In this document: positions 1 to 41,051 of the stretch, piece by piece
Layout of the letters: every line of letters starts with the position of its first letter
Numbering within the stretch: position 1 is the first letter of the stretch
IMG/VR virus record: IMGVR_UViG_3300029258_001195
Coordinates: 1-41,051 of that record
Direction: 5' to 3' (one strand)
Length of the DNA stretch: 41,051 nucleotides
DNA from: a virus
Notes under the pieces: generated by a model
The model's input: the letters and a program-made list of their open reading frames with translations, nothing else
What the model was told of the DNA's origin: nothing
Databases searched by the model: none
Position numbers and translations under genes: made by a program

Positions 1-76
1 GAGGATCGGCGTTTCGCTAGTGCCAGGGCCGTGCGTTGGGTTTACACGGCCGACCGCCGGCGGCACGCTCGAGGGC

Positions 77-1441
77 ATGAGCGATCCCGACACCACCGCG
101 GCCGACGTCTCCGTCAAGCTCGCGAAGCGCATCGAGTTCCGGACCCTCGACGAGCTCGTCCCGTACGACAACAACCCGCGGACGCACCCGAAGCGCCAGC
201 TCGAGCAGCTCGCCGCGAGCATCCTCCGGTTCGGATTCGTGAACCCGATCCTCGTCTCGGGCGGCAAGATCCGCGCCGGCCACGGCCGTCTCGCCGCCGC
301 GCGCATGATCGAGGACGACAACCCGGGGACGTTCCCCGACGGGCTCCCGGTCGTCGAGCTCGACCACCTGTCGGAGACCGAGGCGCGCGCGTACCTCGTC
401 GCCGACAACCGGCTGGCCGAGCTCTCGGGGTGGGACGAGGAGGCGCTCGAGACCGAGCTCCGCGAGCTCGAGGCGATCGGGTCCGAGAGCGGCGACGCGC
501 TCGAGGGGCTCGGGTTCTCCGAGGGCGAGCTCGAGCGGATCCTGTCGGTAGACATTCCGGGACAGGAAGGCGGTGGGGGCGGTGGCGCCGGTGGGCTCGA
601 CGACCTCGACGCGCTCGAGGAACCGGACGAGGCGACCGCGAAGCTCGGCGACGTTTGGCGGTGCGGCGACCACGTCGTGGTGTGCGGCGACTCGCTCGAC
701 GACGCGACGATCCGCGGAGCGATCGACGGGAAGCGGCTCGCGCTCGTTGTGACCGATCCGCCGTACGCGATCTACGGGAGCTCGACCGGAGTGGGCGCCG
801 ACGTCGCCGACGATCGGATGGTGCGGCCGTTCTTCAAGAAGGTGCTCAAGCTCGCCGACCGCGTCCTCGAGTGGTTCGGGCACGCGTACGTGTTCTGCGA
901 TTGGCGCTCGTGGCCGGCGTGGCACGAGTGCTCCCGGTCGGTCGCGACCCTCGAGGTCAAGAACGTCCTGGTGTGGGACAAGAAGAACAGCGGGCTCGGG
1001 TCGAACTACGCGAACGGGTACGAGCTCGCCGGGTTCCTCCACCGGATCCCGCCGAAGGAGCACGTCTTCAAGAAGACCGCGACGGGGATCCGCTCCGTCC
1101 ACGCGTCAAACGTGCTGCGGTTCGGGCGCACCGGACAGGGCGCCGGGTTCGAGGCGGACCACGAGGACCGCGAGCGGTTCCACAACGCGCAGAAACCGGT
1201 GGACCTCCTCCGCGAGCTCCTCCGGAATTCGAGCGACCACGGCCAGCGCGTGTTCGACCCGTTCCTCGGGAGCGGCTCGACGCTGATCGCCGCCGAGCTC
1301 GAGGAGCGCCGGTGCGTCGGGATCGAGATCGAGCCGCGCCGCGTGGACGTCTCGATCGCGCGGTGGGAGCGGCTCACCGGTCGGAAGGCCGAGCTCGTCG
1401 CCGAGCTCGAGGAGAGCGACGCCGAGGAGGACGCGGAGTGA
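77..1441 (+). CDS. ParB-like nuclease domain fused to DNA (adenine) methyltransferase
   Basis: Probable DNA-modifying protein that protects phage DNA or marks it. Residues about 15-110 form a ParB/Srx-type domain, with the typical opening around NNPRTHPKRQ and the GHGRLAAARM helix. After a Gly-rich linker near residue 180 comes a methyltransferase with DPPY at 227-230 (motif IV) and DPFLGSGS near 394-401 (motif I). The order IV then I is that of the beta class, and DPPY favours N6-adenine. No restriction partner is visible, so it is probably a solitary methylase. Such ParB-methylase fusions are common next to phage terminase genes, as here. I chose the ATG at 77, which starts the conserved part; an upstream ATG at 20 adds 19 unconvincing residues. 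Confidence 0.85.
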   Translation: MSDPDTTAADVSVKLAKRIEFRTLDELVPYDNNPRTHPKRQLEQLAASILRFGFVNPILVSGGKIRAGHGRLAAARMIEDDNPGTFPDGLPVVELDHLSETEARAYLVADNRLAELSGWDEEALETELRELEAIGSESGDALEGLGFSEGELERILSVDIPGQEGGGGGGAGGLDDLDALEEPDEATAKLGDVWRCGDHVVVCGDSLDDATIRGAIDGKRLALVVTDPPYAIYGSSTGVGADVADDRMVRPFFKKVLKLADRVLEWFGHAYVFCDWRSWPAWHECSRSVATLEVKNVLVWDKKNSGLGSNYANGYELAGFLHRIPPKEHVFKKTATGIRSVHASNVLRFGRTGQGAGFEADHEDRERFHNAQKPVDLLRELLRNSSDHGQRVFDPFLGSGSTLIAAELEERRCVGIEIEPRRVDVSIARWERLTGRKAELVAELEESDAEEDAE

Positions 1442-1629
1442 CCGTCCACGAACAGGCCGAGACGACCACCGAGCTCGCCGAGCTCGCCGCCGCCTACCGC
1501 AACTGCCACGCCGTCCTCGTCCACGTCCAGGCGTACCTGAACGGCGAGGTCTCCGAGGACGCGGCCGGGATCGTCGCCGAGCGGATCGACTCCGCGCTCG
1601 AGCGCGTCGAACGCGCGGAGGAGGCGTGA
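1438..1629 (+). CDS. Small hypothetical protein
   Basis: A 63-residue acidic, Ala/Glu-rich and probably all-helical protein. It starts at a GTG that overlaps the stop of the methylase gene (GTGA), and its stop overlaps the ATG of the next gene, so it is translationally coupled on both sides. No family is recognised. The tight packing and normal codon use support it as a real gene; function unknown. Confidence 0.6.
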   Translation: MTVHEQAETTTELAELAAAYRNCHAVLVHVQAYLNGEVSEDAAGIVAERIDSALERVERAEEA

Positions 1630-1865
1630 TGCAACCCGCCGACGCCATCCTGATCGCGGCCGCGGTCGTCGCGGTGTGCTCCACCGCCGCGTTCCTCGCC
1701 GGGTTCCACCTGCAGCGGTCTCACGCCGAGCGCGCGGTCTGGCAAGACCACGGCGTCGCCGAGCTCCGGAAATGCGCGCTCGTCGCGCGGATCCGGTCCT
1801 GTCCGGTGGAGTGGGTCGTGGAGGAACGCGACGCGCTCCGCTCCGCCGATGGCGAAGAAGCGTAA
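1629..1865 (+). CDS. Small membrane-anchored hypothetical protein
   Basis: A 78-residue protein with one N-terminal transmembrane segment (about residues 5-25, rich in Ala, Val and Leu) followed by a charged, helical cytoplasmic-type tail. The start ATG overlaps the preceding stop (TGATG), with a purine-rich stretch upstream. The 3' end overlaps the small terminase gene by 17 nt. No family recognised. An anchored helper or Rz-like role is possible but not shown. Confidence 0.55.
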   Translation: MQPADAILIAAAVVAVCSTAAFLAGFHLQRSHAERAVWQDHGVAELRKCALVARIRSCPVEWVVEERDALRSADGEEA

Positions 1866-2460
1866 GAAGAAGACCGCGAACCGAGACGCCGGACGCGAGC
1901 TCGTCGGGCTCCGGGAGTTCGCGCGCCGCCGCGGCGTCTCCGCCACGGCCGTGTCGAAGGCGATCGCGACCGGGCGGATCCGGAGCGCGTCGAAGGTCGG
2001 GCGGACCTGGCGGATCGACGTCGAGCGCGCGAACGCCGAGTGGGACGCGAACAGCAACCCCGCGAAGCAACGGCCGCCCGAGACGAGCGTGCCGCGCCGC
2101 CACCGCCAGGCGGGGCTGTTCGGCGAGGACGAGGACGAGGGGCCGCCGCTCGCGCCCGGCCAGGGCGACGGCCCGCTCGGGCCGAACATGCAACGGTCCC
2201 AAGCGATCAAGCTCGCGTGCCAGGCGCAGCTCGCGCGGCTCGAGTTCGAGGAGAAGGCCGGCCGGCTCGTGCGGAAGGACCAGGTCACGCTCGAGGCGTT
2301 CCGGCTCTACCGCGGGCTCCGCGACGCGCTCCTCCGGATTCCGGACCGGCTGTCCGCCGAGCTCGCCGCCGCCACCGAGGAGAGCCTCGTGCACGAGCGG
2401 CTCCGCCTCGAGATCGTTGACGCGCTCGAGGAGCTCCGCCGCGTCGCGGTGAGCGACTGA
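1849..2460 (+). CDS. Terminase small subunit (Nu1-like)
   Basis: A 203-residue DNA-packaging recognition subunit. The very basic start (KKRKKK) is followed at about residues 18-60 by a helix-turn-helix (FARRRGVSATAVSKAIATGR), as in the lambda Nu1/terS class that binds the packaging site. An acidic linker at about 85-105 leads to a helical C-terminal half (about 115-200), expected to oligomerise and contact the large subunit. Position directly upstream of, and overlapping, the large terminase gene supports the call. Sequence-specific binding to a cos or pac site is inferred from the family. Confidence 0.75.
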   Translation: MAKKRKKKTANRDAGRELVGLREFARRRGVSATAVSKAIATGRIRSASKVGRTWRIDVERANAEWDANSNPAKQRPPETSVPRRHRQAGLFGEDEDEGPPLAPGQGDGPLGPNMQRSQAIKLACQAQLARLEFEEKAGRLVRKDQVTLEAFRLYRGLRDALLRIPDRLSAELAAATEESLVHERLRLEIVDALEELRRVAVSD

Positions 2461-4388
2461 TGGACCACGGAGGCGAGGTCTACCGGAACGCCGCGTTCGC
2501 CGCGATGGAGCCCGACCCGGTCCTGACCGTTTCGGAATGGGCCGACGCCGAGCGGATGCTCTCGAGCCGGTCGTCGAACGAGCCGGGCCGGTGGCGCACC
2601 GCGCGGACCCCGTACCTCCGCGAGCCGATGGACGCTCTCTCGGCGACCTCGCGCGTCCGGTCCGTCGTGTTCATGAAGGGTGCGCAGATCGGCGCGACCG
2701 AGATGGGCAACAACTGGATCGGGTACTCGATCGCCCACGACCCGTGCCCGATGCTCGCGATTCTCCCGACCGTCGAGCTCGCGAAGCGGGGGAGCCGCCA
2801 GCGACTCGACCCGATGATCGCCGACTCGCCGGCGCTCGCGCGCAAGGTCTCGGATAAGCGGTCGCGCGACTCCGGGAACACGGTCCTCTCGAAAGAGTTT
2901 CCCGGCGGGATCCTCGTGCTCACCGGCGCGAATTCGGCGGTGGGTCTCCGCTCGATGCCAGCGCGGAAGGTGTTCGCCGACGAGCTCGACGCGTGGCCGG
3001 GTGACGTGGACGGCGAGGGCGACCCCGAGCTCATCGCCGAGCGCGCGATCCGGACCGCCGGCGGCCGCGCCAAGATCCTCAAGGTCTCGACGCCGACGAT
3101 CGCCGGCCGCTCGAGGATCGAGGTCGCCTACGACGCGAGCGACCGCCGGCGGTTCCACGTTCCGTGCCCGGAGTGTGGGGGGCTCCAGGTTCTCGTCTGG
3201 CGCAACGTCCGATGGGACCAGGGCGACCCGAGCTCCGTGGTCTACGCGTGCGAGCATTGCGGCGCCGCGATCGAGGAGTTCAAGAAGACCGAGATGCTCG
3301 AGGCCGGCGAGTGGATCCCGGAGGTCCCCGAGCTCTCGGACGTCGCGCGCGGCTACCACCTCTCGAGCCTCTACTCGCCGGTCGGGTGGTTCTCGTGGAA
3401 GGAAGCCGCGGCCATGTTCCAGGCCGCCGCCAAGAACCAGGACAAGCTCCGCGTGTTCGTGAACACGGTCCTGGGCGAGACGTTCGCGGAGAAGGGCGAG
3501 GCCCCGCCGTGGGAGCAGCTCTACAACCGCCGCGAGGAGTGGCGGAGCGGCGAGGTCCCAAGCGACCGCGCGGTGTTCCTGACGATGGGGGTCGATGTCC
3601 AGCACGACTACCTGCAGGGCGAGGTCGTCGCGTGGGGCCGGGAGTTCGAGACGTGGAGCGTGGATGCTCCGATCTTCTCGGGCGACACCGCGACCGACGG
3701 ACCGTGGGACGAGCTCGAGCGATACCTGCAGCGGACGTTCCCGCGCGAGGACGGCGTCGAGCTCCAGATCCTCCGCGCCGCGATCGACTCCGGGGACCAG
3801 ACCCAGGAGGTCTACCGCCGGGTCCGCGGGATGCGTCGGCCCGACCTCGTCATGGCGATCAAGGGCGACGAGGGGAAGCCGCAGCTCCTCTCGATCCCGC
3901 GCGCGGTGGACGTCACCTACGCCGGCCGCAAGGTCGCGCGCGGTCTCCAGCTCTGGCGCGTCGGTACTGATCTAGCGAAGGGGCAGCTGTACGGGTGGCT
4001 CCGCCAGGAGCAACCGACCGATCCCGACGAGGACGGATGGCCGACGGGGTGGGCGCACTTCCCGAACGACCGCGAGCAGGAGTGGTTCCAGCAGCTCACC
4101 GCCGAGCAGCTTGTCCCCCGAATCGTCCGCGGCTACCGTCGATACGTCTGGGAGAAGACCCGGGACAGGAACGAGGCGCTCGACTGCCGCGTCTACGCTC
4201 GAGCGGCCGCCGCCTCGATCGGGATCGACCGTATGACCGACGACGATTGGGACCAGCTCGAGAGCAACCTGCCGGCCGCCGGCGCCCCGAAGCCCGAGAC
4301 CCCGAAGCGGGGCCGCTCGAGCCGAGAGCGTGGCACCGGGAAGCGTCTCGGCTACCTTGACCGACGACGCCGCCAGCGCGGCCGGTGA
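2460..4388 (+). CDS. Terminase large subunit, GpA family
   Basis: A 642-residue packaging ATPase/nuclease. The N-terminal ATPase has a Walker-A-like KGAQIGATE near residues 71-79 and a Walker-B-like VFADELDAWP near 171-180. Two CxxC pairs, C236/C239 and C264/C267, form the zinc-binding insert typical of GpA terminases. The nuclease half begins near GVDVQHDYLQGE (about 376), with the expected metal-binding aspartate. Length matches lambda gpA (about 640). The ATG overlaps the small-subunit stop. A gpA-type terminase usually cuts at cos sites, so this phage probably has cohesive ends, although no cos site could be identified here. Confidence 0.95.
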   Translation: MDHGGEVYRNAAFAAMEPDPVLTVSEWADAERMLSSRSSNEPGRWRTARTPYLREPMDALSATSRVRSVVFMKGAQIGATEMGNNWIGYSIAHDPCPMLAILPTVELAKRGSRQRLDPMIADSPALARKVSDKRSRDSGNTVLSKEFPGGILVLTGANSAVGLRSMPARKVFADELDAWPGDVDGEGDPELIAERAIRTAGGRAKILKVSTPTIAGRSRIEVAYDASDRRRFHVPCPECGGLQVLVWRNVRWDQGDPSSVVYACEHCGAAIEEFKKTEMLEAGEWIPEVPELSDVARGYHLSSLYSPVGWFSWKEAAAMFQAAAKNQDKLRVFVNTVLGETFAEKGEAPPWEQLYNRREEWRSGEVPSDRAVFLTMGVDVQHDYLQGEVVAWGREFETWSVDAPIFSGDTATDGPWDELERYLQRTFPREDGVELQILRAAIDSGDQTQEVYRRVRGMRRPDLVMAIKGDEGKPQLLSIPRAVDVTYAGRKVARGLQLWRVGTDLAKGQLYGWLRQEQPTDPDEDGWPTGWAHFPNDREQEWFQQLTAEQLVPRIVRGYRRYVWEKTRDRNEALDCRVYARAAAASIGIDRMTDDDWDQLESNLPAAGAPKPETPKRGRSSRERGTGKRLGYLDRRRRQRGR

Positions 4389-4394
4389 GACGAG

Positions 4395-4613
4395 ATGGCC
4401 TACACCCAACAGCAGCTCGACGACCTCGAGGCCGCGATCGCCGAGGGCGCGCTCGAGGTCCAGTACGAGGACCGGCGCGTCCGCTACCGGAGCCTCGAGC
4501 AGATGGAGGCCGTCCGGGCGAAGCTCCGCGCGGCGCTCGGGCACACGAGCTCGGGGCCGAAGCGCATCCTCTCGAGCCCGTCCAAGTTCGGCCACACGAG
4601 CGGGGGCCACTAG
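4395..4613 (+). CDS. gpW-like head-tail joining protein
   Basis: A 72-residue protein between terminase and portal, the position and size of lambda gpW. The pattern of an N-terminal helix (QQQLDDLEAAIAEGA), a short strand pair (EVQYEDRRVRYR) and a second helix (SLEQMEAVRAKLRAAL) matches the gpW fold. In lambda, gpW plugs the portal and prepares the head for tail attachment. The C-terminal 20 residues are Gly/Ser-rich and probably disordered. Confidence 0.75.
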   Translation: MAYTQQQLDDLEAAIAEGALEVQYEDRRVRYRSLEQMEAVRAKLRAALGHTSSGPKRILSSPSKFGHTSGGH

Positions 4614-4614
4614 C

Positions 4615-6270
4615 GTGGGGCTCGCCGAGCGGATCGACCGCGCGATCCTGACCGTCGCGCCGGCGTGGGCCGAGTCGCGAGCTCGCGCCCGCGCGCGCGT
4701 CGAGGGTCTCGAGCTCGTCCGAGCTCGGATCGAGGCCCGGGCCGGCCGCGGCCGCCGGGGAGCTCGAGCGTTCGACGCCGCGACCAAGGACCGCCGGACC
4801 TCCGGATGGCTCGCGCCGTCCACGAGCGCGAACGCCGAAACCCGGGGCCACCTGGCGACGATCCGGAACCGCGCCCGCGAGCTCCGCCGGAACAGCGCGT
4901 GGGCGAGCAAGGCCGAGCGCATCCTGACCGCCCGGACGATCGGCGCCGGGTTCCAGCCGAAGCCGCGCACCGACGACGAGGGGCTCCGGAACGCGTGGCT
5001 CGAGCTCTGGCGCGAGTGGTCGGAGGACCCCCGCCAGATCGACGCCGACGGGCTCCTCGACTTCGCGGGGCTCCAGAACCTCGTAATGGGCAACGTAGTC
5101 GGAGCCGGGGAGGTTCTCGCGCGCCGGCGTCGCCGCCGCCCGAATGACCCGCTCGCGGTCCCGATGCAGATCCAGCTCCTCGAGGCCGACCACCTCGACG
5201 AGTCGCGCGACCTGTTCCGCAACCCCGAGGCCGGCGCTCGCGTCGTCCAGGGGGTCGAGTTCAACGGCCGCGGCCAGCGCGTCGCGTACCACCTGTGGCG
5301 CGACCACCCCGGCGACATCCTCACGACCGCGCCGCTCGCGCAGTCGGTTCGCGTCCCCGCGCGCGACATCGCCCACGTATTCCACGTCCTCCGCGTCGGC
5401 CAGGCGCGCGGGATCCCGTGGGGCGCGCCGGTGTTCCTCCGCCTCAAGGACTACGACGGGTTCGTCGATGCGGAGATGCTCAAGCAGGAGATCGCCGCGA
5501 CGTTCGTCGGGTTCGTCCACGACGCGGTCGCTCCGGACGAGGCCGGCCCGCTCGGGCGGCGCCTCGACGACCAGAACGGCGACGAGGTCAACCAGTTCGA
5601 GCCGGGCACCTGGCAACGCCTCAACGCCGGCGAGTCGATCACCTTCGGGAAGCCCGAAGCGTTCGACGCGCTCGAGGACTACGCGACGCTCACGCTCCGA
5701 GAGGTCGCGGCCGGGTACGGGCTCACCTACGAGGGGCTCTCGGGCGACTACTCCAAGGTCAACTTCACCAGCGGCCGGATGGGGTGGCTCGAGAACGACG
5801 CCGAGGTCGCGATCTGGCGCCGGTGCATGGTCATCCCGATGTTCTGCCGCCCGGTCTGGACGTGGTTCGTCGAGGCGGCCGTCGCCTCGGGAGCGTTCCG
5901 CGAGAGCCAGGCCGTGCAGGCGTCGTGGACCCCGCCGCGGCGGGAGATGCTCGACCCGGTGCGGGAGACGAACGCCGCGATCGCGCAGGTCCAGGCCGGG
6001 TTCCTCTCGCTCTCCGAGGCGGCCCGCCAGACCGGGCGGACCCGAGACGAGATCCTCCGCGAGCTCGCCGAGGACCGCGAGGAAGCCGAGCGGCTCGGGC
6101 TGGCACTGTCGGTGTTCTCGGGCTCGAGCTCGGGCCAGGCCGACGGCTCGCTCGAGGGCGGCCAGGACGACCCCGACGACGATCCCGCCGGCGAGCCGGA
6201 CCCCCGCGACCCGTCCACCGAGCAGGACGACGGGGAGCCCGAGCTCGACGAGGATTCCGAGGCCGCTTGA
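4615..6270 (+). CDS. Portal protein, lambda family
   Basis: A 551-residue protein expected to form the dodecameric portal at one head vertex. Recognisable lambda gpB-family blocks are NSAWASKAERILTARTIG near 93-110, LLEADHLDESRD near 188-199, FHVLRVGQARGIPW near 257-271 and the segment around GLSGDYSKVNFTS near 373-386. The C-terminal 50 residues are an acidic low-complexity tail. The start is a GTG one base after the gpW-like stop. The basic, Arg-rich first 50 residues are more variable than the rest, as usual in this family. Confidence 0.93.
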   Translation: MGLAERIDRAILTVAPAWAESRARARARVEGLELVRARIEARAGRGRRGARAFDAATKDRRTSGWLAPSTSANAETRGHLATIRNRARELRRNSAWASKAERILTARTIGAGFQPKPRTDDEGLRNAWLELWREWSEDPRQIDADGLLDFAGLQNLVMGNVVGAGEVLARRRRRRPNDPLAVPMQIQLLEADHLDESRDLFRNPEAGARVVQGVEFNGRGQRVAYHLWRDHPGDILTTAPLAQSVRVPARDIAHVFHVLRVGQARGIPWGAPVFLRLKDYDGFVDAEMLKQEIAATFVGFVHDAVAPDEAGPLGRRLDDQNGDEVNQFEPGTWQRLNAGESITFGKPEAFDALEDYATLTLREVAAGYGLTYEGLSGDYSKVNFTSGRMGWLENDAEVAIWRRCMVIPMFCRPVWTWFVEAAVASGAFRESQAVQASWTPPRREMLDPVRETNAAIAQVQAGFLSLSEAARQTGRTRDEILRELAEDREEAERLGLALSVFSGSSSGQADGSLEGGQDDPDDDPAGEPDPRDPSTEQDDGEPELDEDSEAA

Positions 6271-6302
6271 CTCGAGGCCGCCCGGGCGTTCGTCTTGAGC
6301 CC

Positions 6303-8378
6303 GTGAGAACCCTCGAGCTCCAGCAGCCTCGGCTCCAGTTCCGCGCGCTCGTCGCGCCGGACTCGTTCAACCCCGACGACCTCTCGTTCGAGGTCGTCTG
6401 GGCGACCGAGCGCGCGGTGTTCCGCGTGGACGAATTCGAGGGCTCGTTCGACGAGGTTCTCGGGCTCACCCCCGAGGAGGTCCGACTCGACCGCCTCAAC
6501 GCCGGCGCCCCGCTCCTCGACTCGCACCGCCAGTTCGGGCTCGAGAACCAGATCGGGGTCGTCGTCGAGGGCTCGGCCCGAGTGGACGGCACGCGCGGCA
6601 CCGCCCGCGTTCGGCTCCTCGACCACCCGTCGAACGAGCGCACGATCGCCGGCGTCCGCGACGGCGTGTTCTCCAACGTGTCCGTGGGGTTCCAGGTCTA
6701 CCGGTTCCGTGACGTCACGGAACGCGGCGACGAGCGGCGCGTCCTCCGGGCCGTCGATTGGGAACCTCACGAGCTAACCCTCCTTCCCGTTCCCGCAGAT
6801 TTCGACGCCGGCGCGCGCTCGAGGTCCGGGGACGTACCCACCTGCCTCGTCGAGCTCGAGGCGCACCCGACGAAAGCCAACATGGACCCCGAAGAAACGA
6901 CCACGACCCCGGACACCGGGGACACCCCGACCGAGACCCGCGGCGCGGGGCCGGCTCCGGCGCCGGCCGTCGAGCCGACCGGGGAGACCACGCCGGCGCC
7001 GACCTCGAGCGCGCATCGTGACGACGTCGACCTCGACGCCGTCCGTGCCGAGGCCGCTACCACCGAGCGCGACCGCGTCGCGACGATCACCCGCACGGCC
7101 GCGAGCCTCGGGATCGGCGCCGGCGACCAGCTCGTCCGCGGGCTGATCGAGGAGGGCACGCCGCTCGACGGCGACCAGGGGGCTCGAGCTCGCCTGCTCC
7201 AGCGCGCCGCGCTGGCCGACGAGGAGCTCGAGACCCGCGGCGCGAACCGTGTCACGGTCGGCCGCGACGAGGGCGAGAAGACCGTCGCCGGTATCGAGGG
7301 CGCGCTCCTGGCGCGCTGTTCGTACCGCGAGCTCGACCCCGAGACCGGCTTCCACACCAAACCGGTGCAGCTCGACGACGCCGCGCGCAGCTTCAGCGCG
7401 CTCCGCGTCCTCGACCTGGCCAAGCACGTCATGCGCGCGCACGGCCAGCACCGCGTGGACCGGATGCCCGACCACGAGGTCGCGAAGCTCGCGCTCCGTG
7501 GTCTCGGGGCGTCGACCTCGGACTTCCCGAACCTCCTCGCCAACGTCGGCGCGAAGCGCCTGCAGATGGGGTTCGCGAACGAGCCGCGTACGTTCCTCCC
7601 GCTCGTCTCGTTCACGCGCGTCGCGCAGGACTTCAAGACGATGAGCTCCCCGGCGTTCGGCGGCGGTCCGTCGCTCGCGGAGATCGAGGAGCTCGGCGCC
7701 TACACGATGACCGCGCTCGGCGAGCGTGGTGAGACCTACCAGGTCAAGAAGTACGGTCGGATCTGGGGGTACTCGTGGGAGGCGATGCTGAACGACGACC
7801 TGTCGGCGTTCGACCGCGTCCCCGCGCAGATGGGCGCCAACGCCTCGCGCGTCGAGAGCGACGCCGTCTGGACCGACCTCATCATCGGGAACGTGGTCAT
7901 GGGGGACGGCGTCGCGCTGTTCAACAACGCGAACCACGCGAACGACGAGGCCGGCTCCACGCCGATCGCGATCGCCGGGCTCGGCACGCTCCGCGAGAAG
8001 ATGCGGATCCAGACCGGGATCGACGGCGAGCGGCTCAACCTGTTCCCGTCGAACCTCGTTGTCGGTCCGCGCGACGAGACCCTCGCGCAGCAGTTCACGA
8101 GCATGATCACGCCGGACAGCGGCGGCAACGTGAACCCGTTCCAGTCGGCGTTCCAGAACGTCATCGTCGAGAACCGCCTGCAGGCGTTCGACGGCTGGTA
8201 CATGGCGTCCGCCGCGACGCAGACCGAGACCCTCGAGGTCGCGCGCCTCGCCGGCATGGACGGCCCGTCGATCGAGACCCGGAACGGGTGGGACGTCGAT
8301 GGTGTGGAGGTCAAGGTGCGCCACGTCTTCGGCGCCATGATCCCCGAGTACCGCGGCTGGCAGCGCGCCGCCAACTAG
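6303..8378 (+). CDS. Prohead protease / major capsid protein fusion
   Basis: A 691-residue fusion. Residues about 1-180 are an HK97/Mu-type prohead serine protease, with the likely catalytic His75 in LLDSHRQ and Ser127 in NVSVGF, followed by the family block WEPHELTLLPVPAD. A Thr/Pro-rich linker (about 200-245) leads through a helical delta-like segment to a Mu gpT-like capsid domain (about 380-691), with marks such as GETYQVKKYGRIWGYSWE and ALFNNANHAN. Self-cleavage during maturation is expected. The start is uncertain: GTG 6303 is preferred, but TTG 6267 overlaps the portal stop and is in frame. The open frame upstream of these starts overlaps the portal gene and is not coding. Confidence 0.88.
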   Translation: MRTLELQQPRLQFRALVAPDSFNPDDLSFEVVWATERAVFRVDEFEGSFDEVLGLTPEEVRLDRLNAGAPLLDSHRQFGLENQIGVVVEGSARVDGTRGTARVRLLDHPSNERTIAGVRDGVFSNVSVGFQVYRFRDVTERGDERRVLRAVDWEPHELTLLPVPADFDAGARSRSGDVPTCLVELEAHPTKANMDPEETTTTPDTGDTPTETRGAGPAPAPAVEPTGETTPAPTSSAHRDDVDLDAVRAEAATTERDRVATITRTAASLGIGAGDQLVRGLIEEGTPLDGDQGARARLLQRAALADEELETRGANRVTVGRDEGEKTVAGIEGALLARCSYRELDPETGFHTKPVQLDDAARSFSALRVLDLAKHVMRAHGQHRVDRMPDHEVAKLALRGLGASTSDFPNLLANVGAKRLQMGFANEPRTFLPLVSFTRVAQDFKTMSSPAFGGGPSLAEIEELGAYTMTALGERGETYQVKKYGRIWGYSWEAMLNDDLSAFDRVPAQMGANASRVESDAVWTDLIIGNVVMGDGVALFNNANHANDEAGSTPIAIAGLGTLREKMRIQTGIDGERLNLFPSNLVVGPRDETLAQQFTSMITPDSGGNVNPFQSAFQNVIVENRLQAFDGWYMASAATQTETLEVARLAGMDGPSIETRNGWDVDGVEVKVRHVFGAMIPEYRGWQRAAN

Positions 8379-8390
8379 AACCGCACGACG

Positions 8391-8417
8391 GGCGGGGGAG
8401 CCTCGAGCTCCTCCGCC
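8391..8417 (+). terminator. Hairpin after the capsid gene
   Basis: Arms 8391-8401 and 8407-8417 pair over 11 bp with one G-U and a 5-nt loop, 12 nt after the capsid stop. There is no clear U tract, so it may act as a partial terminator or an mRNA stabiliser rather than a full stop. Confidence 0.5.
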
Positions 8418-8463
8418 GGTCCCGTTCCCCCGACACCCGAACCACGAACCACCGAACACCGCC

Positions 8464-8862
8464 ATGTCGCAATCGCTCATCCGCCAGAACGATCACCGCT
8501 CACTGAAAGCCGAGTTCGGCGTCGGTGGCGCGTCCGTCGGCGACGCTCTCCTGCTTCCCCTCGCCGCGACCGCGCGGACGTTCACGCTCGTCGCGGCCGA
8601 CGTCGCCGCGAACGAGGACGGCACGGTCCTCGTCGGTCCCCTGATCGTCGAGCTCCCCAAGGACGGCGCGATGGCGCTGGCGTTCCTCGAGGGGTGCCAC
8701 TGGGACATCGCCGACGCCGAGGTCCACAACGAGGCGAACATCTCCGCCGACTCGTTCCTGATCGGGCAATGCGTCACGCCGGGCGGTGCCACCGCCTCGG
8801 CGACGACGTGCCTCGTCCGACTCACGGGCGACCCGGCCGGCGTCAACAGCGCGACCGGCTGA
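8464..8862 (+). CDS. Putative capsid-associated (decoration) protein
   Basis: A 132-residue protein between the capsid gene and the head-tail connector genes, a usual place for a decoration or head-stabilising protein. It looks mainly beta-stranded with small residues (GGASVGDALLLPLAATARTF) and has no signal peptide or membrane segment. No family is recognised, so the call rests on position and size. The 5' leader is A/C-rich with no Shine-Dalgarno, unlike most genes here. Confidence 0.45.
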   Translation: MSQSLIRQNDHRSLKAEFGVGGASVGDALLLPLAATARTFTLVAADVAANEDGTVLVGPLIVELPKDGAMALAFLEGCHWDIADAEVHNEANISADSFLIGQCVTPGGATASATTCLVRLTGDPAGVNSATG

Positions 8863-8876
8863 TCGGAGAGCTCGGC

Positions 8877-9200
8877 GTGGGCTGGCGGGAGAAGGTCGCG
8901 AACGTCCAGGGCTCCGGGGTACGCACGTTCCCGGAGCCTTACGCCTACACGCCCGTCGGGGGCGCGCAGGTCACCGGACTGTCCGGCATCTTCCGCGAGG
9001 CCGCTGTCGAGGAGGAGCTCGGGATGGAGCGCGCGGTGGTGTCGCAACGCTACACGCTCGACGTGCGCCTCGCTGACATCCCGACTCCGCAACGCGGCGA
9101 CCTCGTCGAGCTCACGGACCGAGCTCGGACGTTCCAGGTAGACGACTCCGAGGAGGACGGCGAGGGGATGTCCAAGCTCCACCTCGTCGAGACGTCGTGA
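8877..9200 (+). CDS. Head-tail connector (gpFII-like)
   Basis: A 107-residue protein resembling lambda gpFII / phage head-tail adaptor proteins: a beta-rich C-terminal half with the pattern PTPQRGDLVELTDRARTFQV followed by a strand ending in KLHLVE. In lambda, gpFII caps the head and docks the tail. The start is a GTG at 8877 preceded by a good GGAGAG ribosome site at 8864-8869, which decides against the longer open frame. Its end overlaps the next gene by 4 nt. Confidence 0.6.
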   Translation: MGWREKVANVQGSGVRTFPEPYAYTPVGGAQVTGLSGIFREAAVEEELGMERAVVSQRYTLDVRLADIPTPQRGDLVELTDRARTFQVDDSEEDGEGMSKLHLVETS

Positions 9201-9754
9201 GCCTCTCGCGGAAGCTCATCCGCCGCGGCGTCGCCGAGCTCCTCACCGGCGCGACGATTGCCGGCGACCGCGTCCAACCCCACAAGCCCGCGAAGGCGTG
9301 GGAGGAGGACGGGCCGGGGCTCTACGTGTGGACGCGGCGCGAGGTCGTCACGAACTACACCGACGCCCCGCGCGAGTACCGCCGCGAGCTCGAGCTCGTC
9401 GTCGAGGCTCACGCGTCGCGGACCTCGAGCGACGAGGCCGAGGACCTCGTGGACGATGTGCTCGCGGAGGTCGAGCTCATCCTCGAGCGGAACCGCCACC
9501 TCCCGACCCTCCCCGATTCGGTGTCCGTCATCCCCGACGACTCCGGGCTCGAGGAGGTCGAGCTCGAGAGCTCGGGCCAGGCCCGAACCTACATCGCCGC
9601 CGGCGGGATCGTCTGGCGGGTCGTCTACACCACCAAGGCCCCGCCGCTCGAGACGATCGCGGACACGTTCCGCGACGTGCGCGCGCGGTGGGACTTCGCC
9701 CCCGAGATCGACGGTCTCCTCGAGGCCATCGACGTCGTTCCCGTCACCGCCTAG
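9197..9754 (+). CDS. Tail terminator / tail-completion protein
   Basis: A 185-residue protein in the position of lambda gpU or the Mu neck proteins, between the connector and the sheath. It has a helical start (LSRKLIRRGVAELLTG), a strand pattern around YRRELELVVEAHA and a C-terminal strand (GGIVWRVVYTTKAP), the alpha/beta layout usual for tail terminators that stop tube growth. GTG start in a GTGA overlap. The assignment rests on position and secondary-structure pattern. Confidence 0.5.
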   Translation: MSLSRKLIRRGVAELLTGATIAGDRVQPHKPAKAWEEDGPGLYVWTRREVVTNYTDAPREYRRELELVVEAHASRTSSDEAEDLVDDVLAEVELILERNRHLPTLPDSVSVIPDDSGLEEVELESSGQARTYIAAGGIVWRVVYTTKAPPLETIADTFRDVRARWDFAPEIDGLLEAIDVVPVTA

Positions 9755-9765
9755 GCTGAGAAGCG

Positions 9766-10059
9766 ATGGACACCCCCAAGCCGATGCGCGTTCAACGGAT
9801 CCTGGTCCAGCCCGCGACCGAGGGGCTCAAGGTCCCGATCCCCGGACGCCCGGGCCAGTACCTCCCCGACGACGGCGCGCTCGTCCCGTTCGATTCCTAC
9901 TGGCTCCGCCGGCTCAAGGACGGCGACGTCGTCACGACGGCGACCATGCCCGCGAGCGGCGAGCTCGAGCGCATCGACCCCGCCCCCGAATCCGAAACCG
10001 AGGCTCCGGCCGACAAGCCGAAGCGCACCCGCCGCAAGGCCGACCGCTCCGAGGACTGA
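9766..10059 (+). CDS. DUF2635 family protein (Mu-type, pre-sheath)
   Basis: A 97-residue protein directly upstream of the sheath gene, as DUF2635 proteins are in Mu-like phages. The diagnostic piece is PGRPGQYLPDDGALVPFDSY followed by WLRRLKDGDV. The C-terminal third is acidic and then basic (KRTRRKADR) and probably disordered. Function unknown; linkage to the sheath gene suggests a role in tail assembly. ATG preceded by GAGAAG. Confidence 0.75.
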   Translation: MDTPKPMRVQRILVQPATEGLKVPIPGRPGQYLPDDGALVPFDSYWLRRLKDGDVVTTATMPASGELERIDPAPESETEAPADKPKRTRRKADRSED

Positions 10060-10062
10060 TCC

Positions 10063-11532
10063 ATGCCGCCCGTATCCTTCAACGACGTCCCCAGCGGGAA
10101 CCGCGTCCCCTTCACGTTCGTCGAGATCGACTCGAGCAACGCCCAGCAGGGTCCGTCGCTCCAGCCGTTCCGCGGGCTCGTCATCGGACAGCGCCTGAGC
10201 TCGGGCACGGTCGCCGAGCTCGTCAAGACCCCGGCGACCTCCGCCGACCAGGTCGGCGAGTTCTTCGGGCGCGGCTCGATCATCCACAACATGGCGCAGC
10301 GGCTGTTCGAGGCCGACCAGACAATCGGGTGGGACTTCGTCGCGCTCGACGACGCCGGCGGCGGAACCGATGCGACGTTTACGATCACCGTGACCGGCAC
10401 CGCCACCGAGGCGGGGACGATCTTCCTCTACGTCGCCGGCCGGCGGTTCGAGGTCGGCGTCGCGAACGGTGACGCGCAGAACGACATCGCGAGCGCGATC
10501 GTCACCGCGCTCGGCACCGACGACACAGTTCCCGTGACCGCGGCCGCGCCGTCGAACGTCGTCACGCTCACCGCGCGGAACGCCGGCACGCTCGGCAACG
10601 ACATCGACGTCCGGACGAACTACTTCGCCGGCGAGGAGACCCCCGCCGGCGTCACGCTCGTCATCGCCGCCGGCGTCTCGGGCGCGACCGACCCGAGCGT
10701 CTCCGGTGTCTGGGCCGTCCTCGGCGACGTCCAGTACAACGCGGTGGTCTTCCCGTTCCGCGACGCGTCGAACCTCTCGAGCGTCGAGGGCGAGCTCGAA
10801 GACCGCGACGGCCCGACCAAGCAGATCGGCGGGATCGCGTACGTCGGCGCGCGCGACACCCACAGCAACCTCGTCACGCTCGGCAACGGGCGGAACAGCA
10901 AGTACGTCTCGATCATCGGGGCGAACGCGTCGCCGACTCCGACCTGGGAGTGGGCGGCGAGCTACGCCGCGACCGTCGCGAAGAACGCGAAGATCGACCC
11001 GGCGCGGCCGTTCCAGACCCTCGAGCTCCCCGGCGTCCTGCCGCCGCTCGAGACGGACCTCTTCACGTTCTCCGAGCAGAACCTGCTGCTGCAGGACGGC
11101 GTCGCGACGTTCGCGGTGGACGCCGGCGGGAACGTGCTCATCCAACGCGCGATCTCGACCTTCCAGGTCAACGCGCTCGGCGCTCCCGACACCGCGTTCC
11201 TGGACCTGAACACCTGGTACACGCTGGACTTCCTCCGGTACGACCTCCGCACCCGGATCCAGCTCTCGTTCCCGCGGCACAAGCTCGCGAACGACGGGAC
11301 GCTCGTCGCTCCCGGCCAGGCGATCGTCACGCCGGGAACGGTCCGCGCGTTCATCGTCGGTATCTTCTCCGAGTGGGAGTCGCTCGGGCTCGTGGAGGAG
11401 GCGGACCAGTTCAAGCGCGACCTGATCGTCGAGCGGAACGCGTCCGACCCGAACCGCCTCGACGTACTCGCACCGCCCGACCTCGTGAACCAGCTCCGCC
11501 AGACCGCGGTGCAGATCGCGTTCCTCCTGTAA
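10063..11532 (+). CDS. Tail sheath protein (Mu gpL-like)
   Basis: A 489-residue protein that polymerises around the tube and contracts on infection. It opens with the typical PPVSFNDVPSGNRVPFTFVE strand used to link neighbouring subunits, carries a variable surface domain (about 105-200) rich in Thr/Ala strands, and ends with the conserved assembly domain (LPGVLPPLETDLFT, then NTWYTLDFLRYDLRTRIQLS, then the last strand LRQTAVQIAFLL). Length is close to Mu gpL (495). It establishes a contractile-tailed (myovirus) phage. Confidence 0.93.
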   Translation: MPPVSFNDVPSGNRVPFTFVEIDSSNAQQGPSLQPFRGLVIGQRLSSGTVAELVKTPATSADQVGEFFGRGSIIHNMAQRLFEADQTIGWDFVALDDAGGGTDATFTITVTGTATEAGTIFLYVAGRRFEVGVANGDAQNDIASAIVTALGTDDTVPVTAAAPSNVVTLTARNAGTLGNDIDVRTNYFAGEETPAGVTLVIAAGVSGATDPSVSGVWAVLGDVQYNAVVFPFRDASNLSSVEGELEDRDGPTKQIGGIAYVGARDTHSNLVTLGNGRNSKYVSIIGANASPTPTWEWAASYAATVAKNAKIDPARPFQTLELPGVLPPLETDLFTFSEQNLLLQDGVATFAVDAGGNVLIQRAISTFQVNALGAPDTAFLDLNTWYTLDFLRYDLRTRIQLSFPRHKLANDGTLVAPGQAIVTPGTVRAFIVGIFSEWESLGLVEEADQFKRDLIVERNASDPNRLDVLAPPDLVNQLRQTAVQIAFLL

Positions 11533-11575
11533 GGGCGCACCCGACCAACCCCGACCCCCACCGGAGAACAGACCA

Positions 11576-11938
11576 ATGGCCGAGATCCGCGGCGGCAAGA
11601 TGGCGATTCTCGTCGATGGCGATCGCCTCGACGCGAAGGGCAACTTCACCTACAACCTTGGCGAGCCCGTCCGCGAGGCGATCGTCGGGCCGGACTCCGT
11701 CCACGGCTACAAGGAGATGCCGCAGGTCCCCTTCATCGAAGGCGCGATCACCGACCGCGCGGACCTCGACCTCCGCGCGGCGCTGTACGGCAAGACCGAC
11801 GCGACGATCATCCTCGAGAAAGCCAACGGGAAGCAGGTCGTACTCCGGAACGCGTGGTTCGCCGGCGAGGGTTCCGGCACCACCGAGGAGGGCGAGCTCG
11901 CGGTCCGGTTCGAGGGTCTCGCGGCCGAGGAGGTCTAG
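11576..11938 (+). CDS. Tail tube protein (Mu gpM-like)
   Basis: A 120-residue protein directly after the sheath gene with the layout of Mu gpM: an N-terminal arm (GGKMAILVDGDRLDAKG), then a beta-barrel with GYKEMPQVPFIEGAITDR and VVLRNAWFAGEGSG, ending GELAVRFEGLAAEEV. It builds the inner tube inside the sheath. The ATG follows a GGAGAACAGACC leader with a good ribosome site. Confidence 0.9.
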   Translation: MAEIRGGKMAILVDGDRLDAKGNFTYNLGEPVREAIVGPDSVHGYKEMPQVPFIEGAITDRADLDLRAALYGKTDATIILEKANGKQVVLRNAWFAGEGSGTTEEGELAVRFEGLAAEEV

Positions 11939-11941
11939 CAC

Positions 11942-11962
11942 CTCGAGCTCGACGAGCTCGAG
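11942..11962 (+). terminator. Perfect inverted repeat after the tail tube gene
   Basis: Arms 11942-11951 and 11953-11962 are perfect 10-bp inverted repeats (CTCGAGCTCG) around a single A; as RNA this gives a 9-bp stem with a GAC loop. It begins four bases after the tube stop and lacks a U tract, so it could attenuate transcription or protect the upstream mRNA end. Confidence 0.45.
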
Positions 11963-11996
11963 CATTCCACAACCCCACCCGGGAGGAGCGATCCCC

Positions 11997-12404
11997 ATGA
12001 CCGAAGAACGAGAAGACGAGGCCGGCCCGCCGGTCCTCGAGCCGACCGCCGCCAACGTCACCCTGAACGAGCACGGGCTCCCGACGTTCGTCGGCCAGCC
12101 CGACGGCTACGGGCTCCAGCCGAACGGAACCTTCCGGCTCCACCTCGAGCACCCGATCCCGTTCGGGAAGCAGGAGACGATCGAGGAGCTCACGTTCCGC
12201 GAGCCGCGCGGCAAGGACTACCGAGCGTTCCCGCTCCAGATGGAGAAGCTCGACATCGGCCAGCTACTCCAGTTCGCCGCCAAGATCACCGGGCGGACCG
12301 ACCGCCAGATCGACGAGCTCGGCGGCGCCGACGTCATGCGCGTCGTGGAGGTCGCCTCGGGTTTTTTCGCCGGGGATCCGGGAGCGATTGGGACGACGCC
12401 CTAG
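11997..12404 (+). CDS. Tail assembly chaperone, zero-frame product (Mu gp41-like)
   Basis: A 135-residue protein of the gpE/gp41 tail-chaperone type, between the tube and tape-measure genes. The family core is visible at about 55-90 (ETIEELTFREPRGKDYRAF), with a helical part ending near VMRVVEVASGFFAG. It is expected to bind the tape measure protein and recruit tube subunits. The gene ends at TAG 12402-12404, shortly after a slippery T TTT TTC at 12362-12368. A GGGAGGAG ribosome site precedes the ATG. Confidence 0.85.
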   Translation: MTEEREDEAGPPVLEPTAANVTLNEHGLPTFVGQPDGYGLQPNGTFRLHLEHPIPFGKQETIEELTFREPRGKDYRAFPLQMEKLDIGQLLQFAAKITGRTDRQIDELGGADVMRVVEVASGFFAGDPGAIGTTP

Positions 12405-12544
12405 GGTTCCTCGCGCTCGAGTGCGGCTGGGGGCCGGCCGAGCTCCTCGAGCTCTCGCGCCCGTCCGAGACCCTCTTCTGGATCCGGACGATCGAGCGTA
12501 GCCTGAAGGCGCGCAACGCGGCGACGCGCCGGGCGCAGCAGTAG
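11997..12544 (+). CDS. Tail assembly chaperone, -1 frameshift product
   Basis: Slipping back one base on T TTT TTC (12362-12368) lets ribosomes leave the short chaperone frame, continue at CGC 12368 and stop at TAG 12542-12544. The product has 124 shared residues plus 58 new ones, about 182 in all. The extension reads like a real protein, with DWDDALGFLALECGW, AELLELSRPSETLFW and a basic helical end, matching the style of Mu gp42 and lambda gpT-like extensions. It has no usable start of its own and fills the otherwise empty gap up to the tape measure gene. Frameshifting here is established for Mu-like and lambda-like phages; in this phage it is inferred. Confidence 0.8.
12362..12368 (+). promoter_or_regulatory. 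-1 ribosomal frameshift slippery site
   Basis: The heptamer T TTT TTC is in the right phase for tandem slippage (zero-frame codons TTT and TTC; after slipping, TTT and TTT). A run of six T is very rare in this GC-rich sequence. GC-rich RNA downstream (12369-12385) could form a stimulatory stem. Confidence 0.8.
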
Positions 12545-12547
12545 CCG

Positions 12548-14044
12548 ATGGCACCGACCCCCAAGTTCCCCGTCCGGATCATCCTCAAGGGCACGGACGG
12601 CGTCTCCGGGCTCCTCAAGCGGATCGGGAGCAAGGTCGGCGGCGTCGCCGGCAGGATCGCGAAGACGACCGCGGGAATCTCCGCGGGGCTCGCGACCGCC
12701 GGCGTGGTCGCCGGTGCCGCGCTCCTCAAGATCACGAACGCGACCGCGGCCGCTGGGGACGAGGCCGCGAAGACCGCGAAGCGGCTGGGGCTCCCGGTCG
12801 AGGCTCTACAGGAGCTCCGGTTCGCGGCGGACCGGGCGGGGATCCAGTCGAGCGTGCTCGACATGGCGATGCAGCGGTTCGGCCGCCGCGCCGCCGAGGC
12901 CGCGATGGGGACCGGCGAGGCGCGCGACGCGCTCCGCCAGCTAGGGATCCAGCTCACGAACGCCGACGGGACGATGAGGTCGGCGGACGACCTCCTCGGC
13001 GACGTCGCCGACTCGCTGTCGAAGGTCGAGAGCCCGCTCGTGCGGAACGCGCTGGCGATGCGGCTGTTCGACTCCGAAGGCGTGAAGATGGTCCAGCTCC
13101 TCGACGAGGGCTCGGACGGAATCGCCGCGCTCCGCGACGAGGCGCGCGAGCTCGGGCTCGTGCTGTCCGTCGAAGCCGCCGCCGCGTCGGAGGAGTTCAC
13201 CGACCGCCAGACCGACATGAAGGCCGCGCTCTCCGGAGTGCGGAACACGATCGGCGCCGCGCTGATCCCGGTCGTCTCTCGACTCACCGAGCGGTTCACC
13301 ACGTTCCTCGTCGGCAACCGCGGCGCGATCGACGCGCTCGTCGAGCGGTTCGCGAAATGGCTCCCCGAGGCCGTCGAGGAATCGAAGCAGATCCTCGAGG
13401 AGCTCCTCCGCGTTCTGCAGCCCGCGTTCGACTTGTTCCGCGCGCTGTCCGATCGGATGGGGCCGCTCCGCGCGGGGCTCATGCTCGTCGGTACCGCGCT
13501 CGCCGCGACCGTCGTCCCCGCGCTCGTCCTCGCGACGGCCGCGGTCGTCAAGTTCACGATCGCCTTGGCGAGCAACCCGATCGGGCTCGTCGCGGTCGCG
13601 GTGTCGCTCCTCGTGGTCGGTCTCGCGCTCCTGTCGGCTCGGATGCTCGCGGCCGGGTTCACGTTCAAGGAGCAATGGATGATCATCAAGATCGCGGTCG
13701 CGTCCGCGCTCGACTTCATCGCGGAAAAGGTCCGGAAGGTCACCGACTCTCTCCCCGACTGGATGGTGGACGTCCTGCGGTTCACCGGCCCCGCGTCGGC
13801 CGGTCTGATCGCGCTGGCGGAGCGCCAGGAGTCGCAGGGCTCGTTCGCCGCGCCGCTCCGGAACGAGCTCCTCGTAACTCGAGGCGCGCGCCTCGCCGCC
13901 GAGGAGCAGGGCCGCCAGGAGGCGGCGCGCGTCGAGGTCGCGTTCGACAACCTCCCGGCCGGCGCGCGAGTGCGCCAGACCGACGGGCCGGACGTGCTCG
14001 ACCTCTCGACCCAGATGGGGTTCTCGCTCGGCGGGGGGTTCTAG
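12548..14044 (+). CDS. Tape measure protein
   Basis: A 498-residue, helix-rich protein that sets tail length and is injected ahead of DNA. The N-terminal part contains a hydrophobic Ala/Gly segment (about 35-62). The segment ETPAKRLGLPVE-like to ELRFAADRAGI (about 80-100) is typical of tape measure proteins in prophages of this group. Two strong hydrophobic stretches (about 310-335 and 345-370) fit the membrane-active region. It is short for the family; at about 0.15 nm per residue it would correspond to a tail near 75 nm. Position after the chaperone pair is diagnostic. Confidence 0.88.
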   Translation: MAPTPKFPVRIILKGTDGVSGLLKRIGSKVGGVAGRIAKTTAGISAGLATAGVVAGAALLKITNATAAAGDEAAKTAKRLGLPVEALQELRFAADRAGIQSSVLDMAMQRFGRRAAEAAMGTGEARDALRQLGIQLTNADGTMRSADDLLGDVADSLSKVESPLVRNALAMRLFDSEGVKMVQLLDEGSDGIAALRDEARELGLVLSVEAAAASEEFTDRQTDMKAALSGVRNTIGAALIPVVSRLTERFTTFLVGNRGAIDALVERFAKWLPEAVEESKQILEELLRVLQPAFDLFRALSDRMGPLRAGLMLVGTALAATVVPALVLATAAVVKFTIALASNPIGLVAVAVSLLVVGLALLSARMLAAGFTFKEQWMIIKIAVASALDFIAEKVRKVTDSLPDWMVDVLRFTGPASAGLIALAERQESQGSFAAPLRNELLVTRGARLAAEEQGRQEAARVEVAFDNLPAGARVRQTDGPDVLDLSTQMGFSLGGGF

Positions 14045-15259
14045 GTGTCTTGGACTGACCGACTCGTCCCCGCCGTGTTCCGCGGCGTCGGGTTCTTCAT
14101 CGATTCGTCGGAGTTCACCACCGGCCGGGACCACGCGCTCCACGCGTTCCCGCAACGGGACACGCAGTACGTGGAGGACATCGGCCGGAAGCCGCGCCGG
14201 TGGCGAGTCCGCGGCTACCTGATCGGCGACGACTACCTCGACCAGAAGGACCGGCTCATCGCCGCGTGCGAGCGCCGGCCGGTGGGCTGGCCGTTCAAGG
14301 CCGACCAGACCCTGCAACACCCCTACTTCGGCGTGCTGGCCGTCCATTGCGAGTCGCTCCGGATCACCGAGACGCGGCGCCAGGGGCGGATCGCGACGTT
14401 CGTGGCGGTGTTCGTCCAGACCGACGAGGTCGAGGGTCCGCGCGAGACCGTCAACGCCGCGGCCGTCGCCGACGGCGCCGCCACCGAGCTCGGCGCGGTG
14501 TCGGGTCCGGTGGTCGAGGAGGGGCTCGTCGCGACCGGGCTCGGGGTGGCCGAGCGCGTCCGCGCCGCGACGACCGCGACGCTCGAGCTCGTCGGCCAGG
14601 CGCTCGACTCGCTCTCGACGATCCGCGGCGCCGTGCTCGAGGTCCAGGCGTTCAAGAGCCGCGTGGCCGGGCTGATCCAGCAGGCGGCCGTCCTCGCGAC
14701 CTCGCCGGTGGACCTCGTCACGTCCGTCCGCGACGCGGTGGACTCGATCTTCGACGCCGCGGGCAACTTCGGGGACAGCCTGTTCGCGTACGAGGAGCTC
14801 CTCGGGCTCGACTCGTCGGGGCTCCTCGAGGGCGGCACCGGCACGACGTCCACGACCGCGAACGCGAACGTCGGGCTCGTTTCGCAGCTCACGCTCGAGG
14901 CGGCCGCCGCCGGCGCGCTCCGCTCGATCGCGCGCGTCGAGTTCGAGAGCCTCGAGGAAGCGATCGACCGCCGGGACTCGCTCGCCGAGCTCCTCGACCG
15001 TGTCCTGCTGTCGGCCCCGTACGAGACGTACGGCCAGCTCCTCGAGCTCTCGGCCCGCCTCGTCGAGCTCGTGCCGCCGGACGGCCAGGCGCTCCCGCGG
15101 CTCCTCGAGCTCCGCCTGAGCCGCACCGAGCCGTCGCTCGTGGTCGCGCATCGTCTGTACGGGGACGCCTCGAGGGCCACCGAGCTCGCCGAGCGGAACC
15201 AGATCGAGCGGCCCGGGTTCGTGCCCGGCGGCCGGGTCCTGCAGGTACTTTCGGAGTAG
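14045..15259 (+). CDS. Mu gpN-like tail/DNA circularization protein
   Basis: A 404-residue protein whose first 130 residues are a DNA_circ_N domain: FRGVGFFIDSSEFTTGRD, ALHAFPQRDTQYVEDIGRKP, RRWRVRGYLIGDDYLDQKD. In Mu, gpN is a baseplate/tail-tip protein; the circularization name is historical. The rest (about 140-400) is helical, ending in a LysM-like stretch with RLYGDASRATELAERNQI and RPGFVPGGRVLQVL, a pattern used for peptidoglycan or hub contact. GTG start abuts the tape measure stop. Confidence 0.88.
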   Translation: MSWTDRLVPAVFRGVGFFIDSSEFTTGRDHALHAFPQRDTQYVEDIGRKPRRWRVRGYLIGDDYLDQKDRLIAACERRPVGWPFKADQTLQHPYFGVLAVHCESLRITETRRQGRIATFVAVFVQTDEVEGPRETVNAAAVADGAATELGAVSGPVVEEGLVATGLGVAERVRAATTATLELVGQALDSLSTIRGAVLEVQAFKSRVAGLIQQAAVLATSPVDLVTSVRDAVDSIFDAAGNFGDSLFAYEELLGLDSSGLLEGGTGTTSTTANANVGLVSQLTLEAAAAGALRSIARVEFESLEEAIDRRDSLAELLDRVLLSAPYETYGQLLELSARLVELVPPDGQALPRLLELRLSRTEPSLVVAHRLYGDASRATELAERNQIERPGFVPGGRVLQVLSE

Positions 15260-15265
15260 ACCGGC

Positions 15266-16399
15266 GTGGCTCCCCTCGCCAACGCCCCCGAGGACGAGGA
15301 GATCCTCCGCGACGCGCTCCGCGTCCGGGTGGACGGGCGGACCTTCACGGGCTGGACCGAGCTCGAGCTCGACCGCTCGCTCGAGGCCGCGACCGGCTCG
15401 TTCCGGCTCCAGTTCCCGACCGACCTGGCGCGGCCGATCCCGGTGCTCCCGTACCAGCGGGTCGAGGTCTCGTTCGAGGACGACCTGGTCGCGACCGGCT
15501 ACGTGGACACCCTCGACGCGACGAGCTCGAGGGGCTCGCGGACCGCGACTATCTCCGGGCGGGACGTTACCGCCGACCTCGTGGACTCCTCCGCACTCGA
15601 GCCGTTCGAGCTCGCCGGCGTGAACCTGTTCGAGCTCGCCACCCGCCTCGCCGATCCGTTCGGGATCGACGTCGTGGCGCGCGCGACCAACATCCTCGAG
15701 CCGTTCCCGACGTTCCGGATCACCCCGGGCGAGAAGGCGTTCGCGGCGCTCGAGCGCGCGGCCCGGCTCCGCGGGGTCCTGATCTTCACGACCGGCGACG
15801 GCCGGCTCGCGCTCGAGGCCCCGGGGATCGCCGGGCTCGCCGGCGTGCCGCTCGTGGAGGATCCGGAGAAGGGCAACATCCTCGAGGCGAAGCTCGCGTT
15901 CTCGAGCGTGGACCGGTTCCAGACCTACCTCGTCCGCGGCCAGGCCGTCGGCAACGCCGACGCGTTCGGGCTCGTCGCTTCGGCGGTGGAGGGCACCGCG
16001 ACCGACCCCGAGGTCGATCGCTACCGGCCGCTTCTCGTGGTCGCGCCGCAGACCGTGTCGATCGAGAGCGCCGAGGAGCTCGCGCGGTGGGAGGCGACCG
16101 TCCGCGCCGCTCGAGCCGCGCGCGTCGAGGTCCAGGTCCAAGGGGTGCGCCAGGAGCCGCGCCCGGGCTCGCCGCTCTGGCGCGTGAACCAGCGCGTCCG
16201 GACCCGGATCCCGACGCTCCAGGTAGACGCGCAGCTCCTCGTCAATCGCGTCCGGTACTCGAGGAGCCGCGGGAGCGGGACGCGCACGACGCTCGAGCTC
16301 GTCCGACGCGACGCGTACGATCCGAAGCCCGCGATCGACCCGGGCGAGGATCCGCTCGCCGCGCTGTTCGGCGGGGAGACCGTGGACCCCGAGCGATGA
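15266..16399 (+). CDS. Baseplate hub protein (Mu gpP-like)
   Basis: A 377-residue protein in the position of Mu gp44/gpP, the hub at the end of the tube. The opening LRVRVDGRTFTGWTELEL followed by LDRSLEAATGSFRLQF is the characteristic first domain. The middle has ATISGRDVTADLVDSSA and a helical ITPGEKAFAALERAARLRG. GTG start at 15266, seven bases after the previous stop; its TGA overlaps the next ATG. It is expected to carry the spike and form a central ring. Confidence 0.88.
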   Translation: MAPLANAPEDEEILRDALRVRVDGRTFTGWTELELDRSLEAATGSFRLQFPTDLARPIPVLPYQRVEVSFEDDLVATGYVDTLDATSSRGSRTATISGRDVTADLVDSSALEPFELAGVNLFELATRLADPFGIDVVARATNILEPFPTFRITPGEKAFAALERAARLRGVLIFTTGDGRLALEAPGIAGLAGVPLVEDPEKGNILEAKLAFSSVDRFQTYLVRGQAVGNADAFGLVASAVEGTATDPEVDRYRPLLVVAPQTVSIESAEELARWEATVRAARAARVEVQVQGVRQEPRPGSPLWRVNQRVRTRIPTLQVDAQLLVNRVRYSRSRGSGTRTTLELVRRDAYDPKPAIDPGEDPLAALFGGETVDPER

Positions 16400-16962
16400 G
16401 CAACCCGCAGAACGTCATCCGGCGACTACTGCAGCCGATCCTCGACCGGATCGCCGCCGGGATCGCGCGCGGCTACGTCCACCTCGTGCGGAACAGCGAA
16501 GGACTCCAGACCCTCCAGCTCGAGCTCCTCCGCGCCGAGCTACGCGACGGGGTCGAACACTTCCAGCCGTACGGGTTCGAGGCCGTGCCGCTCGAGGGCG
16601 CCGAGGCGCTCGTGCTCCACGTCGGCAACAGCCGCGACCACCCGATCGCCGCGGTCGTCACCGACCGCCGGCACCGTCCCACCGATGGCACCGCCGGCAT
16701 GGTCGGGCTCTACGATGACCAGGGCCAGGTCGTGCGGATCTACCGCGACCGGATCGAGCTCGCGAGCTCGACGCGGGTCCAGGTCGTCGCGCCGACGATC
16801 GACCTCGACGGGGACGTGGAGGTCGCCGGGAACGTCACCGCGACCGGGGAGATCGACGACACCGCCGGCACGCTGGCGGCGCTCCGGACGGCGTACAACG
16901 CCCACACGCACGTCTCGGCGGGTCCGGGCAACCCGACCAGCGGCCCGACCCCCACCGCCTAG
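16396..16962 (+). CDS. Baseplate spike protein (Mu gp45-like)
   Basis: A 188-residue membrane-piercing spike. An OB-fold-like first part (VPLEGAEALVLHVGNSRDH, then MVGLYDDQGQVVRIYRDR) is followed by short strand repeats (ATRVQVVAPTIDLDGDV-like, NVTATGEIDD) forming a beta-helix tip. The C-terminal AYNAHTHVSAGPGNPTSG includes HTH, matching the HxH motif that holds an iron ion at the spike apex in Mu-type spikes. ATG overlaps the hub stop (ATGA). Confidence 0.88.
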   Translation: MSNPQNVIRRLLQPILDRIAAGIARGYVHLVRNSEGLQTLQLELLRAELRDGVEHFQPYGFEAVPLEGAEALVLHVGNSRDHPIAAVVTDRRHRPTDGTAGMVGLYDDQGQVVRIYRDRIELASSTRVQVVAPTIDLDGDVEVAGNVTATGEIDDTAGTLAALRTAYNAHTHVSAGPGNPTSGPTPTA

Positions 16963-16966
16963 CACG

Positions 16967-16982
16967 GGCGCCTCGAGGCGCC
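16967..16982. repeat. 16-bp perfect palindrome between spike and next gene
   Basis: GGCGCCTCGAGGCGCC reads the same on both strands. As RNA it gives a 6-bp stem with a UCGA loop, four bases after the spike stop. It could be a weak terminator or protein-binding site; no T tract follows. Confidence 0.4.
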
Positions 16983-16995
16983 TACGCTGGCGAGC

Positions 16996-17226
16996 GTGAA
17001 CCGGCGCCCGGTCGAGGTCGAGGTTTGGGCCGAGGAGGGGCTGGTGGCTCTCACCCGAGACCGGGCGGGGGCGCCGCCCGAGTGCCTCGTGCTCTCTCCG
17101 TCCGAGACCCTCGAGGTCGCCGACAAGCTACGCCGGGCGGCGCGGCGCCTCGAGCGCGCCCGGAGCAGGACCCGGAAGGGCCGCGAGAGGTTCCAGAATG
17201 GCCGATATTGCGATCCGACTGAGTGA
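16996..17226 (+). CDS. Small basic hypothetical protein
   Basis: A 76-residue protein inserted between the spike and gp46 genes, where Mu has no gene. It has a strand-like first part (VEVEVWAEEGLVALTRD) and a basic helical second half rich in Arg. GTG start. The last 29 nt overlap the gp46 gene. Not recognised; function unknown. A real gene is likely, but the start could be later. Confidence 0.5.
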   Translation: MNRRPVEVEVWAEEGLVALTRDRAGAPPECLVLSPSETLEVADKLRRAARRLERARSRTRKGRERFQNGRYCDPTE

Positions 17227-17686
17227 GGCGGGGGCGGACCTCGAGATCGTCGCCGACGACCTGGCGCGCGACGAGGGGCTCCGGCCGGCCGTCCTGATTT
17301 CGCTGTTCTCTGACGCTCGAGCTCCCGAGGGGGCCGAGCTCCCGGGCGGACCGGACACCGACCCGCGGGGGTGGTGGGCGGACCTCGACCGCGAGCGCGG
17401 GATCGGCTCGACCCTGTGGGTCGAGGGCCGGGGCAAGATCACGACCGAGCTACTCGAGCGGATGCGCGCCGCCGCTGCGGCGTCGCTCGCGTGGCTCACC
17501 GAGGACCAGGTCGCCGAGCTCGTCGAGGTCACGGCGACGCGGCGGGGTGGTTCCTCGAGCTCGACCGTTGACCTCGAGGTCCGGATCACGCGCGGGACCG
17601 CGACCCGCTACGGCCAGCTGTGGGCCGGCGTGGAGGACTACGACCTGACTCTCGAGGGTCTCCGGGTGGCTCTCCTGTTCCGATAG
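17198..17686 (+). CDS. Baseplate protein (Mu gp46-like)
   Basis: A 162-residue protein of the GP46 family, corresponding to T4 gp25-type wedge components. Family marks are RPAVLISLFSDARA near 29-42, GGPDTDPRGWWADL near 50-63 and RGIGSTLWVEGRGKIT near 66-82. It helps to join the sheath to the wedges. ATG embedded in the end of the upstream small gene, with GAGAGG before it. Confidence 0.88.
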   Translation: MADIAIRLSEAGADLEIVADDLARDEGLRPAVLISLFSDARAPEGAELPGGPDTDPRGWWADLDRERGIGSTLWVEGRGKITTELLERMRAAAAASLAWLTEDQVAELVEVTATRRGGSSSSTVDLEVRITRGTATRYGQLWAGVEDYDLTLEGLRVALLFR

Positions 17687-17696
17687 GCTCGACCCC

Positions 17697-18749
17697 ATGC
17701 CGTTCGTTGTTCCCACCCTCGCGCAGCTCCGCGCCCGTGTTCGTGCCGACATCGAGAACCGCCTCGGCGTCGGGCCGCTCCTCGACGACTCCGTCCTGGC
17801 CGTGTTCGCGGAGGTCGTCGCCGGCCAGACCCACCTGCTCCACGGGCACCTCGAGTACCTCGCGCGCCAGGTCATCCCCGACACCGCGGACAGCGACTTC
17901 CTCGTCCGGTGGGCCAACCTGTTCGGCGTCATCCGGATCGACGCGACGCCGGCGAGCGGGGACGTCACGTTCACGGGCACCGACGGGACCGCGATCCCGA
18001 CGGGCACGGTCATCCGCCGGTCGGATGGAGCCGACTACGCGACCACCGCCGACGCGACGATCTCCGGGGGCTCCGCGGTCGTCAACGTGCAGGCCGAGCT
18101 CGCCGGCACCGCCGGCAACGCGCCCGCGGCGACGAGCCTCACGCTCGTCTCGCCGATCGCCGGCGCGAACGCGACCGCGACCGTGGACACGGGGCTGACC
18201 GGCGGCGTCGAGACCGAGAGCGACGCGTCGCTCCTCTCGCGGCTCGTCGAAGTTCTCCAGACACCGCCGATGGGCGGGAGCGAGGCCGACTACGTCATCT
18301 GGGCGCGCGAGGTCGCGGAGGTCACGCGCGTCTTCGTGAAGGGCGCGCAGTTCGGGCTCGGCACGGTCGGCGTCGCAATCATGACCGACAACGCTACCGG
18401 CGGCCCGATCCCCGGGGCGGGTAAGGTCGCGGAGGTCCAGGCCGCGATCGACCTCGAGAAGCCCGTGACCGCGTCGGTCACGGTGTTCGCGCCGACCGCG
18501 GTGAACCTCTCCCCGACGATCCAGCTCGTCGGCGCCGATACCGCCGACATCCGGGCCGCGATCGAGGAGGCGCTCGCCGACCTCGTGCTCGAGCTCGGGG
18601 CGCCCGAGACGACGCTGCCGCTCTCCAAGATCCGCGAAGCTATCTCCAACGCGCCCGGGGAAGAGGACCACGTCCTGACCGCGCCGGTCGCGGACGTCAC
18701 GACCACCGCGACGCAGATCCACCAGGTCGGCACCGTCACGTTCGTCTAG
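17697..18749 (+). CDS. Baseplate J-like protein (Mu gp47-like)
   Basis: A 350-residue wedge protein. Typical elements are the N-terminal PTLAQLRARVRADIENRLG, the segment HLEYLARQVIPDTADSDFL, the beta-rich middle (ASGDVTFTGTDGTAIPTGTV) and the C-terminal IREAISNAPGEEDHVLTAP. Length is close to Mu gp47 (about 360). It forms the wedge frame with gp46 and gp48, encoded on either side. Confidence 0.92.
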   Translation: MPFVVPTLAQLRARVRADIENRLGVGPLLDDSVLAVFAEVVAGQTHLLHGHLEYLARQVIPDTADSDFLVRWANLFGVIRIDATPASGDVTFTGTDGTAIPTGTVIRRSDGADYATTADATISGGSAVVNVQAELAGTAGNAPAATSLTLVSPIAGANATATVDTGLTGGVETESDASLLSRLVEVLQTPPMGGSEADYVIWAREVAEVTRVFVKGAQFGLGTVGVAIMTDNATGGPIPGAGKVAEVQAAIDLEKPVTASVTVFAPTAVNLSPTIQLVGADTADIRAAIEEALADLVLELGAPETTLPLSKIREAISNAPGEEDHVLTAPVADVTTTATQIHQVGTVTFV

Positions 18750-18756
18750 CTCCACG

Positions 18757-21234
18757 ATGGAACCGACGCCCAACTACCTGCTGCTCGGGGACCGCAACAT
18801 GGAAGGCCGCGCGCCGGGCGCCGGTCTCCCCGCCGACTACGTCGGGCCGCACCCGAACGTCCGGTCGTGGAACGTGATTACGTCGAACCTCGACGCCGAG
18901 CTCGCCTACCTCGCGAACAACAAGAGCACCAGCGGGTTCTTCGGGTTCGGCCCGGAGCTCTCGTTCGGGACCGCCATCCGCAACTTGAACGGCGGCCGGC
19001 CAGTCACGGTGCAGAAGACCGCGGTCGAGCAATCGTCGGTGTTCCCGTTGTCGGGGATGTTCAACGATTGGGCGATTCAGAACTACACGAACGACCTGCG
19101 CGAAGCTGTGGACGTGAAGGCGGGGCTCGTCGAGTCGGGCGGGTTCTTCGACACGCTCCAGTCGCGCGGGGAGACGACCGACCTGCGCGGCGTGGTCTTC
19201 TCGATCGGGGCACTCGAGTCTCAGAACGCCGACGGGTCGGTGACAGTCGCGACGATGCGCGCGCAGACCGAGGCGTACATCGCCTACGTTCGCGAGCAGG
19301 CGGCCGCGAACGGGCTGAGTCGGCTGCCCGCGTGGGTTCCCGTGCCGTGGGTTCTCATCCTCCCGCCGCGCGACCATATCGACACGACCGCGCCGAACGT
19401 GGACGTCGTCCGCGAGGCGCTCCTCGAGATCGCCGCCAACGACCCGCACGTCCACACGGTCGATGGCGACGGGCTCGAGGTCGGGCTGAGTGTCCAGAAC
19501 ACGTCCGACTACATCGGCGTCGCGCCGCTCGAGCTCGGGGACCGCGCGGCCGAGCTCCTCGGCGAGTACCTGGCGCCGCTCCCGTTCTTCGCGCCGGTGC
19601 CGACGTTCCTCGAGCTTGAGAGCAGCGCGCCCGACCTCGACGGCAAGACCGACCGCTACGGGGGCCAGGCGCTCGACCTCCTCCCCCAAGGGCTCCTGTG
19701 GAACAAGCGCCGCGACACGAACCTGCGCGCCGTGATGGAGGCGTTCGTCCGTGAGTTCGCGCGCGTGGACTGCCGCGGCCGCGACCTGGCGCGCGAGTCG
19801 CTCCCGAGCTCGGCCGTCGAGCTCCTCGCCGATTGGGAGCGCGTGCTCGGGATCCCCGGCGGACCCGACCCGCTCCCCGGGTTCTACCTCGACGCGACCG
19901 ACGAGGGCGGCGACGTCCGCGCGTTCGCGGGCTCGCCGGACTGGCCGAACGCGTCGGACTTCCCCGAGATCGAGTTCACTCTGACCGCGTGGGTCCGCGT
20001 GAAATGGGGCCGGACCGGTGGGGCGAACGGGTGGCTCGACGCGGTCGGCGCGTTCTCGAGCGCGCAGCACCACCTGTTCCGGCGCTTCTCCTCGGGCACG
20101 AACCGGGGGCTCCGGATCCTGTTCCAAGCCGACCACGGGAACACGACCACGCTGACCGGCGGCGCCGTGGCGCCGGCGCTCTCCGTGACCGTCGAGCTCG
20201 GCGACTCGACCGGGTTCCTCCCGTTCCAGATCGCGGCCGACGATGTCGGCGCGCTGGCGGGGACCTTCCCGATCGTCGAGGCGCTCGGCTCCACCGACGA
20301 GGACGGCGTCTCGATCGCGCGCGAGTGGGCGATGGTGTCCGTTACCTACCGCGGCAAGGACGGCCCGGCCGGCGCCTCGAGCGGCGCGCTCCAGTTCTTC
20401 GTCAACGGCCAGCAGATCGGGCCGGACCTCGAGGTCCCCCCGGGCGACCGGATGCTCGAGCCCGACGCCGACGAGGGGATCACGGTCGCGCAGGACGGCT
20501 CGTTCGACCCGTGGCTCGGCGACGTGGACCAGGTCCGCGCCTACGCGCGCGTCCTCCCGCCCGACGAGCTCGCGGTGCTCTACAACGACGGGGCCGGTCG
20601 TGAGATCCACGGGAACGAGGACGCGATCGTCTACGGGTGGGAGTTCGACCTCGAGCAGGGCGGCGTCACACCCGACGCGGTCGGCGCCTACACCGGCGGG
20701 GACCTCACGCTCGGCGCCGAGGCCGCGATCTCGACCAAGCCCGACTACGGGCCGGTCCTGCCCGACCTCGTGTGCCCGAGCGCGCTCGCGGCGACCGAGA
20801 TCCTCCGCCGGTTCGAGGCGGCCGCGAAGCTCTCGTTCCAGGGGTCCGGCGCCGGCCAATCGGAGGCGTTCTTCGTCGAGCTCGCCGCGTCGCTCGGGTT
20901 CTCCGTCACGGTGGACGGGAACGAACCGTTCACGCCGGGAAGCGTCGCCGGCGACTCGATCACCCAAGGGCTGTGGGTCTTCGTCTGGGAGGTCCACGCG
21001 CCCGAGATAAACCCGGTCTTCTTCTCCGCTGGCGAGTCGGGCGCCGGCGAGCCGCTCGTCGCCGACGACGCGACGCCGCTCGTTTGCGGGCTCGAGGAGC
21101 ACAAGCCCGCCCACACTCTCGTGTTCTTCCGTTTCGACCTCGACTACACCGGGCACGCTCCGTGGAGCTCGACCGGCCCGGCCGCCGCCGGCGCCGTCGC
21201 GGTCGCGCCGTCCGTTCTCGCCACCCCGCTATAG
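18757..21234 (+). CDS. Chimeric baseplate protein: SGNH-like domain + gp48 split by a LamG-like domain
   Basis: An 825-residue protein in the Mu gp48 position, four times the usual size of about 200. Residues 1-275 resemble sialate O-acetylesterase-type SGNH hydrolases, with NYLLLGDRNMEGRA at the nucleophile block and FGFGPELSFGTAI as a second block. The usual catalytic Ser is Arg13 and the usual C-terminal DxxH reads DYIG. Residues about 299-368 are the first half of gp48 (ELLADWERVLGIPG). About 405-610 looks like a LamG/concanavalin-type jelly roll (EFTLTAWVRV, GALQFFVNGQQI, VDQVRAYARVL). About 672-825 is the second half of gp48, ending CGLEEHKPAHTLVFF. It is probably a wedge protein displaying glycan-binding domains. 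Confidence 0.8.
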   Translation: MEPTPNYLLLGDRNMEGRAPGAGLPADYVGPHPNVRSWNVITSNLDAELAYLANNKSTSGFFGFGPELSFGTAIRNLNGGRPVTVQKTAVEQSSVFPLSGMFNDWAIQNYTNDLREAVDVKAGLVESGGFFDTLQSRGETTDLRGVVFSIGALESQNADGSVTVATMRAQTEAYIAYVREQAAANGLSRLPAWVPVPWVLILPPRDHIDTTAPNVDVVREALLEIAANDPHVHTVDGDGLEVGLSVQNTSDYIGVAPLELGDRAAELLGEYLAPLPFFAPVPTFLELESSAPDLDGKTDRYGGQALDLLPQGLLWNKRRDTNLRAVMEAFVREFARVDCRGRDLARESLPSSAVELLADWERVLGIPGGPDPLPGFYLDATDEGGDVRAFAGSPDWPNASDFPEIEFTLTAWVRVKWGRTGGANGWLDAVGAFSSAQHHLFRRFSSGTNRGLRILFQADHGNTTTLTGGAVAPALSVTVELGDSTGFLPFQIAADDVGALAGTFPIVEALGSTDEDGVSIAREWAMVSVTYRGKDGPAGASSGALQFFVNGQQIGPDLEVPPGDRMLEPDADEGITVAQDGSFDPWLGDVDQVRAYARVLPPDELAVLYNDGAGREIHGNEDAIVYGWEFDLEQGGVTPDAVGAYTGGDLTLGAEAAISTKPDYGPVLPDLVCPSALAATEILRRFEAAAKLSFQGSGAGQSEAFFVELAASLGFSVTVDGNEPFTPGSVAGDSITQGLWVFVWEVHAPEINPVFFSAGESGAGEPLVADDATPLVCGLEEHKPAHTLVFFRFDLDYTGHAPWSSTGPAAAGAVAVAPSVLATPL

Positions 21235-21239
21235 CAGCC

Positions 21240-22466
21240 ATGCATCGGATCGACACCGCCACCGCCGTCAATTCCCTGTTCGTCGAGAAGGACCCGGTCC
21301 TCGGACTCGCGCCCACCGAGGTCTCCGGCGACTGGCTGAACGCGGTGCAGGAGGAGATCGTCTCGACGATCGAGGGTTCCGGGCTCGTGCTCGACAAGGC
21401 CGACAACACGCAACTGCTCCAGGCGATCGACGCGCGCGTGGCGCCCGGCGTGTTCCGCAAGAACGCGCTGATCAACGCGGCGTTCTCCGTGAACCAGCGG
21501 TTCCCCACCGCGGTCGTGACCGTCGGCGTCGCGTACACGTCGGCGACGACCGAGCCGTACTACGTGGACCGGTGGAGGTTTCAGATCCCGACCGGCGCCG
21601 GCGACCTCCGCGTGCTCCAAGACGAGCACCCGCTCGACGTGACCGCGGAGACGCTCCCGCAGAACCTCGTCGCGCCGCAGTTCTTCCTCAACCTCAACGC
21701 CGTCGCCGGATTCGCGAACGAGCCGCCGACGATGTCCCAACGGATCGAGGACGTCCGTACGTTCGCGGGGCTGAAGGTCGCGCTCTCGTTCTACGCGCGG
21801 ATCAACGCGGGCAGCACGCAGGTCGTCCCCAAGCTGATTCAGGACTTCGGGAGCACCGGCTCGTCGCCCGTCACGCTCACCGGCTCGCCGATCACGCTGA
21901 CGAGCTCGTGGAACCGGTACACCGCGTCGTTCACGCTCGGAAGCCTCGCCGGCAAGACGGTCGGGCTGTTCACCGGTGCGCCCGACCACTACCTCGAGGC
22001 GCTCCTCGAGTTCGATCAATCCGCGACGTTCGACGTGGACGTCTCGCACGTCCAGCTCGAGCGCGGCGTGCTCGCGTCCGAGTTCGAGGCGGTGCGCGAA
22101 GCCGACGAGCTCCTCTCGTGTCTCCGGTACTACGAAAAGAGCACGAACGGGGACCACGCGCCGTCGGTGTCCGAGGTCGTCTCGACCGTGAACGGCGCCT
22201 ACGTCCCCGCGTCGGGGCTCGTCAACAAAGGCGCGAACCGACCCTTCAAGGTCGTGAAGCGCGACGAGCCGACGATGACCTGGTACACGGGCGGGGTGGG
22301 CGCCTCGACGCCCGACCGGATCCTGTGGGGCGGCGTCGTGCGAACGGTCGCCGGCACCGAGGCGAGCTCGCGGAGCGCGTACGCGACGGGCTCGCCGGAA
22401 TGCACCACGGCTCCCGCGTCTCTCGACGAGTACGAATGCAATTGGGAGGCCGACGCGGAGCTCTGA
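21240..22466 (+). CDS. Tail fibre / receptor-binding protein 1
   Basis: A 408-residue fibre after gp48, the Mu fibre position. It opens with an attachment motif found in many prophage fibres (VSGDWLNAVQEEIVSTIEGS, then NTQLLQAID) that recurs at 27678. Residues about 75-285 look like a CBM4/9-type beta-sandwich, with KNALINAAFSVNQRF, YYVDRWRF and VQLERGVLASEFEA. The block ELLSCLRYYEKS then starts a C-terminal tip domain (about 285-408). It probably binds host glycan. Confidence 0.75.
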   Translation: MHRIDTATAVNSLFVEKDPVLGLAPTEVSGDWLNAVQEEIVSTIEGSGLVLDKADNTQLLQAIDARVAPGVFRKNALINAAFSVNQRFPTAVVTVGVAYTSATTEPYYVDRWRFQIPTGAGDLRVLQDEHPLDVTAETLPQNLVAPQFFLNLNAVAGFANEPPTMSQRIEDVRTFAGLKVALSFYARINAGSTQVVPKLIQDFGSTGSSPVTLTGSPITLTSSWNRYTASFTLGSLAGKTVGLFTGAPDHYLEALLEFDQSATFDVDVSHVQLERGVLASEFEAVREADELLSCLRYYEKSTNGDHAPSVSEVVSTVNGAYVPASGLVNKGANRPFKVVKRDEPTMTWYTGGVGASTPDRILWGGVVRTVAGTEASSRSAYATGSPECTTAPASLDEYECNWEADAEL

Positions 22467-22807
22467 TGCTTCCCGGCCCCGGATTCCTCGGCGAGCTCGC
22501 GCCGATCGTCGGCACGGTCTCGAGCATCCTGCTCCTCGTGTTCGTGGTGTGTCTCCGCGGACGCATGAGCCGCGTAGCGGTGGTCCTGTTCGTGCTCGGG
22601 TTCTTGTCGCTCGTCGCCGACGAGATCCATCACGCCGCGCGACTCCACGCGCCGCACGGCTCCGACCTCGGGTTACTCGAGGCGTGGCTCGGCGCGCTCG
22701 CTCCGATCCTCATCCTCGCCGCGGTCGTGGTCCACCTCCACGACCTCGGCATCCTCCGATTCCCCTCGCTCGCCGCCGATGACCCCCGAGACCGCGATCT
22801 CTCCTGA
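22466..22807 (+). CDS. Three-helix membrane protein, holin candidate
   Basis: A 113-residue protein with three likely membrane segments (about 14-31, 36-53 and 74-91) and a short charged end. The start overlaps the fibre stop (TGATG). Size and topology suit a class I holin, and the next two genes also encode small membrane proteins, but no holin family is recognised and no endolysin lies beside it. Confidence 0.5.
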   Translation: MLPGPGFLGELAPIVGTVSSILLLVFVVCLRGRMSRVAVVLFVLGFLSLVADEIHHAARLHAPHGSDLGLLEAWLGALAPILILAAVVVHLHDLGILRFPSLAADDPRDRDLS

Positions 22808-23081
22808 CGTCTGGACCTCGTTCGTCCGCGACTTCGGGCTGCCGACCTTCCTGCTCCTCCTTTTCGTCGCCGCGACGTTGTGGGGAGCTCGCCGGCTGTT
22901 CCCGCTCGCCGAGAGCCTCGTCAAGACCCATGTGGCGTTCGTTGGGGCAATGGAGGAAGAGGCTCGACGGTGCAACCAGGCGCAGGAGCAGTTCCGGGTC
23001 TACCTCAAGGAGCGCGACGACGTCCTGGCGCAAGGACTCGCGGACGTCCGTGAGGAGATCCGAGCCGGCCGGGGGGGATGA
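22779..23081 (+). CDS. Single-span membrane protein with coiled coil, holin-like candidate
   Basis: A 100-residue protein with a transmembrane segment at about residues 19-36 (GLPTFLLLLFVAATLW) followed by a long charged helix (about 45-95). This layout resembles BhlA/UviB-type holin-like phage proteins. It overlaps the previous gene by 29 nt. A holin, a pinholin regulator or an inner-membrane spanin-like part are all possible. Confidence 0.5.
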   Translation: MTPETAISPDVWTSFVRDFGLPTFLLLLFVAATLWGARRLFPLAESLVKTHVAFVGAMEEEARRCNQAQEQFRVYLKERDDVLAQGLADVREEIRAGRGG

Positions 23082-23160
23082 CCCGGACCCCGGTCCGGCG
23101 TGTCTGATTTTCGCGGCGCTCGTGCTCCTGTGGCTCCTGTCGGTCGTGGCGGGACGCTGA
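23050..23160 (+). CDS. Tiny membrane peptide, possible
   Basis: A 36-codon open frame starting at a GTG inside the end of the preceding gene. It has a short charged start and one hydrophobic segment (CLIFAALVLLWLLSVVAG) ending in Arg. The TM segment lies outside the upstream gene, and a nested lysis peptide is conceivable. The only evidence is the clean hydrophobic stretch in otherwise unexplained sequence. Confidence 0.35.
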   Translation: MRRSEPAGGDDPDPGPACLIFAALVLLWLLSVVAGR

Positions 23161-23272
23161 TAGGCTCGCCTCCGGAGATCGCTCCTCCACGCCCCCGCAT
23201 CGTCCCCGGGACAAAAAGCCCGCGCAGTTCGATCGGGGGCACCTTCCACCGCTCAACCCCCGGACGAATCCG

Positions 23273-23719
23273 ATGGCTAACTTCTGGTACCTCGAGGGGC
23301 TCCTCGCGCTGTTCAAGGGCGAGATCGACCTGGAGAACGACACCCTCCGCGTGCTCCTCGTGATGACGAACACGACGGCCGACACCGACACGACGGCCAA
23401 GTTCGTCGGCGACGTCGGCACGCTCGACGAGCACGACGGCACGCCGTACGCGCGCCAGACCCTCGTGCAGTCGCCGCCCGCGATCGACGCCCCGAACAGC
23501 CGCGTCGAGCTCCCGGCCGCCGCGACCGTGTTCTCGAGCCTCGGCGTCGGGACGCGCGACGTGCAGGCCGCGCTCCTCTACAAGTTCGTGACCGTGGACG
23601 GGGACAGCCCGCTCCTCGTCTACTTCGATTCGGGCGGGTTCCCGTTCTCGCCGAGCGGCGCCGACCTGACGATCAACTGGAACGCCGAGGGCGCCGTCCA
23701 GATCCGGAGCGGCACCTGA
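23273..23719 (+). CDS. Phage structural protein of unknown function
   Basis: A 148-residue beta-rich protein without signal or membrane segment. It has the pattern ALFKGEIDLENDTLRVLLVM then TPYARQTL then DVQAALLYKF, which I associate with small phage proteins encoded near fibres, but no domain name is certain. It is separated from upstream genes by a 112-nt spacer holding nothing recognisable apart from a purine-poor leader, and its stop overlaps the sulfatase start. Probably a virion or fibre-associated protein. Confidence 0.5.
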   Translation: MANFWYLEGLLALFKGEIDLENDTLRVLLVMTNTTADTDTTAKFVGDVGTLDEHDGTPYARQTLVQSPPAIDAPNSRVELPAAATVFSSLGVGTRDVQAALLYKFVTVDGDSPLLVYFDSGGFPFSPSGADLTINWNAEGAVQIRSGT

Positions 23720-25053
23720 TGAGAAGCCCGGTCCCCGCGCTCCTCCTGTCGGTGTGCGGGGCCGTGGCTCTCGAGGCGTTCCAGTTCGAGCCCGGCCCCG
23801 CGCTCCCGCTCCGCCCGCTCGACGTCGTCCTGGTGGACCTCGACGACGTCGGGACGTTCGACCTCGAGGACGACCCGACGGTCGCGACGCCGAACCTCGA
23901 CGCATTCCGGGCGAGCTCGGCGCGGTTCGCGCGCGCGTACACGACCGGACCGGTCTGCAGCGCGTCTCGGGTCTCGGCTCTCCTCGGGGTCTACTCGAGG
24001 CGCCAGGGGATCGGGAGGATCATCAAGAAGGGCGACCCGAACGACGTCGAGCAGGACGCGCCGACGCTCGCGGACGCGTTCACGCGCGCCGGCTACCGGA
24101 CCTGCAAGGTCGGGAAATGGCACCTCTCGGCCGGCGTCGAGTACCCGCTCGAGGACGCGCCCGAGCTCCTCGGGTTCGAGTTCGCGCGCGCGGTCGCGTC
24201 GCACAACCTCGGGGCCACCGCCGGCGCCGGTACCTACTTCTCGTGGGGCCGGATCGACGACGGGGTCGAGACCGTGACGACCGAGTACGCGACCGCCGCC
24301 CAAGCTCGAGCGGCTCGGGAGTGGTGGCTCGAGCACGAGGGCGAGCCGCGGTTCCTGTGGCTCTCGTTCACCGCCGCCCACGCGCCGTTCCACGAGGCGC
24401 CGGCCCCGTACTACACCGGGCCGCCGACGGCCGGGGACGGGCGCCTCGAGTTCGAGAGCATGATCGAGGCGCTCGACGACCGGCTCGGCACCGTGCTCGA
24501 GGTTCTCGATCCGTGCACGACGCTCGTGGTCGTCTCGTGCGACAACGGCTCGGCCATGCCGCCGCCGCCGCCGGTGCCCGTGTTCGCGAAGGCCGGCGCC
24601 CCGGGAGTCACCGAGCTCGCGATCGAGACCCCGCTCTACGTCCGCGGCCCCGGCATCCGTCCGGGAGCTCGTCGCCAGCTCGTCTCCGTCCTCGACCTTT
24701 GGGCGACGCTCGAGGAGCTCCTCGGGCTCCCGATCCCGGCCCCGACCGACGGGGTCTCGTTCGCCGGCGCGCTCGTGCCGTGGAGCTCGGCGCCGCCGCG
24801 GGAGTGGCTGTTTGCGGAGCGGTTCTTCCCGAACTACGCGCCCGAGCTCGGCGAGCCCGGGCCGGCGGGGTTCAACGCGCGCGAGCGCGCGATCGTCCGC
24901 GCCGACGGGTGGAAGCTCCGCGTGGATGAGACGGGCGGGGCCGAGGCGTTCCGCGGGCTGTTCCACCTCCCGAGCGACCCGCTCGAGCTCGCGCCCGTGG
25001 ACGACCCGGCGCTCGAGCTCGAGCTCCAGGCGCTCCTCGACCTGTTCCCGTAG
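23719..25053 (+). CDS. Sulfatase (type I, formylglycine-dependent)
   Basis: A 444-residue sulfatase that should hydrolyse sulfate esters, probably on a sulfated glycan. The expected blocks appear in order: metal Asp42/Asp43 in VVLVDLDDVG, TPNLDAFRASSARFARAYTT, the formylglycine core C80-S-A-S-R84 (CxAxR), AGYRTCKVGKWHL with active-site Lys and His, LSFTAAHAPF, SCDNG, and TPLYVRGPGIRPG. Cys80 must be converted to formylglycine by a host enzyme, and Ala in place of the common Pro is within known variation. A hydrophobic N-terminus (about 5-20) may be a signal peptide. The ATG overlaps the previous stop. A sulfatase among fibre genes is very unusual; it may trim the host coat. Confidence 0.92.
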   Translation: MRSPVPALLLSVCGAVALEAFQFEPGPALPLRPLDVVLVDLDDVGTFDLEDDPTVATPNLDAFRASSARFARAYTTGPVCSASRVSALLGVYSRRQGIGRIIKKGDPNDVEQDAPTLADAFTRAGYRTCKVGKWHLSAGVEYPLEDAPELLGFEFARAVASHNLGATAGAGTYFSWGRIDDGVETVTTEYATAAQARAAREWWLEHEGEPRFLWLSFTAAHAPFHEAPAPYYTGPPTAGDGRLEFESMIEALDDRLGTVLEVLDPCTTLVVVSCDNGSAMPPPPPVPVFAKAGAPGVTELAIETPLYVRGPGIRPGARRQLVSVLDLWATLEELLGLPIPAPTDGVSFAGALVPWSSAPPREWLFAERFFPNYAPELGEPGPAGFNARERAIVRADGWKLRVDETGGAEAFRGLFHLPSDPLELAPVDDPALELELQALLDLFP

Positions 25054-25056
25054 GCC

Positions 25057-26607
25057 GTGCCCACCGAGGTCGTCGAGACTGTCGGGAGCGGGGGGACCTA
25101 CACGACCCTCGCCGCTTGGGATACGGCGACGAGGACGCTCGACCTCCCGGCGCTCGACGAGGTTCGTATCGCCGAGATCATCCAGCCGACGCCGCTGGTC
25201 CTTGGCTCGCTCCTGTTCCTGCGCAACACGTTCTACGGGGGAGTGTCGGACGCGACGCGCTTCCGGTGGATCCGACCCGCGATGGGCAACGGCTACAACC
25301 CTTCCGCGGGAACGGGAGCCGCTCTCCAGCGCACGAACAGCGTAGTTCGGATTCAGGAGGACCACCTCCGGTTCGGACATTGCGGCTACGGGAGCGGGCT
25401 GCTCGGCGTCCTGATGCCGAGCTCGAGCTCGACCGCGATCCTCCGGTGTGTGCGAGTGGACCGGGGAATCTGGGTGGACTCGATCCACGCCGAGCACAAC
25501 GGGGGGAGCAACGCCGCGAACAACGTGTTCCAGGCTTCGGTCGGCGTGACTGGAGCGGCGACGTTCACCAATTGCACCGCGATCGGTTCTAACAACACGA
25601 CGAGCACCGGTCGGGTGGGTCCGCGCTACGGCTTCCGCGACCTTACGACCTTCGGCTCGGGAGAGGCCCGGTTCGTCAATTGCAACGCCTACCAGATACG
25701 GCAGGCACTGATCGGGTTCCCGTCTACCAGCTCGTTCGGCACCGGGTTCGAGGCGACGGGCAACACGAACGCGCGCGTAATCAATTGCAGCGCGATCGAG
25801 AACGGCTACGCGGTCGCCGGCAATCAGGACTTCAACGTCGGCGCGATCGCTGAGTTCCGGCATTGCGTGTCCGGGGACTCGAGCGCGACCGGTGCGAACA
25901 GCTTCACCGGCCAGACCGCCGCGAACACATGGGAGCGTCCGGCCGTCGGCGCCTTCCAGCCGTCCGGCGCCGGGCTCTCGAAGCTCATCAACACCGGCAC
26001 GGACGCCGGCTACCTGTTCATCCCGCTCGGAAGCGGGGTCGAGTTCGACGCGGCCGGGGAGCAGCACAACCTCGACGGGTTCGGGTGGGAGATCGGCGCT
26101 TTCAACTTCGACACGTCGGTGTCGCCAGACCCAGCGGGCTCGATCGCCACCGGCCCGGCGCTCGAGCTCCTGAGGACTCTCGTGCCCGACGCGTCGGCGG
26201 CCGTCGCGACCTCCCCGCTCGTGGCGCTCCTGATCGCGACGAACCCCGAAAGCGCGCTGGCCACCGCCGTCGGTTCGATTGTCGGGATCCAGACCGGAGT
26301 GAACCCGGCGCCGGGCGGGGCCATCGCGCTAGGTCCGGCGGTCTCGCTCGGGCTCACGTTGAACCCCAACGCCGGCGAGGCGGTGGCGATCGCGCCGCTC
26401 GTCGAGCTCCTCGTCGCGGCGGCGCTGCCGGTGGTCTGTTTCGAGCTCGGGATCAACCGGACCGAGGCGCTCGAGCTCCTCATCTCGCGCCGGGTCGGCC
26501 GTTCCGGTAGGGTCGAGCGCGTTCTCGACCAGGCGCTCCGGGTCGGCCGCAGCCGGCTCTCGAGCGCCGCAATCCGCCGGACCCTCTCGAGCTCCCGCAT
26601 ACGATGA
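25057..26607 (+). CDS. Beta-helix tailspike-like protein with C-terminal repeat
   Basis: A 516-residue protein. Residues about 1-350 look like a right-handed beta-helix, with repeated short strands and Asn/Cys turns such as ATFTNCTAIGSNN, ARFVNCNAY, ARVINCSAIENG and AEFRHCVSG. This is a common fold for tailspikes that bind or cut glycans; no catalytic set can be assigned. Residues 360-458 hold five 20-residue repeats. The last 50 residues are basic and helical. GTG start three bases after the sulfatase stop, so the two are coupled and may act on the same glycan. Confidence 0.65.
   Translation: MPTEVVETVGSGGTYTTLAAWDTATRTLDLPALDEVRIAEIIQPTPLVLGSLLFLRNTFYGGVSDATRFRWIRPAMGNGYNPSAGTGAALQRTNSVVRIQEDHLRFGHCGYGSGLLGVLMPSSSSTAILRCVRVDRGIWVDSIHAEHNGGSNAANNVFQASVGVTGAATFTNCTAIGSNNTTSTGRVGPRYGFRDLTTFGSGEARFVNCNAYQIRQALIGFPSTSSFGTGFEATGNTNARVINCSAIENGYAVAGNQDFNVGAIAEFRHCVSGDSSATGANSFTGQTAANTWERPAVGAFQPSGAGLSKLINTGTDAGYLFIPLGSGVEFDAAGEQHNLDGFGWEIGAFNFDTSVSPDPAGSIATGPALELLRTLVPDASAAVATSPLVALLIATNPESALATAVGSIVGIQTGVNPAPGGAIALGPAVSLGLTLNPNAGEAVAIAPLVELLVAAALPVVCFELGINRTEALELLISRRVGRSGRVERVLDQALRVGRSRLSSAAIRRTLSSSRIR
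26134..26430 (+). repeat. Five tandem 20-residue protein repeats
   Basis: Codons for five imperfect units, each ending in a turn (VPD, NPE, NPA, NPN, ALP) and carrying the pattern A-x-A-x-x-P-x-V-x-L-L. Examples are ASAAVATSPLVALLIATNPE and PGGAIALGPAVSLGLTLNPN. The DNA is diverged, so this is an old protein repeat, not a recent duplication. Confidence 0.75.
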
Positions 26608-27002
26608 CCTGCACGAATTCGATCCACGTCGCCGACGAGGGCACGGTGTTCGAGGTCACGATCACCGACTGCGACGAGAACGGGGACGCCGTGGTGGTGG
26701 ACCTCTCCACGGCGACCGTCATCGAGTTCGTGTTCGTGCTCCCGTCGCTCCGCGTGAAGCGCCGCACCGGGACCGTGTCCACGCCGCCGGGGACCGACGG
26801 GAAATGCCGCTACGTCGCGGCGCCCGGGGACCTCTCGGAGGCGGGGACGTGGAAGCTCCAGGTCCGCGTCGGGTTCCCGTCGGGGGTCTGGCGCACCGAG
26901 GAGACCACCTTCCCGGTCGAGCTCCCGATCGAGCCGCTCCACTACTTCGACCCCGAGACCGGCGCCGCCACCGCGGCCGCGCCGATCGTCGCCGCCAGCT
27001 AG
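26604..27002 (+). CDS. BppU-like N-terminal domain protein
   Basis: A 132-residue all-beta protein resembling the N-terminal sandwich of baseplate upper proteins (BppU) that anchor fibres: VADEGTVFEVTITDCDENGD, AGTWKLQVRVGFPSGVWR, TTFPVELPIE. In BppU this domain is followed by a fibre; here it stands alone, so it may be an adaptor for the neighbouring spike. ATG overlaps the previous stop. Confidence 0.5.
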   Translation: MTCTNSIHVADEGTVFEVTITDCDENGDAVVVDLSTATVIEFVFVLPSLRVKRRTGTVSTPPGTDGKCRYVAAPGDLSEAGTWKLQVRVGFPSGVWRTEETTFPVELPIEPLHYFDPETGAATAAAPIVAAS

Positions 27003-27014
27003 GAGGACCCCCGA

Positions 27015-27347
27015 ATGCTCCGCGCTCTCTCCGCCGTCCTCGTGCTCGCGCTCGCGAGCTCGTGCAACGCGACCCAGATCCCTCGCGAGTGGATCGAGGC
27101 CGACCGGGCGACGTTCGACGCCGTCGCGTTCGAGTACGCCGCCTACGTCCAGGCCGACCCGGGGCTGTCGCCGGTGCAGGTCTCCGCGCGCCTCGAGCTC
27201 CTCCAGGATTGGAACCTCCGGATCGCGGTGGGCGAGGAGCTCGTCGGGATCCTCGAGGAGCTCGTGAAGCCCGAGCCGCTCGAGTTCCCGAAGCCCCAGC
27301 CGCTACCGCCGGCGGAGCCCGCGCCCGAGCCCGACCCGGAACCCTAG
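27015..27347 (+). CDS. Predicted lipoprotein with proline-rich tail
   Basis: A 110-residue protein with a signal peptide (MLRALSAVLVLALASS) and a lipobox-like LASSC placing Cys17 at the cleavage site, so it is probably lipid-anchored in the envelope. A helical middle is followed by a Pro/Glu-rich end (PKPQPLPPAEPAPEPDPEP). A short, Pro-rich phage lipoprotein recalls Rz1-type outer-membrane spanins, but the usual Rz partner is not obvious. GGAGG ribosome site before the ATG. A receptor-blocking (superinfection exclusion) lipoprotein is an alternative. Confidence 0.6.
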   Translation: MLRALSAVLVLALASSCNATQIPREWIEADRATFDAVAFEYAAYVQADPGLSPVQVSARLELLQDWNLRIAVGEELVGILEELVKPEPLEFPKPQPLPPAEPAPEPDPEP

Positions 27348-27668
27348 GTGCTCTCCTGGCGCGCGGAGCTCGTCGGCGCGATCGTCGGCCGGCTGTTCTC
27401 GGCCATCGACGTCCAGCTCGAGGCCGCCGGCGCTCCGTCCGTCGAGGACGAGATCCGGGAGCGGCTCGAGGATGTGCTCGAGCAGCTCGCGTCCGCTCAC
27501 GTCTCCAGCCTCACGGGCGAACCGAGCGCCGCCCGTGAGCTCCAGATCCTCGAGGCGCGCTACCGCAACCTCCGCGCGTCGCTCTCCGTGGTCCAGGCGG
27601 CCGCGGTCGGCCAGGCGGTGCGGGACGTGCTCACCGCCGGGGCTGGGATCCTCCTGGCGCTCGTGTAG
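27348..27668 (+). CDS. Helical hypothetical protein
   Basis: A 106-residue protein that looks all-helical, with a hydrophobic first helix, a coiled-coil middle (EIRERLEDVLEQLASAH and LQILEARYRNLRASL) and a hydrophobic C-terminus (AGAGILLALV). GTG start directly after the lipoprotein stop, so the pair is coupled. A membrane-associated partner of the lipoprotein is possible; no family recognised. Confidence 0.5.
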   Translation: MLSWRAELVGAIVGRLFSAIDVQLEAAGAPSVEDEIRERLEDVLEQLASAHVSSLTGEPSAARELQILEARYRNLRASLSVVQAAAVGQAVRDVLTAGAGILLALV

Positions 27669-27677
27669 GCTCACCGC

Positions 27678-28733
27678 ATGGACCGTATCGCCGCACCCGG
27701 CAACGTCTCCGGGCTGTTCGCCGAGGGCAACCCGTTCCAGGGGGTCCCGGCCACGATCGTCTCGAGCCCGTGGCTCAACGGCGTGCAGGAGGAGCTCCTC
27801 TCGATCATCGAGGCCGCCGGCGTGACGCCGAACCAGGCCGCGACGAACCAGGTTCTCGCCGCGCTCCTGACCCTGTTCGGGACGTCCGACGACGCTCTCC
27901 TGGCGACGGCCGCGGCGCCGCTCGAGAGCGGGCACCCGCTCCCGGACTCGCGCCATCCGATCGTTCTCCTCGCGCAGTCGGGGGTCTGGGCCGCCGGCGT
28001 GACGACCGAGGCGCCGACGCAGGGCACGAGCTCGGGCGGTTCCGGCCCCGGTGCCGCCGACAACACGACCGAGGGGAACGAGTACGACACGAGCCTGTAC
28101 CCGGGCGACGCGTGGCCGTTCACGGTTCCCAGCGCGCTCATGGCGCACGACACCGCCGGCGCGTTCCCGGCCGCGCGCCTCGGGACGAACGTCAACTTCT
28201 ACCGGCACGGGTTCCTCCTCCCCGCCGGGCTGTTCGTGAACGGCGCGCGCCTCGAGGTCGAGCTCTCGGGCACGATCGAGGGCAGCGAAGCCGCGCGCGT
28301 GTTCGAGGCGATCCTCGAGCCCGACTACGACCCGGACGGCGCGTACACGAACGCCGAGGCGTTCCCGTTCCATTGCGGCCCGATCGCCGCGCCGTCGGGC
28401 GAGGAGGCGTTCCGGTTCACCGCCGCGTTGACGGTCCTCGGGTTCGACGACGGCACGAACGAGTGGATCGTCCTGGCCGACGCGACGTTCCGGACCGGCA
28501 ACACCGAGATCGGCAACCCGACCGAGTACCAGCGCACGTACGAGCGCCGGATCCCGATCGCGAAGGCCGACCTCGAGCTCGAGGACACGCTGTGGTCGGT
28601 GCGGTTCAAAACCGACGACTTCGGCTCGACCCTCGGCGACGAGGGGAACAGCAGCGGCTCGACGCAGGACGGCTCCGCGTCGGTGATCACCGCTCGCCAC
28701 TACTCCGTCACGCTCTACCCCGGGGGACACTAG
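27678..28733 (+). CDS. Tail fibre / receptor-binding protein 2
   Basis: A 351-residue protein whose first 65 residues match the start of the fibre at 21240 (WLNGVQEELLSIIEAAG then NQVLAALL), so both probably attach to the same baseplate site. A Gly/Ser-rich hinge (about 115-130) leads to a different C-terminal beta-rich domain (about 140-351). It may be an alternative or additional fibre. The neighbouring hydrolase-like gene starts at its stop. Confidence 0.65.
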   Translation: MDRIAAPGNVSGLFAEGNPFQGVPATIVSSPWLNGVQEELLSIIEAAGVTPNQAATNQVLAALLTLFGTSDDALLATAAAPLESGHPLPDSRHPIVLLAQSGVWAAGVTTEAPTQGTSSGGSGPGAADNTTEGNEYDTSLYPGDAWPFTVPSALMAHDTAGAFPAARLGTNVNFYRHGFLLPAGLFVNGARLEVELSGTIEGSEAARVFEAILEPDYDPDGAYTNAEAFPFHCGPIAAPSGEEAFRFTAALTVLGFDDGTNEWIVLADATFRTGNTEIGNPTEYQRTYERRIPIAKADLELEDTLWSVRFKTDDFGSTLGDEGNSSGSTQDGSASVITARHYSVTLYPGGH

Positions 28734-29840
28734 ATGCCCGGCCCGTACGTCACCTTCACGCGCGCGACCACCGACGAGCCGGGCGCGACCGCCGGCGAGC
28801 ACTACTACGCCGCGCACCCGTCCGGACTCTGCCGCCTCCTCGTCTGGCGGCCGTCGGCGTCGTTCACGAACGCGCCGTGCCTCGTCATCCTCAAGGGCGG
28901 GGACTACGTCACCTACGGGGACGACGAGACGAGCCCGGAGACGATCGACGCCGACGTCGCGCAGATCGCCGAGGACTTGAACGCCGCCGGGTGGGCGGTG
29001 GTCTCCGTGGACGCTCCGCCGTCCGCGAACACCGGCAACGTGCTCGACGAGGTCACGCCGTTCGCGTACTTCCCCGAGCACGAGAAGCAGATCGGGCACG
29101 CCGTCGCGTACCTCAAGGCGCACGCCTCGGCGGTGGACGATATCTCGCTCGGCGCTCGAGCCGTGGACCTGTGGGGCTCGGGGAACAGCATCGGGCGGAA
29201 CCGGATCGCGGTGCTCGGGTTCGGCTCGGGCGCGACGACCGCGCTCTGGCTCTCGGCGCTCCCGTCAACGATGTTCCCCGCGCTCCCGGGCAACATCGCG
29301 CCGACGATCGACCCGTACGTCGCGCGGTTCTCGCACCGCCCCGCGGCCGTGGTCGCGATCGGCGCGACCGCCGACTGGACGCAGTTCGACGTGAACGCGG
29401 CCGGCTCGGGGGTCTACGCGAACGACCTCCACCCGCACTTCCTCCGCACGAGGACGAACCGGCTGTGGTCCACGCTCGAGCGGCGCTACAAGCTCGCGGC
29501 GAGCCCGTACTTCTGGATCGTCCAGGGGTTCACGCAGAACCGGACCATGCCCGTCTACGGGGTCTGGCCGAGCTCGAGCGACCCGGACGGGACGAGCCTC
29601 GCGCCCGGCGACTTCGTCCCCGGCGAGCTCAAGAACGACACCGCGGGGAACAAGGCGTACCGCGACCCGGCGCACGACTTCGTCGGGAACGCGATGGAGA
29701 TCGCGATCGCCGCGAACATGGCGCCGACGTCGAAGGTCACGTGGGGCAGCATCGCCGACAACCCGACGACGCCCGCGCTCACCGGTACCGCGCTCCACGC
29801 CGACGTGAAGGCGTGGCTCGAAACGACCGTCGGAGTCTGA
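28734..29840 (+). CDS. Alpha/beta-hydrolase-fold protein, possibly inactive
   Basis: A 368-residue protein resembling esterase/acetyl-xylan-esterase-type alpha/beta hydrolases: LVILKGGDYVTYGDDE occupies the oxyanion block (usually HGGG), and IAVLGFGSGATTALW lies at the nucleophile elbow. The elbow GxSxG reads G162-F-G-S-G, so the usual Ser is Gly164 with Ser165 one place later. It therefore probably lacks, or uses a shifted, nucleophile. No signal peptide. A GGGGGA ribosome site precedes the ATG, which abuts the fibre stop. It may be a fibre-associated glycan binder or an altered esterase. Confidence 0.6.
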   Translation: MPGPYVTFTRATTDEPGATAGEHYYAAHPSGLCRLLVWRPSASFTNAPCLVILKGGDYVTYGDDETSPETIDADVAQIAEDLNAAGWAVVSVDAPPSANTGNVLDEVTPFAYFPEHEKQIGHAVAYLKAHASAVDDISLGARAVDLWGSGNSIGRNRIAVLGFGSGATTALWLSALPSTMFPALPGNIAPTIDPYVARFSHRPAAVVAIGATADWTQFDVNAAGSGVYANDLHPHFLRTRTNRLWSTLERRYKLAASPYFWIVQGFTQNRTMPVYGVWPSSSDPDGTSLAPGDFVPGELKNDTAGNKAYRDPAHDFVGNAMEIAIAANMAPTSKVTWGSIADNPTTPALTGTALHADVKAWLETTVGV

Positions 29841-29845
29841 CCGCC

Positions 29846-30130
29846 ATGCATCCGAGCGCCGCCCACCTACTCCAGTTCTTCGCCTACGCTCACCTCCCGA
29901 GCGACCTGCAGGACTTCTCGCGCGTGTTCGCGAAGCTCGCGCACGCGATCGACCAGCGCGTCGAGGACGGCCCCGAGAAGACGGCCGCGCTCCGGAAGCT
30001 CCTCGAGTCGAAGGACGCCGCGGTCCGCGCGATGCTCTCGAGGTCGGGCGCCGAGCTCGCCGACTACGTCGGGGACCTCCGGGCCGAGCTCCTCGAGCAC
30101 CAAGCGACGCTCGAGGGCTCGAGCTCGTGA
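29846..30130 (+). CDS. Small helical-hairpin phage protein, Acb2/Tad1-like candidate
   Basis: A 94-residue protein of a phage family I recognise by sequence habit: FFAYAHLPSDLQDFSRVFAK then EKTAALRKLLESKDAAVRAML. Two long helices are joined by a DGPE turn. A hairpin of this kind with an E...ALRKLLEAKDAAVRA second helix recalls Acb2/Tad1 anti-CBASS/anti-Thoeris proteins that soak up nucleotide signals, but this link is my inference and not certain. Its end overlaps the next gene by 4 nt. Confidence 0.5.
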   Translation: MHPSAAHLLQFFAYAHLPSDLQDFSRVFAKLAHAIDQRVEDGPEKTAALRKLLESKDAAVRAMLSRSGAELADYVGDLRAELLEHQATLEGSSS

Positions 30131-30264
30131 ACGAGGCGCTCCGCGACGTCGTCCTGATCCTGTGGGTGCTATGCGTCGCGGTCGGTCTGTTCGGCGCGCT
30201 GGGGACGTTCCTCCAGCTCTGGTTCGACATGTTCCCCCGCCGACCCAAGGGGGGGCCGCGGTGA
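30127..30264 (+). CDS. Tiny membrane peptide 1
   Basis: A 45-residue peptide with GTG start (GTGA overlap) and one membrane segment (VVLILWVLCVAVGLFGALG), followed by a basic, Pro/Gly-rich end. The overlap at both ends and the clean TM make it likely real. A lysis or envelope role is possible. Confidence 0.55.
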   Translation: MNEALRDVVLILWVLCVAVGLFGALGTFLQLWFDMFPRRPKGGPR

Positions 30265-30368
30265 GCCTCGGCGCGATCCTGGCCGCCGCGGCGGGGTTCG
30301 TGCTCGGGTTCTTGGCCGGCGCCGCCGGGGTGCTGTTCGCGGCGTTCCGGCCGTGGCTCCGCCGTTGA
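30261..30368 (+). CDS. Tiny membrane peptide 2
   Basis: A 35-residue peptide made of one Ala/Gly-rich membrane segment (AILAAAAGFVLGFLAGAAG) with an Arg-containing end. GTG start overlaps the previous stop. The Gly/Ala spacing suits helix packing in the membrane, as in pinholins. Confidence 0.5.
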   Translation: MSLGAILAAAAGFVLGFLAGAAGVLFAAFRPWLRR

Positions 30369-30457
30369 TTGGGGTCCTCCTCCTCGGGTTCCTCGCCGGC
30401 GTCGTGGTGGGCGGGGTGCTGTTCCTCGTCCTCCTCGGGTTCCTCGAGGACGGCTAA
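30365..30457 (+). CDS. Tiny membrane peptide 3
   Basis: A 30-residue peptide, almost wholly one membrane segment (GVLLLGFLAGVVVGGVLFL) with an acidic EDG end. TTG start in a TTGA overlap. Weak start codon, so expression may depend on coupling. Confidence 0.4.
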   Translation: MIGVLLLGFLAGVVVGGVLFLVLLGFLEDG

Positions 30458-30865
30458 GGCCAGGCGGGGCGGGGTGCCGATGGGGTGCCCATGCTGTTCT
30501 GCAAGGTCTGGCGGTGGGGGTACGGTCGCGCGCTCGACCGGTGGGCGGCGTCGCTCGGGTTCGATCCGCTCGAGCACCGGGCGCGGTTCCGGTCTCGAGA
30601 TCGGGATGTTGGGGGGCTGTGGAGACGGTGTGGATAGACCGGGGACGGTGAGCCGATCCGGCGCCAAACTTGCCGCACCCTAAGCAGAAGGAGAATCTCG
30701 AAAGAGAACCCTGCCTGGGACGCGGCGCGCTCCCGAGCTCGAGGCGGGGGCCGAGCTCTCGGACGAGCGCGCCCTTGCCACGCGAGCTCCGAGGGGGCAC
30801 AAAGGTCGAGCCCCGCCCCGGCGGCCGGAATGGGCCGGCGCCAGAACGGGGCTCTCCCGCAACGG
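30458..30865. other. Intergenic/leader region before the early block
   Basis: About 400 nt between the late and early gene blocks. It holds one possible short gene (30491-30637), the most A-rich stretch of this neighbourhood (about 30665-30715), and at 30642-30664 a weak match (GGGAC..G...AGCCGAT) to the 81-bp repeat found at 33816 and 34611. It is the natural place for the promoter of the early block, but no clear -35/-10 pair is visible. Confidence 0.4.
30491..30637 (+). CDS. Possible 48-residue protein
   Basis: An ATG frame encoding a Trp/Arg-rich peptide (LFCKVWRWGYGRALDRWAAS...). Composition is unlike shadow frames, which here are mostly Arg/Ala/Pro, but no ribosome site or family is seen. 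Confidence 0.3.
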   Translation: MLFCKVWRWGYGRALDRWAASLGFDPLEHRARFRSRDRDVGGLWRRCG

Positions 30866-31912
30866 ATGGCACTATCGAACACCGCGCGACGGCTGGCAAC
30901 ACCCGAGCCCGTCGCGCCCGACCCGCTCGACGAGCTCGCCGCCAGGTCGCACCGGCTGGCGACCGTCGTTTCCGCGACCTCGAGGCGGCGCGATGTCCGC
31001 GAGACCCGTGCGAGGGTCCTGCTCCTCCTCCTCGAGCTCCGGTGCCCGCTTGGACGCTCCCCGCGTCTCCGGTGGTACGTCCCCGGCGCCGTGGCTCGCC
31101 TCGGGTGGCGGGGGATCTTGGACCGGTGGCGCGAACGGTTCGGCGAGGACCCGCCCGCCGAGCGCACGATCCGCGGCCACCTCGGCGCGCTCGAGGGCGC
31201 CTGCGCGATCCAACGCCAGCCCGGGGACTTCCTCCCGGTCCGCCGGGACTACCTCAAGGAAGGCCGCCGGCCGCGGCACCCGGACACCCTCCACGTCCTC
31301 GAGGACGAGCGCGACGCGACCTGGTGGGCGACCACCGGGGAGGCTCTCCTCGAGCGGAACCCCGACGCCCGGCGCGACCCTCGAGCGTGGAAGCGCCTCT
31401 TCGCCCGGTGGCGTGAGCTCGCCAGGACGCCCGAGCTCCCGTTCGAGCTCCCGGAGGACCCGCCGGCCGTGGCGCACGCTCCGGAGCGCGTCCAGGCCGT
31501 CCTCGTCGCCTCCACGGCCCGCGGAGCTCTCGCGAGCCTCTCGGGTCTCGCGGCCGCCGGGCTCCGCCTCGGGGCACGGGAGCGGCTAGAGCTCGCCAGG
31601 GATCCCGCGCGCCTCGCCGGCGCCGCCGGGCTCCTCTGGCGCGCGCTCGACCGCGGGGACCGCGTCCGGAACCCGGAGGGGTGGCTCCTCCGCGCGTTCC
31701 GGTCCGCCTCGAGCGACGAGCTCGCCGCCGCGGCCCGCGCCGCGATGCTCGAGCACGGGCGCCCGGAGCCGGCCCCGCCGGTCTCCCCGGTCCTCGAGCG
31801 CGCGACGCTCGAGCTCGAGGCCCGACGATCCACCGAGCCCGGGACGTTCCGGGCCGGACTGCAGGGGCTCCTCTGGGAGCTCGAGAACCCGACGCGGAGG
31901 AGCGAACCGTGA
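30866..31912 (+). CDS. Replication-initiator-like winged-helix protein
   Basis: A 348-residue basic protein heading the early block. Near residues 85-130 it has a winged-helix pattern (PAERTIRGHLGALEGACAIQ with a basic wing), and near 265-285 a segment NPEGWLLRAFRSAS, a combination common in phage and plasmid replication initiators. No polymerase, helicase or primase gene is present, so the phage probably uses host machinery recruited by such a protein. An in-frame ATG at 30830 would add 12 residues; neither start has a strong ribosome site. Confidence 0.5.
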   Translation: MALSNTARRLATPEPVAPDPLDELAARSHRLATVVSATSRRRDVRETRARVLLLLLELRCPLGRSPRLRWYVPGAVARLGWRGILDRWRERFGEDPPAERTIRGHLGALEGACAIQRQPGDFLPVRRDYLKEGRRPRHPDTLHVLEDERDATWWATTGEALLERNPDARRDPRAWKRLFARWRELARTPELPFELPEDPPAVAHAPERVQAVLVASTARGALASLSGLAAAGLRLGARERLELARDPARLAGAAGLLWRALDRGDRVRNPEGWLLRAFRSASSDELAAAARAAMLEHGRPEPAPPVSPVLERATLELEARRSTEPGTFRAGLQGLLWELENPTRRSEP

Positions 31913-32640
31913 CCGAGAACGTTACGCCTGGCGGAAAGCCGAACATCGACGACCACACCGCCGACGCCGCCGCCGGCTACGCCGAGACCGTCCAGCGATC
32001 GTCCGAGCCGACCCGGGGGAACCTCGAGGCGGCCGCCGAGCTCGTCCGCGAGCGCGTCGCCGGGTTCACCGTCGGCGCCCCGGCTCGCGCCGACCTCGAG
32101 TGGGCCGCCGACCTCCTCGAGCGGTCCGCCGCCGAGAACAGCCACCCCCGGTTCCTCCAGAACCTCGAACGGATCCGCGAGGAGCGCGCGGCGCTCGAGC
32201 GCGCGGAGGCCGCCGAGGGGAGGATCGACGAGCTCCAGCGCGAGCTCGAGGCGACGCGGAACCGCCTGAACGCTCGCGAGGCGATCGACGCCGCCGGGTG
32301 GGGCGCGTACCTGATTTCGATTTCCAGCCCGCCCGACCTCGCGAAGATCCGCGACGATGCCGCGGCCGCGCTCGAGGCGATGGGGTTCGCGGACACCGCG
32401 CGCGCCAAGTACGACGCCGAGGCGGCCGACCTCCTCGGGCCGGTGGGCGGCCCCGAGCCGGTGCCGACCCGGCCCGACCTCGAGGAGCTCGCGTTCCGGC
32501 TGTTCGAGCGGTGGGCGCCCGCGAGGAAGGGCGGACAGTACCAGGGGATGGTGGACGGCGAGGACCGCGAGCGCGCACGCTCCGCGTTCCGCGCGGCGCG
32601 CGTGTTCCTCGACATCCTCGAGGCGGAGCGAACCCGGTGA
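31909..32640 (+). CDS. Coiled-coil hypothetical protein
   Basis: A 243-residue acidic helical protein with a long coiled coil (about 85-130, ENLERIREERAALERAE-like and RIDELQRELEATRNRL). The C-terminal part has FERWAPARKGGQYQGMVDGE. GTG start overlaps the initiator-like stop, with a strong GGAGGAG site at 31896-31903. Not recognised; co-transcription suggests a replication or early takeover role. Confidence 0.55.
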   Translation: MTENVTPGGKPNIDDHTADAAAGYAETVQRSSEPTRGNLEAAAELVRERVAGFTVGAPARADLEWAADLLERSAAENSHPRFLQNLERIREERAALERAEAAEGRIDELQRELEATRNRLNAREAIDAAGWGAYLISISSPPDLAKIRDDAAAALEAMGFADTARAKYDAEAADLLGPVGGPEPVPTRPDLEELAFRLFERWAPARKGGQYQGMVDGEDRERARSAFRAARVFLDILEAERTR

Positions 32641-32840
32641 GCCGGCCGAGGACGCTGGAGTGCGTGGACGGACCCGCGGAGGGCTACCTCCTCGAGACCA
32701 CGAGCGACGCCCGCAACGCGACGGAGGCCGAGTTCGTGCGGTTCCTGGCCGACGACGGGAGCGGCCGCCGGTGGGTCTACCGTGTCGCGGACGGCGGGTT
32801 CGAGCTCCGCTACGTCCGGACCGAGGAGCGGCGCCCGTGA
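32637..32840 (+). CDS. Small hypothetical protein
   Basis: A 67-residue alpha/beta protein (YLLETTSDARNATEAEFVRF, then WVYRVADGGFELRYV). GTG start in a GTGA overlap with the gene before and after. Not recognised. Confidence 0.5.
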   Translation: MSRPRTLECVDGPAEGYLLETTSDARNATEAEFVRFLADDGSGRRWVYRVADGGFELRYVRTEERRP

Positions 32841-33016
32841 GCTCCTGGCGCTGGGGCCACGAGCCGATCCGGTTCGACCGCCACGTCTGGCCGGCCGGCG
32901 GGGGTCCGGCCGTGCTCGACCCGGCCGCGGAGCGGAAGCGCCGCGAGGACCGGTACGCGCGAGCTCGGGAGCGGTTCGCGAACAGCCCGCACCGCGAGCG
33001 GAGGGCGAGGTCGTGA
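32837..33016 (+). CDS. Small basic hypothetical protein
   Basis: A 59-residue protein with an aromatic start (SSWRWGHEPIRFDRHVWPAG) and a very basic helical end. GTG start in a GTGA overlap. It could bind nucleic acid; not recognised. Confidence 0.5.
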   Translation: MSSWRWGHEPIRFDRHVWPAGGGPAVLDPAAERKRREDRYARARERFANSPHRERRARS

Positions 33017-33192
33017 CCGGCGAGCCGTGCCAGATCCTCCGGATCGGGTGGGACGGGGAGGGCGGCGCGTTCGTGTACGTCCGCAACGACGACGGGCTCG
33101 AGCTCCGCCTGGTCGTCTCGCTCGAGGAGGCGGCCGCGCTGCAGGAGGCGTTCCCGGAGCTCCCGACCGTGGACGAGGAGCGGAGGCCGTGA
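33013..33192 (+). CDS. Small beta-rich hypothetical protein
   Basis: A 59-residue protein with strand pattern QILRIGWDGEGGAFVYVRN followed by a helix (SLEEAAALQEAFPEL). GTG start and stop both in GTGA overlaps. Not recognised. Confidence 0.5.
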   Translation: MTGEPCQILRIGWDGEGGAFVYVRNDDGLELRLVVSLEEAAALQEAFPELPTVDEERRP

Positions 33193-33431
33193 CCGCGACA
33201 CCGACACGACCCGAGGAGCTCGCCGTGCTCGAGGCGTTGCTCGAGGGCGAGCGGCCGCGATATGCGGCCGAGCGGCTCGGCGTTCCCCCGCGGCGCCTCG
33301 CGCGCTGGATCGAGAAATGGGAGCGCCGGTTCGGCTACGACTGGGGGTGCGCCGCGGACCTCGGCTGGCTCTACGACGACCGCGCCGCCGATGTTCGGGA
33401 GTTCATCGAACGCGCGAGGGGCGAGCGGTGA
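33189..33431 (+). CDS. Small helix-turn-helix protein
   Basis: An 80-residue protein with a homeodomain-like helix-turn-helix at about residues 8-45 (ELAVLEALLEGERPRYAAER, then LGVPPRRLARWIEKWERRFG). It is probably a DNA-binding regulator of the early region. GTG start in a GTGA overlap. Confidence 0.6.
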   Translation: MTATPTRPEELAVLEALLEGERPRYAAERLGVPPRRLARWIEKWERRFGYDWGCAADLGWLYDDRAADVREFIERARGER

Positions 33432-33727
33432 GCGGCTGGCCGCCGGCACCGCCGCCCGGCAAGGCGCGGCTGACCATCCTGCTCGAGCTCGACGCCGTCC
33501 ACGAGCACGGTTGGGAGGACGCGCTCCGCCGGTACTTCACGAACCAGGAGCGGCCCGAGGACCCCGCCAAGACGACCGTGAGTGTCGGGATCCTGATCGC
33601 GAAGCGCCGCGCCGGGGAGCTCCTCACGTCCGAGCGGCTCGCCGCCGGGCTCGCCGACGTCCTCGAGGACCCCCGCCCGTTCGTCGAGAACCTCGAGTGG
33701 CTCGACGAGCTCGGGGGCTCCGGGTAG
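33428..33727 (+). CDS. Small hypothetical protein
   Basis: A 99-residue mixed alpha/beta protein (ARLTILLELDAVHEHGWEDA, then helices around GELLTSERLAAGLADVLED). GTG start overlaps the HTH gene stop. It is the last gene before a terminator at 33768, so it closes this transcription unit. Not recognised. Confidence 0.5.
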   Translation: MSGWPPAPPPGKARLTILLELDAVHEHGWEDALRRYFTNQERPEDPAKTTVSVGILIAKRRAGELLTSERLAAGLADVLEDPRPFVENLEWLDELGGSG

Positions 33728-33767
33728 CATCGGCGCTCCGCGGCTGCTTCGCTGTGGGATTCATCTT

Positions 33768-33800
33768 CGGCCGCGGCTCCCCTCGAGGGGGTCGCGGCCG
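33768..33800 (+). terminator. Strong hairpin terminator before repeat copy A
   Basis: Arms 33768-33775 (CGGCCGCG) and 33793-33800 (CGCGGCCG) pair perfectly, continued by 33779-33782 with 33787-33790 around a TCGA loop, with a small internal bulge. T-containing sequence (TCGTTCGTTC) follows. This fits factor-independent termination 41 nt after the upstream stop. Confidence 0.7.
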
Positions 33801-33815
33801 TCGTTCGTTCTGGGG

Positions 33816-33896
33816 ACAGAAAAGAGGCGAAAAGGGCTGGCGAACTAGGGACAGAAAGCCGATGGTATGCCTACCGCCCCGCGAGGGGCTCAACCC
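33816..33896 (+). repeat. 81-bp promoter/leader repeat, copy A
   Basis: Matches copy B (34611-34691) at 79 of 81 positions. It lies 15 nt after a terminator and 18 nt before the ATG of the next gene. It can fold into three small stems: GGCT/AGCC around an 18-20-nt loop, GGTA-TGCC-TACC, and GCCCC-GCGA-GGGGC (a GNRA loop). Probably a promoter plus structured leader; no known riboswitch class was recognised with confidence. Confidence 0.8.
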
Positions 33897-33914
33897 CCAA
33901 CCCCCGCAACGACC

Positions 33915-34541
33915 ATGACCGCCAAGAACACCCGCCCCGCCTCCTCCCGCCTCGACGTCGCTCTCGACGAGCACAGCCGCCTCGCCGAGCTCCGCGACTC
34001 CGTCGCATCGCTCCTGACCGCGATCCAGTACCGCGAGACGAGCGACGACCCCGAGGGCGACGACCTCCACCGTCACACGATGACCGAGCTCGAGCAGCTC
34101 GTGGAGGCGCAGCAGGCGGTGACGTTCGCGCTCGAGGCCGCCGGCGAGCGGATCCACCTCCTCCACCGCGCCGGCGCCGCCGAGGAGCCCGCCGACCCGG
34201 ATCTTGAGCTCATCGCCGACGCCGAGCCGACGCCCGTCATCGACGTCATCGCCGACCAAATGGACGACACCGGCTGGATGGTCCTCGCCGCGTTCCACGG
34301 CTCGATCATGGCGAACGGCCACGACTTCGGGTTCGTCGAGGACGTGGAGCGCGTCCTGGCGATCGACGCCGAGACGGTCCTCGACCGCCTCGAGACCCTC
34401 TCCAGCCTCCGCGTCCTCGACTTCGGCGAGCCGTACGAGAACGAGACCCAGCTCACCTGGTGCAGCGACGAGGCCCGCGACGCGGTCGCCGAGCTCCTCG
34501 CGAAGCGCGACCTTTCGGACGTCGAGACGCGCGCGCTGTAG
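33915..34541 (+). CDS. Acidic hypothetical protein under repeat A
   Basis: A 208-residue strongly acidic protein. The first half is helical (SRLAELRDSVASLLTAIQYR and MTELEQLVEAQQAVTFALEA); the second half has DDTGWMVLAAFHGSIMANGH and a final helix. The acidity and its own promoter-like leader suggest an early, highly expressed takeover or DNA-mimic type protein, but that is inference. No ribosome site: the leader is C/A-rich. Confidence 0.6.
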   Translation: MTAKNTRPASSRLDVALDEHSRLAELRDSVASLLTAIQYRETSDDPEGDDLHRHTMTELEQLVEAQQAVTFALEAAGERIHLLHRAGAAEEPADPDLELIADAEPTPVIDVIADQMDDTGWMVLAAFHGSIMANGHDFGFVEDVERVLAIDAETVLDRLETLSSLRVLDFGEPYENETQLTWCSDEARDAVAELLAKRDLSDVETRAL

Positions 34542-34564
34542 GGCTCGCCGCTCTCCTCCTCACC

Positions 34565-34600
34565 AGGCGGGGTCTCTCGGGCGACCGGGCGGCCCCGCCT
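34565..34600 (+). terminator. Hairpin terminator before repeat copy B
   Basis: Arms 34565-34572 (AGGCGGGG) and 34593-34600 (CCCCGCCT) pair perfectly over 8 bp around a 20-nt GC-rich loop, 23 nt after the upstream stop, followed by CTTG. It mirrors the hairpin in front of copy A. Confidence 0.6.
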
Positions 34601-34610
34601 CTTGCGTGGT

Positions 34611-34691
34611 ACAGAAAAGGGGCGGAAAGGGCTGGCGAACTAGGGACAGAAAGCCGATGGTATGCCTACCGCCCCGCGAGGGGCTCAACCC
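34611..34691 (+). repeat. 81-bp promoter/leader repeat, copy B
   Basis: Second copy of the 81-bp element, 11 nt after a terminator hairpin and 19 nt before an ATG. It differs from copy A only at two positions (both A in A, G in B), while the flanks and downstream genes are unrelated. Selection on the element itself is implied. Confidence 0.8.
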
Positions 34692-34710
34692 GCAACACCC
34701 CCCAAAAACG

Positions 34711-34956
34711 ATGACCCGCAACGCCCACGACCCGAACGCCAGCCTCGAAACCACCGCCGGCGAGCTCCGCGAGCTCCTTGACCGCGTCTCCGCCAAGGTC
34801 GAGCGGGACGCGTTCGTGCCCGCGCGCGAGAAGCGCGCCACCTGGCCGGCCGTCGGTTCCGCGAATCACGCCCGCACGTTGCTCGTCGAGGCGCTGTTCG
34901 CGCTCGGGGGCATCGACGAGGACGAGGCCGCCAGCCGGTTCGCGGTGACGCTGTGA
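34711..34956 (+). CDS. Small hypothetical protein under repeat B
   Basis: An 81-residue, mostly helical protein (LETTAGELRELLDRVSAKVE, then ANHARTLLVEALFALGGIDE). It has its own 81-bp leader and no visible ribosome site, and then starts a run of at least nine overlapping genes. Not recognised. Confidence 0.55.
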   Translation: MTRNAHDPNASLETTAGELRELLDRVSAKVERDAFVPAREKRATWPAVGSANHARTLLVEALFALGGIDEDEAASRFAVTL

Positions 34957-35243
34957 GGCTCCAGGTCGGCCGACGCGCCCGCGTGTTTGACTCCGAGGAC
35001 GCCGAGCACGGGGGCCGCCTCGGCTACCGGGTCCTTCCCAACAACGGGGCCGCGGACCTCCGCGACCCGGTGGCCGTCGCGCTCCAGTTCACCGCGCCGC
35101 CCGAGAGGGCGTTGGGCGACGACCCCAACGCCTACCGCCGGGTCAAGACGGTCGCGGTCTGTCTCGAGGAGGACGAGCTCCGCGCGGCGCTCCGGGTCCT
35201 CGAGGACGAACGATCCCGCCGCGCCAAGGAGCGAACCCGATGA
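34953..35243 (+). CDS. Small hypothetical protein
   Basis: A 96-residue protein with an N-terminal beta part (RLGYRVLPNNGAADLRDPVA, VAVALQFTAP) and a basic helical end. GTG start in a GTGA overlap. Not recognised. Confidence 0.5.
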   Translation: MRLQVGRRARVFDSEDAEHGGRLGYRVLPNNGAADLRDPVAVALQFTAPPERALGDDPNAYRRVKTVAVCLEEDELRAALRVLEDERSRRAKERTR

Positions 35244-35827
35244 CGTACCACCGACCCCGGAAGCCCGAGGAGGGCTCCGCAGGGCTATTCCCGCCCGAGC
35301 CGCTCAAACCGTGGCAGGGAGGCTCGGCCGACCCGCGCGAGCTCGCCAGGCGCTCGAGGACCGACGACGCCGACACCGCCGTGCACGCCGGCGAGGCGAT
35401 CGGCGAGCACGCCGAGAAGGTCAAGGTCCGCGTGCTCGAAGCGATCCGCGAGCTCGGCCCGATGGACGGGCGCACCGCCGAGCGGCTCCCGCGGTTCCGG
35501 GGGTGCGGGACGACCACGGTCCGGAAGCGGCTCTCCGAGCTCGCGCACCCCGACCGCGAGGGCGGCCCCGCGCTCGTCTCCGTCGAGCGGACGGCCGGCG
35601 GGTTCCCGTGCAACGTGTACGAGCTCGTCGAGCTCGAGGCGCTCGAGCGGCCCCGCTACGTCCTCGAGGCGTGGACCGGGGCGCCCCGCCGCGTGACCGT
35701 GGACGCCGACCAGCACGGCGAGCTCGTGTTCCGCGTCTCCGAATACCGGGACGCGCTCGAGCCCGACGACCTGGCGGCCGTCTTCCAGGCCGCGCTCGAG
35801 GACCACGACAAGGGGAGCGACCGATGA
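35240..35827 (+). CDS. Winged-helix DNA-binding protein
   Basis: A 195-residue protein. Residues about 55-130 look like a winged helix: KVRVLEAIRELGPMDGRTAE, recognition helix CGTTTVRKRLSELAH, and a strand pair with CNVYELVE as the wing. A second domain (about 135-190) has strand-helix elements ending in an acidic helix. Probably an early transcriptional or replication regulator. ATG overlaps the previous stop with GGAG upstream. Confidence 0.6.
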   Translation: MTYHRPRKPEEGSAGLFPPEPLKPWQGGSADPRELARRSRTDDADTAVHAGEAIGEHAEKVKVRVLEAIRELGPMDGRTAERLPRFRGCGTTTVRKRLSELAHPDREGGPALVSVERTAGGFPCNVYELVELEALERPRYVLEAWTGAPRRVTVDADQHGELVFRVSEYRDALEPDDLAAVFQAALEDHDKGSDR

Positions 35828-36135
35828 GCCCGGAACCCCGCCTGACCGTCTCGCTCCCGCGGCGTCAGCTCGAGCTCGTCCTCGACGGGCTCCAGCTCCT
35901 CCGCCGTGCTCGAGACCGGGCCGCCGAGGAGGAGCGCGCGCGCTGGCGCCGCTCCGTCCGAGACGAGAACCCCGCCAACCGCGACGCCGCCGCCGCACGC
36001 GGCGCCGAGTACGCGAGCGACGCCTCGGAGGCGTCCTCGCTCGCCGGGGCTCTCCGCCTCGGCGGTGAGGACGCTGGCGTCCTCGAGCAACCCGCAACCC
36101 CGACCCGTGCCACCGGCACAAGGAGAACCCGATGA
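35824..36135 (+). CDS. Small basic hypothetical protein
   Basis: A 103-residue protein with a strand-helix start (RLTVSLPRRQLELVLDGLQL) and basic helices; the C-terminal 40 residues look disordered. The start LTVSLPRRQLELV may be a ribbon-helix-helix strand, but the evidence is thin. ATGA overlap with the gene before. Confidence 0.5.
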   Translation: MSPEPRLTVSLPRRQLELVLDGLQLLRRARDRAAEEERARWRRSVRDENPANRDAAAARGAEYASDASEASSLAGALRLGGEDAGVLEQPATPTRATGTRRTR

Positions 36136-36428
36136 CCAGGAACCCGATCGACACGACCCCGCCCGTGGACCCGACGCTGGGGGCTCGCGACTTCGCGATC
36201 GTCCAGCGCGCGCTCAACCTCCACGAGAACGCGCTGCCGGGGCTCGTCCGCGACCTGCAGGAGCGTTCGGACCGCCACGGGAAGCCCGAGCTTCGCGCCG
36301 AGGCGAACGAGCTCGCGAAGACCCGGAAGCGTACGCGCGAGCTCGCGGCGCTGTTCGGCAAGGCCGCGCACGCCGCGGACGACAAGAGCCGGTACCAACT
36401 GTTCGACCACGACGGGGTGGCGTCGTGA
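36132..36428 (+). CDS. Small helical hypothetical protein
   Basis: A 98-residue all-helical protein (ARDFAIVQRALNLHENALPG, then ELRAEANELAKTRKRTRELA). A clear AAGGAGA ribosome site precedes the ATG. Not recognised. Confidence 0.5.
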   Translation: MTRNPIDTTPPVDPTLGARDFAIVQRALNLHENALPGLVRDLQERSDRHGKPELRAEANELAKTRKRTRELAALFGKAAHAADDKSRYQLFDHDGVAS

Positions 36429-36661
36429 GCTCCTCGAGGATCGGGCGGCCCCCGCTCGGCGAGAACCTCGTCGATCGACGCGTTCGTCTCCCCGAGCCCG
36501 AGGCCGAGCTCCTCGAGCGGTTCAAGCGCCAGACCGGGTGCAAGACGGACGCCGAGGCGCTCCGCGTCGCGCTCCACCTGGCGAGCCGCGCGACCTCGAG
36601 CAAGGTCGAGGGCGCCCGGGAAGCCTACTACCGCGCCCGCGGCCAGGCGGTGCCGTCGTGA
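36425..36661 (+). CDS. Ribbon-helix-helix-like protein
   Basis: A 78-residue protein with the strand-helix-helix pattern RRVRLPEPEAELLERFKRQT then TDAEALRVALHLASRAT. It resembles small ribbon-helix-helix regulators that dimerise and bind DNA through the strand. GTG start in a GTGA overlap. Confidence 0.55.
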   Translation: MSSSRIGRPPLGENLVDRRVRLPEPEAELLERFKRQTGCKTDAEALRVALHLASRATSSKVEGAREAYYRARGQAVPS

Positions 36662-36891
36662 GCCTCCTCGAGCCCGCCGGGGCCGACCTCGAGCTCGAGG
36701 AGGCCCGCCGCCGCCACCGCGCCGTCGAGCGGTTCCAGACCGACGAGCGGTTCCAGCTCGCGGTCGCCGACATCCGCAAGGCCGCCCGGAGCTCCACGCT
36801 CGACCTGATCGTCGAGCTCGAGCGCATCCTGGCGGCCGAGCGCCGAGCAGGGGCCGCGGACCAGGTCCGCCTCGCGCGGGGGCTCGGATGA
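36658..36891 (+). CDS. Small helical hypothetical protein
   Basis: A 77-residue all-helical protein rich in Glu, Arg and Ala (LELEEARRRHRAVERFQTDE). GTG start in a GTGA overlap. Not recognised. Confidence 0.5.
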   Translation: MSLLEPAGADLELEEARRRHRAVERFQTDERFQLAVADIRKAARSSTLDLIVELERILAAERRAGAADQVRLARGLG

Positions 36892-36965
36892 GCTCGGGCG
36901 CCGGACCTCTCCTGCTCGAGGACTTCATCGCCAACCTAGAACCCGAAACCACCGAACCCGCATGA
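36888..36965 (+). CDS. 25-residue peptide
   Basis: A very short gene bridging two larger ones: its ATG overlaps the previous stop (ATGA) and its stop overlaps the next ATG (ATGA). It may be a coupling peptide that hands ribosomes to the gene at 36962, which has no ribosome site of its own. Confidence 0.4.
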   Translation: MSSGAGPLLLEDFIANLEPETTEPA

Positions 36966-37396
36966 GCACCCCCGCAACATCCCCGCCGAACCTCGACCGG
37001 TTCGGCACCCTCGCCGCGAACCTCGCGGCCGTCGGATGCCACCTGACCCCGCGCGTCGCGTGGAACGTCGCGCTCGAGGCCGCCGCCGACCTGATCGAGG
37101 CGGAGCACGACCAGGAGCCCGAGCCCGGGATCGCGTACGCGCGCTCCGCCGAGCTCGTCCGCTCGCTCCAGGTCGGAGCCCGAGGCCGTGAGCTCCTCCC
37201 CGACGTCCGTCGCTCGAGGAACGCGCTCGTCGAGGCCGTCCTCGGCGCGATCGACAACCGCGAGGCCATCCGGGCCGACGTGGAGCCCGGAGCGATCCAC
37301 GAGCCGCGAGCTCGCCTCGCGGCGTTGTTCTCGGACGTCTACCGCCACCTCGGGTTCTCGCTCGAGGACGCGCCGGCAGAGGGGGGCGCCTCGTGA
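36962..37396 (+). CDS. Helical hypothetical protein
   Basis: A 144-residue all-helical protein (NVALEAAADLIEAEHDQEPE, then RRSRNALVEAVLGAIDNREA). The leader is A/C-rich with no ribosome site; translation probably couples through the 25-residue gene. Not recognised. Confidence 0.5.
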   Translation: MSTPATSPPNLDRFGTLAANLAAVGCHLTPRVAWNVALEAAADLIEAEHDQEPEPGIAYARSAELVRSLQVGARGRELLPDVRRSRNALVEAVLGAIDNREAIRADVEPGAIHEPRARLAALFSDVYRHLGFSLEDAPAEGGAS

Positions 37397-37482
37397 GCCG
37401 TTCGACTAGGCTGATCCTCGAGCTCGGGGGCGGGATCCTGTTCTTCGCCATCGGGGTTCTTCTCCTGACGCTCGCTCCTTGA
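37393..37482 (+). CDS. 29-residue membrane peptide
   Basis: One membrane segment (LILELGGGILFFAIGVLLLT) after a short basic start. GTG start in a GTGA overlap. It is the last gene before the strong terminator at 37514. Confidence 0.45.
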   Translation: MSRSTRLILELGGGILFFAIGVLLLTLAP

Positions 37483-37513
37483 GGCGTGGCCGGACGTTCC
37501 CTGGCGTCCTGTA

Positions 37514-37550
37514 GGGCCGCCTCTCGCCACCGGACGGCGAGGGGCGGCCC
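37514..37550. terminator. 15-bp hairpin ending the early block
   Basis: Left arm 37514-37528 and right arm 37536-37550 pair along all 15 positions (one G-U) around a 7-nt loop. GTTCGCTTGT follows. It lies 31 nt after the last early stop and is the strongest hairpin in the window; it may terminate in both directions. Confidence 0.8.
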
Positions 37551-37592
37551 GTTCGCTTGTCGGCGAGCTCGGGCTCGTCCATGCTGGCCGGC

Positions 37593-37943
37593 ATGGAAAC
37601 CAAGACCGATTCGAGCCCGGCTCCCGCGGCGCCGTCCAAGCCCGCGACCCCCGCGTTCAAGAAGGGCGACGCCGTCCTGCTGTGTCTCGTCGGTCAAGGG
37701 CCGACGTCGATCCGGCGCCCGGCGACCGTGAAGGAGCACGAGCCCGTCCGCGACACCTACACGGTGACGGACGAGGGCGGCCAGGAGTGGGAGCTCCTCG
37801 CCGCGCTCCCGAAGGAGGCGCCGAACCGCGCCGTCGGGATCCGGGCGCTCCGCGACGACCCCAAGGCCGCGCCCGGCGAGAAGAAGACCACGCGCAAGAA
37901 GACGACCACGCGCCCGCGGCGCATGGCCGACCCCGAGGAGTAG
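37593..37943 (+). CDS. Hypothetical protein with basic tail
   Basis: A 116-residue protein: a Pro/Ala-rich start, a small beta-barrel-like part (KGDAVLLCLVGQGPTSIRRP, then TYTVTDEGGQEWELLAAL) and a basic tail (EKKTTRKKTTTRPRRM). The fold could be SH3- or Tudor-like. ATG 37593 chosen; ATG 37581 is also in frame and neither has a strong ribosome site. First gene after the early terminator. Confidence 0.5.
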   Translation: METKTDSSPAPAAPSKPATPAFKKGDAVLLCLVGQGPTSIRRPATVKEHEPVRDTYTVTDEGGQEWELLAALPKEAPNRAVGIRALRDDPKAAPGEKKTTRKKTTTRPRRMADPEE

Positions 37944-37952
37944 GCCGGCGGC

Positions 37953-38636
37953 GTGATCGGGCTCCGCGTTCACTTCCCGAGCCGCGAGGTTCGGACGCTC
38001 CTCCGCGAGTACCGGAGCCAGATCCCGTTTGCCACCGCGAAGGCGCTGACCGCGACCGCGTCCGCCATGATCCCGGGTCTCCGGGAGTCGCTTACGCGCC
38101 ACCTCGACGTCCGGTCTCGCGGTCTCCCGAAGGCCGCGTGGAACCAGCGCGGCTCCGTCGTCCGCGCCGAGAAGCGCGACTACCCGCGCCTGCAGGCGAT
38201 CGTCGGGATCCGGAACGATGAGCGGTTCCAGGGCGCGTTCCTCGTGGACCACATCGTCGGTCGGACGCGGCGCAAGGACCGCGGCCGGTTCGCGATCCCG
38301 ACGAGCAAGATCAAGCGCGGCCGCCGCGGCAAGGTCGCCAAGCCTCGCACCCCGCGCCGGATCCTCGAGCGCCCGGCGGGGTTCCTCGAGGGCACCGGGA
38401 ACGAGGCGCGGATCGCGCTCAAGAAGGGCCGCGGCCGCGTGAAGCGCCGCGAGATCCTGTACCACCTCCGCGATTCCGTCCGAATCAAGAAGCAATGGCC
38501 GCTCGGCAAGGACGCCAAGCGGCTCGCGCGCCGGATCTATCCCGGCAAGTTCGAGGACGCGCTGCGCGCCGCGGCCACGAGCTCGATCAAGCGCGCGCAG
38601 CGCCGCGCCGCCAAGCGCGCCGCGGCCAACCCGTAG
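37953..38636 (+). CDS. Minor tail protein Z-like protein
   Basis: A 227-residue basic protein in the style of phage minor tail/tail-completion proteins: YRSQIPFATAKALTATASAM near the start, KQWPLGKDAKRLARRIYPGK and a helical end (FEDALRAAATSSIKRAQRR). The region GFLEGTGNEARIAL-to-LRDSVRIK is also typical. Unusually for this family it lies away from the main tail cluster. If the genome is circular, it would fall upstream of the terminase. Confidence 0.5.
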   Translation: MIGLRVHFPSREVRTLLREYRSQIPFATAKALTATASAMIPGLRESLTRHLDVRSRGLPKAAWNQRGSVVRAEKRDYPRLQAIVGIRNDERFQGAFLVDHIVGRTRRKDRGRFAIPTSKIKRGRRGKVAKPRTPRRILERPAGFLEGTGNEARIALKKGRGRVKRREILYHLRDSVRIKKQWPLGKDAKRLARRIYPGKFEDALRAAATSSIKRAQRRAAKRAAANP

Positions 38637-38644
38637 GAGCGACG

Positions 38645-40084
38645 ATGAGACCCCACCACGTAGCGTTCGCGGTCCTGGCGACCGCGGTGCCGCTCGCCGC
38701 GTTCGCGCTGGCGCCGACCACGACCCCGCGGCTCGAGGCGTTCGACCAGGCGCGCGACGAGCTCGAGCACGACGCGCTCGCGATCTATGAGCTCGCCGGC
38801 ACGCAGGACTCGTGGACCTCCGACGAGGTCCAGGCCGGGTTCGCGATCCTGTTCGCAGAGACGGCCAAGTTCGCGCGGGTCTCTCGCGCGCTCCTCGAGG
38901 ACGCCGAGGACGAGCTCGCCGGCGGCGGCACCCCACCGGACCCGCCGATCGACCCGGACCCTCCGACCGATCCCGACCCGCCGGGCGACCTGTGGACCCC
39001 GTCCGGTCCGTCGCCGGCTCTCGTCCAGCACCCCGACATCCCCTTCCCGGAGCCGGCCCCCGAGGAGCTCGCCGGGTTCGAGCTCGGAGACACGTCCAAG
39101 AACAGCGACCCGCGCGCGGGCGAGCCGATCCTCGGATGGAACGCGTCCGCGCTCGTGACGATCCCCGACGCGTGGTCGGGCGAGCGCGCGATCGTTTGGA
39201 ACAACACCAAGCCCGGCTGGGGCGGTGCTGGGGACCGGGGGCCGTTGTGGGGCCGCCGCGGCTACAACATGGCCGGCACGCTCGAGAACCTCGTGCAGCG
39301 CCGCGTCGGCAACTGGACCAAGGGCAAGGAAGGGCACGCGCTCTACCTCAACCCCGCCGGCGACGTCCTGATCCGCAACGTTCACGCGATCGAGTGCGGG
39401 GCGCAATGGGGGCAGTTCGCGTGGCGCCCCAAGGAGACCCGCCTCCCGCTCGAGCTCTGGCCGCTCAACACCGGCGCGGTGCTCCGGATCGAGGACTCGA
39501 GCGCGATCGACTGTGGCGCAATCAACGCCGGCGACGCCGTCCGAGCGTCCTGGCCGCTGGCGTTCTACGCGACCGGGCACGAGCTCGAGGTCGTGCGGTT
39601 CAAGGTCCGCACCAAGCTCCCGCCGTTCACGCAGAACGGGAACCCCGGGCGCCAGGCGCACGGCGCCGTGTTCGTCGGCCCGGGCACGAGCTCGAGGATC
39701 AACTACTCCGGGCCGGACGCCGTCGAGTACGCCGGCGACACCGTCCGCTATACGGCGACGGGCTCGAACGGCTCGGACTCGTTCCAGGTCTACGCGCGCA
39801 CGCCAAAGGCGACGCTCGAGGGGCTCGACATCGAGCTCTGGAATTCGGACCGCGAGGAGGTCCGCCTGTGGAACGTCGGCGAGGCGCTCCTGATCGCGCC
39901 GCGCATCGTGGAGCACGGGGGCACGGCCGACGTCGTCATCGTGGACGACTGTGGCCGCGTCGAGATCCGCGACGCCGTCACCGAGCTCCGCGTGCGTATC
40001 AAGAGCGCCGCGACGCCGTACGGGCCGACGACCGCGAGCTACAAGGTCGCCGCGGGCGACTCGTTCGTCTGGCCGCTCAACTAG
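38645..40084 (+). CDS. Secreted parallel beta-helix protein
   Basis: A 479-residue protein with a signal-like N-terminus (VAFAVLATAVPLAAFALA), a helical part (about 30-90), a Pro/Asp repeat linker (PPDPPIDPDPPTDPDPPG, about 96-113) and a C-terminal beta-helix (about 190-479) with repeated short strands such as DVLIRNVHAIECG, AVLRIEDSSAIDCG and ADVVIVDDCGRVEIRDA. It could be a surface-attached glycan-binding or lyase-like protein. No catalytic residues are assignable. GGAG before the ATG. Confidence 0.6.
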   Translation: MRPHHVAFAVLATAVPLAAFALAPTTTPRLEAFDQARDELEHDALAIYELAGTQDSWTSDEVQAGFAILFAETAKFARVSRALLEDAEDELAGGGTPPDPPIDPDPPTDPDPPGDLWTPSGPSPALVQHPDIPFPEPAPEELAGFELGDTSKNSDPRAGEPILGWNASALVTIPDAWSGERAIVWNNTKPGWGGAGDRGPLWGRRGYNMAGTLENLVQRRVGNWTKGKEGHALYLNPAGDVLIRNVHAIECGAQWGQFAWRPKETRLPLELWPLNTGAVLRIEDSSAIDCGAINAGDAVRASWPLAFYATGHELEVVRFKVRTKLPPFTQNGNPGRQAHGAVFVGPGTSSRINYSGPDAVEYAGDTVRYTATGSNGSDSFQVYARTPKATLEGLDIELWNSDREEVRLWNVGEALLIAPRIVEHGGTADVVIVDDCGRVEIRDAVTELRVRIKSAATPYGPTTASYKVAAGDSFVWPLN

Positions 40085-40096
40085 CGAGGACCCTCG

Positions 40097-40477
40097 ATGC
40101 TCAACCTCTTGTCCATGCTCCGCCAGGCGGGGCCGCTCCTCGCGGTCGCCTCGATCGCGTTCGTCGCCGGGGGCTCGTTCTCGAGCTCGTGGTCGATCGA
40201 GTTCGAGGAGACCTGCTACGTGTTCGACGTGGACGGTTCCAAGTACCAGCGGACCGTCCGGCCGACCTACAACGCCCCGCCCGGCTACGGGTACGTGGCG
40301 TCGCTGATCTTCGCGCTCTCCGCCTACCAGCTCGACTTCGGGCTGACCGGCACGAGCGGCTACGTTCCCGGGATCACCGACCCGTGCCCGGGCTCGAGCG
40401 TTCCCGCTCCCGCGCTCACCCGGCGCCAGGTCGAGATCCTCGAGCGCCGGCTCGCCGGGGACTACCTCGCACGATGA
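40097..40477 (+). CDS. Membrane-anchored hypothetical protein
   Basis: A 126-residue protein with an N-terminal hydrophobic segment (GPLLAVASIAFVAGGSF) and a second hydrophobic stretch (YVASLIFALSAYQ), Tyr/Cys-rich between them (FEETCYVFDVDGSKYQ), and a helical end (LTRRQVEILERRLAG). Not recognised. ATG after a GAGGAC-containing leader. Confidence 0.45.
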   Translation: MLNLLSMLRQAGPLLAVASIAFVAGGSFSSSWSIEFEETCYVFDVDGSKYQRTVRPTYNAPPGYGYVASLIFALSAYQLDFGLTGTSGYVPGITDPCPGSSVPAPALTRRQVEILERRLAGDYLAR

Positions 40478-40761
40478 GCCCGCGCGTACGTGAAGGCGAC
40501 GACCCCCGCCCGGTGGTCGGCAAGAACCCGGCCCCGGACGTCTACGTTGCGCCCGTGCTCGTGTGCGACGACTGCCTGCGGCTCCTCACGCCCCCGCCCG
40601 ACGAGCTCGAGCGGGGGCTGCCGTGGTCCCCGTTGGTCCTGTGCGCCGGATGCGGCGAGCAGGTCAAGACCCAGCGCGCGTCGTGGGTGCCAGGCCCCGA
40701 GGGCGCCGCGATCCGCGACGTCCACCTGGCCGAGGCTCGAGCTCGAGCGTCGGGCGAGTAG
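40474..40761 (+). CDS. Zinc-ribbon protein
   Basis: A 95-residue protein with two CxxC pairs, CDDC near residue 30 and CAGC near 52, that should hold one zinc ion. The spacing resembles small phage zinc ribbons that bind nucleic acid or RNA polymerase. ATG overlaps the previous stop. Last gene of the window before two hairpins. Confidence 0.6.
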   Translation: MSPRVREGDDPRPVVGKNPAPDVYVAPVLVCDDCLRLLTPPPDELERGLPWSPLVLCAGCGEQVKTQRASWVPGPEGAAIRDVHLAEARARASGE

Positions 40762-40766
40762 GGAAC

Positions 40767-40799
40767 GCTCGAGGCGCGAACATCGCGCGCGCCTCGAGC
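40767..40799. terminator. 12-bp terminator hairpin after the last gene
   Basis: Arms 40767-40778 and 40788-40799 pair perfectly over 12 bp around a 9-nt loop, five bases after the last stop. Confidence 0.75.
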
Positions 40800-40801
40800 T
40801 C

Positions 40802-40839
40802 GGCGCCGAACCCTTGCGGATGGGGCGGGGTTCGGTGCC
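40802..40839. terminator. Second 12-bp hairpin
   Basis: Arms 40802-40813 and 40828-40839 pair over 12 bp (one G-U) around a 14-nt loop, directly after the first hairpin. Tandem hairpins give a strong transcription barrier, or may mark a packaging or replication feature. Confidence 0.6.
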
Positions 40840-41051
40840 ACCTCGCGCGCGGCGGCAAGTCTCGGAAGGGAAGCGCGCGCAGCGCGCTCGTCGGGGGTGC
40901 CGAGCTCTGTGTGCTCGTCTACCGCGACGGCCGGGGCAGAGGACTCGTCGGCCACACCGCGATGCGCGCGCTCACCCGGCGAGCACCCGTCGCTCGGGGG
41001 GGGCTCCGGATGGGTCCTTCCCGCGGTTGAAACGCGTGGGGGTGCCGCGAG
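40840..41051. other. Non-coding end of the window
   Basis: About 210 nt with no credible gene: frames here are short and lack family signal. It contains short GC palindromic runs (40870-40890, GAAGCGCGCGCAGCGCGCTC) and some GTG/GGTGCC repeats. If the molecule is circular, this would be the terminase-upstream packaging region, where a cos site would be expected. Confidence 0.35.

Follow-up and report, generated by a model that had tools for sequence, protein, structure and literature searches.

The DNA analysed here, called the window below, is the whole 41,051-base stretch of virus record IMGVR_UViG_3300029258_001195. It carries a contractile tail module of the Mu type (sheath, tube, tape measure and hub) in which genes of the gp45, gp46, gp47 and gp48 types are followed by a tail fibre gene in this order (Table 1). 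The gp48-type gene lies directly 3′ of gp47, with the fibre gene next to it, and encodes a protein of 825 aa; the usual size of gp48 is ∼200 residues. The protein matches Pfam family PF10076 (Phage_Mu_Gp48) with an E-value of 4e-20 (72.5 bits, cut-off 37.4) and the baseplate wedge family PHROG_203 with an E-value of 8e-39, and is a baseplate wedge protein (BW3) of the Mu gp48 family. The fibre gene, for which the profile match begins at residue 202 of a longer frame (20637–22466), encodes the partner expected to dock on gp48. A second virus (L002), from a different metagenome record, encodes a protein that is 51% identical over its whole length and has all the domains in place; the gene order of this virus is collinear with that of the window virus from terminase to sulfatase. 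One more locus, L001, comes from nearly the same virus as the window (99.98% over 14.5 kb).

Table 1. Baseplate genes of the window and parts of the enlarged gp48-family protein
Feature	Coordinates	Strand	Basis
gp45-type spike gene	16396..16962	+	PF06890
gp46-type wedge gene (BW1)	17198..17686	+	Profile matches
gp47/Baseplate_J wedge gene (BW2)	17697..18749	+	Profile matches
Enlarged Mu gp48-family baseplate wedge protein, 825 aa	18757..21234	+	Profiles, alignment
SASA/SGNH carbohydrate-esterase fold, nucleophile Ser replaced, residues 1–278	18757..19590	+	Pfam, Foldseek/VIA, motif check
gp48 N-terminal helical half, residues 299–372	19651..19872	+	Profile, alignment, AlphaFold, Foldseek
LamG/ConA-like jelly roll, residues ∼372–610	19870..20586	+	Pfam Laminin_G_3, model, fold matches
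C-terminal part of insert, residues 611–672, conserved in L002	20587..20772	+	Sequence comparison, model
gp48 C-terminal half, residues 673–794	20773..21138	+	Profiles, alignment
Segment aligned with Mu gp48 fibre-docking loop 133–155, residues 751–773	21007..21075	+	Alignment, counted by hand
Tail fibre gene, N-terminal region common to phage tail fibres	21240..22466	+	Profile match

The match to PF10076 falls into two collinear parts (profile positions 3–63, then 71–149). In an alignment of 26 rows, 24 of which are uninterrupted viral gp48 proteins, the first half ends at a conserved W-E-R-x-x-G-[LI]-P-D motif and the second resumes at a conserved Cys, residue 673; the insert is thus confined to residues ∼373–672. 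The point of insertion, continuous in 30 other viral gp48 loci, is placed by AlphaFold in a loop between two predicted helices, and its equivalent in Mu gp48 lies between D73 and C74 (by alignment, residue numbers counted by hand). The AlphaFold model of the first half was matched by Foldseek to Mu gp48 (9ki1_a) over 68 columns with an rmsd of 2.6 and 37% identity. The second half, modelled with pLDDT of ∼50–84, is recognized by its sequence profile match to gp48, and the model of the protein gives no confident relative arrangement of the domains (pTM 0.37). An earlier note, made from the sequence alone, had claimed that two halves of gp48 are separated by ∼300 residues that include a jelly roll; this claim is borne out by the Pfam matches in order, by structure prediction and by the family alignment, which makes the interruption exact between G-[LI]-P-D and the conserved Cys. 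The Mu wedge contains a single gp48, to which a trimeric fibre is attached through residues 133–155 (PMC11915804), and the segment of the window protein aligned with this loop is similar in L002.

Within the 825-aa protein, Laminin_G_3 (PF13385) matches residues 521–606 (E-value 2.7e-7, 31.3 bits, cut-off 27.6). When the insert was scored by itself we observed 34.8 bits for the window virus and 19.2 bits, below the cut-off, for L002. Modelled alone, after alignment to 16 LamG domains taken from further viral contigs, the insert forms a β sandwich at moderate confidence (pTM 0.59, mean pLDDT 54); the LamG rows of this alignment favour a jelly-roll model, while the Pfam match is independent of them. 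A joint fold of gp48 and insert computed with LamG rows was discarded, as these rows were misplaced in the alignment. The core of the insert (model residues 8–246, protein residues ∼372–610) matches ConA-like domains with VIA Z of up to 15.5 and 160–180 residues aligned, among them CBM40 domains of sialidases, lectin domains of trans-sialidases and pentraxins, and also many viral ConA-like lectins. The predicted jelly roll between the halves was thereby recovered, though not over the entire insert: the jelly roll proper ends near residue 610. The fold matches would point to a fold and not to sialic acid or another particular ligand; judging from the fold, the module may bind sugar. LamG-like folds serve also as structural or protein-binding domains.

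AlphaFold confidence is low in the C-terminal end of the insert. This end contains a stretch, VYGWEFD, that by eye resembles the usual first strand of LamG. A circular permutation of LamG was considered but found no support, since the insert tail scored no better than shuffled sequences against a profile built from the canonical first segment.

While the earlier note had been right about a LamG-like domain in gp48, it overlooked a third domain, which occupies the N-terminal 278 residues. The Pfam SASA profile (PF03629, cut-off 24.8) matches this domain of L002 with 46.3 bits over nearly the whole profile; the window virus's own domain reaches 21.6 bits, below the cut-off. Its AlphaFold model, of poor quality over the first 60 residues, gave Foldseek matches to the SGNH esterases OatA, EstL5 and PAF-AH, and VIA-align ranked it with acetylxylan esterase 1zmb (Z 12.5), then with CE2, CE20, SIAE and NanS. 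No esterase was among the results of a sequence search of solved structures with the SGNH domain; the esterases come from the fold search only. The nucleophile motif of SASA is GQSNM, and at its position both viruses have GDRNM, i.e. Arg in place of the nucleophile Ser. No GxS motif was found in the N-terminal domain of either protein, and the C-terminal block of the domain has no histidine common to both viruses, hence no conserved candidate for the catalytic His. For these reasons we consider the domain a relative of the SASA fold and do not class it as an active esterase; as far as sequence motifs can tell, it is probably a pseudo-esterase that has lost catalysis.

Between the window virus and L002 the added modules are less conserved (44% identity for the SGNH domain and 45% for the insert) than the gp48 halves (62% and 75%), the tube (75%), the sheath (67%) and the fibre (62%). 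The tape measure (39%) and the small subunit of the terminase (42%) have diverged strongly as well. Faster divergence of the added modules would fit a host-facing role of these domains; weak constraint would fit too.

The reading that we consider likely is that the protein is a BW3 with two accessory modules, which would still be assembled into the baseplate, still dock the fibre and, with the modules outward, bind surface polysaccharide as an aid to adsorption. Despite the insert, the gp48 halves would form one fold and occupy the usual wedge position; as in Mu, there would presumably be one copy in each wedge and six in each baseplate. The SGNH/SASA-derived module, its catalytic residues apparently lost, and the LamG-like module would both face outward and grip surface polysaccharide, weakly in each copy and with six copies acting together; such binding would help keep the baseplate on the cell and perhaps stabilize the contact that triggers contraction. 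Since the segment aligned with the fibre-docking loop is kept, and a fibre gene whose N-terminal region is conserved follows, the modules look added rather than substituted. The earlier note proposed that the LamG-like module would place an adhesin on the baseplate; this is plausible by analogy, with an experimental precedent in Gp119 of Bacillus phage Vp4 (PMC11406892). More tentatively, BW3 could be at once a wedge part and a receptor-binding protein independent of the fibre; a former esterase, now serving as a lectin, would join the inserted jelly roll, and binding to the surface would be linked mechanically to the wedge that sets off contraction.

The main rival, possible though on the whole rather unlikely, is that the added domains are structural and, with no binding of sugar, make a larger wedge that holds an additional fibre or clamps fibres to the sheath. 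There are examples of such use: an insertion domain of wedge protein gp31 of A-1(L) holds the long tail fibre (PMC10966104), and in XM1, loop 80–106 of gp17 and its C-terminus hold spikes (PMC10457771). Moreover, another protein of the window, at 27678–28733 (+), has an N-terminal region of the fibre type and needs a docking place. Yet both added modules have carbohydrate-related folds, and they diverge faster than the fibre, while a docking site is expected to follow its partner. A quite improbable alternative is that the N-terminal domain has kept enzymatic activity, as a deacetylase whose active site is rearranged and which trims surface polysaccharide at adsorption, with LamG as the targeting module. 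The SGNH/SASA fold itself speaks for activity, as does a fold match to 9h4u, a relative of CE20 whose triad is unconventional; SGNH deacetylases also occur in phage tailspikes and fibres. The Ser-to-Arg replacement in both viruses, along with the missing GxS motif and shared C-terminal-block His, speaks against it. Finally, long spurious frames do occur around gp48 in GC-rich genomes, but the notion that the 825-aa frame is an assembly chimera or a shadow frame and the real gp48 a normal 200-residue protein is contradicted by the conserved architecture in L002, whose full-length homologue at 51% identity in another metagenome, together with the near-identical one of L001, argues against an assembly artefact, and the gp47 stop just before the 825-aa start codon means that the N-terminal part is no shadow of gp47, so we regard this notion as extremely improbable.

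We surveyed 112 gp48 loci (32 viral and 80 bacterial) that could be reached by pattern and profile, using separate profiles for each half. The insert is present in two of them, in L002 and in the window virus, for which L001 was counted. In the rest, 0–8 residues lie between the halves, except for 50 residues in L091; we rejected this locus as a decorated gp48, as its gap is within a 205-aa frame of canonical length and is read as a partial profile hit. A distance of ∼900 nt between the gp47 stop and the N-terminal half of gp48 was observed in the window virus and L002 only, compared with at most 120 nt in the other measurable loci (three were not measurable). Among the 112 loci the N-terminal domain thus appears restricted to the lineage of these two viruses.

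In bacteria, samples of 392 and 398 genomes (∼790), drawn from the phyla to which a Phycisphaerales and a Pseudomonas genome belong, contained no gp48 split within the same frame; all matches above the cut-off but one were single and full. A two-part match in contig 19 of genome G325 was rejected as an insert (the parts are in different frames ∼30 nt apart), as were three of the longest frames (622, 460 and 373 aa), which are shadow frames of gp47. Searches with either the SGNH domain or the insert as the only query retrieved only the window virus and L002 from viral contigs and nothing from a phage collection, and a search with the full-length 825-aa protein found nothing in the bacterial genomes. 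The architecture is known from two independent viruses only.

Another enlarged gp48 was observed at locus L012 (IMGVR_UViG_3300046542_000453, 2910–4598, +), where the protein runs ∼370 residues beyond the fold to the end of the contig and a weak hit to CBM_4_9, at 14 bits, stays below the cut-off. As far as such a match goes, this is perhaps a second way of decorating gp48.

Compared with Mu gp48 (BW3; PF10076, PDB 9ki1), the window protein has both halves of the fold, the gene order and the segment aligned with the docking loop; Mu gp48, 180 aa in 9ki1, lacks both the N-terminal SGNH domain and the insert. A parallel in principle is Vp4 Gp119, a BW3 protein of 831 aa with two CBMs absent from relatives, which binds cells (PMC11406892). 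Like the window protein, it is a wedge protein enlarged by two carbohydrate-related domains, but it is a BW3 of the A511 type from a Herelleviridae phage and its modules are CBM16- and Xyn10B-like, with neither LamG within gp48 nor SGNH. Binding to lactococcal hosts is known for Dit, tail and neck proteins that carry CBMs (PMC6669499). The ‘evolved Dit’ of siphophages likewise has a carbohydrate-binding module inside a conserved baseplate protein, though the tails are non-contractile and both core protein and module are different. The gp31 insertion domain of A-1(L) and the gp17 loop of XM1 are also additions to wedge proteins of simple contractile baseplates; they hold fibres or spikes and are no LamG jelly rolls, and gp31 is the counterpart of BW2. 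With SASA/SGNH esterases (PF03629; 1zmb, SIAE, CE20) the N-terminal domain shares the fold and, within the nucleophile motif, the G-x-x-N-M-x-G frame; it differs by Arg at the nucleophile, by the lack of a conserved candidate His and by its fusion to a wedge protein.

The window protein joins a conserved core with carbohydrate-related modules, which is what characterizes CBM-decorated (‘evolved’) baseplate proteins. Given Vp4 Gp119 and ‘evolved Dit’, the principle is already known; new here is the combination of gp48 with LamG-like and SGNH domains, not known from other phages. In the open-access literature, searched for gp48 insertions (DUF2313/YmfQ) and for LamG together with baseplate, this architecture is unreported. 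It would extend the principle of the ‘evolved baseplate protein’ to the Mu gp48 family, i.e. to the wedge protein that docks the fibre; it points to the loop after the N-terminal helical half of gp48 as a site tolerating a 300-residue domain, and it offers a likely pseudo-esterase as a putative binding module of the virion.

Several other genes of the window deserve mention. The ORF at 5295–8378 (+) matches phrog_4523 (fused major head and protease) from residue 344 with an E-value of 8e-158; with this head ORF near a baseplate module of the Mu type, the genome is mosaic for head and tail. After the protein of 27678–28733, with its fibre-type N-terminus, there is an ORF (28734–29840, +) that looks like an α/β hydrolase by eye and gave no match in a Pfam search. 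A gene of the sulfatase family (23719–25053, +; Pfam E-value 1e-25, CSASR motif) lies in the tail/lysis region and is kept at the same place in the L002 virus with 51% identity. A phage sulfatase beside fibre genes suggests that sulfated polysaccharides occur in the host or the habitat.

Follow-up and report, generated by a model that had tools for sequence, protein, structure and literature searches.

In S1 sulfatases the role of each active-site residue is well established, and bacteria such as Planctomycetota secrete sulfatases that serve the breakdown of polysaccharides. Some phages carry SGNH esterases on their tails with which they shave glycans (PMC13123978), and formylglycine-generating enzymes (FGEs) have been reported in Pseudoalteromonas phages (PMC10232697). 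In a search of 5.39 million open-access papers, we found no published description of a phage-encoded sulfatase. Here we analyzed a stretch of 41,051 nucleotides, the IMG/VR virus record IMGVR_UViG_3300029258_001195 (the window), in which an initial annotation had noted a type I sulfatase gene at 23719..25053. The sulfatase gene with its sequence features, the genes around it out to the two tail fibres, and the packaging, head, tail and baseplate module lie on the plus strand.

The window is a contractile-tailed phage (myovirus, Caudoviricetes), with TerL, portal, capsid, sheath, tube and baseplate genes in order. Its packaging, head, tail and baseplate module (2460..21234) comprises TerL, portal, head/protease, sheath, tube, tape measure, hub and wedge. 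The gene order runs from small and large terminase through portal, head/protease, head closure, tail terminator, sheath and tube to tape measure, hub, wedge, a tail fibre, small membrane proteins, a phrog_644 protein and the sulfatase, which is followed by an unassigned 516-aa protein, small proteins and a second tail fibre. A fusion of a ParB-like nuclease and a DNA methyltransferase is encoded just upstream of the terminase (2-1441), and a second protein with a signal-like N terminus near the right end (38645-40084), the latter being kept at 43% in locus L104 of the related phage genome G047. No integrase or repressor was recognized among the scanned ORFs of the window, and either a temperate or a lytic lifestyle fits the phage.

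A second assembly, IMGVR_UViG_3300017989_000297, matches positions 1-32474 of the window (32,474 bp) at 99.975% identity, with eight SNPs, none of them within the sulfatase gene. The second assembly opens with the last 11 bases of the window (41041-41051), and these overlap the window start (1-3) by GAG; the genome therefore closes as a circle of about 41,048 bp, which is confirmed by G047, where the right-end genes of the window directly precede the terminase. Codon usage of the sulfatase gene correlates with that of the core structural genes at 0.985, consistent with long residence in the phage. A bacterial contig joined to the phage by assembly error, which could be suspected given that the nearest sulfatases outside phages are bacterial, is exceedingly unlikely because two assemblies agree over 32,474 bp and close the circle; moreover, a diverged phage has the same junctions and codon usage is phage-like. 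We therefore rejected misassembly, and a real sulfatase in the late region of a real phage, as described in the initial annotation, was borne out.

The diverged phage is G047 (loci L104 and L083), which is colinear with the window over 26.9 kb, with 37-82% protein identity of the matched genes and a GC content of 62% in L083 versus approximately 72% in the window. Its sulfatase is 51% identical and lies between the same neighbors, the common order being baseplate, fibre, phrog_644, sulfatase and next gene. The more distant G048 (L084) has the same backbone without a sulfatase; in that genome, the gene after phrog_644 encodes a 644-aa repeat protein. The sulfatase was also absent from 42 TerL-related viral records and from 18 of the 19 phrog_644-related viral records. 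The sulfatase is a clade-specific cargo gene.

The initial annotation had the sulfatase gene flanked by a structural gene on one side and a beta-helix spike gene on the other, which was confirmed only in part. Tail-fibre genes flank it a few genes outward on either side, namely fibre 1 (21231..22466; phrog_4492, E=1.1e-42) and fibre 2 with its fibre-type N terminus (27678..28733; phrog_1858, E=1.1e-14). Of the immediate neighbors, the upstream one (23273..23719) belongs to phrog_644 (E=2.9e-16), a phage family without known function, and is 82% identical in L083. The downstream one, of 516 aa (25057..26607), had no match to a Pfam, PHROG or NCBIfam family, which speaks neither for nor against a beta-helix spike, and its first 75 residues match the protein in the same place in L083 at 36%. 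Two short membrane-protein genes (22466..23081), which had no family match above curated cut-offs, are holin-like by position and hydropathy only, and a small protein with a lipobox-like SSC (27015..27347; 31% match in L084) is Rz1-like by appearance only, judged from sequence and hydropathy. Beyond fibre 2, a 368-aa protein (28734-29840) has the look of an alpha/beta-hydrolase (KGGDY, GFGSGA) and no convincing database match. The baseplate wedge protein (18757-21234, Mu gp48 type) has two additional regions, a LamG domain of the concanavalin type and, at the N terminus, a segment with weak resemblance to SASA whose usual catalytic Ser is replaced by Arg (GDRNMEG), as it is in L083; shorter homologues elsewhere are without the LamG and SASA-like regions.

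The sulfatase ORF starts with ATG, preceded at a distance of 9 nt by the ribosome-binding site GGAG, overlaps the stop of the phrog_644 gene by 1 nt, and shows a coding-type GC distribution over the three codon positions (0.73/0.52/0.95). Its 444-aa product is almost certainly a member of the S1 sulfatase family and was full-length as initially annotated: Pfam Sulfatase (PF00884) matched residues 36-336 (E=1e-25; 91 bits against a curated cut-off of 25), and a sequence search of solved structures returned 72 sequences at E<=1e-3, with S1 sulfatases to E=1e-21. The fold comparison proposed at that stage pointed the same way. An AlphaFold2 (AF2) model of moderate quality (pLDDT 64.5, pTM 0.73; residues 367-444 below 50) matched S1 sulfatases in Foldseek at E=7.6e-22, with TM scores of approximately 0.62-0.68 among the best matches, indicating the S1 alkaline-phosphatase-type fold. 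A SulfAtlas S1 subfamily (e.g. S1_19 or S1_16) is not assignable because the identity of 20-24% to solved members is too low.

According to alignments, nine of the ten canonical active-site residues are in place. The formylglycine core C80-S-A-S-R84 (23956..23970) conforms to the motif C/S-x-P/A-x-R, as does CSPSR in L083; the metal ligand set (Asp, Asp, Asp, Asn/His) is represented by D42 and D43 (23842..23847) and D275 and N276 (24541..24546); and the Lys and His of the GKWH segment and the His of the AxH segment correspond to K133 and H135 (K133-W-H135, 24115..24123) and H221 (24379..24381). Thus, the motifs initially listed (D42/D43, CSASR, GKWHL and SCDNG) were all present, with H221 in addition. 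The description of the active site as intact was overstated by one residue. The sulfate-binding Lys after the DNG motif occupies the same column in 17/17 aligned relatives and is Ala in the window protein, where the nearest Lys, Lys291 (24589..24591), lies three residues upstream and out of register, in a loop (287-301) modelled with a confidence below 50. The L083 sulfatase keeps the canonical Lys, and its second metal-ligand Asp is Cys. Because the canonical sulfate-binding Lys is displaced, the active site appears nearly complete rather than intact, and given this displacement and the Asp-to-Cys replacement in the sister protein, activity could be weak or lost. These two replacements, together with the Arg at the catalytic Ser position of the baseplate SASA-like segment, would suit a dead or weakened sulfatase fold that is kept as a sulfated-glycan-binding protein. 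We consider this improbable, since the two proteins, only 51% identical overall, agree in eight core residues, Cys80 and Arg84 among them, and a pure binder would have no need of a formylglycine core.

The sulfatase begins with MRSPVPALLLSVCGAVA, followed by LEAF; this N terminus has the three-part (n, h, c) layout of a Sec signal. Residues 1-17 (23719..23769) are a predicted Sec-type signal with an AVA cleavage-type site, based only on the sequence through hydropathy ranking and the motif, and residues 5-21 were modelled as a helix in the AF2 model. At 2.59, the best 11-residue N-terminal hydropathy of the sulfatase falls among those phage proteins that are membrane proteins or look exported, and the remaining phage proteins, virion proteins included, reach at most 1.93. 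The N terminus of the L083 sulfatase is unrelated in sequence and higher in hydropathy (3.34). Signal-like N termini are also present in several bacterial relatives; the sulfatases of T4-like phages are without one. An enzyme built into the virion would lack an export signal and carry a tail-attachment domain, but here Pfam and PHROG profile searches found a sulfatase domain only and no tail-attachment domain. Because the protein begins with a Sec-type signal, export from the infected cell appears more likely than incorporation into tails. The initial proposal that the sulfatase is made with the virion was accordingly not upheld, given an N terminus that resembles those of membrane or exported proteins, and of several bacterial relatives, and not those of virion proteins.

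It is nonetheless conceivable that the sulfatase is attached to the tail or the baseplate, with its hydrophobic N terminus as a docking helix, and removes sulfate from a surface glycan at adsorption. The gene lies between tail-fibre genes, the baseplate protein has concanavalin-type and weak SASA-like regions, fusions exist in that the sulfatase domain of the unrelated viral contig L149 lies within a 1067-aa protein, and glycan-shaving SGNH esterases are borne on tails (PMC13123978). Set against the signal-type N terminus with its AVA site, the free-standing form of the protein and the signal-like segments of several bacterial relatives, we regard a virion enzyme as unlikely.

In a maximum-likelihood tree, the window and L083 sulfatases were sisters (100/100) within a group that also contains six Planctomycetota sulfatases (98/96); the sulfatases of T4-like phages stood apart from this lineage. 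The nearest relatives found outside phages were Planctomycetota sulfatases (loci L166-L177) with 30-36% identity. The underlying sulfatase profile search covered 392 Planctomycetota genomes (threshold 1e-55) and 398 Pseudomonadota genomes (1e-50), and no more than four candidates were scored in each genome; close sulfatases were found only in Planctomycetota, among two phyla sampled at differing thresholds. Acquisition from a secreted bacterial sulfatase, with Planctomycetota as the source, is thus the most likely origin. The backbone does not single out a host, being equally close to prophages of both phyla, with a sheath identity of 48% in Planctomycetota and in Pseudomonadota. The head protein has at most 36% identity in Planctomycetota. 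A colinear prophage-like region is present in a Planctomycetota genome of 69% GC (L137:485-17854, G272 contig 2), with identities of 51% for TerL, 48% for sheath and 57% for tube.

No gene of the FGE family (PF03781) was found in the window, which supports the initially proposed dependence on a host formylglycine-generating enzyme. Six Planctomycetota genomes had 7 to 42 FGE-family matches each, the Pfam family being wider than the maturing enzyme itself.

The sulfatase had also been called an exceptional cargo for a phage. This holds only in part: carriage by phages is rare but not unique, as a few unrelated phage contigs carry sulfatases too. A scan of 2.9 million viral contigs with a strict DNA pattern for the formylglycine (FGly) motif gave 14 matches, 13 of them with sulfatase ORFs, T4-like phages among them; some of these 13 contigs may be partly bacterial. 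The number is a lower bound because the sensitivity of the pattern is low (6 sites in three genomes with 92 match segments listed together). The proposed homologue search in phage genomes thus yielded the L083 orthologue at 51% identity and 13 further contigs, but no sulfatase in the 42 TerL-related records. In T4-like phages, sulfatases without a signal peptide are encoded in the structural operon near the portal (L144:2872-4278, directly after the portal gene, and L141:8978-10372), and the 1067-aa protein with an internal sulfatase domain (L149:807-4007) is a candidate virion-borne sulfatase. The L144 sulfatase as query matched 38 entries in the GenBank phage collection, including two Campylobacter phages and many unannotated faecal contigs, some of which may be bacterial. 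The GenBank "phage" match AFYI01000001, which bears the title Salmonella enterica serovar Infantis, was set aside as probably bacterial. PHROG 19870, to which no function is assigned, matched the sulfatases of the window (E=1.6e-23), L083, L144 and L149. Strong fold matches of the window sulfatase in BFVD were to giant viruses only.

The reading that we favor, with a probability of about 0.45 for the statement as a whole, is that of a late-made, host-matured and exported sulfatase that desulfates the glycans of the cell itself near the time of lysis, which would ease release and prevent re-adsorption. The gene would have been gained from a secreted bacterial sulfatase before the window phage and its sister diverged, and would be expressed late; it is part of a single compact cluster that also comprises late tail genes and putative lysis genes. 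The protein would be made by the infected cell, a host FGE, if present, would convert Cys80 to formylglycine, and the Sec signal would carry the enzyme across the inner membrane. Late in infection, sulfate esters may then be taken off a sulfated surface or extracellular glycan, and this could help release and stop progeny from re-binding cell debris, in a receptor-destroying role. That the phage lineage uses the exported, host-matured FGly sulfatase as a receptor-destroying enzyme on a host surface glycan late in infection is a rather doubtful proposition.

Alternatively, an exported sulfatase could free sulfate or desulfate sugars in the surroundings and so feed the infected cell, or the lysogen should the phage be temperate. 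Such a metabolic role would agree with the use of secreted sulfatases in polysaccharide degradation by Planctomycetota and with relatives from sulfatase-rich Planctomycetota genomes. It has a slim chance of being correct, given that the gene lies within the late tail block, where genes overlap tightly, and is not placed early or independently, that a candidate host would already have dozens of sulfatases, and that no integrase or repressor was recognized.

If the sulfatase is active, desulfation joins the repertoire of phage glycan-modifying enzymes, phage fitness is tied to a post-translational modification made by the host, and the enzyme provides an entry point to sulfated surface glycans and to the phages of little-studied bacteria, e.g. 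Planctomycetota. A receptor-destroying role, if true, would mean that the surface glycans of a bacterial host, plausibly a planctomycete, are sulfated and that the phage needs the FGE of this host. To our knowledge, no function of this kind has previously been shown in phages.

In comparison with the nearest solved S1 sulfatases (among them PsS1_19B 6prm, an S1_16 sulfatase 9fo1, 7stv and human arylsulfatase A), the window protein shares the fold, CSASR, the DD/DN pairs, GKWH and His221, but is only about 20-24% identical, has its Lys out of register and a C terminus modelled at low confidence, and is phage-borne. Although it matches PHROG 19870, it differs from the T4-like members in tree position and in its signal-like N terminus. 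Several secreted sulfatases of Planctomycetota (L166-L177) likewise have signal-like N termini, but these are chromosomal and have the canonical Lys in register. In its proposed working, the window sulfatase resembles the SGNH tail-fibre esterases of coliphage G7C (gp63.1) and of Klebsiella prophage fibres (PMC13123978), which are likewise phage-made and trim glycan substituents while leaving the backbone uncut. Those esterases, however, are virion proteins of another fold and chemistry, whereas the sulfatase described here looks exported.

Follow-up and report, generated by a model that had tools for sequence, protein, structure and literature searches.

A duplicated 81-bp putative leader element with an internally repeated 12-mer motif before unrelated genes of a high-GC tailed phage

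The window analysed here, a 41,051-base virus record taken as a whole, belongs to a tailed phage of 71.7% GC whose gene set includes a large terminase, a fused head/protease gene, and tape-measure and baseplate genes. The closest INPHARED relatives of the terminase, about 50% identical, were those of Wolbachia WO and Rhodobacter phages. IMG/VR record 3300017989_000297 is a near-identical record of the same phage, and a 32,482-base IMG/VR record represents the same phage at 99.97% and stops short of the 81-bp element described below. Among relatives with usable synteny, G002 (26.9 kb) and G003 (39.4 kb) were the nearest. Coordinates are window positions, and features lie on the + strand unless stated otherwise. 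The gene at 77–1441 (+) encodes an N6/N4 DNA methyltransferase (PF01555) with an N-terminal stretch that, by eye, we take to be ParB-like.

Two copies of an 81-bp repeat, E1 (33816–33896) and E2 (34611–34691), agree at 79 of 81 positions with an offset of 795 and differ at 33825 (A/G) and 33830 (A/G). The similarity runs past the 81 bp and through both start codons: a repeat search returned the pair as a two-copy family of 112 nt at 88%, and self-blastn aligned 33813–33920 with 34608–34716 (91.7%, E 2e-37), the next self-match being far below. A 27-mer of the repeat had two sites in the window against zero expected. Each copy is preceded by a strong hairpin, across a gap of 15 nt for E1 and 10 nt for E2, and is followed after 18 and 19 nt by ATG 33915 and ATG 34711, respectively. 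Neither ATG has a Shine-Dalgarno sequence before it, and the genes that follow are unrelated, with no BLASTP alignment between them at E ≤ 100. On the 79 of 81 identities, the spacings, the strong hairpins, the missing ribosome sites and the unrelated genes, our results agree with the initial annotation of this locus.

The two copies of the repeat differ at 2 of 81 positions, compared with 6 of the 19 alignment columns in the spacer that leads to the start codon (Fisher p 5e-4). Because the repeat differs less than the spacer, the comparison suggests that it has been under constraint beyond mere recency of copying; on this alignment, the repeat is under a constraint, or a conversion, from which the spacer escapes. 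G-poor, CA-rich unpaired stretches (8% G, no stable fold) lead up to the start codons at 33890–33914 and 34685–34710. A conserved leader peptide from an upstream ATG (33862 in copy 1, 34657 in copy 2) was considered and rejected because the frames differ between the copies: read by eye, the first opens an 18-codon frame overlapping ATG 33915, and the second an in-frame extension.

Gene A (33915–34541) encodes 208 aa, and no relative of it was found in IMG/VR or INPHARED; tblastn likewise gave none in the segments of G002 and G003, of which G003 alone covers the region. Gene B (34711–34956) encodes 81 aa and has one relative in IMG/VR and INPHARED, that of phage G003, which is of the same length and 34% identical overall. 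The neighbours of this relative differ from those around gene B, and its leader is a different sequence.

The hairpins before the copies, at 33768–33800 (−30.8 kcal/mol, z −4.56, 0/200 shuffles) and at about 34565–34600 (−33.0 kcal/mol, z −3.15, 2/200 shuffles), are probable terminators of the genes at 33428–33727 and 33915–34541, respectively. The initial annotation had joined hairpin and repeat into one duplicated terminator-plus-leader cassette. The hairpins are indeed strong, but they look more like terminators of the preceding genes than parts of a cassette, because their sequences differ between the copies. Both have the stable GC stem of an intrinsic terminator; neither passed a scan for a T tract (5 T in 8 bases), and their tails, GTCGTTCGTTCT and CTTGCGTGGT, are T-rich just in part. 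In G002, a hairpin followed by TTTTGTT lies 5' of the relative of gene 37581, suggesting that this relative does have genuine terminators between such genes.

On the + strand, no TANNNT box was present in E1 or E2, no sigma-70-like site was found in the E1/E2 region, and no extended −10 box of the type seen before a third leader, E3 (below), occurred in or just 5' of either copy. For copy 1, TAGCAT at 33725 overlaps a stop codon; before copy 2, CTGTAGGGCTCGCC, a look-alike of the E3 box, overlaps one as well. Transcription of E1 and E2 as leaders is assumed here, since no promoter was identified for either. Elsewhere on the + strand, the hexamer TAGGCT occurs five times (9752, 17684, 23161, 27666 and 37407), each time at a gene boundary, and three of the five lie 6–8 nt before an ATG, overlapping a TAG stop codon. 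These hexamers could possibly be −10 boxes of leaderless messages, which is only a lead because several overlap TAG stop codons.

Inside each copy we found an internally repeated motif that the initial annotation had not described. Across the 41 kb, the 12-mer GGKACARAAARS turns up five times, always on the + strand, against an expectation of zero that is generous because the pattern was drawn up after the sites had been seen. They are confined to three leaders. Each full copy holds two sites, 35 nt apart, namely 33813–33824 (distal) and 33848–33860 (proximal, GGGACAGAAAGCC) in E1, and 34608–34619 and 34643–34655 in E2; the third leader holds one, at 23208. The core ACARAAA occurs at the same five sites, against 0.57 expected, and nowhere else in the window. 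The distance from the proximal motif to the ATG is 67 nt in E1, 68 nt in E2 and 65 nt in E3, and in all three leaders the sequence between motif and ATG lacks a Shine-Dalgarno sequence. The motif was absent from the segments of G002 and G003 examined, even before the 82%-identical G002 homologue of gene 23273, which argues against its being a leader signal.

E3 (23208–23261) is a divergent, partial third copy, also absent from the initial annotation, and its motif sits in the 112-nt gap 5' of a gene of 148 aa (23273–23719) with relatives in G002 (82% protein identity) and G003 (55%). Within E3, GGGACAAAAAGCC is followed by GCTCAACCC, in the same order as in E1 and E2. A collinear match as good as that of E3 with E1 was found once in the real genome, and at least one was found in 1 of 150 dinucleotide shuffles of it; the test required a 13-mer with at most one mismatch together with an exact 9-mer whose diagonal was almost the same, leader position lying outside its criteria. 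Aligned locally with E1 or with E2 singly, E3 scored weakly (4/100 and 6/100 shuffles did as well), and cmsearch with the E1/E2 covariance model did not recover E3. For a possible fourth leader, the gap before gene 30830, the alignment was not significant. That gene (30830–31912, +) probably starts at ATG 30830 and not at GTG 31091, its G003 relative being longer at the N-terminus, and the gap before it, of about 370 nt, might hold an origin or a control region.

The leader of gene 23273 contains a predicted hairpin (23191–23240) with the motif as its apical stem-loop and an outer 7-bp stem that is kept in G002. The stretch 23188–23246 gave a z of −3.79 (0/200 shuffles as good) and the corresponding stretch of G002 a z of −3.27 (1/200), both stretches having been picked after the fold was seen; when the full 100-nt leaders are folded, the signal is weaker (z −1.52 for E3 and −0.87 for G002). 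The outer seven pairs are identical and one two-sided change is present, in a comparison of two sequences only. Since the G002 leader has the hairpin and no motif, the hairpin can exist without the motif. Upstream of E3 lies a candidate extended −10 box, TGATAGGCT (23158–23166), the sole TGNTANNNT on the + strand of the window, and TGATAGTCT in G002 and TGCTAGACT in G003 occupy a like place 5' of the homologous gene, making an extended −10-like box common to the three related phages. As it lies downstream of this box, E3 would be transcribed, and would be a leader RNA, if TGATAGGCT is a promoter.

The riboswitch-like structured leader proposed for E1 and E2 was not supported. Rfam gave no match at gathering score over the whole window, and at a permissive E ≤ 10 it returned just unrelated sub-threshold matches, none of them plausible. 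A c-di-GMP-I (GEMM)-like aptamer was suspected from GGGACAGAAAGCC, which resembles the consensus of that family, and was rejected, the family being absent from the Rfam matches up to E 10. The fold energies of the 81-nt RNAs fell within the shuffled range (E1, z −0.72, 60/300 shuffles as good; E2, z −1.16, 37/300). The three stems of the original proposal, one capped by GCGA, can be drawn, but neither thermodynamics nor comparison supports them. The possible GCCCC-GCGA-GGGGC hairpin lies at 33876–33889 in E1 and 34671–34684 in E2, and the minimum-energy folds differ, one copy favouring this hairpin and the other a competing outer stem that uses the same C run. Both differences between the copies map to the outer stem and weaken it in E1 (A opposite C), with no compensation. 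A covariance search, proposed as a check, was run with a model of E1 and E2, which recovered itself and one weak match in G002 (E 1.2); for stem covariation, the two copies differ at just 2 of 81 sites, and no homologues were found. The conserved feature of E1 and E2 is, judged from the two copies, sequence and not structure.

Searches of IMG/VR, INPHARED, PLSDB and GTDB genomes turned up no further occurrence of the element at the sensitivities used. An exact 19-mer had no hit in IMG/VR, GGGACAGAAAGCCNNTGG matched nine stretches, none with the element around the match, and a two-block pattern matched in IMG/VR just 3300017989_000297, the record of the same phage. In GTDB genomes the two-block pattern matched 12 stretches that showed no resemblance beyond the pattern, about the number expected by chance by our own estimate. 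Blastn gave no match in INPHARED and five partial matches (E about 0.5) in PLSDB. Of 80 related viral records, 50 were searched, for the most part the longer, and gave four matches of 22 nt, all to the same stretch of one conserved reading frame. Two groups of genomes were searched as guesses at the host. The first, 392 genomes from the phylum of a Planctomycetes record, yielded five partial matches of 29–34 nt, of which L121 and L122 are in long open frames, L120 resembles by eye a tRNA 3' region, L118 is C-rich and L119 is the fifth. The second, 396 genomes from the phylum of a Streptomyces record, yielded a single partial match, which likewise falls within a long open frame.

G003 has a duplicated leader of its own, an exact 48/48-nt repeat on the minus strand (L111, 6816–6863 and 7473–7520) before two unrelated genes. 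It comprises a GGGGGC-TGCG-GCCCCC hairpin and then CA-rich sequence, with just 16 nt from the previous stop codon to the repeat, and its fold is not unusual against shuffles. The layout of GC hairpin, CA-rich stretch and ATG is like that of E1 and E2, whereas the sequence is different. On this comparison of two phages, leader copying, the hairpin and the CA-rich stretch recur in G003 and the sequence does not.

Phage T7 has intercistronic RNase III hairpins and the phi10 5' hairpin leader. The locus here resembles these in having repeated predicted hairpins before phage genes; in T7, such hairpins shape mRNA ends. Gene A resembles a moron in that it stands between two other genes together with a leader and a terminator-like hairpin of its own, and differs in that no promoter was identified for it. 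The closest known kind of element, in the excerpts of PMC3203893 used here, is the start-associated sequence (SAS) of cluster K mycobacteriophages, a 13-bp asymmetric, phage-specific sequence that precedes genes of unrelated families, nearly always with the same orientation, some copies having an extra upstream repeat. There, SAS typically lie 3–7 bp before the start, contain AGGAG and number 11–19 per genome (PMC3203893), and their role is still in need of experimental proof according to an excerpt of PMC12699233. The likeness is that of a short, phage-specific, one-orientation sequence of unproven function before unrelated genes; relative to the SAS of these excerpts, the present motif differs in lying 65–68 nt before the start, lacking a Shine-Dalgarno core, and having five sites in three leaders, one of them before a structural-block gene. 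As a candidate SAS the motif was rejected, the consensus GGGATAGGAGCCC having no site within two mismatches (1.43 expected) and the position not fitting either; it is not a SAS and at most might work like one. In enteric bacteria, a CA/ACA-rich leader acts as a translation enhancer (PMC3879156, in excerpt), and the CA-rich leader near the start codon is a shared feature, but those enhancers act together with a Shine-Dalgarno sequence in the text excerpted (PMC3879156), and none was seen before the ATGs here.

The repeat pair is real, not due to chance, and both more sequence-specific and wider, extending to three leaders, than first noted. Of the portable promoter with a structured leader originally proposed, the riboswitch-like structure is not supported and a portable, gene-start-associated element is, because two near-identical copies stand before unrelated genes, a third partial copy keeps the same distance to the ATG, and a related phage has an analogous, unrelated duplicated leader. 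We lean, with somewhat less than even confidence, towards a phage-specific 5'-leader signal that probably acts in mRNA and was copied between genes. The motif would be recognised in mRNA by a trans factor, either protein or small RNA and of phage or host origin, which may adjust the translation or stability of messages with such leaders. E3 would present the motif as an A-rich apical loop, and the upstream hairpins may terminate transcription of the genes before them, which would make leader, gene A and hairpin a self-contained unit. Against this reading stand the unexceptional fold energies of the 81-nt RNAs, the absence of the motif from the G002 and G003 segments examined, and the weak similarity of E3 to either full copy by itself. 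Nearly as likely as this mRNA signal is a promoter/operator cassette acting at the DNA level, in which a phage activator, repressor or alternative sigma factor binds the GGKACARAAAG sites and transcripts begin within the repeat or directly behind it, with a short CA-rich 5' end; gene A would then be a moron-like insert that brings along a promoter and a terminator. Conservation in sequence rather than structure fits such a cassette, as do the direct repetition of the motif 35 bp apart within each copy and the terminator-like hairpin before each copy, beyond which transcription would be expected to start anew; a candidate start region is CTCAACCC, with its A 44–47 nt downstream of the motif start. 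However, a start at CTCAACCC would place the −10 at the GC-only hairpin GCCCCGCGAGGGGC, the extended −10-like box of E3 lies upstream of the motif and not downstream, and the + strand offers neither a TANNNT box in either copy nor a sigma-70-like site in the region.

It seems unlikely to us that the repeat is a duplication scar or recombination target, a by-product of the copying that set gene A beside gene B, with its identity due to recent copying or gene conversion and not to function. There are just two full copies, direct repeats 795 bp apart that flank gene A, and G003 has a relative of gene B and, by tblastn, none of gene A; against this, the adjoining spacer is more diverged than the repeat, both copies are in register with the start codon, and E3 retains just the motif and GCTCAACCC. 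A metabolite riboswitch or other three-stem structured cis-regulatory RNA, as initially envisaged, is very improbable. The element is in leader position, and a GNRA-capped hairpin and two mutually exclusive CCGCCCC pairings can be drawn, but the Rfam results and the unexceptional fold energies described above speak against such an RNA, as do E1/E2 differences that weaken the E1 outer stem instead of compensating; moreover, no match links either gene to metabolism, gene A being an orphan and gene B having a single phage relative. Returning to the mRNA leader signal, a speculative form of it to which we give little weight is a small post-transcriptional regulon, in which an RNA-binding factor would recognise GGKACARAAAG and coordinate the translation of messages without a Shine-Dalgarno sequence. 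The motif would be read in tandem in two early-block leaders and singly, on a hairpin loop, in a structural-block leader, and relatives would use the same layout with other, independently duplicated sequences.

Few control signals have been mapped in phages of uncultured high-GC bacteria. Confined as it is to three leaders within this genome, the motif provides a handle on possibly co-controlled genes, and the element is a compact module for testing translation without a Shine-Dalgarno sequence. Given the duplicated, unrelated leader of like layout in G003, phages of this group seem to copy leaders habitually.

G002 also carries tandem paralogous small genes (L109, 90–173 and 299–382), which are coding and 76% identical over 84 nt. 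Immediately 3' of the gene that follows E3, the window has a sulfatase gene (23719–25053, +; Pfam PF00884, E 1e-25) with a 51% relative in G002 and an apparently signal-like N-terminus, and the enzyme may act on a sulfated polysaccharide of the host surface.
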